A DNA stretch of 37,508 nucleotides from Actinomycetota bacterium (lineage in GTDB: Bacteria; Actinomycetota; Thermoleophilia; BMS3ABIN01): positions 1 to 37,508 of the forward strand of contig JACRMB010000009.1 of the NCBI GenBank assembly GCA_016235065.1, given 5' to 3'. Below the pieces are notes generated by a model, which searched no databases, was not told the DNA's origin, and worked only from the letters and a program-made list of their open reading frames with translations. The position numbers and the translations under genes are program-made. Below, piece after piece: positions 1 through 37,508 of the stretch. Positions within the stretch are counted from its first letter, which is position 1. Each line of letters begins with the position of its first letter.

Positions 1-2
1 AC

Positions 3-1883
3 CTGGCGACCGGCGTGGAAGAAGCGGTCTGCACCAACTCCTCTGACCAGTACAATCCTGTCGTCGCGGGCAACCGCATCTACTGGATGGATTACCGCAA
101 CAACAACTGGGATGTCTACATGAAGGACATCTCATCCGGCACAGAGACCCGTCTGACTTCAAGTAGCGCCCACCAGAGCTGGCCCAGTGCCAGCGGCGAC
201 TTCGTTGTCTGGAAAGATACCCGTGAGGGTGACGAGGACATCTACATGAAGAATCTGGCCAACGGGGTGGAGCAGCGAGTGAACACCGACCCGGACACGG
301 CTCCCACAGCCGGACAGAAGATACCTCTTGTCAGTGGTCCACGCGTAGTCTGGATGGACAGGCGATCAGGTAACTGGGATATATACTCCGGCCGCGATGA
401 AGTAGCTCCCCAGGTGGCATCGGTGGCGCCATCAGGAATAATCTCTGGCAATTCAGCTACGGTATCCGCCCTTTTTTCTGACGGAGGCACCGGAGTGGAC
501 GTCTCAACGGTAACCGTGGCTATCGATGGTGTGGATGCCGCGGGCTGCGCGGTCACTGCAGCTCAGGTGACCTGCCCTCCAGCTGTTCTTCCGGAAGGTA
601 TCCACTCGATCAATGTCTCTATTGGGGATTACTCCGGTAATCAGACCAGCGCGGCAGGCGCACAATTCATCGTCGACACCTTAGCGCCGGCAATCGGCCC
701 GATCGGCGTCGTAGTCCCTCCAGGGACGGATACTGCTATGGTCGATGCCGATATCGGCGATCCGGCGCCGGGCAGCAGCATCGATCCGGCGACGGTGCAG
801 GTCACCCTCGATGGAGAGGCGCAAGATGGCTGCCTGATCGATCCCGCCCACGTTTCCTGTGATTTTGCCGGGCTGTCGCTGGGGGGACATGAAGTCGGCA
901 TCTCAGCAGCCGACCTGGCGGGCAACAGCAGTTCCCTGTCCCGGATCTTCCAGGTGGCAGATACCGTGGCGCCAGTGATCACGAGTCCCGGACCGGTGGG
1001 CGCCGTCTTGCTTGGATCGGGTGATCCGGTCATATTCAGCGCCGCATTCAGTGACGACCTGCCGTCGAGCGGCATAGATCCGGCAGCTGTGAACCTTGAG
1101 GTCGATGGCGTTGGTGTTCCCGGCTGCGTGAATACTGCAGTATCCCTGAGCTGCACACTCAGCGGTATCGCCGACGGCAGCCATCAGGTAGTAGCGACGG
1201 TCACCGACAATGCCGGCAATCTCGGCAGCCTGAACTGGAGCATCAATGTCAACTGGGGGCCGGATGTCACCGGCCTGGTGCCATATGCCGGCGCCGTGGT
1301 TAATGATCCGACGACGCCGGTGGAAGCGAAGTGGTCTGATGCGGGTGATGGCGTAGAAGCGGCATCGATCAAAGTCTACCTGGATGGAGCCAGCATGCAG
1401 CCACCCGGCATAAGCCTGACCGCTGGTGACTTCAGTTATCAGCCTGACTGGGAGAACAGGCTGGCTGACGGGCTTCATACCGTCCGCGTGGTCATCGCGG
1501 ATCAGAAGGGTGCCGTAACCGACCGCGTCTGGTCATTCACGGTAACCTCGCCAGCGCTTAGAGACTCGGCTACAGGCATTTACTGGGAAAGCTATGCGTC
1601 GTACCTGCGGCGCGAGTTGAGTGTGCAATACCAGCTTACGGATTCGGGGACGGGGGAATGCCGCGATGCAACAGTGGCTTTCGGAACAGCTTCGGGAGGG
1701 GTCTTGCCCTCAGGCTTACCGATCGCGCTCGGCAGCATCGTCTCCGGCGACGCGGCGACCTATACCATTCGGTACTCCATTCCCGCTGAAGTCGGCAGCT
1801 TCATGACCCTTAATTACGCGAGCTGTGCCGACGACGGCGGCAACATCTACTGGACGCCCGGTCCGCCGCCTTCAGCGCCCTAG
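3..1883 (+). CDS. Secreted beta-propeller / Ig-like repeat surface protein (5' truncated)
   Basis: The reading frame is open to the left edge (L-A-T-G precedes the first GTG at 15), so the true start lies outside the window. Numbering from that GTG, residues 1-127 are TolB/PD40-like propeller blades with repeated W-D-x-Y / E-D-I-Y-M-K-N-L motifs. About four Ig-like beta-sandwich repeats follow (roughly 131-224, 225-317, 318-417, 418-512), then a C-terminal domain at about 515-622. The first three Ig repeats each carry a G-C-x8-C pair, probably a disulfide, which fits an exported protein. The C-terminal domain (Y-W-E, R-E-L-S, ending P-G-P-P) recurs in the beta-helix protein at 10859-12310. 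No enzymatic motif is visible. The stop shares a CTAG with the convergent small gene. A cell-surface structural or adhesive role is inferred from the architecture. Confidence 0.8.
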   Translation: MATGVEEAVCTNSSDQYNPVVAGNRIYWMDYRNNNWDVYMKDISSGTETRLTSSSAHQSWPSASGDFVVWKDTREGDEDIYMKNLANGVEQRVNTDPDTAPTAGQKIPLVSGPRVVWMDRRSGNWDIYSGRDEVAPQVASVAPSGIISGNSATVSALFSDGGTGVDVSTVTVAIDGVDAAGCAVTAAQVTCPPAVLPEGIHSINVSIGDYSGNQTSAAGAQFIVDTLAPAIGPIGVVVPPGTDTAMVDADIGDPAPGSSIDPATVQVTLDGEAQDGCLIDPAHVSCDFAGLSLGGHEVGISAADLAGNSSSLSRIFQVADTVAPVITSPGPVGAVLLGSGDPVIFSAAFSDDLPSSGIDPAAVNLEVDGVGVPGCVNTAVSLSCTLSGIADGSHQVVATVTDNAGNLGSLNWSINVNWGPDVTGLVPYAGAVVNDPTTPVEAKWSDAGDGVEAASIKVYLDGASMQPPGISLTAGDFSYQPDWENRLADGLHTVRVVIADQKGAVTDRVWSFTVTSPALRDSATGIYWESYASYLRRELSVQYQLTDSGTGECRDATVAFGTASGGVLPSGLPIALGSIVSGDAATYTIRYSIPAEVGSFMTLNYASCADDGGNIYWTPGPPPSAP

Positions 1884-2077
1884 ATCTCGACCTTCAGCCC
1901 CGAGCGTTTGCCCATCGAGGCGTCGATCCCACCCTGCTTTTCACGCCCGATCCTGGCTAGCCTGTCGGCGATCGACTGTAGCTGGCTTGAGACTTCCAGC
2001 GCTGTCCAGGCGCGATCTTCGCCGGCGATCTTTGCCGCATCGGCCCTGATCGTTTCTTCGAGTTCCTTATATTCCAT
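1880..2077 (-). CDS. Small hypothetical protein, 65 aa, predicted helical
   Basis: The chosen start is the ATG at 2077-2075 because a textbook Shine-Dalgarno GGAGGTGA lies at 2081-2088 on the minus strand. A longer frame reaching 2200 has no such site and overlaps the flippase start. The product is charged and probably alpha-helical, with a central amphipathic stretch (W-T-A-L-E-V-S-S-Q-L-Q-S-I-A-D-R-L) that could form a short coiled coil. There is no signal peptide, no membrane segment and no family I recognise. It is convergent with the propeller/Ig gene (4-base stop overlap) and divergent from the flippase gene. The ribosome site is the best evidence that it is expressed. Confidence 0.55.
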   Translation of the reverse strand: MEYKELEETIRADAAKIAGEDRAWTALEVSSQLQSIADRLARIGREKQGGIDASMGKRSGLKVEI

Positions 2078-2131
2078 GGTCTCACCTCCGCTCGATCCGC
2101 GGTTTGCGGAGTACTCTGGATTTCTTCCCAG

Positions 2132-3568
2132 TTGCCACAGGTTTCTAAACAGGTTACGCTGATTCACGAATTGGTCAGTCGACGGGAAGTCCTCAAACAT
2201 TCCGGGTATCTGATGCTAGCCAGGCTGTTCGTCCGCCTGGTTTCAGTGCCCTTCCTTATCTACGTGGCCGCCAGCCTCGGCCCGTCGCTGTTCGGTGTCT
2301 TCACTTTTGTCATGGCCACGGTGGAGATGGTCTCTTCCCTGAGTGATTTCGGTCTGTCCCGCTACGGTACCCGGGCTATGGTCAGGGAGGATATGGACCA
2401 GGCGCGCTTTGCTGGCATCCTCCTCACCCTGCAGTTGTTCACTTCGATCGTGCTCGGTGCGATCGGGCTGGTCGTGGTCCTGTTCGTCGATCCTGCGTCT
2501 CCAAAACTGGAAGTGTTGCTCCTTGGGCTGCTGGCTGTGGCTATCTCCGCTTTCATCTACACGAGCGAGACAGTCTTCACAGCGATGAAACAGTTCGCTG
2601 CCTCAGCTATCTTTACGGTAGCCGGGCGGCTGATCTACCTGGCGGCGGGCTTCGTCGCGCTGGGGATGGGATGGTCAGTGGTAGCCATCATGTGGGCTTT
2701 CGTAGCCAGCATGGTGCTGGAGTCGGCGATCAGGATGGTCTACGTGGCGCTCCGGGTCACGCCCTTCTCTTTCAGGTTTCACTGGCCGGATGTCAAAACG
2801 ATCGCGATCGGCACCCTGCCGTTCGCGGCGACCGCCATCTCATCGCTGGTTTATTTCCGGGCGGACACAATCATCCTGGAGGTCCTGAAAGGCGACACCG
2901 CGGTGGGCATCTATGGCGCCGCCTATTCCTTCTTCTCCTTCTTCATGTGGTTCCCGATCGTGCTCAGCCGGGCCCTGCTTCCCAGTCTGACCGCCGGCTT
3001 CCGCGACGATCCAGAAGAAGCACGGCTCACCAGCTGGTACTGGTACCGGGCTACCGGTGTCGCCGGTGTTGCCATAGCCTTCGCCACGACAGTCCTCGCG
3101 GCGCCGGTCATAACCACTCTGATGGGAGACGCTTACGCGGAGTCGATCCCGACGCTGCAGATACTGATCTGGACGATCCCGCCGCTGATGATGGTCAGCA
3201 TGAGCTTCAATTCCCTGACCGTCTGCGACCGCGAGAAGACAGGCGCCAACACGTCGGTGATGTCGGCCATCACGATCGTCGCCCTGGACTTCGCGCTCAT
3301 CCCATTCTTCGGCACTCTCGGTGCCGCAGCGGCGATGGTGATCACTACCACGCTCTGGGAGGCCTGGATGCACTGGCTGCTGGTGAAGCACCTGCTGGCG
3401 CCCCGCAACGCCATGGTCAAGACCTTCTCGATGCCTTTCATCGGGGGCGCTTTGATGGCCGCAGCCGCCATCACTGCCAGGCCCCTGGGAATCGCGGCTA
3501 CCCTCGTCGCAGGTCTAATGGTCTATGCCGGCGCCATCATGTTCATACGTTTCCTCGAACGGCGGTAG
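2132..3568 (+). CDS. Polysaccharide flippase, Wzx-like (MOP superfamily)
   Basis: A 478-aa polytopic membrane protein with about 12-14 hydrophobic segments. Its N-terminal pattern (L-K-H-S-G-Y-L-M-L-A-R-L, then A-A-S-L-G-P-S-L-F-G-V-F, and G-L-S-R-Y-G-T-R near 95-102) is typical of oligosaccharide/lipid-linked sugar flippases (Polysacc_synt/MATE-like). The family moves undecaprenyl-linked repeat units across the cytoplasmic membrane. The start is uncertain: the TTG at 2132 is the first in-frame start codon but has no clear ribosome site, and the TTG at 2171 or ATG at 2213 are alternatives. It lies 37 bases before an asparagine-synthase-like gene. A second flippase is encoded at 24823-26268, so the locus may export two different lipid-linked glycans. 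Confidence 0.85.
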   Translation: MPQVSKQVTLIHELVSRREVLKHSGYLMLARLFVRLVSVPFLIYVAASLGPSLFGVFTFVMATVEMVSSLSDFGLSRYGTRAMVREDMDQARFAGILLTLQLFTSIVLGAIGLVVVLFVDPASPKLEVLLLGLLAVAISAFIYTSETVFTAMKQFAASAIFTVAGRLIYLAAGFVALGMGWSVVAIMWAFVASMVLESAIRMVYVALRVTPFSFRFHWPDVKTIAIGTLPFAATAISSLVYFRADTIILEVLKGDTAVGIYGAAYSFFSFFMWFPIVLSRALLPSLTAGFRDDPEEARLTSWYWYRATGVAGVAIAFATTVLAAPVITTLMGDAYAESIPTLQILIWTIPPLMMVSMSFNSLTVCDREKTGANTSVMSAITIVALDFALIPFFGTLGAAAAMVITTTLWEAWMHWLLVKHLLAPRNAMVKTFSMPFIGGALMAAAAITARPLGIAATLVAGLMVYAGAIMFIRFLERR

Positions 3569-3589
3569 TCGGGGACTCGCCCTTCCTTC

Positions 3590-3598
3590 TGGTAAGAT
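3590..3598 (+). promoter_or_regulatory. Candidate extended -10 promoter for a leaderless transcript
   Basis: TGG-TAAGAT forms an extended -10 element (TGn plus a -10 hexamer with one mismatch). Transcription would begin about 7 bases downstream, at or next to the ATG at 3606, and no Shine-Dalgarno is visible before that ATG. No convincing -35 is present. This is compatible with a leaderless mRNA for the asparagine-synthase-like gene, but it is a pattern match only. Confidence 0.3.
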
Positions 3599-3605
3599 AT
3601 TTCCC

Positions 3606-5501
3606 ATGTGTGGAATCGCAGGAATAGCCAGGAAGGGTGGGGTCGGCGACGCCGACGCGATCCAGGCGCAGAAGATGGGGGAGATCATCCGCCATCGGGG
3701 TCCTGACGACGCCGGCATCCGTCGCGGCGAGCGCTATGTCTTCGCCCACCGGCGGCTCTCGATCATCGATCTGGCTCACGGCCATCAGCCTATGGGGAAC
3801 GAAGACGGCACCGTCTGGCTGGCGTACAACGGCGAGGTCTACAACTTCATGCCGCTGCGCGAGGAGCTTCTGGCGAAGGGCCATGTTTTCCAGACCCGTT
3901 GTGACACTGAAGTCATCATCCACCTTTACGAGGAAGAGGGTCCGGCCTGCGTCGAGCGGCTGAACGGCATGTTCGCCTTCGCGCTCTTCGACGAACAGAA
4001 GCAACAGGTCCTGCTGGCGCGGGACCGGGCCGGCATCAAACCCCTTTACTACAGTTTCGACGGCTCCGCCGTGCGTTTCGCCTCCGAAGCCAAGGCGCTG
4101 GTCCAGACGGCGCCGCGCCTGGTGAGCCCGGATCCCCGTTCCCTCGTTGATTTTTTCGCCCTCAGCGTCATCCAGGAGGGCCGCACTGCTTTTGAGGGCA
4201 TCAGTGAACTGCTTCCTGCACATGTCCTCATCTGGGATACCAGGACCCAGCCGCGGACAACCCGCTACTGGCAGCCATCCTACGCGACCAAGACGACTCT
4301 CGCCGGCGAAGAGCTCACGGGGGCTGTCTCGGCGCTGCTCACTGAGGCTGTCGAAAGCCATCTCGTCAGCGACGTGCCGGTAGGCACTTACCTAAGCGGT
4401 GGCCTCGATTCCAGTGTGGTCTCCGCCATCGCTGACGATTACATCAACGGTCTCAACACCTTCTCCGCCGGATTCATCGGTGAGGAGAAGGTGGATGAGC
4501 GCGTCTATGCCCGGGAGATGGCAGCCAGCATCGGCTCGCGTCACCATGAGGTGGAGGTCGGCCCCGGAAACTTCCTGGGAAACCTGAGGAAGATCATCTG
4601 GCATATGGACGAGCCCACCCTCAGCCCCGGAGTCTATCCCTATTATTTCCTCTGTGGCCTCGTGGCCGATTCCGTCAAGGTGGTGCTGGGAGGGCAGGGT
4701 AGCGATGAGCTTTTCGGCGGCTATCCCCGCTATCGGATGGCGCTGCTGGAGAAGGACATGGCCGGCGCTTTTCATCACGGCAGGCTGGTCCGGCTGGCGG
4801 GGCTGCTTTCCGAATACAGGCACCGCTACGGGCTGGGTGGCCTCAAGAACGGTCTGAGGAGGTTGAACGCCGACGACGGCCGCCGCATCTATGAGATCGT
4901 CAGCGGCTTCCACCCGCGCCGTTTGCCGGGCCTGTTCACCGACGAGCTTAAGCAGAAGGTCGCCGGTTACGATCCCATGGGGGTCTTTTATGAGTCGCTC
5001 TCCGGGTGCGATTCGCCGGACCTGATCGACAACATGCTCTACAATGATTTCCACAACATGCTTCCCAGCATCCTCAGGACCGAGGACCGCATGAGTATGG
5101 CGCACTCGATAGAGTCACGTGTGCCCTTCCTCGATTACCGGCTGGTGGAGCTAGCCGCTTCGATCCCTTCGCAGCTGAAGGTGAGCGGCGACGAGCCCAA
5201 GCTGATATTGAAGGAAGCCGCTCGCGGCAAGGTGCCCGAAAGCATAATCACCCGGCGCAAGCAGGGTTTCTCGGCGCCGATCGACAGCTGGTTCATGGGA
5301 GCGCTGGGCGGTGAGGTGCGGGGATTCCTGCTCGATGGGCCGGCGGCCAACCGTGGCTACTTCGACCGCCGCTATGTTGATAAGGTCATAACTCGCGCCT
5401 TGGAGAAGAAGAAGGATATCTGGCGAGTCTGGTCAATGGTGACTTTTGAGATGTGGTGCCGGATATATGCCGACGGCGAGGGCCCCGAGAGTCCTTCTTA
5501 A
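3606..5501 (+). CDS. asnB: Glutamine-dependent asparagine synthase-like amidotransferase
   Basis: A 631-aa class II (Ntn) glutamine amidotransferase fused to an ATP-pyrophosphatase synthetase domain. The start at 3606 puts the nucleophile at Cys2 (M-C-G-I-A-G). The other glutaminase-pocket residues known from E. coli AsnB are all present: Arg50 (R-R-L-S-I), Asn75 and Glu77 (Y-N-G-E-V-Y-N) and Asp100. The synthetase PP-loop S-G-G-L-D-S-S is at 264-270. The usual S-G-E-G-S-D-E motif reads G-G-Q-G-S-D-E (362-368), so the Glu equivalent to E. coli Glu348 is Gln, a variant I believe occurs in other AsnB relatives. In O-antigen loci such proteins (WbpS-type) are implicated in amidating sugar uronic acids, so uronamide formation is as likely as asparagine synthesis. 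A paralogue of identical length follows. Confidence 0.85.
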   Translation: MCGIAGIARKGGVGDADAIQAQKMGEIIRHRGPDDAGIRRGERYVFAHRRLSIIDLAHGHQPMGNEDGTVWLAYNGEVYNFMPLREELLAKGHVFQTRCDTEVIIHLYEEEGPACVERLNGMFAFALFDEQKQQVLLARDRAGIKPLYYSFDGSAVRFASEAKALVQTAPRLVSPDPRSLVDFFALSVIQEGRTAFEGISELLPAHVLIWDTRTQPRTTRYWQPSYATKTTLAGEELTGAVSALLTEAVESHLVSDVPVGTYLSGGLDSSVVSAIADDYINGLNTFSAGFIGEEKVDERVYAREMAASIGSRHHEVEVGPGNFLGNLRKIIWHMDEPTLSPGVYPYYFLCGLVADSVKVVLGGQGSDELFGGYPRYRMALLEKDMAGAFHHGRLVRLAGLLSEYRHRYGLGGLKNGLRRLNADDGRRIYEIVSGFHPRRLPGLFTDELKQKVAGYDPMGVFYESLSGCDSPDLIDNMLYNDFHNMLPSILRTEDRMSMAHSIESRVPFLDYRLVELAASIPSQLKVSGDEPKLILKEAARGKVPESIITRRKQGFSAPIDSWFMGALGGEVRGFLLDGPAANRGYFDRRYVDKVITRALEKKKDIWRVWSMVTFEMWCRIYADGEGPESPS

Positions 5502-5556
5502 GACGTGCCTGAGACTGCCGGTAAGCCCGTCAGATACTATGCTTGCACTGGCGCGC

Positions 5557-5582
5557 CCGAGGCCCGTGCCGGCTCGGTTTTT
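5557..5582 (+). terminator. Intrinsic terminator after the first amidotransferase gene
   Basis: CCGAG (5557-5561) pairs with CTCGG (5573-5577), and an inner CC/GG pair extends the stem past one bulged G. It is followed at once by TTTTT (5578-5582). It lies 56 bases after the stop at 5501. The G+C-rich hairpin plus U-run is the standard rho-independent form. With the -10-like box just downstream, it suggests a transcription break between the two amidotransferase genes. Confidence 0.5.
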
Positions 5583-5586
5583 AGTG

Positions 5587-5592
5587 TACAAT
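5587..5592 (+). promoter_or_regulatory. Candidate -10 box (TACAAT) ahead of the second amidotransferase
   Basis: TACAAT lies 5 bases after the terminator T-run in the 221-base gap 5502-5722. The -35 region is not convincing (TGCCGG-like at about 17 bases). A leader of about 125 bases would follow. That leader contains a small hairpin (CGCCG/CGGCG, about 5639-5653) and an AGGAG that is not followed by a start codon. No known riboswitch was recognised in it. Confidence 0.3.
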
Positions 5593-5722
5593 TTTGCAGA
5601 GGCAGAGGCTGTCCCGGCTGGGGTGGCTGCCCTGATATCGCCGCCAGTCGGCGCAAAGAAAGGAGAGCCAAAACGGAATCCAGTGACGCGGTGATAATCT
5701 CCAGTGAAAAGGGAGCCGGCAC

Positions 5723-7618
5723 GTGAGTGGGATAGCCGGTATTTTCAAGCCAGCGGGCGGAGCGATATCCGAAGCTGAGCTTTCGCGGATGGCCGATGCC
5801 ATCGCCCACCGGGGGCCGGATGGCCGCTGGCAGTTCATCGACGGCGCCGCGGGATTCGAATTCTGTTTTCTGCAGATCCCGGCGCCGGTCTCGGTGCCAC
5901 AGCCCCTTCGCAGCGAGGACGGCGATATCATTCTCGTATGCGACGGTCGCGTTTACAATTACGCCGAACTGCGTTCCCGGCTCGAGTCAAAGGGCCATCG
6001 TTTTTCCGGGCCAAGCGACTGCGAGGTGCTCATCCACCTTTATCAGGAGGATGGTGACCGCTTCCTCGACGACGTCAACGGCATGTACGGGCTGGCCCTT
6101 TGGGACTCCCGCAAAGGCCGCTTGCTGCTTGCCCGCGACCGCATCGGGGTCAAGCCGCTTTACTATTCTCACGTTTCCACGGGGCTGCTTTTCGGCTCCG
6201 AGATCAAGGCGATCCTGGCCGACCCGGCGGTAGACCGGCAGGTAAACTTCCGGGCCATGAGCGATTTTTTCGGCCTGTCATATATCTTTGACGACGAGAC
6301 CATGTTCGAGGGAATAATGGCGGTGCCGCCTGGATGTATTTACGCCGTGGACGCCGGCGGCTCCCGGATGATCCGCTACTGGGATATGGACTTCGTACCC
6401 GACCACCCCTGGGATGAGGCCACCCTGGCCGCCGAAGGCCTGGATATCCTGACGAGGGCGGTCGAACTGGAAGTTGACGACGTGAAGCCGCTTGGCATCC
6501 ATCTGAGCGGCGGCATCGATTCGAGTTTCATCACCTCGCTGGCGGCGGAGATAGACCGTGACCGGCTGATCACCCTTTCCGCCGGTTTCCGGGAAGAGCT
6601 GTACGACGAACGTAATTTTGCGCGCAGGGCGGCCGAGAAGGCGAACGTGCGCCATGAGGAAGTCGAGATCTTTCCCGCGACCGACACCTTCATGGACACC
6701 ATGATGAAGGTGATCTGGCATGTGGACGAGCCGACGGTCAGCCCGGGCATCCATTCTTTTTATATCCTCAACGAATTCACCAGCGAGCATGTGAAGGTCA
6801 TCCTGGGAGGCCAGGGAAGCAACGAGTTGCTGGCCGGCTATAACCGTTACATCCTCGCCGACATCCGCGACCGCTTCGGCAAGGCGATCCGCCATGCAAA
6901 TCCCGTGGCTGCGTATCGCTGCGTCAGTGACACCCTCGATTTCTTCGGGGCGGGACCGCTGAAGGGAATGTTCTTCAACGTGTTCCAGACGCCGGCCCAG
7001 CGGGCGCTCAAGATCGCCAGCACTTTCACTCCCCAGGAGAAGCAGAGACTTTTCTCGGCGAAGCTCAAGTCCGAGCTGGGCGGATACACCACGGAACAGC
7101 GATATCTCAATGGCTATGAGAACGCGCCGGCGAGCACCGTCATCGACCGGATGATGTATCTGGACATGAAGAATATGATGCCCAACATGCTACGCATCCT
7201 TGACCGCACCTGTGCTGCCTTCGGCATAGAGGCCCGTACGCCCTTCCTCGACCATCACTTCGTCGAGTTCGCGGCCAGATGCTCCGACGACGCCGTGTTG
7301 CGCGGCACTGAATCCAAATATATCCTCAAGAAGATGGGGGAGGGCATCCTCCGGCACGACACCGTCTACCGGGACAAGTCAGGCTTCGCAGCGCCGGTGA
7401 CACCCTGGCTCCAGGGGCACCTGAGGCGCACCGCCCGGGATATCATCTTCTCCGAACGGGCCCTGAGCCGCGGCTATTTCGACGAGGCCAACCTGGGCGC
7501 CTTCGTAGACCGGCACGAGAAAACGGGCGTCGGCGTCTGGCAGGTCTGGATGCTGCTCATCTTCGAGCTCTGGAACCGCACTTTCATCGACAAGGATACC
7601 TCCAGCTCGAGGTCGTGA
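5723..7618 (+). CDS. Degenerate asparagine synthase-like protein (glutaminase site lost)
   Basis: A 631-aa paralogue of the preceding gene, aligning without gaps around the key sites. The start is fixed: the GTG at 5723 is the first start codon after an in-frame TGA at 5705 and has GGGAG upstream. Residue 2 is therefore Ser (AGT), not the Cys nucleophile. The pocket Arg is Phe49, the Y-N-G-E motif reads C-D-G-R (73-76), and only Asp99 is kept. The synthetase PP-loop S-G-G-I-D-S-S is intact (262-268), but the second motif is G-G-Q-G-S-N-E (362-368), with Asp replaced by Asn. The protein probably cannot hydrolyse glutamine. It may use free ammonia, receive it from the intact neighbour, or act as an adenylating or regulatory partner. 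Its stop overlaps the next start (GTGA). Confidence 0.8.
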   Translation: MSGIAGIFKPAGGAISEAELSRMADAIAHRGPDGRWQFIDGAAGFEFCFLQIPAPVSVPQPLRSEDGDIILVCDGRVYNYAELRSRLESKGHRFSGPSDCEVLIHLYQEDGDRFLDDVNGMYGLALWDSRKGRLLLARDRIGVKPLYYSHVSTGLLFGSEIKAILADPAVDRQVNFRAMSDFFGLSYIFDDETMFEGIMAVPPGCIYAVDAGGSRMIRYWDMDFVPDHPWDEATLAAEGLDILTRAVELEVDDVKPLGIHLSGGIDSSFITSLAAEIDRDRLITLSAGFREELYDERNFARRAAEKANVRHEEVEIFPATDTFMDTMMKVIWHVDEPTVSPGIHSFYILNEFTSEHVKVILGGQGSNELLAGYNRYILADIRDRFGKAIRHANPVAAYRCVSDTLDFFGAGPLKGMFFNVFQTPAQRALKIASTFTPQEKQRLFSAKLKSELGGYTTEQRYLNGYENAPASTVIDRMMYLDMKNMMPNMLRILDRTCAAFGIEARTPFLDHHFVEFAARCSDDAVLRGTESKYILKKMGEGILRHDTVYRDKSGFAAPVTPWLQGHLRRTARDIIFSERALSRGYFDEANLGAFVDRHEKTGVGVWQVWMLLIFELWNRTFIDKDTSSSRS

Positions 7619-9300
7619 GCGGAATGGGAAAAATGGAACCTGCCGAAGCGGGATCGGTGAGCCGTACCGGGGACAAGCCTGGAAGCAAGACTTTCTTCAC
7701 TCCTGGGAAGATCCTTGCCCTGCTGGTCTTCTTCGCCATCGCCCTGCGTCTGCTCGCGGCCCTGGCGCGGCCGATGATCCAGTTCGACGAGGCTACTTAC
7801 GCTCGTATGGCCGAGAACATCGTCAACGGCCTCGGCCCACTCGACATGATGGGCGAGAGCCGTGTCTTCTTCTCTCCGCTGCTGCCTTATTTCATCGCCG
7901 GACTCTCCTACCTGCTCGGTGACTACATCATCTCCGGCTACATCGTCGACAGCGTCTTCGGCGGCCTGCTGCTGGTGCCCGTATACCTGCTCGGCAGGGA
8001 ACTCATCAGCGCCCGCGTGGGCCTTATGGCGGCGGCGCTGGCCGCGGTCACGCCACTGCTGGTTGATTATACCTCGCGGCTATATAGCGAAAGCCTGTAC
8101 GTCTTCTTCCTGATGCTGTCGATCTATTTCGGCTGGATGATGCTGAACCACTACCGGGCTTTGCATGGCGTGCTCGCGGGCGCCTCGCTGGGGATGGCCT
8201 ACATGGCCAATCCCTCGGCAGTCTTCCTGCCGGTTGTGTTTGCAATCCTGACTCTGGCGGTGGCGATCCGGAGGGACGCCTGGAAGCCACTCGGCAAGGC
8301 ATTTGCGATATTCGTGCTTGTCTTCGCGGTCTTCAGCGGACCCTATGTCCTTTTCCTCCACAGCGAACTCGGCCGCTGGACCTACAGCGGCAAGGATGTG
8401 GCGGTTAACAATTTTACCTCCTCCCACAACCTGCAGTACGGCACCATCGAGTGGGACAAGGAGGCGCTGGCGCTCACGGATGACTTCAAGGAAACGAAGA
8501 TCGCAGAGGTCCAGGGGGGCTCGGACGCCGTGGGCAGCTTCCTCGATCCGGTCAAAAAACTCAAGGTATTCCTCAATCTCTCAAAGACCTTTTACTACGA
8601 GGTGCTGCCAAAAGTGATCCCACTCTGGCTGCTGCCGCTACTCGGCCTGGGGCTCTTCGCGATCGGCTGGGACCGGAAGCGGGCAACGCGTGTCGGCTAT
8701 CTGGTGCTGATGATGTCGCCAGCCCTGCTGATCCTGACGATCTATGCGCATCCGAGGTTCTTCGCCGCCTATCTGCCGCCGGTATTGATCCTGGTTGCGA
8801 TCGGCTGGGAACGGCTTGACGACTGGGGGAGGGATACAGCGGCGCTCAGTCTCGGTGAGGCTTCGAGGGAACGCTGGCGGCGGCTTTCGCCGTGGCTGCT
8901 CGGCATCGCCGTCCTGCTGCCGCTGCTGGCTTTCAGCGCCGTCACAGTCGTTGGTCAGGGGTATGCCACCGGTTATCGTGACGCCGGAAAATGGCTCAAG
9001 GAGAACGGCGGCCAGGGGTCCAGGGTCATGAGCCGCCAGGATTCGGGAGCATATTATGCAGGGGGGACGGAAGTGGTCCTGCCCTACGCGGATTACGGGC
9101 CGACGACGGCCTATTCCCGGCTCAACGGCGTCGACTATCTCATCATCAGCCGCCAGGATATCAAGGACTGGAGGCCGGGACTGGCGCCACTTGCCGGGGA
9201 GGCATCGAGCCATCCCGAGTGGCGGCTGGTCCAGACAATCGGAGCCGGAACCAGCAACGAGACCTATGTTTTCAGACTTTCCGGGGAGGGTGAAGGTTAG
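7615..9300 (+). CDS. Membrane glycosyltransferase, GT-C fold (ArnT/PMT GT39-like)
   Basis: A 561-aa polytopic membrane protein. After a hydrophilic N-terminus of about 30 residues and the first helix comes F-D-E-A-T-Y-A-R-M-A-E-N-I (about 58-70). This is the acidic first-loop motif of the ArnT/PMT family, which moves sugars from polyprenyl phosphate donors outside the membrane. About 10 hydrophobic segments follow, then a soluble C-terminal portion from about 450. The start GTG overlaps the previous stop by 4 bases and has GAGG upstream; the ATGs at 7624 and 7633 are alternatives. The likely role is transfer of a lipid-linked sugar onto the glycan, a lipid or a protein. The acceptor cannot be told from the sequence. 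Confidence 0.75.
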   Translation: MSGMGKMEPAEAGSVSRTGDKPGSKTFFTPGKILALLVFFAIALRLLAALARPMIQFDEATYARMAENIVNGLGPLDMMGESRVFFSPLLPYFIAGLSYLLGDYIISGYIVDSVFGGLLLVPVYLLGRELISARVGLMAAALAAVTPLLVDYTSRLYSESLYVFFLMLSIYFGWMMLNHYRALHGVLAGASLGMAYMANPSAVFLPVVFAILTLAVAIRRDAWKPLGKAFAIFVLVFAVFSGPYVLFLHSELGRWTYSGKDVAVNNFTSSHNLQYGTIEWDKEALALTDDFKETKIAEVQGGSDAVGSFLDPVKKLKVFLNLSKTFYYEVLPKVIPLWLLPLLGLGLFAIGWDRKRATRVGYLVLMMSPALLILTIYAHPRFFAAYLPPVLILVAIGWERLDDWGRDTAALSLGEASRERWRRLSPWLLGIAVLLPLLAFSAVTVVGQGYATGYRDAGKWLKENGGQGSRVMSRQDSGAYYAGGTEVVLPYADYGPTTAYSRLNGVDYLIISRQDIKDWRPGLAPLAGEASSHPEWRLVQTIGAGTSNETYVFRLSGEGEG

Positions 9301-9345
9301 GGGCGCCGCTGCCGATAGTGCCTTAGCCCGCGCCGTGCTCAAGAC

Positions 9346-9354
9346 TGTTATAAT
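9346..9354 (+). promoter_or_regulatory. Extended -10 promoter (TGT-TATAAT)
   Basis: A perfect TATAAT at 9349-9354 is preceded directly by TGT, an extended -10. The -35 is poor (CTTAGC-like, spacing too long), which extended -10 promoters tolerate. Transcription would start near 9361 in the 118-base gap 9301-9418, leaving a leader of about 58 bases before the radical SAM gene. This probably begins a new transcription unit. Confidence 0.5.
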
Positions 9355-9378
9355 TTCAATGTCACAGGGCGCTTACGC

Positions 9379-9422
9379 ATGAAAAACCTGTTATGTATTA
9401 CTGGATGAAAGTCCCTGAATGA
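9379..9422 (+). other. Two nested mini-ORFs coupled by ATGA overlaps in a leader
   Basis: An ATG at 9379 opens M-K-N-L-L-C-I-T-G and ends in the TGA at 9406-9408. That TGA overlaps a second ATG (9405) opening M-K-V-P-E, whose TGA (9420-9422) overlaps the ATG of the radical SAM gene at 9419. AGGG at 9366-9369 could serve the first ATG. The two ATG contexts are alike (ATGAAAAACCTGTT versus ATGAAAATCCTGTT), so a local duplication of the gene's 5' end is another explanation. Translation is not proven. Confidence 0.3.
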
Positions 9423-10843
9423 AAATCCTGTTCCTGTATCCGAATATCGCACGGGCCCGTTCTCCCCAGGTTGGGTTGAGCTCGCTGGCAGGCACCCTCG
9501 AACGCGAGGGCCACGACTGCCGCATCGTCGACATCACCTTCCTGGAGGACCACGAGGTCGCCGGTGTCTATCGGCGCGCCCTGGAGGAATACAAGCCCGA
9601 CCTTATCGGCGTCTCCTGCCGCAGCACCGAGTGGGAGACGGCGCAGGCGATGCTGCGCATGGCCGATCCCGGCGTGCCGGTTATAGCCGGAGGGCCGCAT
9701 CCGACCATCGCCCCAGAGGAAGTCATCGCCGACGAGCGCGTCGACATGCTGGTGCGCGGCGAGGGCGAGGAGTCGATCATCGACCTGATCGACCGCATCG
9801 AGAGCGGCGCCGACCTGACCGACATGCCCAACCTCTGGATCAAGAAAGACGGCGAGATATTCCGCAACGACGTCCGGCCGCTGATCCAGGACATGGACGA
9901 GCTGGCCATGCCCCGCTGGGACATCTGGGACGAGCGCCACTTCCGCGAGCACTACCAGCAGGTGTTCAGCCCCGATGCCAAGATATTCGGCGACCTGGAG
10001 ACTTCCCGCGGTTGCCCGTATTCCTGCCCCTATTGCCTGACCCCGGTCATGCAGAAGCTGTACAAGGGCAAGGGAAAGTACCACCGTGAGAAATCCGCCA
10101 AGCGAATCATCGCCGAGGTGGAGAAGTTCATCCAGGACAAGAACATCGATTACGTCCGCTTTGTGGACGAGACCTTCATCCTCAACAAGAAGCGCCTGCG
10201 CGAGTTCTGCGAGATGTACAAGGAGATCCACCTGCCCTTCTCGTTCAGCACCCGCCCCGAGACGGTGAGCGACGAGATGATGAGACTGCTTGCCGACGCC
10301 GGCGCCCGGGCCGTATCATTCGGGCTGGAATCGGGCAATGAGCAGTATCGCCGGGAGATGCTCAACCGCCGCACCAAACAGCAGGAAGTCATCGACGCCG
10401 TGGCCCTGGCCAAGAAATATGATGTGAAGACCTTCGCCTTCGTGATGATCGGGCTGCCCCATGAGACCCGCGAGCTTATCCAGGACACAATGGAACTCAT
10501 CCATCTGCTCAACCCGGACATCTTCCAGATAACGATCTTTTATCCGTTCGAGGGAACGCCTTTCTACGATTATTGCCTGAAGGAAGGGCTGATGACCAGG
10601 GATCACGAGCGGCTCACCCAGATATGGAAAGGGTCGGTGCTCGACCAGCCCGGCCTGCCAAGCGACTACCTGATCAGACTACGTGAATTGATGCTGGCAT
10701 TTGCAACAAAAAGACATGAACTGTGGCCGCTCATGTATTTTTTAGAGAAGCATCCCATTGCATTCAAAGCCTGGAGTCTCTCAAAGAGGATTCGCAATCG
10801 CATGATGCGCAGCCGACGGAAACCATCATGGATGAGCGCCTGA
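9419..10843 (+). CDS. Cobalamin-binding-domain radical SAM protein (B12-rSAM 1)
   Basis: A 474-aa protein with an N-terminal Rossmann-like B12-binding domain (about 1-150; M-K-I-L-F-L-Y-P-N, and the A-G-G-P-H-P-T motif at 90-96). A radical SAM TIM barrel follows with its [4Fe-4S] ligands Cys199, Cys203 and Cys206 in C-P-Y-S-C-P-Y-C. The classical D-x-H-x-x-G cobalamin motif is absent, as in BchE-like members. Family members methylate unreactive carbons or phosphorus, or rearrange rings. It is less similar to the other three B12-rSAM proteins here than they are to each other. Base composition falls from about 60% G+C to 42-45% after position 10680, so the last 50 or so codons look like part of the neighbouring low-G+C segment. 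It is convergent with the beta-helix gene, 15 bases apart. Confidence 0.85.
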   Translation: MKILFLYPNIARARSPQVGLSSLAGTLEREGHDCRIVDITFLEDHEVAGVYRRALEEYKPDLIGVSCRSTEWETAQAMLRMADPGVPVIAGGPHPTIAPEEVIADERVDMLVRGEGEESIIDLIDRIESGADLTDMPNLWIKKDGEIFRNDVRPLIQDMDELAMPRWDIWDERHFREHYQQVFSPDAKIFGDLETSRGCPYSCPYCLTPVMQKLYKGKGKYHREKSAKRIIAEVEKFIQDKNIDYVRFVDETFILNKKRLREFCEMYKEIHLPFSFSTRPETVSDEMMRLLADAGARAVSFGLESGNEQYRREMLNRRTKQQEVIDAVALAKKYDVKTFAFVMIGLPHETRELIQDTMELIHLLNPDIFQITIFYPFEGTPFYDYCLKEGLMTRDHERLTQIWKGSVLDQPGLPSDYLIRLRELMLAFATKRHELWPLMYFLEKHPIAFKAWSLSKRIRNRMMRSRRKPSWMSA

Positions 10844-10858
10844 TATCCCGAATCAGGG

Positions 10859-12310
10859 TTATACTTCTGGCGGAAGACCCGGATAGTAGTATTGGATGTC
10901 GCAGGAATCCTGGGATTTCGCGTAGACCCAGCTGCGAAATGAACTCACATCCATTGGAACCAGGGCTTTGGTCGTCGCTATTTTCGAGCCATTTGATGCC
11001 GCGATATTTCCTACGCCATATGGAAATTGAGTAGTAGTCATAACGCCAGCGCCATGATAATTAGCGACCAGATTCACATTCTTTGCCAGGGTGCCTCCGG
11101 TATTTGTTATTTGCCAGTCGAGTGAAAGTTCACGGTTTTGATAGTCGGCTAGATTTTCCCAGTAAACTGAAGTCAGTGAGAGGCTCAGGGACGGACTAGC
11201 GCAATCCCAGCTGTTCTGACTGGTGAACGGATGGGAATCCTGCCCACCTGGGAAAGCAAAGGCTGAATCGCAGAAACCATCAATATTCAAATCGATGCAA
11301 CCTTCGCTCGGCTCGTCATATTCTCTCCAGTAGTTGCCGCCACCGCCAGACGGCAGATTAAATACATTATTCATGCCGCCTGATGCGCTAATCTGGAATT
11401 CAGCAATTCCCATAAAATTATTTTGATACACCTCATTCGTGCCGGCGCCATCAAAGTAAATACCATTGTTCGTTCCCGAAATCGTATTCCCCGAGATGCT
11501 GTTATGGTGGCTTTGCCCATGAAGGTAGATCGCTGCATCAATGGTAGGAATAATAGGAGGTATCGGATCCGGAAGTACTTTATCAGTAGAGATCTCATTG
11601 TCTGTGATTACGTTGTAACTGTCGGAATCATAAAGAGTTATCGCATTACGGTTATTGGTTAAGGTATTACCGGTGATTGTGTTGCCATCACCGAAGTCGT
11701 GAATGTAGATTCCTCGTTGGAAATCAGTCACAGTATTGCCGGCGATATAGTTATGCGTACTTGTGTAGCCGATACAGAAGCCGGTGTCGGCGCCATTATT
11801 CCTTATATTATTGTTTGTGAGCACGTTGTTGTGGGCGCCAGTGAGAGATATTCCTGCACCTTCGACATTAATCACGACGTTGTCGGTGACTATATTGTTA
11901 TTGGCATAAAGGAGGTTGACGCCATAATGATAATTTTGAAAGATGAAGTTTTTAACTGTTACGCCGGTAACTCGCGTGATGGTCACGGCGTCATTGCTTG
12001 TAGAAACAAAAAACTTATTTAACGTGAGTGTATGTCCATTTCCATCAAGCGTGATGTAGTTGCTGTCAATATATATCTCAACGTCATTTAAGTCAGTCGT
12101 CAGCGTGCAGGTCTTGAGTGGCTCATTCCAGATTCCGATCTGTGTGCAATTGCCTCCAGTGGAGTCATCAAGAACGTATAATTTTTCCTCGGTTTCAGCT
12201 GATCCTGCAGGCATGCTGCCAAATCCCCAAAAAAATACTCCACCCATCATTAAGACTGCACTGAATAAATACTTCAGCGTTGCTGAGACACAATTGACCA
12301 ATGCTTTCAC
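10859..12310 (-). CDS. Secreted NosD-like right-handed beta-helix protein
   Basis: A 483-aa protein translated from the GTG at 12310-12308, which has a strong AGGAGGGGG ribosome site 5 bases upstream. It opens with a Sec signal peptide (hydrophobic core about 12-32, likely cleavage after A-G-S-A near 39). Residues about 65-320 are parallel beta-helix repeats of the NosD/PbH1 type (recurrent N-x-I-T-G-N-T and N-G-I-Y motifs). A N-Y-W-x-x-Y-D segment typical of NosD-like proteins follows, with a D-x-N-x-D-G-x-C-D stretch. The last 105 or so residues form the same C-terminal domain as in the propeller/Ig protein at the window start (Y-W-E-N, R-E-L-S, ending P-G-L-P-P). It is the only minus-strand gene inside the large plus-strand cluster. 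Beta-helix proteins of this type bind or cleave polysaccharide or serve as surface proteins; no catalytic residues can be assigned. Confidence 0.8.
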   Translation of the reverse strand: MKALVNCVSATLKYLFSAVLMMGGVFFWGFGSMPAGSAETEEKLYVLDDSTGGNCTQIGIWNEPLKTCTLTTDLNDVEIYIDSNYITLDGNGHTLTLNKFFVSTSNDAVTITRVTGVTVKNFIFQNYHYGVNLLYANNNIVTDNVVINVEGAGISLTGAHNNVLTNNNIRNNGADTGFCIGYTSTHNYIAGNTVTDFQRGIYIHDFGDGNTITGNTLTNNRNAITLYDSDSYNVITDNEISTDKVLPDPIPPIIPTIDAAIYLHGQSHHNSISGNTISGTNNGIYFDGAGTNEVYQNNFMGIAEFQISASGGMNNVFNLPSGGGGNYWREYDEPSEGCIDLNIDGFCDSAFAFPGGQDSHPFTSQNSWDCASPSLSLSLTSVYWENLADYQNRELSLDWQITNTGGTLAKNVNLVANYHGAGVMTTTQFPYGVGNIAASNGSKIATTKALVPMDVSSFRSWVYAKSQDSCDIQYYYPGLPPEV

Positions 12311-12460
12311 TTTTGCCCCCTCCTGTTACATGAAAGCTATTTAACTACATATGTTTTTTGTCACATGATGAGTAATCTTATAGATTTTAAAAATTTTGCA
12401 TATACAGGAATTCCCTGAATTCGTGTCTCCTAATATGCGTATAAAGATTTTTGTATTCGA

Positions 12461-12515
12461 CTCATTGAATGAGCGTGAACGATCGTGACCGATTGTTTGT
12501 CACTGCTTCGTAGTG
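12461..12515. promoter_or_regulatory. Cluster of inverted and direct repeats, operator-like
   Basis: Three repeat structures abut within 55 bases. CTCATT-G-AATGAG (12461-12473) is a perfect inverted repeat. CGTGAACGAT and CGTGACCGAT (12474-12483, 12484-12493) are tandem direct repeats with one mismatch, containing the palindrome ACGATCGT. CACTGC-TTC-GTAGTG (12501-12515) is a hairpin with one G.T pair, flanked by ATTGT (12492-12496) and ACAAT (12520-12524), which also pair. The last structure sits in the promoter spacer, a classic repressor position. No regulator gene is in the window. Confidence 0.4.
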
Positions 12516-12524
12516 GTATACAAT
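12497..12524 (+). promoter_or_regulatory. Sigma-70-type promoter for the second radical SAM block
   Basis: TTGTCA (12497-12502, 5 of 6 to the -35 consensus), a 16-base spacer, then TACAAT (12519-12524, 5 of 6 to the -10 consensus). Transcription would start near 12531, about 60 bases before the TTG start at 12590. It is the best-matched two-box promoter I found in the window, and an inverted repeat overlaps it. Confidence 0.5.
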
Positions 12525-12589
12525 TGAAAATTGAATGATCAGATTCTATTTTTAATAACAAACCCTTCTGCCAGATTGAGGCGATCTGA

Positions 12590-14038
12590 TTGAATAAAGT
12601 CACATTGGTTTTCCCCCGCCTTAAGCGTGAGAGCAACGCCTGGGCGCCATTGCCGCTGCAGGCCCTGGCGGCACCGTTGATTGAAGATGGCTTCCAGGTG
12701 GAGATCGTCGACGGCCGGGTCATCCATCCGCACCTTCCGCGCATATTGCAGGCTGTCCGCGGTTCGCTCTATGTCGGACTCTCGGTGATGACCGGCTGGC
12801 AGATTCACGACGCCATCGCCATCTCCCGCGCGGTCAAGGATGCTTATCCCGACATCCCGGTGGTCTGGGGCGGCTATCACGCCAGCATGCTCCCGGAGCA
12901 GACGCTGGCGGAGAGCTACATCGATTATGTCATCCGCGGCCAGGGGCAACTGGCGGCGGTGGAACTGGCAAGGCGGCTGAGGGATGGCGAATCGGTTGAA
13001 GGAGTGACCGGGCTGTGTTACCTGAAGGATGGCGCAGCTGTTGTCGCCGACTACCCCAAGCTGGTGGATATCGACCAGTTCCCGTCTACCCCGTACAACA
13101 TCATCGACATGGAAAAGTACATGGTGCCCGATCTTGGCGAGCGCACGATGAAATATTTTTCCTCCCAGGGCTGTCCATTCGGTTGCGGTTTTTGCGCTGA
13201 GACTTCCATGTACGGGCGCGGCTGGGTTGGTTTCTCCCCGGAGCGGGTGGTAGATGACCTGGAGCGGCTGCAAAAGGATTACCGGGTCGACGCCATCGAT
13301 TTTGCCGACACCAATTTTTTCGTTAGCAAGAAGCGGGTGCGGGCCATCTGTGAGGGCATCCTCGAGCGCGGTCTCGACCTGAAGTGGGCTGCCGACGTTC
13401 GCACCAAGCAATTCATCGATTTCCCTGAAGACCTGAGGCAGCTGGTCTACGACGCCGGCTGCCGGCGGCTGCTGCTCGGCGCTGAATCGGGTTCGCTGGC
13501 GGCACTCAAGCAGATCGGCAAACAGACTACAGTGGACGATACCCTGCACGTGGCGCGCGTCTGCGACCGGCTCGGTATTATCGCCCGCTTCACGACCATG
13601 TTCGGTTTTCCTGGTGAGCCGGAGAAGGACATCGAGGCCACTTTGAGGATGATCGAGGGGATCAAGGCCATAAACGAGGATTTTGAGGTCCACGGTTTCT
13701 TTTTCGCTCCCTACCCTGGGGCTCCCATGTACGACGAGGCGGTCAGGCTCGGCTTCCGGCCTCCGGAGACCCTGGAGGGCTGGGCTGATTTCGACCTCAC
13801 CGAGCTGCACACGCCCTGGGTCGATCCCGTCTACAAGGAAAAAGTGGACATGATCATAGATTTCTACATGCCGTTCGCCTCGCCGAGCCCCGATCTGCGC
13901 CGGCGCATGGCTGCAGGCGGGGTCAAAGGCAATGCCTACAAAGCCATGCACAAGCTGGCGGCCTGGCGCGTAGGCAAACGTGACTTCAGGGCGCCGCTTG
14001 AGTGGCAGCTGAAAAAACGGCGCGCGCGGAGGAAGTGA
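12590..14038 (+). CDS. Cobalamin-binding-domain radical SAM protein (B12-rSAM 2)
   Basis: A 482-aa protein from a TTG start with GAGG 8 bases upstream. It has an N-terminal B12-binding domain (about 1-150; V-V-W-G-G-Y-H-A-S at 91-99, E-Q at 103-104) without D-x-H-x-x-G. The radical SAM core has Cys195, Cys199 and Cys202 (C-P-F-G-C-G-F-C) and a C-terminal extension. The linker I-I-D-M-E-K-Y-M (171-178) is shared with B12-rSAM 3, and the glycine-rich motif with B12-rSAM 3 and 4, so these three are close paralogues. The family performs radical methylation or ring chemistry on lipids, tetrapyrroles, antibiotics and sugars. The neighbouring methyltransferase starts 4 bases after its stop, so the two are cotranscribed. 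A substrate on the glycan or its lipid is inferred from context only. Confidence 0.85.
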   Translation: MNKVTLVFPRLKRESNAWAPLPLQALAAPLIEDGFQVEIVDGRVIHPHLPRILQAVRGSLYVGLSVMTGWQIHDAIAISRAVKDAYPDIPVVWGGYHASMLPEQTLAESYIDYVIRGQGQLAAVELARRLRDGESVEGVTGLCYLKDGAAVVADYPKLVDIDQFPSTPYNIIDMEKYMVPDLGERTMKYFSSQGCPFGCGFCAETSMYGRGWVGFSPERVVDDLERLQKDYRVDAIDFADTNFFVSKKRVRAICEGILERGLDLKWAADVRTKQFIDFPEDLRQLVYDAGCRRLLLGAESGSLAALKQIGKQTTVDDTLHVARVCDRLGIIARFTTMFGFPGEPEKDIEATLRMIEGIKAINEDFEVHGFFFAPYPGAPMYDEAVRLGFRPPETLEGWADFDLTELHTPWVDPVYKEKVDMIIDFYMPFASPSPDLRRRMAAGGVKGNAYKAMHKLAAWRVGKRDFRAPLEWQLKKRRARRK

Positions 14039-14042
14039 AGCC

Positions 14043-15065
14043 ATGAGCGATTTGAATAACGACAGGCCTGGCGACAGCACTGCAGGCGGCGGCGATGCGA
14101 TGAGAGGCACCGACCTGCCGACTTTCGAAGGAGCTGAGCTTCAGGTCGACTGCGCTGTCTGTGGCAGTGCCCTGCAGCGGCCGATGTGGTCGGTCAGGGA
14201 CACGCTTCTCGGCTCAACCGAAAAATACAACATCGTCCGCTGCCCGGAATGTGGCACCCTGCGGATGTCGCCCCGCCCTGACTTCAGCGAGCGGCGCGCC
14301 TCCTTTGCCGATACTTATCCGCTTTTCGACTGGGCCCTGGGCCGCAAGCGCCCCCAGGCCGAGCAGCGCATCGGGCGCTTTGCAGCCCAGATAAACGAGA
14401 TCAACCGCCGCCAGCGTCCTGGCAGGCTGCTCGATGTGGGCTGCGGTGACGGCTATTTCATGCTGGGCATGCAGCGCCGCGGCTGGGAAGTGACCGGGAT
14501 GGAACTTCACGAGAAAGTGGCGGCCTATGCCCGCGATGAGCTGGGTCTCGACGTGCGAGGCGGCGCCGAGCACGAGGTCGACTGGGACGGAGAATATGAC
14601 TGCATCACGCTTCTGGGAGTCATCGAGGATCTTGACGATCCCAACGCCTGCCTGAAGCGGTGCCATGAGCATCTGGCCGATGGCGGCCTGCTGGTGGTCC
14701 AGACCCACAACATAGAGTGCTGGGAAGCGAAGTTCTTCGGCCCCCACTGGTTCAATGTCGAGGCCCCGCGCCACGTCTGGCATTTCTCGCCGGACACGCT
14801 CGCCAGGCTACTGGCCGGCAACGGTTTCCGGCAGGAAGCCCTGCTACATTTCGGCGCGGCCTATGTCACCGAGCGCAGCATTGAGAACCGCCGGGGCAAG
14901 GTCTTCCCGTCTTCGACATTCGATCACGTGCTTCGCAAGGCGGTCGTGACGCCCGCGGCGAAGATCGCGCCGAAACTGGGCCAGGGAATCATGATCGAAT
15001 CCTACAGCCGTAAGGGCGGGGAACAGTCCGCCGCCGTTCCGGCCGCAACCGGGAGCCGGGGATGA
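14043..15065 (+). CDS. Class I SAM methyltransferase with N-terminal zinc-ribbon-like motif
   Basis: A 340-aa protein. The N-terminus has two C-x-x-C knuckles (Cys37/40 and Cys67/70), likely a zinc ribbon. A Rossmann methyltransferase domain follows, with motif I L-L-D-V-G-C-G-D-G at 129-137 and the acidic residue of motif II (M-E-L-H) near 154. It resembles Methyltransf_23-type proteins common in glycan loci. The ATG at 14043 has GGAGG 9 bases upstream, and the stop overlaps the next ATG (ATGA). Likely acceptors are sugar hydroxyls or carbons of the repeat unit, but position and product cannot be deduced. A related gene at 19331 shares the same layout, so the cluster has two such methyltransferases. 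Confidence 0.8.
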   Translation: MSDLNNDRPGDSTAGGGDAMRGTDLPTFEGAELQVDCAVCGSALQRPMWSVRDTLLGSTEKYNIVRCPECGTLRMSPRPDFSERRASFADTYPLFDWALGRKRPQAEQRIGRFAAQINEINRRQRPGRLLDVGCGDGYFMLGMQRRGWEVTGMELHEKVAAYARDELGLDVRGGAEHEVDWDGEYDCITLLGVIEDLDDPNACLKRCHEHLADGGLLVVQTHNIECWEAKFFGPHWFNVEAPRHVWHFSPDTLARLLAGNGFRQEALLHFGAAYVTERSIENRRGKVFPSSTFDHVLRKAVVTPAAKIAPKLGQGIMIESYSRKGGEQSAAVPAATGSRG

Positions 15066-16522
15066 AGTTCGTCTTCTTCTTCCCTCTGACCAACGAGAAT
15101 AACCTGCACAAGGTGAGTCCACCGCTGAGCGTGATGGCCTGTGCCGCACCACTGATACGCGATGGCATCGAGGTGGAAATAGTAGACGCCCGGGTCGAGC
15201 CCGATTACGAGAAGATGGTCATCGAGAAGATGGCCGATGCCGATCTGCTGGGCGTCAGCTCCATGACCGGTTACCAGATCGCCGACGGCCTCAAGGTGTC
15301 GGCTGCCGTCAAGGCGAAGTACCCGGATAAGCCGGTCGTCTGGGGCGGTTACCATCCGTCGCTGCTCGCCGACCAGACCGTACTCGATCCCAATGTCGAC
15401 CTGGTTGTCAGGGGCCAGGGGGAGAATGCCTGCCTCGACCTCGCCCGTCATCTCAGGGGTGAACTGACCCTTGAGCAGATCGATGGCCTCACCTGGCTGC
15501 GCGACGGTGAAGTCGTGAATAATCCCCAGCGCCGTGTCGCTGATATCAACGATTTCCCCGCCATGCCCTACGACATGATCGACATGGAAAAATATATGGA
15601 CTTCAACCGCCGGGTACATGGTGATACCCGCCGTGCTGTCAGCTATGTCTCCAGCTTCGGCTGCCCTCATGCCTGCGGTTTCTGCTCGAACCCCGAGGCC
15701 TATGGGCAGAAGTGGAAGGGCCTCGCCGCGGAGCGCGTTGTTTCCGAGGTCACCGGGCTGGTGGAGCGTTATGACCTGGAGCGGGTCTATTTCGACGACA
15801 ACAATTTTTTCGCTTCCAAGCGGCGGGTGCGCGAGATGTGCCAGGGGTTCCTGGATTCACCGCTAAAGTTCGAGTGGTTCGCCACGATCAGGCCGACACA
15901 GGTTCTTGCCTACAGCGACGACGACCTGCGGCTCATCCGCGACTCGGGCTGCACCAAGTTCATGATGGGGGCCGAGTCCGGCGACGATTCCATCCTTGAG
16001 CTGATCAACAAGGGCAATGAGGCCAAGGACGTGCTGGCGGCGACGCGCCGTTGCCGCGACTTCAACATCCAGCCTTCATATGTCTTCATCCTCGGATTCC
16101 CCACGGAGAGCTGGGAGCAGATGAAGGTGACCCTCGACTTCATGAAGGAGCTCAAGGAGATCTACGCCGACACCCGCACGACCACACTGTTCTTCACGCC
16201 GTTTCCCGGTACGCCACTGACAAGGCTCGGCAGTGAGAAAGGCTTCACCCTGCCGCAGACCCTCGGCGACTGGGCTGTCTACGACGCCCGCACAGTGCAG
16301 ACTCCCTGGATCACCCGCAAACAGAAGATCAAGGTGAAGCAGATAGCCGATTTCTATCTTCCCTGGGCCTATCCCAACCAGCTGGCCAGGGAAAAGGTGG
16401 CCCGCGGCAAGTTCAAGCCGTTCTACAAGCTGTTCACCCTTGCCTGCAAGGCCAGGGCCAGCCTCGGTTTCTACGGATTGCCCTGGGAATGGAAGATGGC
16501 CAGGTGGCTAAAGCTCACCTGA
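15062..16522 (+). CDS. Cobalamin-binding-domain radical SAM protein (B12-rSAM 3)
   Basis: A 486-aa close paralogue of B12-rSAM 2. The B12-binding domain carries V-V-W-G-G-Y-H-P-S (92-100). The linker is M-I-D-M-E-K-Y-M (172-179), and the cluster ligands are Cys201, Cys205 and Cys208 (C-P-H-A-C-G-F-C). The start ATG overlaps the methyltransferase stop by 4 bases, so the two are translationally coupled. The C-terminal region, including P-F-P-G-T-P-L near 380 and a basic tail, also matches the two neighbours. The run of paralogues suggests successive or alternative modifications of related substrates rather than redundancy; that is inference. Confidence 0.85.
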   Translation: MKFVFFFPLTNENNLHKVSPPLSVMACAAPLIRDGIEVEIVDARVEPDYEKMVIEKMADADLLGVSSMTGYQIADGLKVSAAVKAKYPDKPVVWGGYHPSLLADQTVLDPNVDLVVRGQGENACLDLARHLRGELTLEQIDGLTWLRDGEVVNNPQRRVADINDFPAMPYDMIDMEKYMDFNRRVHGDTRRAVSYVSSFGCPHACGFCSNPEAYGQKWKGLAAERVVSEVTGLVERYDLERVYFDDNNFFASKRRVREMCQGFLDSPLKFEWFATIRPTQVLAYSDDDLRLIRDSGCTKFMMGAESGDDSILELINKGNEAKDVLAATRRCRDFNIQPSYVFILGFPTESWEQMKVTLDFMKELKEIYADTRTTTLFFTPFPGTPLTRLGSEKGFTLPQTLGDWAVYDARTVQTPWITRKQKIKVKQIADFYLPWAYPNQLAREKVARGKFKPFYKLFTLACKARASLGFYGLPWEWKMARWLKLT

Positions 16523-16610
16523 GCTGTATCCGAACTGATGTTGATGGCTGGGCGAGGATGAGCCGCAAGGCAATCCGGCCCGGAACTGGCACAAGATTCC
16601 CGACTATTAC

Positions 16611-16616
16611 TATAAT
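16611..16616 (+). promoter_or_regulatory. Candidate -10 box (TATAAT) before B12-rSAM 4
   Basis: A perfect TATAAT at 16611-16616 in the 103-base gap 16523-16625. The only -35-like sequence is CTGGCA (16586-16591) at a long 19-base spacing. The start codon is at 16626, so a transcript from here would be nearly leaderless. The GGAAGG ribosome site (16617-16622) overlaps the expected start point, so this gene may instead be read through from upstream. Confidence 0.3.
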
Positions 16617-16625
16617 GGAAGGCGT

Positions 16626-18158
16626 ATGACCGTGACCGAGAGGAAAACCAGGTACGACCGCCGCGGCAAGGACAAGATCGTTCTCTTCTTTCCGACGCCT
16701 GCTTATGGCCACTATCGCATCGAGCTGGGGCTTGCCCTTGCGGTGATCGCGGCTCCCCTGGAAGGGAAGTACGACCTGCACCTGATCGACGAGCGGGTCA
16801 CGCCCAACTACGAGCAGGAAGTACTGAAGCATCTGGACGGCGCCGTCTGCGTAGGCATCAGTTCGATCACCGGCTTTCAGATCAAACGCGGCATCGCCAT
16901 GGCCCGCAAGGTACGCGCCATGAATCCCGAGGTGCCGATTGTCTGGGGTGGCTACCATCCGTCGCTTTTCCCGGAGCAGTGCTGCGAGTCCACCGCCTGC
17001 GATATCGTCTGCGTGGGCCAGGGCGACGAGACGTTCAAGGAGATCGTCGAGAGCCTGGTCGCGGGGAATCCGCCAGCAGAGGTCAAGGGAGTCGCCTACT
17101 GGACACCTGAGGGCACGGTCGTCAACGAGCCGCGGCCGCTGACCAACATCAACGACGTTCCGCCGGCGCCCTATCACCTGATGGACGTAAACCGGGCCAT
17201 CGAGCTGAACATGAAGACCAACCACGAGAGCATCCGCACCACGGAGTTCCATTCGAGCCAGGGCTGTCCGGGCAAGTGCGGTTATTGCGCCGACGCCCAG
17301 CTTTACCAGCGCCACTGGACCGGTCTGGATGCCGAGCGCGTGGTCAATGAGGTCGAGCAGCTGGTAAAAACCTACAGGCTCGACCAGGTCAATTTCAGCG
17401 ACGCCAACTTCTTTGCCAACCAGAACCGCGTGCGCGCCATCTGCGAAGGCTTTATCGAGCGCAATCTCAATATTCGCTGGGTGGCTTCCGCGCGCCCTGA
17501 TACATTTCACCGCTACAAGCCGGAGGTGCTGGAGCTTATCCGTAAGGCCGGCTGCAAGCGGGTTATCGTCGGCGCCGAGTCGGCTTCCGAACCGGTCCTG
17601 GAGCTGATCTGCAAGGGGGCCACCGCCGAGGACCACCTGAAGAGCGCCCAGGTCTGCCGCGATTACGGCATCGGTGGTACATTTACTTTCATCACCGGTT
17701 TCCCCCACGCGGCAGGAACGCCGCAGCAGGAGACCACTCAGGACCTGCTCGACTTCATCCAGAAGCTCAAGAAGATACATCCGGATATCCGCACCAAGAT
17801 CTTTGTCTTCACGCCCTATCCGGGGACACCGCTCTACGACCTGTCGGTGAAGTATGGGATGACCGAGCCCAAGTCTCTGGAGGAATGGGCCGACTACAAC
17901 CCGGCGACGCTGATGGAGAGCCAGTGGGTGGAGCCCTGGGAGCGGAAGCTGATTGAGAAGGTGAACGGGTTCTATTATCCGTTCGCCTATCCGGACAGCA
18001 ATATGCAGAAAAGCCTCGCGCACGGGAAGAAGAAGTATGCTTACAAGGTCGTGCATTCGCTCGCGAAGTTCAGGACGGAGCATGGATTCTATGCATTGCC
18101 GTTCGAGTGGGTGCTGTTCAAGACTTTCAAGAAGGGGACGTTTGAGCCGGTAGCTTAG
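16626..18158 (+). CDS. Cobalamin-binding-domain radical SAM protein (B12-rSAM 4)
   Basis: A 510-aa third member of the paralogous group, with an N-terminal extension of about 16 basic residues before the B12-binding domain. The domain has I-V-W-G-G-Y-H-P-S (105-113) and E-Q (117-118). The radical SAM ligands are Cys214, Cys218 and Cys221 (C-P-G-K-C-G-Y-C). The D-M-E-K-Y-M linker of paralogues 2 and 3 is M-D-V-N-R-A here. Extra cysteines occur in the B12 domain (C-C at 119-120, Cys125, Cys129). The ATG at 16626 has GGAAGG 3 bases upstream. The gene ends 12 bases before a large composite inverted repeat that may terminate transcription. Its exact reaction is unknown. Confidence 0.85.
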   Translation: MTVTERKTRYDRRGKDKIVLFFPTPAYGHYRIELGLALAVIAAPLEGKYDLHLIDERVTPNYEQEVLKHLDGAVCVGISSITGFQIKRGIAMARKVRAMNPEVPIVWGGYHPSLFPEQCCESTACDIVCVGQGDETFKEIVESLVAGNPPAEVKGVAYWTPEGTVVNEPRPLTNINDVPPAPYHLMDVNRAIELNMKTNHESIRTTEFHSSQGCPGKCGYCADAQLYQRHWTGLDAERVVNEVEQLVKTYRLDQVNFSDANFFANQNRVRAICEGFIERNLNIRWVASARPDTFHRYKPEVLELIRKAGCKRVIVGAESASEPVLELICKGATAEDHLKSAQVCRDYGIGGTFTFITGFPHAAGTPQQETTQDLLDFIQKLKKIHPDIRTKIFVFTPYPGTPLYDLSVKYGMTEPKSLEEWADYNPATLMESQWVEPWERKLIEKVNGFYYPFAYPDSNMQKSLAHGKKKYAYKVVHSLAKFRTEHGFYALPFEWVLFKTFKKGTFEPVA

Positions 18159-18170
18159 GTATTTGTGGAC

Positions 18171-18246
18171 GGGCCGGGCGGGTTTTTCCCGCCTCCGCTT
18201 AAGCGTCTTCGACAAAACGCTGCGGCGGGAAAAACCCGCCCGGCCC
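18171..18246. repeat. Composite palindromic repeat (perfect 23-bp inverted arms), REP/MITE-like
   Basis: The left arm (18171-18193) and right arm (18224-18246) are perfect reverse complements over 23 bases. Each arm also folds on its own: GGCGGG-TTTTT-CCCGCC at 18177-18193 and GGCGGG-AAAAA-CCCGCC at 18224-18240. The 30-base spacer contains the palindrome CGCTTAAGCG (18196-18205) and an AGCGT/ACGCT pair (18202-18206, 18217-18221). It lies in the gap between two plus-strand genes. It could end transcription or stabilise mRNA ends, and its design resembles dispersed REP or MITE units. Only one copy was seen in this window. Confidence 0.65.
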
Positions 18247-18348
18247 TGCTTTACCCATGGCGCTACCGGCATTGGCGAATTGGCCGACAGCAACATATTT
18301 CATAAACGCTTTTTTATTGAAGCAACCAGCATAACCAGGAGCAACTTG

Positions 18349-19299
18349 ATGTCACTTAAATCCACAGCTAAGTCACTGGTCAAGGACAAGGCGGTCCGGT
18401 CGGCCGAGGTCAATCCGGATTTCCCTTCGCGGATAAATATCGAGCCCACCAACCAGTGCAACCTGCGCTGCAACATGTGCCCGCGCAAGGACCTGACCCG
18501 GCCGGTGGGGGAGATCGATCTCGACCTGTTCGACAAGCTGGCTGAGGAGATATCCCGCCACGAGCCCGCCGAAGTGCGGCTGCATAAGGACGGCGAGCCG
18601 CTGATGGCTCCGAAGATCTTCGAACTGATCGACCACATCAAGACCATCGCCCCGAGCACCCTGCTCAACATGGACACCAACGCCCTCCTGCTGGACGAGG
18701 AGAAGGCGAACAGTATACTCGAGTCGAAGCTGGACATACTGCTCTTCAGCGTCAACGCTGCAACCGCGGATACTTACAAGAAGGTGCGCGGCTCGACCAA
18801 GTACGACCAGGTCATCGCCAATATCGAGCGCTTCCTGGAGATGCGCGCCGCCCGCGGTTATGTCTGGCCCAAGGTCAAGGTGCAGCTGATCGTCATGGCC
18901 GAGACCAAGAACGAGATCGGCCTCTTCAAGGAGCAATGGGGTCCTCACGAAGTCGACGTGCTGCTGATCCCGGCGATCAACTGGGGCGGCCTGAAACCGG
19001 ACGTCAAGAGCCTGATGGCGTTGCCCAAGAAACGCTATCCCTGCACCTTCCTCTGGAATTCTTTTTCCGTGAACTGGGACGGCAAGGTCAGTTTCTGTAA
19101 CGTCGATTTCAACCACCTGGGCATCATCGGCGACCTGCGCGAGCAGACCATCGAGGAAGTCTGGAAGAGCCCCGAGTTCGAGCGCTACCGCAGCCTGCAC
19201 AAGGCCGGGCGCTGGAGCGAGATCGACCTCTGCCGCGACTGCAATTACTGGGCATATACGCGCAACGTCTGGTATCCCACCGGGAAGGGTTGGAAGTGA
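18349..19299 (+). CDS. Radical SAM protein with SPASM-like C-terminal cysteines
   Basis: A 316-aa protein. The start at ATG 18349 is chosen because CAGGAG lies 8 bases upstream; a longer frame from 18163 would translate the palindromic repeat and is rejected. The radical SAM motif C-N-L-R-C-N-M-C gives Cys37, Cys41 and Cys44. The C-terminus has a SPASM-type auxiliary cluster arrangement (C near 238, V-S-F-C-N-V-D near 256, then L-C-R-D-C-N-Y-W near 300). There is no B12-binding domain. SPASM proteins modify peptides, act as dehydrogenases on sugars and aminoglycosides, or mature enzymes. In this setting oxidation or epimerisation of a sugar is plausible. It is followed 31 bases later by the second methyltransferase. 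Confidence 0.8.
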   Translation: MSLKSTAKSLVKDKAVRSAEVNPDFPSRINIEPTNQCNLRCNMCPRKDLTRPVGEIDLDLFDKLAEEISRHEPAEVRLHKDGEPLMAPKIFELIDHIKTIAPSTLLNMDTNALLLDEEKANSILESKLDILLFSVNAATADTYKKVRGSTKYDQVIANIERFLEMRAARGYVWPKVKVQLIVMAETKNEIGLFKEQWGPHEVDVLLIPAINWGGLKPDVKSLMALPKKRYPCTFLWNSFSVNWDGKVSFCNVDFNHLGIIGDLREQTIEEVWKSPEFERYRSLHKAGRWSEIDLCRDCNYWAYTRNVWYPTGKGWK

Positions 19300-19330
19300 C
19301 CACGGCGGATAACATGAGCTTGGAAGACAT

Positions 19331-20386
19331 TTGAGTCCGGCGATCAACGTCCACAGCAGCTCCCTCAAAGGCGCCTGCGACCTCTGTGGCGGCAATCATT
19401 TCGATCTGCTGTTCACCGGCCATGACCGGCTCTTCGGCATCGAGGGCGAGTTCCCGCTGGTCCGCTGCCAGGACTGCGGCCTGGTATTCGTGAACCCGCG
19501 CCCGTCGTTCGAAGAGATGGGGCGGTTCTATCCCCAGGACGATTACGACCTTTACAACAAGGCTGCCGGCCTCAAGGACCGGAGCATGGATGAGCTGGGC
19601 CGCCTGCTGGGCCCCCGCAAGGGACGCATCGACAAGTATCGCGACCACGGGCGGCTGCTGGACATCGGTTTCGGCGACGGCTCTTTCCTCTATTTCATGA
19701 AGCAGTGCGGCTGGGATGTCGCTGGCGTCGATTACAACCAGAAGATGGTCGAGCTTGTCCGGGACGAGCTGGAGATCGATGCGGTTCAGGGACAGCTGGA
19801 GGACGCCGGTTATCCCGACGATTCCTTCGACGTTGTCACCCTCTGGGGCGTGCTCGAGCACGTGCAGAGCCCGAGCCAGACCATCGAGGAGATCAGCCGC
19901 ATCACTGGCGACGGCGCCCTGCTGGTCATCTACACCCAGAACGCCGCCGCCCCCGAAGCCCGCTGGCTGGGTGAGGACTGGTTCATCTACGAGGTGCCGC
20001 GCCACCTTTATGATTTCACGGAAGATTCCCTGGCGAAGCTACTGGCCAAGTCCGGCTTCTGCATCGCCGAGACCGTTTACGAGACGCCGCTCTACTATTG
20101 CCAGATGAACTGGCAGTACTTCAAGGAACGACGGCTGGGCCGCAAGAATGATGTGATCCACAATCCGACCATGGTCGACCGCCTGGCGACCAAGGCACTC
20201 TCGTTCTACAGGCGTTTTGCCAATGGCAGCCCCCGCTCGTCGGCGATGACAGTATATGCGGTTAAGCGGGATTCGTGCCGCCAGGATGCGGCGCGCGCCG
20301 GCGCACAGGCGGCGGATGTAGCAGCAGTTACTGCCGGCGCCACGAACGGATCAACCTCAAATGAGGTGCAAAGTGCAGATCAATAA
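19331..20386 (+). CDS. Class I SAM methyltransferase with N-terminal zinc-ribbon-like motif (second copy)
   Basis: A 351-aa protein with the same layout as the methyltransferase at 14043. Cys pairs lie at 16/19 and 46/49, then N-P-R-P, then motif I L-L-D-I-G-F-G-D-G at 109-117 and V-D-Y near 133. W-G-V-L-E-H-V is the typical motif after beta 4. The start is TTG 19331 with GGAAG about 6 bases upstream. A six-codon mini-ORF (M-S-L-E-D-I, ATG at 19314) ends in a TGA overlapping this TTG, recalling the coupled mini-ORFs at 9379. The alanine-rich tail (about 320-345) is probably disordered. The gene overlaps the next start by 14 bases. It is predicted to methylate a glycan component; the acceptor is unknown. 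Confidence 0.8.
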   Translation: MSPAINVHSSSLKGACDLCGGNHFDLLFTGHDRLFGIEGEFPLVRCQDCGLVFVNPRPSFEEMGRFYPQDDYDLYNKAAGLKDRSMDELGRLLGPRKGRIDKYRDHGRLLDIGFGDGSFLYFMKQCGWDVAGVDYNQKMVELVRDELEIDAVQGQLEDAGYPDDSFDVVTLWGVLEHVQSPSQTIEEISRITGDGALLVIYTQNAAAPEARWLGEDWFIYEVPRHLYDFTEDSLAKLLAKSGFCIAETVYETPLYYCQMNWQYFKERRLGRKNDVIHNPTMVDRLATKALSFYRRFANGSPRSSAMTVYAVKRDSCRQDAARAGAQAADVAAVTAGATNGSTSNEVQSADQ

Positions 20387-21440
20387 ACTCGGAAACACAG
20401 GGCTCGAAGTCTCGCGCCTGGGGCTGGGCGGCATACCCTTCCAGTACATCTCCCAGAAGGAGACCAACGAGATCATCGGCGCCGCCCGCGAGCGCGGCGT
20501 GAACCTCATCTATACCTCGCGGATGTATCGCGACTCCGAGAACAAGATCGGTTTGGCGGTGCGAGGCGAGCGCGACCAGGTCGTGCTGGGCACCAGCACC
20601 CACAAGCGCAAGAAGACTGAAGCCCTCAAGGAGGTCCGTGACAGCCTGGGAAACTTCGGCGTCGACGCCATCGACATCTATTCCCTCCACAATGTGCTGA
20701 CGCTCTCAGTGCTCAAGGAGATCATGAGTCCGGGCGGGGCCTATCACGCCCTCGAGGAGATGCGCAATGCCGGCTACATCAAACAGGTGGGTATCAGCGC
20801 TCACCAGCCGGAGACGATCCTGACGGCCCTGGAGATGGCTGCTTTCGACGTGGTCGAGTTCCCGCTGAACTATGTCGATCGCGAGGCTGCCGAAGGTACC
20901 GAGAGGCTGCTGGAGGAGCTGCAGAAGCGCGGCATCGGTTTCGTCTCGATCAAGCCGATGGTCTTCGGTTACGCCGGCAATGCCAACATCGCCATGCGTT
21001 ATGTCTTCAACTGCAAGCCCGACGCCACCATCGTCGGCACCTATAATCTGGACGAACTCAACCAGAACCTCGACGCCGAGGCCAATCCGGCCCCGGTGAG
21101 CCGCGAAGAGATCCTGGACACCATCGCCGAGTCGGAGAAGAAGTGCTTCAAGGTCTTCTGCCGCCGCTGCGATACCTGTGTCGCCTGCCCCCAGGGCATC
21201 GACATCAAGACCATCCTGCGCTGGTACGAGTATTTCGACCGCTATCATTCCTGGGACTGGGCGCGCGACCATTACCACTCCCTCAAGCCGGACCTTTCCG
21301 CCTGCGACAACTGTGGCATCTGCGAGCGTGATTGCCCGTACCACATCCCGATCAAGCGCGAGTTCGCGCGGGCGAAGATCGACCTCCTGCCCCGGCGCAG
21401 CCCCACGCGCCTGGTCAAAAAGAAACTCTTTGGCAATTAA
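20373..21440 (+). CDS. Aldo/keto reductase-like protein with ferredoxin domain, catalytic tetrad incomplete
   Basis: A 355-aa protein. The GTG at 20373 is preferred because GAGGTG (20363-20368) lies 4 bases upstream; the in-frame ATG at 20361 has no ribosome site. The N-terminal (beta/alpha)8 domain (about 1-240) matches the COG1453-type aldo/keto reductases. The C-terminus carries two 4Fe-4S motifs: C261-x2-C264-x2-C267-x2-C270-P and C309-x2-C312-x2-C315-x3-C319-P. Of the catalytic tetrad Asp-Tyr-Lys-His, Tyr52 and His106 are present. The Asp position is Tyr47 (L-I-Y-T-S where D-T-A is usual), and the Lys position is Ser75 (G-T-S-T where A-T-K is usual). The G-T-Y-N-L-D-E-L cofactor motif remains. 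It may be a ferredoxin-linked electron donor to the radical SAM enzymes, or an altered reductase. Confidence 0.75.
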   Translation: MQINKLGNTGLEVSRLGLGGIPFQYISQKETNEIIGAARERGVNLIYTSRMYRDSENKIGLAVRGERDQVVLGTSTHKRKKTEALKEVRDSLGNFGVDAIDIYSLHNVLTLSVLKEIMSPGGAYHALEEMRNAGYIKQVGISAHQPETILTALEMAAFDVVEFPLNYVDREAAEGTERLLEELQKRGIGFVSIKPMVFGYAGNANIAMRYVFNCKPDATIVGTYNLDELNQNLDAEANPAPVSREEILDTIAESEKKCFKVFCRRCDTCVACPQGIDIKTILRWYEYFDRYHSWDWARDHYHSLKPDLSACDNCGICERDCPYHIPIKREFARAKIDLLPRRSPTRLVKKKLFGN

Positions 21441-21452
21441 CCGGTCGGGCTG

Positions 21453-23270
21453 ATGGATTCCGCGGTCAAGCCTCCGGAAGCACCAGGCAGGTCCGGCGGT
21501 GGCAGCCGGCTTGATGCCGCTGACTCATCCCGTCTTCACCAGGTCCTGCGGATCTCAATCGCCCTGACCCTGGCTGCTGGGCTCTTTCATCTTTTGAACC
21601 TGGTCGGTTCCGGGCGCGGCGGCTTTGGTCCGGCACTGATCACGCCCTTCCGCTTCACTTTTGCTGTTTCGTGGCTGCTTCTGATAACTGGCTGGATGCT
21701 CGAGTGGCGGCGATTGCGCACCGGCGGCTCCGGGAGTCACCCGGGCGGGTCGGCTCTGCCCCGCATCGACCGGACCGATGCTCTTATCGCTGGTTTCGTA
21801 GCAGTCTTCCTCCTGCGGGGCGCTTTGACCCCGGAGACCTTTTCCATCACCCTTAACTGGGCAGTCACTGGCGCTGGCATGTTCTTCCTGGTGCGTTTCG
21901 GGACCAGGAGCGCCGCCGATGTACGGTTTATGCTCCTGGCGCTGGTCGGTTCGTCTTTGGTTCTGGCCATATACGGCCTCGGCGAATACGCGCTCAAGGC
22001 CAATCCGCTCTTCGACTCCATCCAGGTGGAAGCCATCGGCATCGACAAGCGGATCGCCGCCAGCGATCAGTTCTACCGTATCCGTACCCTGGTGGGCCAT
22101 CCCGGTTTTGCCGGAGCCATCCTCCTGGGCGCGATGCCGCTCACCTTCCTGGTCTTCTGGCGCCGGCGCCTGCTGCTGGCGGCGTCGCTGGTCTGCCTCA
22201 GCGCCGGCATATTCCTGTCATTCAGCCGCGGCTCGTGGCTCATCGCGGTGCTGGTGCTTTTCCCGGTCGCGCTCATCTGGTCCCGCAGCTGGGTTCGCCG
22301 TAACCTCAAGTGGCTGGTGCCAGCGGCGCTGATACCGGCGGCCATCATCGCTTTCGACTATTTCAGCCGGGAGGAGGTGTCGGCCAATCTGGGCGAGGTC
22401 ATCCGCGAAAAGGGACTGCACTGGACCCTGGGGAAGGATGGGCCGATCCGGCTAACCAGTGGCGAGTCTTACGGCGTCCAGCCGTATAACAAGTTCGTCT
22501 ACTTCGATGTGGCCGATGATTTCCATCGCGGTGGCGACGACGGCCCGGTGACTATTGTCGTCCATTTCTTCGACCGCGGCATGGGCGCCCTCAGGATCGA
22601 ATACGATTCCATGACCGAAGGCTCCGGTGGCGGGCAGGGCGCCAACAAGCCTACTCCTTCCATCAACAAGACCAACAGTCATACCTGGTCCACCGTGGCG
22701 TTCTATATCAGGGACCCGCGTTTTGAGGGCCGCCTGAACTACGGAGCCGACTTCAGGGTGGTCGACGATGACAGCCTGATGACACTCGACGAAGTAGTGG
22801 TGCAGAAAGGCAGGCTGAAGCTTCCAGGGGTCGTGGCCCAGCAATGGTCATCACGGGCGGCTTCGATGAATACCCGGGCGGAGTTCCTTCCTTTGACCAG
22901 GGATGTGCTCGCGGAGGATCCCCTGGGGGTCGGCCTGTTCAACACTCCCGGTACCGAGCATCACGCTGTTGACAGCCTGCCGCTGACCTGGATGATGGAG
23001 TTCGGCTGGCCCGGCCTGCTGCTTATCCTCGGCCTGGTGGCTTTGATCGTCAGGGAATGCTGGTTCGCCTGGAAGCAGCCACGGGAGCCGGCTGTGGTAT
23101 TGCTGCTTTCACTGGTGTTGATCCTGCTGCATGGCGGCCACCTGATGATCCTTTATGACAAGCCCAGCCTGGTGCTGGCGGCTGGCGTTGCGGCGCTCTA
23201 CGCGGACATCCGCCCCTGGCGGCGGGGAGGGGCTGCAATCCGCGTATCGAATCAGGACTGCATGGTCTAG
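21453..23270 (+). CDS. O-antigen polymerase/ligase-like membrane protein with carbohydrate-binding-like insert
   Basis: A 605-aa protein with about 10-11 hydrophobic segments. Residues 203-275 hold the Wzy/WaaL core, including V-G-H-P-G-F-A and the S-F-S-R-G-S-W motif (256-262) of the O-antigen ligase family, which polymerises or transfers lipid-linked glycan outside the membrane. The large outer loop is exceptional. Residues about 322-452 form a separate beta-rich domain (Y-F-D-V-A-D-D-F; V-T-I-V-V-H-F-F-D-R-G; T-W-S-T-V-A-F-Y-I; A-D-F-R-V) like the carbohydrate-binding-type modules attached to glycoside hydrolases. The loop then returns to normal and ends with W-M-M-E-F-G-W-P-G-L (513-522). 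The ATG at 21453 has only a weak ribosome site. It is the first of three polymerase/ligase-type genes. Confidence 0.75.
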   Translation: MDSAVKPPEAPGRSGGGSRLDAADSSRLHQVLRISIALTLAAGLFHLLNLVGSGRGGFGPALITPFRFTFAVSWLLLITGWMLEWRRLRTGGSGSHPGGSALPRIDRTDALIAGFVAVFLLRGALTPETFSITLNWAVTGAGMFFLVRFGTRSAADVRFMLLALVGSSLVLAIYGLGEYALKANPLFDSIQVEAIGIDKRIAASDQFYRIRTLVGHPGFAGAILLGAMPLTFLVFWRRRLLLAASLVCLSAGIFLSFSRGSWLIAVLVLFPVALIWSRSWVRRNLKWLVPAALIPAAIIAFDYFSREEVSANLGEVIREKGLHWTLGKDGPIRLTSGESYGVQPYNKFVYFDVADDFHRGGDDGPVTIVVHFFDRGMGALRIEYDSMTEGSGGGQGANKPTPSINKTNSHTWSTVAFYIRDPRFEGRLNYGADFRVVDDDSLMTLDEVVVQKGRLKLPGVVAQQWSSRAASMNTRAEFLPLTRDVLAEDPLGVGLFNTPGTEHHAVDSLPLTWMMEFGWPGLLLILGLVALIVRECWFAWKQPREPAVVLLLSLVLILLHGGHLMILYDKPSLVLAAGVAALYADIRPWRRGGAAIRVSNQDCMV

Positions 23271-23288
23271 ACTATGGGTCTAGACTAT
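23264..23288. repeat. Tandem direct repeat of a 12-base unit (period 13)
   Basis: GGTCTAGACTAT occurs at 23264-23275 and again at 23277-23288, separated by one G. Each copy contains the palindrome GTCTAGAC. The first copy includes the stop codon of the preceding gene (TAG, 23268-23270), so it spans the gene end and the gap. It may be a small protein-binding site or a slippage duplication. Confidence 0.5.
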
Positions 23289-23368
23289 TCATCATGAGGA
23301 GTTTTTTCGGCATATTCAGCAGGGCAAGCCTGGCCGGTGGTGCGTCCAGCGCCATTTCCCGGAGGACT

Positions 23369-24826
23369 ATGACAGGCCCGGCGCTGATTGCGGCTCTGGC
23401 GACTTTCGTGCTGGCCGTCTTCATCGGTTATCTCGCCGCCAATTTCCAGTTCAAGATGATGGTGGCGCTTATCTGCGCCATAGCCCTGACCTGGTCGCTG
23501 GTCCGCTGGCCGCGCTGGGGCCTGGTCCTCATCCTGGCTATCATGTCTACGGTAGCCGCACCCGAGTTTTTCGGCTGGATAGCCGATACCAAGGTCGTCT
23601 ACTGGGCTACCGAAGCCCTGATGCTGCTGATCGTGGCCACTTCTCTGCTCTACTGGGTGCGCAATCACCCCGAAGCCACTGTCTTCCAGCGGCTGTATTC
23701 GTCGCCACAGACCATCGCCATAACGATCTTTTTCGGTGTGGTGCTGATCAAGGCCATGGCTGTGATGATCGAGCGCCGTTTCGCGCCCGGGTCGATATCA
23801 CAGATGTATTCGTTCAACCGCGGCCTCACATTCTATCTGCTGTTCATCCCGATCCTTCTGCTGCTGGATAACCGCCGCCGCCAGCGCTGGATGGTAGGCG
23901 TCCTCTACGTGCTCGGCTCGGTTGTCATGGTGAGGGTCCTGCTGGAACTTCTGTTTCCCGGCTGGAGCGTTTTCACCTACATAAGCCTTTCCCAGCCGCT
24001 GGCCGAGGAGACGCCATACGTCGACCTGACCGTTCAGCGCCTGCGCGCCCCTGGCGGAACGATCGTGCTCTCCTGTTTCTGGATCGGGATGATGAACATC
24101 ATCCTGCGGCCGTGGACCTGGCGGCGCCTGGCCTTCTACGTACCATTCACGATGGTCATGCTCATCGGCATGATCCTCGAGTTCAACCGCAGCTATATCA
24201 TCCCCATGGCCGGGCTGCTGGTGCTTTCAACGCTGCTCGGGCGGAAGAATGTGCGGGTCAAGCTGCTGACGGTCTTTGCTGCCATAGTCCTTACGCTGGT
24301 CATCATCGCTACCTTCACCGGCGCCCTGCAGTCATATATCGAGGCTGCGGCGACCCGTTACGGTTCGGCGTTCTCGTCCCAGTCACTGCAGTCCCAGAGT
24401 GTCACCAGCCGCCAGATCGAGCAGGATTACGCCTGGGAGAGTATCAAGGGAGCCATGATCTTCGGTATCGGCCTCGACGAGTACTACCGCCCGCCGGTAC
24501 CGGGGATGCTGGATAACCTGAGATGGTACATCCACAATTCCTACATCTGGTTCTGGACCTATTTCGGCCTTGCCGGCCTGCTGGCTTTCCTGGGGATGAT
24601 TGCGACGGCGATCATCAGGAGCGTCGTCAACTGGAAACGCATAAGTGATCCGCTCCTCCAGGCCGCCCTGCTGGGTTGCGGCTTCTCGCTGGTGACCCTG
24701 CTCGCGGCCAATTTCGCGGCGCCAAAGTTCTACGATTACGCAACCGTGCCTGTCGTGGCGGTGATGCTGGGGATGGTCGAGGTGATCATCCTCCGGGAAC
24801 GGCACCGGGATTCCACCAGTCCATGA
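23369..24826 (+). CDS. O-antigen polymerase/ligase-like membrane protein
   Basis: A 485-aa polytopic membrane protein with about 11-12 hydrophobic helices. The ATG at 23369 follows GGAGG (23361-23365); an in-frame ATG at 23294 would add 25 residues but has no ribosome site, and both are possible. Features of the Wzy/O-antigen ligase family are a conserved basic/hydrophobic core (E-F-N-R-S-Y-I-I-P-M), a periplasmic loop with the E-Q-D-Y-A-W-E-S-I-K segment, and H-N-S-Y-I-W-F-W-T-Y-F-G-L-A-G near the C-terminus. The stop overlaps the next start (ATGA), coupling it to the second flippase. That pairing suggests a polymerase acting on the glycan that flippase exports. Confidence 0.7.
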   Translation: MTGPALIAALATFVLAVFIGYLAANFQFKMMVALICAIALTWSLVRWPRWGLVLILAIMSTVAAPEFFGWIADTKVVYWATEALMLLIVATSLLYWVRNHPEATVFQRLYSSPQTIAITIFFGVVLIKAMAVMIERRFAPGSISQMYSFNRGLTFYLLFIPILLLLDNRRRQRWMVGVLYVLGSVVMVRVLLELLFPGWSVFTYISLSQPLAEETPYVDLTVQRLRAPGGTIVLSCFWIGMMNIILRPWTWRRLAFYVPFTMVMLIGMILEFNRSYIIPMAGLLVLSTLLGRKNVRVKLLTVFAAIVLTLVIIATFTGALQSYIEAAATRYGSAFSSQSLQSQSVTSRQIEQDYAWESIKGAMIFGIGLDEYYRPPVPGMLDNLRWYIHNSYIWFWTYFGLAGLLAFLGMIATAIIRSVVNWKRISDPLLQAALLGCGFSLVTLLAANFAAPKFYDYATVPVVAVMLGMVEVIILRERHRDSTSP

Positions 24827-26268
24827 ATGTAGTCCGGCGCGTAGCCAGGAATATCTCCTACCTCTTCATCTGCCAGGCTGCCAGCCGTCTTCTGGGGCTT
24901 GCTCTCAATCTGGTACTGGCCCGGAGGCTGGCTGACGCCGGCTACGGCCGTTATTCGCTGATCCTGGTGATCGTCGCCATCGCCGGGATGGCCGCCGACT
25001 TCGGAACCGCAAGCATCCTCGTGCGGGAAGTCAGCCGCCGCCGTGAGGAGTCGAGTTCGCTGCTGGCTGCGACGCTGCTCCTGCGCCTGGCGACTACCGC
25101 AGTCGCCGCTGTGGGCGTGATCGTCGTCATCCTTGCCGCCGGCATCGAGCGGGAATTCGCCCTGCCGCTGGCGATCGCCACCCTCGCCATAATCCCGACC
25201 TCGCTTTCCACGGCGTTCGAAGCCGCTCTCCAGGGTTTTGAGCGCATGGATCTGAGCGCTTTCGCCGATGTGGTCTTCTCCGTGGTGCTCACCGCCGTCG
25301 GCGCGGCCATCGTGATTAGTGGCGGCGGCGTCACCGCGATGACCGCCGTCTACCTGGGGGCGAGTTTTGTGAGGCTGGCATACTCGGCAGCCGCCTATCG
25401 TTGGCTTGTCGGCAGGCTCGAAGGCGCCGGCGGCTCCTGGAGCTTTGGTTCCGCGCGGCTGCGCAGGCTCGCCGGCGAATCGTTCCCGGTGCTCTACTGG
25501 CAGCTGGTCAGCTTCGCCTATTACAAGGTCGACGTGCTGCTGCTCGGCGCCTTCCGCACCGAGGCCGAAGTCGGCTGGTACGCGGCGGCCTACAAGCTGT
25601 TCGAAGTCCCGGTGATGTTCGGCTGGCTGGCGGTGCAGTCGCTGTTGCCGCTGATGTCGAGGATGTTCCATGAATCAAAGACGAACCTGGCGCTGCTCTT
25701 CGGGAAGACCATGAAGTATATCTGGGTGGTGGGTCTGGGCGCCGCCGCTGGCATCGCCGTACTTTCCCCCGCCGTCATCAGGCTCCTGTTGCCCGCGGAA
25801 TACGAACCGGCGGTCAATGTGCTGCGGGTGTTGGGGGTCGCGCTGCCATTCATGGTCGGCTGCGTCCTGTTCGGCAGCCTCTTCATTTCCATGGAGCTGC
25901 AGCGGCGCATGGCCAAATGGTCGCTGCTCTCGCTGGCAGTCAACGTCGGGCTCAACCTGGCCCTGATACCCCGTTTCGGCGTCATGGGCGCGGCAGTGAC
26001 GACGCTCTGCTCAGAAGTCGTCAGCTTCGTCATCTTTTACGGTTTTACAGCCCACTTCCTGGGACATGTGCGTTTCAGGGAAGTATTCCTGGCGCCGGTG
26101 CTGGCGGTCGCACCCGCGTTCGTCACAATGTTCCTGCTGGTGGATTATTCAACGCCGATTGCCGCTGTTGCGGGCGCGGCGATCTATGTGACAGCGCTGA
26201 TGGTCCTTAGAGTGGTTTCCCAGGATGACCTGGGTTACTTCCGCAAGTTGAGGGAAGGTGGCTCGTGA
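24823..26268 (+). CDS. Polysaccharide flippase, Wzx-like (second copy)
   Basis: A 481-aa membrane protein with about 14 hydrophobic segments. It starts at the ATG overlapping the previous stop; a longer frame from 24676 would lie inside the upstream gene and is rejected. The N-terminus (V-A-R-N-I-S-Y-L-F-I-C-Q-A-A-S-R, then L-A-D-A-G-Y-G-R-Y) is characteristic of the polysaccharide transporter branch of the MOP superfamily. Y-W-Q-L-V-S-F-A-Y-Y-K-V-D-V-L-L-L-G and R-F-G-V-M-G-A-A are further family-typical segments. It shares the fold but only moderate similarity with the flippase at 2132. The stop overlaps the next GTG. It probably flips the lipid-linked repeat built by the GT2/GT4 enzymes just downstream. 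Confidence 0.85.
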   Translation: MNVVRRVARNISYLFICQAASRLLGLALNLVLARRLADAGYGRYSLILVIVAIAGMAADFGTASILVREVSRRREESSSLLAATLLLRLATTAVAAVGVIVVILAAGIEREFALPLAIATLAIIPTSLSTAFEAALQGFERMDLSAFADVVFSVVLTAVGAAIVISGGGVTAMTAVYLGASFVRLAYSAAAYRWLVGRLEGAGGSWSFGSARLRRLAGESFPVLYWQLVSFAYYKVDVLLLGAFRTEAEVGWYAAAYKLFEVPVMFGWLAVQSLLPLMSRMFHESKTNLALLFGKTMKYIWVVGLGAAAGIAVLSPAVIRLLLPAEYEPAVNVLRVLGVALPFMVGCVLFGSLFISMELQRRMAKWSLLSLAVNVGLNLALIPRFGVMGAAVTTLCSEVVSFVIFYGFTAHFLGHVRFREVFLAPVLAVAPAFVTMFLLVDYSTPIAAVAGAAIYVTALMVLRVVSQDDLGYFRKLREGGS

Positions 26269-27320
26269 GTGCAGCGGATAAGGCAGGGCGGACCAGGGAA
26301 ATAGAGGGCCGGACCGCGGTTAGCGCGCCACGGGCCGCTGGGCGGCCCACAGTCTGGCTGGTCATCGTCGTCTACAACTCATACACCGACACTGCCGACT
26401 GCCTGCGTAGCCTGGCTGCGGCGACCTGGCCGGCGCTCCACACTGTCCTCGTCGACAACGGCTCCACCGACGGCTGTGGCGAACTGCTCCGCCGTGAATT
26501 CCCGGACGTGACTCATCTGCGCTCGGATGAGAACCTGGGCTTCGCCGGCGGCTGCAACCTGGGCATCCAGGAAGCGCTGGCCGCTGACGCCGACTTCATC
26601 TGCCTGCTCAACAACGACACGATCGTCGAGCCCGGTTTTATCGAACCTCTGGTGGAGCGGTCTGCGCTCGAACCCGGCGCCGGCATCATCGGCGGCAGGA
26701 TCCTCTATGACGAGCCGGGAGAAACAGGAGACATCATCTGGTATGCCGGCGGCCGGATCGAGCCGCACACCGGCTATACTACCCATCGCGGCCAGGACCT
26801 TCCCGACGGGCCAGCCTTCAGCCGGCCGGGCCAGACCGACTACGTAACCGGCTGCCTCTTTTTCGTGAGAGCCGGTCTTTTCCGGGAGCTGGGGCCGCTC
26901 GACGAGCGGATGTTCATGTATTGCGAGGAGCTGGATTTCTGCCTGCGCGCCCGGCGCGCCGGCTACGGCTGTTACTACGAGCCGGAATCGGTCATCCGCC
27001 ACCGTGTTTCCCGCTCCATGGGCGGCGCCTACCGGCCGCTTTATTATTATTACCAGGTGCGCAACCTGATGGAGGTCTACCGCCAGCATCTGGGCGTCCG
27101 GCGCCTTTCGATGGCGACCAAGCGGCTCTGGTATCATCTGGTCTTTCGTCAGAGCCAGACCATGTTGCGGGCTCATCGCGCCGCGGCGGGTCCTTATATC
27201 GCCGCCATCTGGCTGGGCTACGCCGACTTCCTTCTGGGACGCTTCGGCCGCAATCATCACGCTTCGCTGGAATCCCGGGACAATCAGCAATTGCGTACGG
27301 CTGAGCCTGGAGGAGCCTGA
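26265..27320 (+). CDS. Family 2 glycosyltransferase, rhamnosyltransferase-like
   Basis: A 351-aa GT-A enzyme. It starts with a GTG overlapping the previous TGA, with GGAAGG upstream. After about 28 hydrophilic residues come V-W-L-V-I-V-V-Y-N-S (nucleotide-sugar binding), V-D-N-G-S-T-D-G (about 66-73) and L-L-N-N-D-T (about 116-121), the metal-binding equivalent of DxD. Y-V-T-G-C-L-F-F-V-R and D-E-R-M-F-M-Y-C-E-E-L-D-F-C-L-R are the acceptor/catalytic segments usual in WbbL-like transferases. With rml genes nearby, dTDP-rhamnose is a plausible donor. The product is probably a cytoplasmic-face transferase acting on the lipid-linked oligosaccharide. Confidence 0.85.
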   Translation: MSAADKAGRTREIEGRTAVSAPRAAGRPTVWLVIVVYNSYTDTADCLRSLAAATWPALHTVLVDNGSTDGCGELLRREFPDVTHLRSDENLGFAGGCNLGIQEALAADADFICLLNNDTIVEPGFIEPLVERSALEPGAGIIGGRILYDEPGETGDIIWYAGGRIEPHTGYTTHRGQDLPDGPAFSRPGQTDYVTGCLFFVRAGLFRELGPLDERMFMYCEELDFCLRARRAGYGCYYEPESVIRHRVSRSMGGAYRPLYYYYQVRNLMEVYRQHLGVRRLSMATKRLWYHLVFRQSQTMLRAHRAAAGPYIAAIWLGYADFLLGRFGRNHHASLESRDNQQLRTAEPGGA

Positions 27321-27321
27321 G

Positions 27322-28551
27322 ATGGAGCCGGTCCCCAGCCGCCTCAAGATCCTCGTCTGCCTGCCGGTCATCCCCTGGCCCATGTCAGACGGCCTGCGGG
27401 TGCGCATCTTCAACCTCTGCCGGGAGCTGGCCAAACGCCACGAACTTCACCTGTTCTGCCTCAGCCGCATGGGCCCCAGCGAGGAGCAGGAGCAGGAGAT
27501 AGCCGCCGCTGGCATGGGCCTGACGGTTGTCGTCAAGCCGTTCAGCACGCCTGAGACGAAGATGGCGGCCTACCTGAGCCGCCTGGTGAAGGGAGTGCCG
27601 CCGGAGCTGATCCTCTCCTGGGAAAAGATCATATGCAGCAGGATCAAGGAATTGCATGGCCGTGAACGATTCGATGTCGTCGTAGGCGAGCACCTGTTCA
27701 TGGCCCGCTTCATACTCGAGGCCGACTGCCCCAGGGTGCTCGATGAGCATAACGTAGAAGGCGACCTCCACCGCCAGCTGGCGAAGAGCCAGAATGCTCC
27801 TGGCCGCTGGTTCAAGTATGCCGACGCCGTCTGGCTCGGCCTCTATGAACGCAGGCTGCTTCGCCGGATGCAAATGGTGACCGCTGTTACCGAGGCCGAC
27901 GCCAGCCGCTTCAAAGCCATGGTGCCTGGTTTGCCGGTGGACGTGGTGGAGAACGGAGTCAGCTGCATTGACTATGCTGAGGCCGCCGGGGCGCCCAGGG
28001 CTCCCGGGGACAGTTTGCTCTATATCGGCCTCATGAGTTACGCCGCCAACTCCGACGCGGTGGAGTGGTTCGCCTCAGAGATACTGCCGATCGTGCATTT
28101 GCGGCGGCCGGGCGCTGTGCTTACCGTCGCCGGCAGCGACCCCCCGGAAAGCATCCGGAACCTCGATGACGGCCGAACCATCAAGGTCCTGGGATTCGTG
28201 GACGACCTCAAGCCGCTGCACCAGGAGAGTTCTATCATGGTGGTACCGCTGCTCGCAGGCGGCGGCTCCAGGCTGAAGATCCTGGAGGCTTTTGCTACCG
28301 GCACTCCCGTAGTCTCGACGACCAAGGGAGCAGAGGGGCTCGAGGTCCAGGATGGCCGCCACTTGCTGATCGCCGACGAGCCCGGCGATTTTGCAGCCGC
28401 AGTGGTTCGGCTCAGCGAGGATGACTCTCTCTACCAGGATCTGCGCGCCAACGCCCGCGCCCTTGTGGAGGAAAAATATGACTGGCCGGTCCTGGCCCGG
28501 AAGATGGAGGCGGCGCTTATTGCGGCCGCGGCCGCCGGAGCAGCGTCGTGA
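27322..28551 (+). CDS. Family 4 glycosyltransferase (GT4-1)
   Basis: A 409-aa GT-B enzyme with a strong ribosome site (GGAGGAG, 6 bases before the ATG). The N-terminal half begins L-K-I-L-V-C-L-P and contains G-L-R-V-R-I-F-N-L-C-R-E-L, the acceptor-side glycine-loop region. The C-terminal half has L-L-Y-I-G-L-M-S-Y-A-A-N, L-G-F-V-D-D-L, then G-G-G-S-R-L-K-I-L-E-A-F-A-T-G-T-P-V-V, the sugar-nucleotide E-x7-E region of GT4 enzymes. D-E-H-N-V-E (about 139-144) is typical of this subgroup. It starts one base after the GT2 stop and overlaps the next gene by GTGA, so it is in the same coupled set. Donor and linkage cannot be predicted. Confidence 0.85.
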   Translation: MEPVPSRLKILVCLPVIPWPMSDGLRVRIFNLCRELAKRHELHLFCLSRMGPSEEQEQEIAAAGMGLTVVVKPFSTPETKMAAYLSRLVKGVPPELILSWEKIICSRIKELHGRERFDVVVGEHLFMARFILEADCPRVLDEHNVEGDLHRQLAKSQNAPGRWFKYADAVWLGLYERRLLRRMQMVTAVTEADASRFKAMVPGLPVDVVENGVSCIDYAEAAGAPRAPGDSLLYIGLMSYAANSDAVEWFASEILPIVHLRRPGAVLTVAGSDPPESIRNLDDGRTIKVLGFVDDLKPLHQESSIMVVPLLAGGGSRLKILEAFATGTPVVSTTKGAEGLEVQDGRHLLIADEPGDFAAAVVRLSEDDSLYQDLRANARALVEEKYDWPVLARKMEAALIAAAAAGAAS

Positions 28552-29786
28552 AAAGTAAAAAAACAAAGCTTCCGCGTTCCCGCAAGGCCCTCAGGATCTG
28601 GCTAGTGGTCTTCACCGGCAACAGCGGCCTCACCCATTACAGTTACTGTCTTGCCAGGGCGTTGCATGAGAGGGGCGTGGATGTGAGCCTGATAACTAAC
28701 GGTAACTATGAACTGGACTTCATGCCCACCGGCTTTCCAGTGGTCAAGATCTTCAGGCGCAGCCGCCGTCTGCCCCTGGACATCATCCGCTACTGGCGGC
28801 TGTTCCGCCGCCAGCCTCCCGACATCGTCCATTACCAGTCGTGGCTCAAGTTTCCGGCCATCGAACCGGTGCTGTTAGAATTACAGAAGAGGGCGGGTGC
28901 CGGCGTCATCTGCACCGCTCACGACTGGTTGCCGCACCAGCGACGTTTTTACCACAAGGCTCTGGTTGGCAGATATTACCGGACCTGCGACAGGGTGATT
29001 GTCCATTCCGAAGAGGGCCGGCGATTCCTGGAAGGGCAACTGAGCGTCAAGGAGTCGCGTCTCGATGTGATCCCGCATGGGGATTACGGATTTTTCGCCA
29101 CAGATGATAGTCTCGGCCGCGAGGCTGCCCGGGAGAGGCTTGGCTTGGACCCGGATCGTTTCTGGTTCCTGTTCTTTGGGCGTATAGACCCCCATAAGGG
29201 GCTGGAAACGGCATTGAGGTCGCTGGCGCTCCTGAAGCCGGGGCCGGGCGAAGCCCAGGGAGGCGGGTCCGCAGAGGCTGCAGCTCCAGGCCTGGTCATC
29301 GCCGGCAATCCCGGGACGGGCGGCCTCGAAGAATACCGCAGGATGGTCAGCGAGCTTGGTCTCGAGGACCGGGTAAGGATCTTTCCCGGGCATATCCCGG
29401 TGATCGACGTACAGCTTTACTTCCGGGCGGCCGACGCAGTGGTGTTGCCTTACCGGGAATCGTCCACCAGCGGTATCGCTCACCTGGCAATGGGATTCGG
29501 CCTGCCGGTAGTGGCCACACGGGTTGGCGGGCTGGCCGATGTGGTGGAGGATGGCACTACTGGAATCCTTGTGCCGCCTTCGGACGAGCCGGCCCTGGCC
29601 GGAGCCATGGAGAAGATCTCGGGCGATGAGGACACCAGGCGGCGCCTGGCCGAGGGCTGGGCTTCGTCCAGGGAACGGTATTCCTGGGAACGGATCGCCG
29701 GCCAGACCATCGCGGTCTATGAATCACTTTACGAATCACTTAACGAATCACTTAACAAAGCACTTTACGAAGCAGGTATCGAATGA
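28548..29786 (+). CDS. Family 4 glycosyltransferase (GT4-2) with repetitive C-terminus
   Basis: A 412-aa GT-B enzyme starting at a GTG that overlaps the previous stop. Motifs include G-N-S-G-L-T-H-Y-S-Y near the N-terminus, C-T-A-H-D-W-L-P-H (about 121-129), V-I-P-H-G-D-Y, F-F-G-R-I-D-P-H-K-G-L-E-T-A and the GT4 donor site S-S-T-S-G-I-A-H-L-A-M-G-F-G-L-P-V-V-A-T. The S-T-S-G in place of the common E-P-F/E-G-F lacks the first Glu of the usual E-x7-E. The last 22 residues are built from Y/N-E-S-L repeats encoded by a 12-base tandem repeat. The stop overlaps the next ATG. Confidence 0.85.
   Translation: MKSKKTKLPRSRKALRIWLVVFTGNSGLTHYSYCLARALHERGVDVSLITNGNYELDFMPTGFPVVKIFRRSRRLPLDIIRYWRLFRRQPPDIVHYQSWLKFPAIEPVLLELQKRAGAGVICTAHDWLPHQRRFYHKALVGRYYRTCDRVIVHSEEGRRFLEGQLSVKESRLDVIPHGDYGFFATDDSLGREAARERLGLDPDRFWFLFFGRIDPHKGLETALRSLALLKPGPGEAQGGGSAEAAAPGLVIAGNPGTGGLEEYRRMVSELGLEDRVRIFPGHIPVIDVQLYFRAADAVVLPYRESSTSGIAHLAMGFGLPVVATRVGGLADVVEDGTTGILVPPSDEPALAGAMEKISGDEDTRRRLAEGWASSRERYSWERIAGQTIAVYESLYESLNESLNKALYEAGIE
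29718..29765 (+). repeat. In-frame 12-base tandem repeat, four copies
   Basis: Four units of the form TAY/AAC-GAA-TCA-CTT at 29718-29729, 29730-29741, 29742-29753 and 29754-29765. The last is degenerate (AAC-AAA-GCA-CTT), and a partial fifth follows. The unit keeps the reading frame and adds four residues each time. It is A+T-rich against the surrounding gene. Copy-number change by slippage would lengthen or shorten the C-terminus of GT4-2 without a frameshift. Confidence 0.75.
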
Positions 29787-31018
29787 GAATAATGCAGGTC
29801 AACAAATTCTGGCGGGTGCGCGGAGGCAGCGAGCGCTATGTCTTCGAGCTGTCGCGGATGCTCACCGAGCGTGGCCATGAGGTCATCCCCTTCGCCATGG
29901 AGGATCCGGCCAACGAGCCGAGCCGTTATTCGACGCTCTTCGTCTCGCCGGTTGAGCTGTCCGACCCCTACCGTATGCCGATCTGGAAACGTATCGGCGT
30001 CGCCAAGCGCATCCTTTCCTCCCACGAGGCTGCCAACAGGATCGAGATCCTGTCCGACCTGGCGCATCCGGATATCGCCCATCTCCACAACATCTATCAC
30101 CATCTGTCGCCGTCAATCCTCAAGCCGCTCGTGAAGCGCGGCATCGGTACAGTGATGACTATCCATGACTATAAACTCCTCTGTCCGGCGCTGCGTTATT
30201 ACAACAACGGCGAGGTATGCGAGAAGTGCCGCCCGTTGCATTATTCCAGCTGCGTAGCCGGGCGCTGCGTCCATGGTTCCAGGGCGGCTAGCACACTTTG
30301 TGCTGTAGAGATGTTCGTCCACGACGCCACCAAAGCCTATACCGGCAGGATAGACCGCTTTATCGCGCCCAGCAGATTCGTGGCCGGCAAGCTGCTCGAC
30401 CGCGGCTTGCCCGAACATCAGGTCACCGTCATCCCCAACTTCGTGGATAACGAGCGCTGGACTCCGGGTGACGCAGAGGGAGACGGCGATTACATCGTTT
30501 TTTCCGGCAGGCTCTCCCACGAGAAGGGTGTGGAGACGCTGGTGCGGGCCATGGCCGGGCTGCCGGACATCCCCCTGAAGATAATCGGTTCGGGCATGCT
30601 CGAGGCGAACGCCAGGCAGCTGGCCCGCGACCTGGGGGCCGACAACATCGAGTTCACCGGATTCAAGTCGGAAAAGGAAGTGCGGCGACTTGTGCGCGGC
30701 TCCCGTTTCATCTGTACCCCATCAGAGTGGTATGAGAACGCACCCATGTCGGTGCTGGAAGCGTTCGCCTGCGGCAAGCCTGCCGTCGCCAGCCGCATCG
30801 GCGGCATTCCTGAGATGGTGAGAGAGGGGCAGACCGGCCTCCTGGCGGATCCGGGAGACCCCGAGAGCCTGCGTCACAACATAGAAAAGCTATGGGGCGA
30901 TCCGGCGCTCGCCCATGAGATGGGCGCCTCGGCACGCCGCCTGGCGGAAACCGAGTATTCTCCGGAAGCTCACTACGCTAAAATAATCAGTACTTACCAG
31001 CAAGTAAAAAGGACCTGA
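29783..31018 (+). CDS. Family 4 glycosyltransferase (GT4-3) with cysteine cluster
   Basis: A 411-aa GT-B enzyme. The N-terminal M-R-I-M-Q-V-N-K-F-W-R-V-R-G-G-S-E-R-Y carries the glycine-loop of GT4. H-D-Y-K-L-L-C-P (about 129-136) is followed by a cysteine-rich stretch (C-E-K-C, then S-S-C-V-A-G-R-C, about 149-167), seen in a subset of GT4 enzymes and possibly a metal site. The donor half has F-S-G-R-L-S-H-E-K-G-V-E-T-L and P-S-E-W-Y-E-N-A-P-M-S-V-L-E-A-F-A-C-G-K-P-A-V with the E-x7-E pair. The start ATG overlaps the previous stop; an ATG three codons later is also possible. The stop TGA overlaps an apparent CTG start of the next gene. Confidence 0.85.
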   Translation: MRIMQVNKFWRVRGGSERYVFELSRMLTERGHEVIPFAMEDPANEPSRYSTLFVSPVELSDPYRMPIWKRIGVAKRILSSHEAANRIEILSDLAHPDIAHLHNIYHHLSPSILKPLVKRGIGTVMTIHDYKLLCPALRYYNNGEVCEKCRPLHYSSCVAGRCVHGSRAASTLCAVEMFVHDATKAYTGRIDRFIAPSRFVAGKLLDRGLPEHQVTVIPNFVDNERWTPGDAEGDGDYIVFSGRLSHEKGVETLVRAMAGLPDIPLKIIGSGMLEANARQLARDLGADNIEFTGFKSEKEVRRLVRGSRFICTPSEWYENAPMSVLEAFACGKPAVASRIGGIPEMVREGQTGLLADPGDPESLRHNIEKLWGDPALAHEMGASARRLAETEYSPEAHYAKIISTYQQVKRT

Positions 31019-32016
31019 CCATCAATCTGCCCTACGACGCTGTCATCGCGGTGACATATCGCTGCAACGCCCGATGCCTTATGTGCAACATCTGGCAGAC
31101 GGAGGAAGCAGAAGACCTGGACGCCGATCTCCTGACCAGGCTGCCCGACTCCCTTCGTTACGTGAACCTCAGCGGCGGCGAGCCCTTCTTGCGCAAGGAT
31201 CTGCCCGAGCTGGCGGCTGCTGTGCTCAAAGCCAGCCCCAAGGCGCAGATAATCATCTCAACCAATGCCCTGGTTTCAGGGAAGCGGGTGCGCGAGACCA
31301 TGGCCCGCATCCGCGAGTTCAGCCCCGGTATAGGCATAGCCGTCTCTATCGATGGCATGGGGGAGACCCATGATCGCATCCGCGGTGTGAAGGGAGCCTT
31401 TGACAAGGCTGTGGCCCTGATCGAGGGGCTCAGGGAAGACGGGATGACCAACCTGCGGATCGCCTTCACCATCGTCGATGAGAACGTGAAAGACTATTTC
31501 GAGGTCTATCAGCTCTCGCGGCGCCTTGGCATCGAGTTCACTTCGGCTGTCGCCCAGGGCTCGGAACATTACTTCCAGGGAACCGGGATCAAGCCAGCCG
31601 CCGATGCTGATATCCGTGAGCAGCTGGACAAGGTTGCCGCAAGTGAGCTTTCTACCAGTTCACCCAAGCGCTGGGCCAGGGCTTACTTTAACCGGGGATT
31701 GTTTCAATTCGCTTCCGGCAGCGGCCGGCCGCTGGCCTGCAAGGCTGCTGATGACTTCTTTTTCCTGAGTCCCGCTGGTACCATCTATGCATGTAACGTT
31801 ATGGATCTGCCGCTGGGCAATCTGCGGGATGCCTCATTCTCCGAGATCTGGAATTCGGAAACTGCAGTAAAGGCGCGTGCCGAGGTGGCCAGATGTCAGA
31901 TGGGCTGCTGGATGGTCTGTACGGTGCGATCGTCCATGAAGCGCAATCCCCTTTCGGTAGCCAGCTGGGTAGCTTCAAAGAAGATCAATGCCCATCGTGG
32001 TAAACCGGTGTTATGA
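31015..32016 (+). CDS. Radical SAM protein, SPASM-like, probable CTG start
   Basis: The first ordinary start codon, GTG 31051, would leave three residues before the cluster and delete the first barrel strand. The same frame continues upstream with sense codons (L-P-Y-D-A-V-I-A-V-T-Y-R-C), exactly the expected strand. The CTG at 31015 overlaps the preceding TGA, matching the 4-base overlaps of its neighbours. AAGGA lies just upstream (31009-31013), which would also suit an ATC at 31021. From CTG the protein is 333 aa, with Cys17, Cys21 and Cys24 (C-N-A-R-C-L-M-C), N-L-S-G-G-E-P-F, S-I-D-G, and C-terminal cysteines (C-K-A-A-D-D-F; Y-A-C-N-V; C-Q-M-G-C-W-M-V-C) that suggest an auxiliary cluster. 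Its position between GT4 genes implies a glycan-related substrate. Confidence 0.75.
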   Translation: MTINLPYDAVIAVTYRCNARCLMCNIWQTEEAEDLDADLLTRLPDSLRYVNLSGGEPFLRKDLPELAAAVLKASPKAQIIISTNALVSGKRVRETMARIREFSPGIGIAVSIDGMGETHDRIRGVKGAFDKAVALIEGLREDGMTNLRIAFTIVDENVKDYFEVYQLSRRLGIEFTSAVAQGSEHYFQGTGIKPAADADIREQLDKVAASELSTSSPKRWARAYFNRGLFQFASGSGRPLACKAADDFFFLSPAGTIYACNVMDLPLGNLRDASFSEIWNSETAVKARAEVARCQMGCWMVCTVRSSMKRNPLSVASWVASKKINAHRGKPVL

Positions 32017-33122
32017 AGATCGCTGTGATCGGTGCCAAGGGTATACCGGCTCAGTTCGGCGGTATTGAGCGTCACTGTGATGAGCTTTATCCGAGACTTG
32101 CCGCTAGAGGTCACGAGGTGACAGTCTTCGTGCGAGAATGGTACACGCCGGTCCGAGGTGTTTATAAGGGAGTTTACCTGAAGCGGGCTCCCACTCTGAA
32201 TCGCAAGGGACTGGATGCTTTCATGCACTCCGCAGCGGCATCGCTGATCTCTCTGCGCGGAGATTATGACATCGTGCATTATCATGCGATCGGTCCGTCA
32301 CTTTTCAGTTTCATTCCTAAATTCAGGGGGATGAAAACTGTTGCTACTGTCCATGCTCTGGATTGGCAGCGGGCGAAGTGGGGGGCATTGGCACGTGAGA
32401 TATTAAAAGCGGGAGAATGGGCTTCGGCTCATTTCCCCAGGAAGACCATTGTCGTCTCCCATGACCTGCAGAGATATTTTCGAGAACGTTACGGAAGAGA
32501 AACGGTATACATACCTAACGGCGTGGTGTCTGTTGAACCGCCGGAGTCAGCAGAGCTGATCAGGGATTTTGGTATCGCACCCGGACGTTATATCCTTTTC
32601 CTCGGGCGCCTGGTCCCGGAGAAGGGGTGTCATGATCTTATTGCCGCATATCTGGAGAGTGGCGTTGAAATGCCGCTGGTTATAGCCGGGGGCTCCAGCC
32701 ACTCGGATAAATATGCAGCCGGGCTGGAGCAGATGTCGGCAGGGAAGGACAATGTCATCTTCACCGGGAATGTCGAGGGCGACCTCCTTACCCAGCTTTC
32801 CGCGCACGCAGGGCTTTTCGTCCTGCCGTCCATGCTGGAAGGCCTGCCCATAGTAGTGTTGGAGATGCTTATGCTGGGAGTACCCGTGCTGGCGAGCGAT
32901 ATCGGGCCATCCCGTGAGGTGCTTGAAGACGGACGGTTTGGTGCTCTTTACCGGGCTGGCGACCAGGCCGACCTGCAGGAGAAACTTCTGGAATCTCTCG
33001 AAAACCTTGAGGAACTCCGGAGAAAGGCCGAAGCTGGCCGAAAGCATGTGCAATTCGCGAACGATTGGGAAAAAATTGCTGAAGATACTGAAAGGGTATA
33101 CACAGAAGCTCTCGCAGGTTAA
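32013..33122 (+). CDS. Family 4 glycosyltransferase (GT4-4), rhamnosyltransferase-like
   Basis: A 369-aa GT-B enzyme beginning M-K-I-A-V-I-G-A-K-G-I-P-A-Q-F-G-G-I-E. This N-terminal signature (I-G-x-x-G-I-P-A-x-x-G-G-x-E) is shared with DUF1972-type transferases such as the WchF/Cps2T rhamnosyltransferases. The donor half has F-L-G-R-L-V-P-E-K-G-C-H-D-L and P-S-M-L-E-G-L-P-I-V-V-L-E-M-L-M-L-G-V-P-V, with the E-x7-E pair. The ATG overlaps the previous stop. The next gene begins about 40 bases downstream with a weaker arrangement, so this may be the last tightly coupled gene. Use of dTDP-rhamnose is suggested by family and by the rml genes. Confidence 0.85.
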   Translation: MKIAVIGAKGIPAQFGGIERHCDELYPRLAARGHEVTVFVREWYTPVRGVYKGVYLKRAPTLNRKGLDAFMHSAAASLISLRGDYDIVHYHAIGPSLFSFIPKFRGMKTVATVHALDWQRAKWGALAREILKAGEWASAHFPRKTIVVSHDLQRYFRERYGRETVYIPNGVVSVEPPESAELIRDFGIAPGRYILFLGRLVPEKGCHDLIAAYLESGVEMPLVIAGGSSHSDKYAAGLEQMSAGKDNVIFTGNVEGDLLTQLSAHAGLFVLPSMLEGLPIVVLEMLMLGVPVLASDIGPSREVLEDGRFGALYRAGDQADLQEKLLESLENLEELRRKAEAGRKHVQFANDWEKIAEDTERVYTEALAG

Positions 33123-33165
33123 GGACGCCCTGCAATCGACCCTGCAGCCCGCTTCCGGAGCGGTA

Positions 33166-35448
33166 TTGCTGGCCGATGCCGCCGCCACTCCCTTCCTGTT
33201 CGCCAAGAAGAAGAAGCGTAAGGCCGCGCCCAAGCCGGCAGCAAAGCCGGCGGCGCCTTCTGGAGTCAAGCCCAAGAAAGCCAAGCGGAGAGTGCCTGTC
33301 GCCGAGCCCAGGAAGTCGGGCAGCGGTACCATGCGCGCCGAGAGGTTCTTTACGAAGATAGACGCCAAATACGCAGCCGCTGGCTACGGAAGCACCGATT
33401 ATGCCCGCATCGGTATCCTTGGAGCCGGCCTGCTGGCGATTCTCTATTATGCTTTTCAGGCGGGAGGCTATTTTGTCGCTGAACGCAGCTACGGCGGTCT
33501 CTGGATCCTGTACCTTGTAGTCCTGGGGCTGCTCTTCAGCCTTCAGCTCAAGGGCGGCATGCCTCGCCTCGGCCGTTTTGAGGTCGGCATCTTCGCGGCA
33601 TTCGCCCTTTGGAACCTTGCCTCAGTGACCTGGTCATACTACCCGTCAAAAAGCTTTGACGAGTTCATCCGGGCGATGCTTTATCTTGCGGGCTTCGGAC
33701 TTTTTTATCTCTATATGGCCCGTCGTGAATGGCTCAGCTGGATCGGACATCTGTTTGTGGTTATCGCCATGATCACGGCCATCGATGCGCTGCTTGGCAA
33801 GACGCTTCCGGAATTGGTGACTCATCCTGACATATTCGGGGCTAATCGCCTGAATTATCCGATCACCTACTGGAACACCATGGCTGTCTTCATGGGCATG
33901 GCTTTTCTGCTGGGACTGAGGGTCATCGCAGATAAGGGAACCAGGCTGCTGACGCGTTGCCTGTACGGACCCATGCTCTTTATCTTCCTGGTAGTCATCT
34001 TTTACACCGTCTCGCGCGCCGGCATCGTCCTGCTGGCTGCCGCTATCGGTGTCACCCTGGTGACCTCGCGGTTCAGGCTGCGTGCGGTGATGCAGGCAGC
34101 GTTGGCATTCTTCTGGATGCTGGTGGTCGTTGCCATCAGCTACGCCTGGTTGCCGGCCATGATCGAGAGCAAGCCTGCTGAAGATCTGCGCAATAGCCAG
34201 GGTCAGCAGCTCGCCCTGGCGCTTCTGTTGCTGGTCTTGCTGGTGGCAGGAACACAGTGGCTGTTGAGGCAGCTGGAAGATCGGATAAGCATCGGCGTTG
34301 AACTGGGCCGCAAGATCGGCATCGCCCTTGCTGTTGCCGGCGGAGTCGTCCTCCTTGCCGGTTTCATGGGCTATACATCCACAGGCTCCCGTGGTGGGCC
34401 GATCGAATGGACCGGGAACCGTATAGAAGCCTTCACTTCCACGACCAGGGCCGAATCCACCGAGCGGGTGGAGGAGCGCCTGTTCTCTTCGCAATCCGAG
34501 CGCTATCAGGAATACAAGGCTTCCTGGAGCACCTTCAAGGAACATCCGCTGACCGGAACCGGCGCCGCCACCTGGAACGTCAGCTGGCTCAAATATCGCC
34601 CATACGACATGATCAGCAAGGACGGCCACTCCTGGTTCTTTGAGAACCTGGCGGAACTCGGCATCGTCGGGGCCGGGCTGATGACTGCCTTTGTCATTGT
34701 CTTCCTGATGATCTCCATCGGAGACCTTCGCTTTATGGCTGCCGGGCGTGACCGGGAGCTTTACGGAACCTTTTTCGCTGCCTGCCTGATGTTGCTGGTG
34801 CATGCGATGATCGACTGGGACTGGGAGATGCCGGTCATATTCATGACCTTCTTCATGTTCGCCGGCGCGTTGTTGCGATACGGGCAGCTGGTTCGCGTCA
34901 AGGCTGAAGGCGGAGATGCCGCAGTCGAAGCGATGCGCGCAAAGCATACTGCAAAGGATGGTGGTGCTTCCCGGGAGCTGTTCGGCTGGGCCGGGATTCT
35001 GGGAGTCCTTTGCATCCTCGGCATGCTTGTGACAATTCCACCCATGCTGGCTGCCAACAAGATGGAGAAGGTCAAGGAGCTGGACAGGAAAGGCGACGTG
35101 GCCAATGTGGACAAGACTGCTCGCGACGCTCAGAAATACAATCCCCTGGATGGTGAGCCGATCGCATACGAGGCCAAGGCCAAGATGGCTCTGGGGAAAC
35201 TTGACGAGGCAGAAGCGCTCTTGCTGGAGTCACTGGAAATCGAGCCGATGAACGACAAGACATGGCGGGTCCTGACGCGTGTCTATGTGCAGACCAAGCA
35301 GACCGACAAAGCCGTAGCCGCCATCCGCAAATCCCGCGAGCTGAATCCGCTGGAATCCCAGGATACGGGACCGGTTGAAGAACAGGTTCGCGCCATCGGA
35401 GGAATCCTGGACTACCGCTACGGGCCGGGAGGAGTACTGCTACCGTAA
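33166..35448 (+). CDS. O-antigen polymerase/ligase-like membrane protein with C-terminal TPR repeats
   Basis: The frame runs back into the preceding gene, so the start must be chosen. TTG 33166 has GGAG 5 bases upstream and gives 760 aa; ATG 33331 would remove a Lys/Ala/Pro-rich cytosolic tail. About 11-12 hydrophobic segments follow. Family features are Y-P-S-K-S-F-D-E-F after the early helices, the T-V-S-R-A-G-I-V-L-L segment, and G-H-S-W-F-F-E-N-L-A-E-L-G-I-V-G-A-G. The C-terminal 120 or so residues are TPR-like helical repeats (A-L-G-K-L-D-E-A-E-A-L-L; Q-T-K-Q-T-D-K-A-V-A-A-I), a combination known in this family. It is the third polymerase/ligase-type gene. It is convergent with rmlB, with one base between the stops. 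Confidence 0.75.
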   Translation: MLADAAATPFLFAKKKKRKAAPKPAAKPAAPSGVKPKKAKRRVPVAEPRKSGSGTMRAERFFTKIDAKYAAAGYGSTDYARIGILGAGLLAILYYAFQAGGYFVAERSYGGLWILYLVVLGLLFSLQLKGGMPRLGRFEVGIFAAFALWNLASVTWSYYPSKSFDEFIRAMLYLAGFGLFYLYMARREWLSWIGHLFVVIAMITAIDALLGKTLPELVTHPDIFGANRLNYPITYWNTMAVFMGMAFLLGLRVIADKGTRLLTRCLYGPMLFIFLVVIFYTVSRAGIVLLAAAIGVTLVTSRFRLRAVMQAALAFFWMLVVVAISYAWLPAMIESKPAEDLRNSQGQQLALALLLLVLLVAGTQWLLRQLEDRISIGVELGRKIGIALAVAGGVVLLAGFMGYTSTGSRGGPIEWTGNRIEAFTSTTRAESTERVEERLFSSQSERYQEYKASWSTFKEHPLTGTGAATWNVSWLKYRPYDMISKDGHSWFFENLAELGIVGAGLMTAFVIVFLMISIGDLRFMAAGRDRELYGTFFAACLMLLVHAMIDWDWEMPVIFMTFFMFAGALLRYGQLVRVKAEGGDAAVEAMRAKHTAKDGGASRELFGWAGILGVLCILGMLVTIPPMLAANKMEKVKELDRKGDVANVDKTARDAQKYNPLDGEPIAYEAKAKMALGKLDEAEALLLESLEIEPMNDKTWRVLTRVYVQTKQTDKAVAAIRKSRELNPLESQDTGPVEEQVRAIGGILDYRYGPGGVLLP

Positions 35449-35449
35449 A

Positions 35450-36451
35450 TCAGGCTTTCTTCTCGTACTGCTCACGGTAATAAGCCTCAAATTCCCCCGA
35501 CTTTATCTTCTTCCACCACCACTCGTTATTGAGATACCAGTCGACGGTCTCCTTCAGCGCATCCTCGAAATTATGCGCCGGCGTCCAGCCAAGCGCATTC
35601 GCCTTGGAGCAGTCGATGGAATAGCGGAAGTCGTGCCCCAGGCGGTCGGCCACGGGCTCGATCATCTCCTCGCCCTTGCCCAACATCTCCAGGATCCTGT
35701 TGGTGATGAAGATGTTGCTGCGCTCGTTGCCGCCGCCGATGTTGTAGATCTCGCCGACCTCGCCCTTGTGCAGCACGGCGTCGAGTCCCTCACAGTTGTC
35801 GGTGACATAGACCCAGTCACGCACGTTGAGGCCGTCGCCGTAGAGCGGCACCTTCTTGCCCTCCACCAGGTTGGTGATGAACAGCGGGATGATCTTCTCG
35901 GGATACTGGAACGGCCCAAAGTTGTTGGAGCTGCGGGTGATGATGGTCGGCAGCCCGTAAGTGGTGTGGTAAGCCATGACCTGCATGTCGCCGCCGGCCT
36001 TGCTGGCGGAATAGGGGCTGCTGGGCTCAAGCCGGTCGGTCTCAACGAAGGAGCCTTCCTTGATCGAGCCATAGACCTCGTCGGTGCTGATCTGCAGGTA
36101 GCGGCCGACTCCATGCTGGCGCGCCGCTTCCAGCAGCACGAAAGTCCCGTAGACGTCGGTCTGGATGAAATCAGCCGGTCCGCCGATGGAGCGGTCAACA
36201 TGGGATTCGGCGGCGAAATTGACTACCGCATCGACACCCTTCATCACCTTGTCGACTACGTCCTCGTCGCGGATGTCACCCTGCACAAAGCGGTAGTTGT
36301 CGTTCTGCTCGACATCCTTGAGGTTGTCGAGGTTGCCCGCGTAGGTCAGGGCATCGAGGTTGATGACCTCGTAATCAGGATATTTGTTCAGGATCAGCCG
36401 GACGAAGTTGCTGCCGATGAATCCGGCGCCTCCGGTTACCAGTAACTTCAA
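35450..36451 (-). CDS. rmlB: dTDP-glucose 4,6-dehydratase
   Basis: A 333-aa extended short-chain dehydrogenase starting at TTG (36451-36449) with GGAGGAG upstream. G-G-A-G-F-I-G (7-13) binds NAD. The catalytic set is S-T-D-E-V-Y-G (Thr123, Asp124, Glu125), Tyr147 and Lys151 (Y-S-A-S-K). E-S-H-V-D-R-S and R-S-S-N-N-F-G-P complete the RmlB signature. It converts dTDP-glucose to dTDP-4-keto-6-deoxyglucose, the second step of dTDP-L-rhamnose synthesis. It is last in the minus-strand order rmlC-rmlD-rmlB. rmlA, which makes dTDP-glucose, is not in the window. Confidence 0.95.
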   Translation of the reverse strand: MKLLVTGGAGFIGSNFVRLILNKYPDYEVINLDALTYAGNLDNLKDVEQNDNYRFVQGDIRDEDVVDKVMKGVDAVVNFAAESHVDRSIGGPADFIQTDVYGTFVLLEAARQHGVGRYLQISTDEVYGSIKEGSFVETDRLEPSSPYSASKAGGDMQVMAYHTTYGLPTIITRSSNNFGPFQYPEKIIPLFITNLVEGKKVPLYGDGLNVRDWVYVTDNCEGLDAVLHKGEVGEIYNIGGGNERSNIFITNRILEMLGKGEEMIEPVADRLGHDFRYSIDCSKANALGWTPAHNFEDALKETVDWYLNNEWWWKKIKSGEFEAYYREQYEKKA

Positions 36452-36532
36452 AGTGTCTCCTCCGTCTTCAGATCGTTGAGTTGATAATATATCGCTACCG
36501 GCCGCGACGACTGACCGGAACGGGCCGGAAAA
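36452..36532 (-). promoter_or_regulatory. rmlD-rmlB intergenic region with weak hairpin and -10-like box
   Basis: The 81-base gap has the rmlB ribosome site near its left end. A CCGGCC/GGCCGG pair (about 36498-36503 and 36523-36528) could form a hairpin, without a T-run on the minus strand. Minus-strand TATATT/TATTAT sequences in the A+T-rich patch near 36484-36494 could be a -10 for rmlB alone. Read-through from rmlD is equally possible. Confidence 0.25.
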
Positions 36533-37441
36533 TCAGTTCGCGGTCTTCAGTTCGTTGATCGCACTCAGACATTCTACCAGCCCGTCGCGCCATTGTGGCA
36601 TCTCGATCTCCGGCGCCCGGGTATTGGCCAGCACTGAATAAGCCGGCCGCGGCGCCGGGGCGTTGAACTCGGCGGTCGTCGTCGGCTGGAGGTCTACTTC
36701 GACCCCGGCCAGCCGGAAGATCTCCGCAGCAAAATCGAACCAGGTGCATTGGCCCGAGTTGGTCATATGGTAGACGCCCGGATGGCCCAGCCGGTTTTCC
36801 GACAAAGATTTTATCGCGTTGGCCAGATGCAGTGCATATGTCGGCGAGCCTGTCTGGTCGTTGACCACTTTCAACTGGTCGCGCTCGCGGCCGAGCTTCA
36901 GCATGGTCTTGACGAAGTTGGCGCCATGGTCGCCGAAGAGCCAGGCGGTCCGCACGATGAGGTGCCGTTCGGGCAGGGCATGCCGCACCTGCTCCTCGCC
37001 GTCGAACTTGGTGCGCCCATATTCACCCAGCGGCGCTGTCGGGTCGTTCTCGACATACGGTGTCCGCTTGCTGCCGTCGAAGACGTAGTCGGTGCTGACA
37101 TGGATCATCTTGGCCGGTACCCTGCCTAACATCCCCACGTCGCCTGCCTCCATGTCAGCGCAGGACCGGGCGATGTTGCCGGCGCCGTCGGCGTTCACTT
37201 CGCGGCATATCTCCTTCTGGGCCTCACAGCCGTCGACGTTGGTGAAGGCGGCGGAATTGATGACGAGGTCCGGCCAGAGGTCCACGAGCAGCGAATTGAC
37301 TGACGCCGGATCGGTGATGTCGACATCATGCTGGGCTCCGGCGCCTGCGATGTCAGCTCCGAATACCTCATGCTCCGGGGAAAAGACCTTCAGGAGGTCG
37401 TGGCCGAGTTGCCCGGCCGCGCCGATGACAAGGATTCTCAA
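36533..37441 (-). CDS. rmlD: dTDP-4-dehydrorhamnose reductase
   Basis: A 302-aa short-chain dehydrogenase from a TTG start (37441-37439). It has G-A-A-G-Q-L-G (7-13), N-S-A-A-F-T-N-V-D (62-70), S-T-D-Y-V-F-D-G (116-123) and the catalytic Y141-x3-K145 (Y-G-R-T-K), all typical of RmlD. The product reduces dTDP-4-keto-L-rhamnose to dTDP-L-rhamnose with NAD(P)H. An insertion of about 15 residues (about 95-110) between A-R-S-C and K-M-I-H-V-S-T-D-Y is longer than in most RmlD proteins. It starts 8 bases after the rmlC stop, so the genes form an operon. Confidence 0.95.
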   Translation of the reverse strand: MRILVIGAAGQLGHDLLKVFSPEHEVFGADIAGAGAQHDVDITDPASVNSLLVDLWPDLVINSAAFTNVDGCEAQKEICREVNADGAGNIARSCADMEAGDVGMLGRVPAKMIHVSTDYVFDGSKRTPYVENDPTAPLGEYGRTKFDGEEQVRHALPERHLIVRTAWLFGDHGANFVKTMLKLGRERDQLKVVNDQTGSPTYALHLANAIKSLSENRLGHPGVYHMTNSGQCTWFDFAAEIFRLAGVEVDLQPTTTAEFNAPAPRPAYSVLANTRAPEIEMPQWRDGLVECLSAINELKTAN

Positions 37442-37448
37442 GACTGCA

Positions 37449-37508
37449 TCATCCCATCACAATATCCCAGTCATACGGGATCTTGTCGGTATCGAAGGGG
37501 AGCCGGTA
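37449..37508 (-). CDS. rmlC: dTDP-4-dehydrorhamnose 3,5-epimerase-like, C-terminus only (runs off window)
   Basis: The last 19 codons and TGA stop of a gene that enters from the right edge, reading R-L-P-F-D-T-D-K-I-P-Y-D-W-D-I-V-M-G at its end. The P-Y-D-W ending resembles the short RmlC-type epimerases, and the position directly before rmlD fits the usual operon order. Identification rests on a short fragment, so another sugar-nucleotide gene is possible. Confidence 0.55.
   Translation of the reverse strand, partial: YRLPFDTDKIPYDWDIVMG

Follow-up and report, generated by a model that had tools for sequence, protein, structure and literature searches.

Conservation of a radical SAM gene block within a polysaccharide locus

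What do four cobalamin-type (B12) radical SAM genes do among the flippase, polymerase and glycosyltransferase genes of a bacterial polysaccharide locus? This question is raised by the 37,508-nt stretch of DNA analysed here (the window), which comes from one family of uncultured subsurface Thermoleophilia and which synteny places at one end of a Wzx/Wzy-type locus of about 65 kb. The eight genes named at positions 9419-21440 in a first-pass annotation, including the four B12-binding radical SAM genes, are all there and in frame; a low-GC beta-helix gene on the minus strand (10859-12310) was absent from that list. The features of the window are as follows.

2132..3568, +: Wzx-type flippase (Polysacc_synt PF01943 over cut-off)
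3525..5501, +: AsnB1, asparagine-synthase-type amidotransferase (Asn_synthase, GATase_7; M-C-G-I start near 3606)
5723..7618, +: AsnB2, amidotransferase paralogous to AsnB1 (TIGR01536 over cut-off; VSGIAG start)
7615..9300, +: GT39/ArnT-like membrane glycosyltransferase (PMT_2)
9419..10843, +: B12rSAM1 (PF02310 66.7 bits, PF04055 99 bits; orthologues 73-79% identical)
10859..12310, -: NosD-type beta-helix secreted protein with a lineage C-terminal domain (low-GC; between B12rSAM1 and B12rSAM2)
12590..14038, +: B12rSAM2 (PF02310, PF04055; orthologues 75-94%)
14043..15065, +: MT1, zinc-ribbon class I methyltransferase (Methyltransf_23; C37/C40/C67/C70 invariant)
15062..16522, +: B12rSAM3 (PF02310, PF04055; AF2 model, pLDDT 92; fold closest to AprD4 and OxsB)
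16626..18158, +: B12rSAM4 (PF02310, PF04055; orthologues 78-97%)
18349..19299, +: BtrN/Twitch-type radical SAM protein, single four-Cys auxiliary cluster domain (best PDB match BtrN; start probably at 18349, listed ORF from 18163)
19331..20386, +: MT2, zinc-ribbon class I methyltransferase (Methyltransf_23; C16/C19/C46/C49 invariant)
20361..21440, +: aldo/keto-reductase (AKR)-like protein with C-terminal 4Fe-4S motifs (PF00248, PF13534)
21453..23270, +: Wzy-like polymerase 1 (Wzy_C sub-threshold; position conserved)
23294..24826, +: Wzy-like polymerase/ligase 2 (Wzy_C over cut-off)
24676..26268, +: Wzx-type flippase 2 (PF01943; true start near 24823)
26265..33122, +: five GT2/GT4-type glycosyltransferases plus, at 31051-32016, a second radical SAM/SPASM protein
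32914..35448, +: Wzy/O-antigen-ligase-like membrane protein with TPR tail (true start near 33076)
35450..37441, -: RmlB and RmlD homologues, dTDP-rhamnose synthesis (sequence, synteny)

In the relatives, RmlC and RmlA come next after RmlB/RmlD (synteny; Pfam match for RmlA), and hyp641/B12rSAMx occupies the site of the beta-helix gene. The C-terminal domain of the beta-helix protein is restricted to the family and strictly C-terminal; dozens of secreted proteins carry it, and the window encodes two of these.

The whole locus also encodes RmlABCD, an initiating sugar transferase and a LytR-CpsA-Psr (LCP) ligase, and seven of the genome's 11 B12 radical SAM proteins sit in it. It is complete in genome G002, with Rml genes, initiating transferase, Wzx, Wzy, glycosyltransferases and LCP ligase; the window's own genome holds it as two halves (C8 and C9) with orthologues of the G002 genes. 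The domains of a Wzx/Wzy pathway with LCP attachment (Bac_transf, Polysacc_synt, Wzy_C, GT2/GT4 and LytR_cpsA_psr) were all found in the window and the G002 locus. With the relatives' genes called by a codon-usage caller, the order B12rSAM2-MT1-B12rSAM3-B12rSAM4-SPASM-MT2-AKR-Wzy proved common to 11 genomes from five genera of the family. The block had the same neighbouring genes in every relative with sufficient flanking sequence, and wherever sequence was available on both sides, the Wzy1 gene stood on one side and the AsnB/Wzx genes on the other. The earlier placement of the block in a glycan locus was borne out. Its orthologues share 67-90% identity and evolve under strong purifying selection, with dN/dS near 0.03-0.24 across the 11 genomes (for the four B12rSAM proteins, dS is about 0.6-1.5 and dN about 0.015-0.23). 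Conservation in 11 genomes at such dN/dS values rules out chance, and chance co-location was rejected on the synteny. Across 396 genomes of the phylum, no orthologue turned up outside the family, nor did any orthologue lie outside a glycan locus. Overall, the assignment of the block to a glycan pathway, in a tailoring role, is well supported.

A search for cobalamin riboswitches in the locus found none. The genome as a whole has three of them and encodes CobS, from which it appears likely that B12 is available to the host. It also encodes a UDP-sugar dehydrogenase for uronic acids.

Domains, motifs and fold of the B12rSAM proteins

All four B12rSAM proteins exceed the curated Pfam cut-offs for both the B12-binding and the Radical_SAM domain. 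The C-x3-C-x2-C motif is present in every readable orthologue (C201/C205/C208 invariant), and the B12 domain has an equally invariant GGxH. B12rSAM2, 3 and 4, described at first as three close paralogues, are related, but at only 36-39% identity, and B12rSAM1 shares about 25% with B12rSAM3. B12rSAM1, 2, 3, 4 and 5 form separate clades that have been kept since before the genera diverged.

Class 1 enzymes are built from a five-strand Rossmann B12 domain, a beta-hairpin, a barrel and C-terminal helices (PMC13331322). The AF2 model of B12rSAM3 has the same parts (strands 2-7, 37-42, 62-66, 92-95 and 114-116; hairpin 143-153), so that the protein looks in its model like a class 1 cobalamin radical SAM enzyme and may bind cobalamin. 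Fold comparison gave Z scores of 22-31 to OxsB, TsrM, CysS, TokK, MgmA and AprD4. Among these, AprD4 (6FD2), the radical SAM 1,2-diol dehydratase of apramycin, which acts on an aminoglycoside sugar, is the nearest solved relative: it is the best PDB match by sequence (E 3.5e-18) and ties with OxsB as the closest fold (Z 30-31; AprD4 30.9 over 417 residues). However, the two proteins are 20% identical, the sequence match stops short of the B12 domain, and the AprD4 profile NF033070 gives the four B12rSAM proteins 84.8, 68.6, 84.9 and 56.3 bits against a cut-off of 500. A search with this profile returned no true AprD4 sequence from the 396 genomes or from the controls. The class 1 enzymes OxsB, TsrM, TokK and CysS share domain order and fold with B12rSAM3 (Z 22-30), but only 16-18% identity in fold alignments, and no equivalog model was reached.

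None of the NCBIfam equivalog cut-offs (BchE, HpnJ, HpnR, PhpK and related models) was reached by B12rSAM1-4, so these models do not place them in a clade with an unrelated known substrate. Their scores amount to about half of the cut-off at best and mostly to a third or less; on that for BchE (153.7 versus 481), a tetrapyrrole function was rejected. TIGR04295, labelled 'B12_rSAM_oligo' by the NCBI curators, has the same domain make-up, but the four proteins score 39-96 bits against its cut-off of 400. Distant homologues (about 30% identity) also occur in non-glycan operons, where they serve other pathways. The residue under the cobalt, a Trp in methylases of the TokK/CysS kind, was considered as a test for methylases: TokK Trp76 stands opposite Tyr71 of B12rSAM3 in a phmmer alignment. 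This test was dropped because the column is variable (W/Y/F/L/M across B12rSAM2-4), even within B12rSAM2 and also elsewhere.

Accompanying enzymes of the block

The protein first taken for a SPASM protein is a radical SAM protein with an auxiliary cluster, but of the BtrN/Twitch four-Cys type. Its auxiliary cysteines are four only (232, 250, 295 and 298 in the 316-aa form), all invariant, and form a single cluster with BtrN spacing. Its best PDB match, BtrN (4M7T), is the 2-deoxy-scyllo-inosamine dehydrogenase of butirosin; the auxiliary domains align ungapped with all four cysteines matched, while overall identity is low. This BtrN-type cluster suggests a sugar dehydrogenase. The best NCBIfam match, the maturase model TIGR04317, is sub-threshold.

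MT1 and MT2 share one architecture, as had been noticed, with four invariant N-terminal cysteines in a C-x2-C-x26-C-x2-C arrangement. The AKR domain and 4Fe-4S motifs of the next protein also stood, but two of its four catalytic residues are gone: at the positions of the Asp-Tyr-Lys-His tetrad, which we assume from the usual AKR motifs, Asp is replaced by Tyr and Lys by Ser in all 11 orthologues. Four paralogues of this protein (33-35% identity) all keep the Lys, and three keep the Asp. The catalytic Cys of AsnB1 is present and kept in readable orthologues; in AsnB2 the N-terminal catalytic Cys is replaced by Ser, as in all its readable orthologues (G001, G007, G010 and G013).

Proposed pathway and alternative explanations

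Taken as a whole, the best explanation, which we consider somewhat probable, is that the block is the sugar-tailoring core of a wall polysaccharide and combines methylation by B12rSAM proteins with accompanying steps. Sugar carbons are the targets of GenK, GenD1 and MoeK5, and in moenomycin asparagine-synthase-type amidotransferases work alongside MoeK5 on a uronic acid that is lipid-linked. These enzymes of gentamicin (GenK, GenD1) and moenomycin (MoeK5) are cobalamin radical SAM methylases (PMC8992657). They belong to antibiotic gene clusters that hold one or two of these enzymes, whereas the wall polysaccharide locus here has seven.

In the proposed pathway, a Wzx/Wzy-type, LCP-attached wall polysaccharide would be started on a WcaJ-type undecaprenyl-phosphate sugar, with dTDP-rhamnose among its building blocks. 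B12rSAM1-4 would act as class 1 enzymes, each on its own sugar position or substrate, and at least one of B12rSAM2-4 would most likely transfer a methyl group from SAM via methylcobalamin to an unactivated ring carbon, like GenK and MoeK5. The BtrN-type protein may oxidize a sugar hydroxyl to a ketone, and MT1 and MT2 may methylate oxygen or a carbon adjoining such a ketone. AsnB1 would amidate a uronic acid, and AsnB2, which lacks the glutaminase Cys, might join a different amine. For the AKR-like protein, electron passage through its clusters seems more probable than a normal NAD(P)H reductase activity. The data show which genes are present, how they are ordered and conserved, and what folds and cysteine patterns their products have; from these we infer each reaction and whether it takes place on a nucleotide sugar, a lipid-linked unit or the polymer. 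Against the proposal stand the likeness of B12rSAM3 to the dehydratase AprD4, the variable residue under the cobalt, the distant homologues in other pathways and the absence of a cobalamin riboswitch from the locus. A bolder version, in which B12-type radical chemistry alters each repeat unit in at least seven different ways (as C-methyl branches or deoxy positions) and the polysaccharide anchors the dozens of secreted proteins with the family-restricted domain, is unlikely in our view.

The B12rSAM proteins might instead be AprD4-like radical dehydratases, which abstract hydrogen from a sugar diol, release water and yield deoxy sugars with a reductase partner, the B12-like domain being a relic or holding cobalamin without methyl transfer. 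AprD4 is the best match of B12rSAM3 and, among the solved relatives listed, the only one with a sugar substrate, and the BtrN-type and AKR-like proteins could serve as redox partners. However, the NF033070 scores (56-85 bits) are far too low, the AprD4 match is confined to the radical SAM domain whereas TokK aligns also through part of the B12 domain, PF02310 is over its cut-off with GGxH invariant, and the tetrad of the AKR partner is broken; we rate dehydration as a tentative, rather unlikely option. C-methylated and deoxygenated products both remain candidates.

Modification of the polyprenyl carrier or another lipid, the other role initially suggested, gained no positive support and is very unlikely. 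The lipid profiles HpnJ and TIGR04072 are among the higher NCBIfam scores, and the G002 locus has GT2, SMR-type and GT39 genes, which point to polyprenyl-phosphate sugars; yet HpnJ reaches only 131-148 bits (best 147.9) against 577.6, the locus showed neither prenyl nor hopanoid genes, and seven enzymes are not obviously needed for one carrier. Even less probable is a diffusible small molecule whose genes lie in the polysaccharide locus by chance. The nearest plasmid homologues (about 30%), from Streptomyces, Nocardia and Calothrix, do occur together with amino-acid-ligase-like and LD-carboxypeptidase-like genes in one operon, but the constant position between the Wzy1 and AsnB/Wzx genes speaks against this idea, and no resistance, export or carrier-protein genes were recognised in the locus.

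Significance

To our knowledge, the sugar chemistry described for cobalamin radical SAM enzymes is that of antibiotics, and a search of open-licence papers returned nothing relevant on such enzymes in loci for glycans or O-antigens. The family studied here appears to employ this chemistry, undescribed for any wall glycan within that literature, as core wall biosynthesis, with several paralogues each kept since before its genera diverged. Methylation versus deoxygenation in the AprD4/OxsB-like branch becomes directly testable. If true, our reading would add a new group of radical enzymes that modify sugars, widen the known chemistry of bacterial glycans and link vitamin B12 to how deep-subsurface actinobacteria assemble their walls.

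The block is intact and conserved within one family

All eight genes named for the block (window 9419-21440) were open and intact, and the source genome of the window (contig 9) is 2.37 Mb in size and 98.9% complete. In Pfam searches, four proteins (B12rSAM1-4) had B12-binding plus Radical_SAM above the cut-offs, two had Methyltransf_23, one had Radical_SAM plus SPASM and another had Aldo_ket_red plus Fer4_17. None of the eight reached an NCBIfam equivalog cut-off; the B12rSAM proteins scored highest against BchE and HpnJ, where they reached roughly one quarter to one third of the cut-off. One low-GC gene splits the block between B12rSAM1 and B12rSAM2:

10859-12310, minus strand, beta-helix protein gene

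In several relatives, this position instead holds a further B12 radical SAM gene (B12rSAMx) and an uncharacterised, lipoprotein-like protein, which has no Pfam match and is absent from the window:

L031:13955-15880 (relative G002), ~640-aa lipoprotein-like protein, between B12rSAM2 and B12rSAMx

Eleven genomes of five genera (the window included, and some with extra inserted genes) have the full order B12rSAM2-MT1-B12rSAM3-B12rSAM4-SPASM-MT2-AKR-Wzy1, and in a sixth genus (G010) it continues as far as the contig end. A B12rSAM3 orthologue or large fragment (73-93% identity) was found in at least 14 of the 18 same-family relatives searched, while in other families of the class the same search yielded either nothing or 32-35% matches. 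Among 396 genomes of the phylum, orthologues were confined to the one family, with 29-35% matches in six genomes outside it; MAGs labelled Thermoleophilia, Gaiellales or Actinomycetes, including SURF_19 and BMS3Abin01, carry orthologues. In a tree built by a quick method and having long branches elsewhere, B12rSAM1, 2, 3, 4 and 5 formed separate clades with genera grouping within them, which is consistent with vertical descent. Pairwise dN/dS of the eight genes was about 0.03-0.24, and the adjoining Wzy genes diverged faster than the block.

The block is part of a ~65-kb locus

In G002 the locus is unbroken on one 398-kb contig. It starts with RmlA, C, D and B, a polymerase, glycosyltransferases, Wzx, two Wzy and the block, followed by two asparagine-synthase-type amidotransferases, Wzx, a surface protein, B12rSAM5 and two GT39-like enzymes. 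Then come a DegT aminotransferase, a SPASM protein, GT2, B12rSAM6, small SMR-like membrane proteins, a methyltransferase, B12rSAM7, GT2 and a phosphorylase, and the last stretch comprises Wzx, a methyltransferase, GT4, a WcaJ-type sugar transferase, GT4, Wzy, GT4 and a LytR-CpsA-Psr (LCP) protein. Contig 8 of the window's own genome, read in reverse, holds the second half, its orthologues arranged as in G002, and from this synteny we infer that contigs 8 and 9 are joined. The locus holds 7 of the genome's 11 B12-binding radical SAM proteins. A CobS gene is present in the genome, as are three cobalamin riboswitches, all of them outside the locus. A c-di-GMP-I riboswitch lies on contig 8 (L057 19661-19745, G000:C8), about 11.5 kb past the LCP end.

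Fold and distant homologues of B12rSAM3

The structure prediction suggested by the first-pass annotation gave an AF2 model of B12rSAM3 (pLDDT 92, pTM 0.89) with a Rossmann domain with hairpin, a barrel and a helical C-terminus, as in class 1 enzymes (PMC13331322). The closest PDB fold was AprD4 (Z 30.9, 3.1 Å, 417 residues), followed by OxsB (30.3), MgmA (28.8), CysS (27.6), TsrM (26.6) and TokK (22.2). AprD4 was also the best PDB sequence match, in the radical SAM domain only, whereas the TokK alignment also covers part of the B12 domain and places TokK Trp76 opposite Tyr71; CysS likewise has Trp in this column. Aromatic residues occupy the column in B12rSAM3 and 4; it is mixed in B12rSAM2, varies elsewhere and thus does not discriminate methylation from dehydration.

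Outside the family, 29-35% homologues in G364, G343 and G142 adjoin Wzx, glycosyltransferase, WcaJ or methyltransferase homologues. Another family of the class (f3) has a recurring trio of B12rSAM genes without recognised glycan genes, two of them alike and one B12rSAM3-like, with the middle gene on the opposite strand:

L111 13669-18000, f3 trio of B12 radical SAM genes
L112 1932-6000, f3 trio
L113 6443-10700, f3 trio

Plasmids of Streptomyces, Nocardia and Calothrix carry 29-35% homologues in a small operon, alongside genes resembling those of amino-acid ligases and LD-carboxypeptidases. These settings indicate that the wider branch is mixed in function, as judged from gene neighbourhoods. 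The conserved plasmid operon (L118, L119, L120, L121; radical SAM, B12 radical SAM, LD-carboxypeptidase-like, amino-acid-ligase-like and SDR genes) is possibly an undescribed natural-product pathway.

Helper enzymes

The 'SPASM' label held in part: the protein matches Pfam SPASM, but has exactly four auxiliary cysteines, aligned gap-free to BtrN, and a putative sugar-alcohol dehydrogenase is the natural guess. In the AKR-like protein, the tetrad Tyr and His are kept and Asp and Lys are replaced by Tyr and Ser in 11/11 orthologues (more distant paralogues in relatives keep Lys in 4/4 and Asp in 3/4). Its clustered invariant cysteines also suit two 4Fe-4S clusters, as the annotated motifs implied; on both grounds, a putative role in electron transfer is favoured over NAD(P)H reduction. 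AsnB1 retains the glutaminase Cys; every readable orthologue of AsnB2 (window 5723-7618) has Ser in place of the N-terminal catalytic Cys, so that another amine or free ammonia probably serves AsnB2 as substrate. Uronic acids could be provided by a UDP-sugar dehydrogenase whose gene lies elsewhere in the genome. In the moenomycin pathway, to our knowledge the nearest precedent, asparagine-synthase-type amidotransferases build a C-methylated uronamide together with a B12 radical methylase. MoeK5 belongs to the B12 radical methylase group (PMC8992657).

A C-terminal domain of secreted proteins

Two window genes encode a ~105-aa C-terminal domain with the motif YWxSYADYxxRxLSVDY...YPGxxP:

1548-1880, plus strand, sequence match
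10862-11197, minus strand, sequence match

It has 69 matches in the own genome (E<=0.001) and 15-49 per genome in 11 same-family relatives. A consensus query detected it in 19/19 family members; 99 genomes from the rest of the class lacked it, save for one copy resembling contamination. The domain ends <=9 residues from the stop in 25/25 sampled proteins, of which 24 have a signal-peptide-like N-terminus and the remaining one is truncated by a contig end. It is modelled as an Ig-like beta-sandwich (pLDDT 88), and its Pfam matches are CARDB-type only, all sub-threshold. The domain is a candidate for surface anchoring; any tie to the wall glycan would be hypothetical.

Overall, the block is a real, conserved and unusual glycan-tailoring unit. 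Its membership of a glycan pathway is very likely and radical modification of sugars by its enzymes is a probable, putative role, while the balance tips slightly towards putative sugar C-methylation by at least one B12rSAM member.
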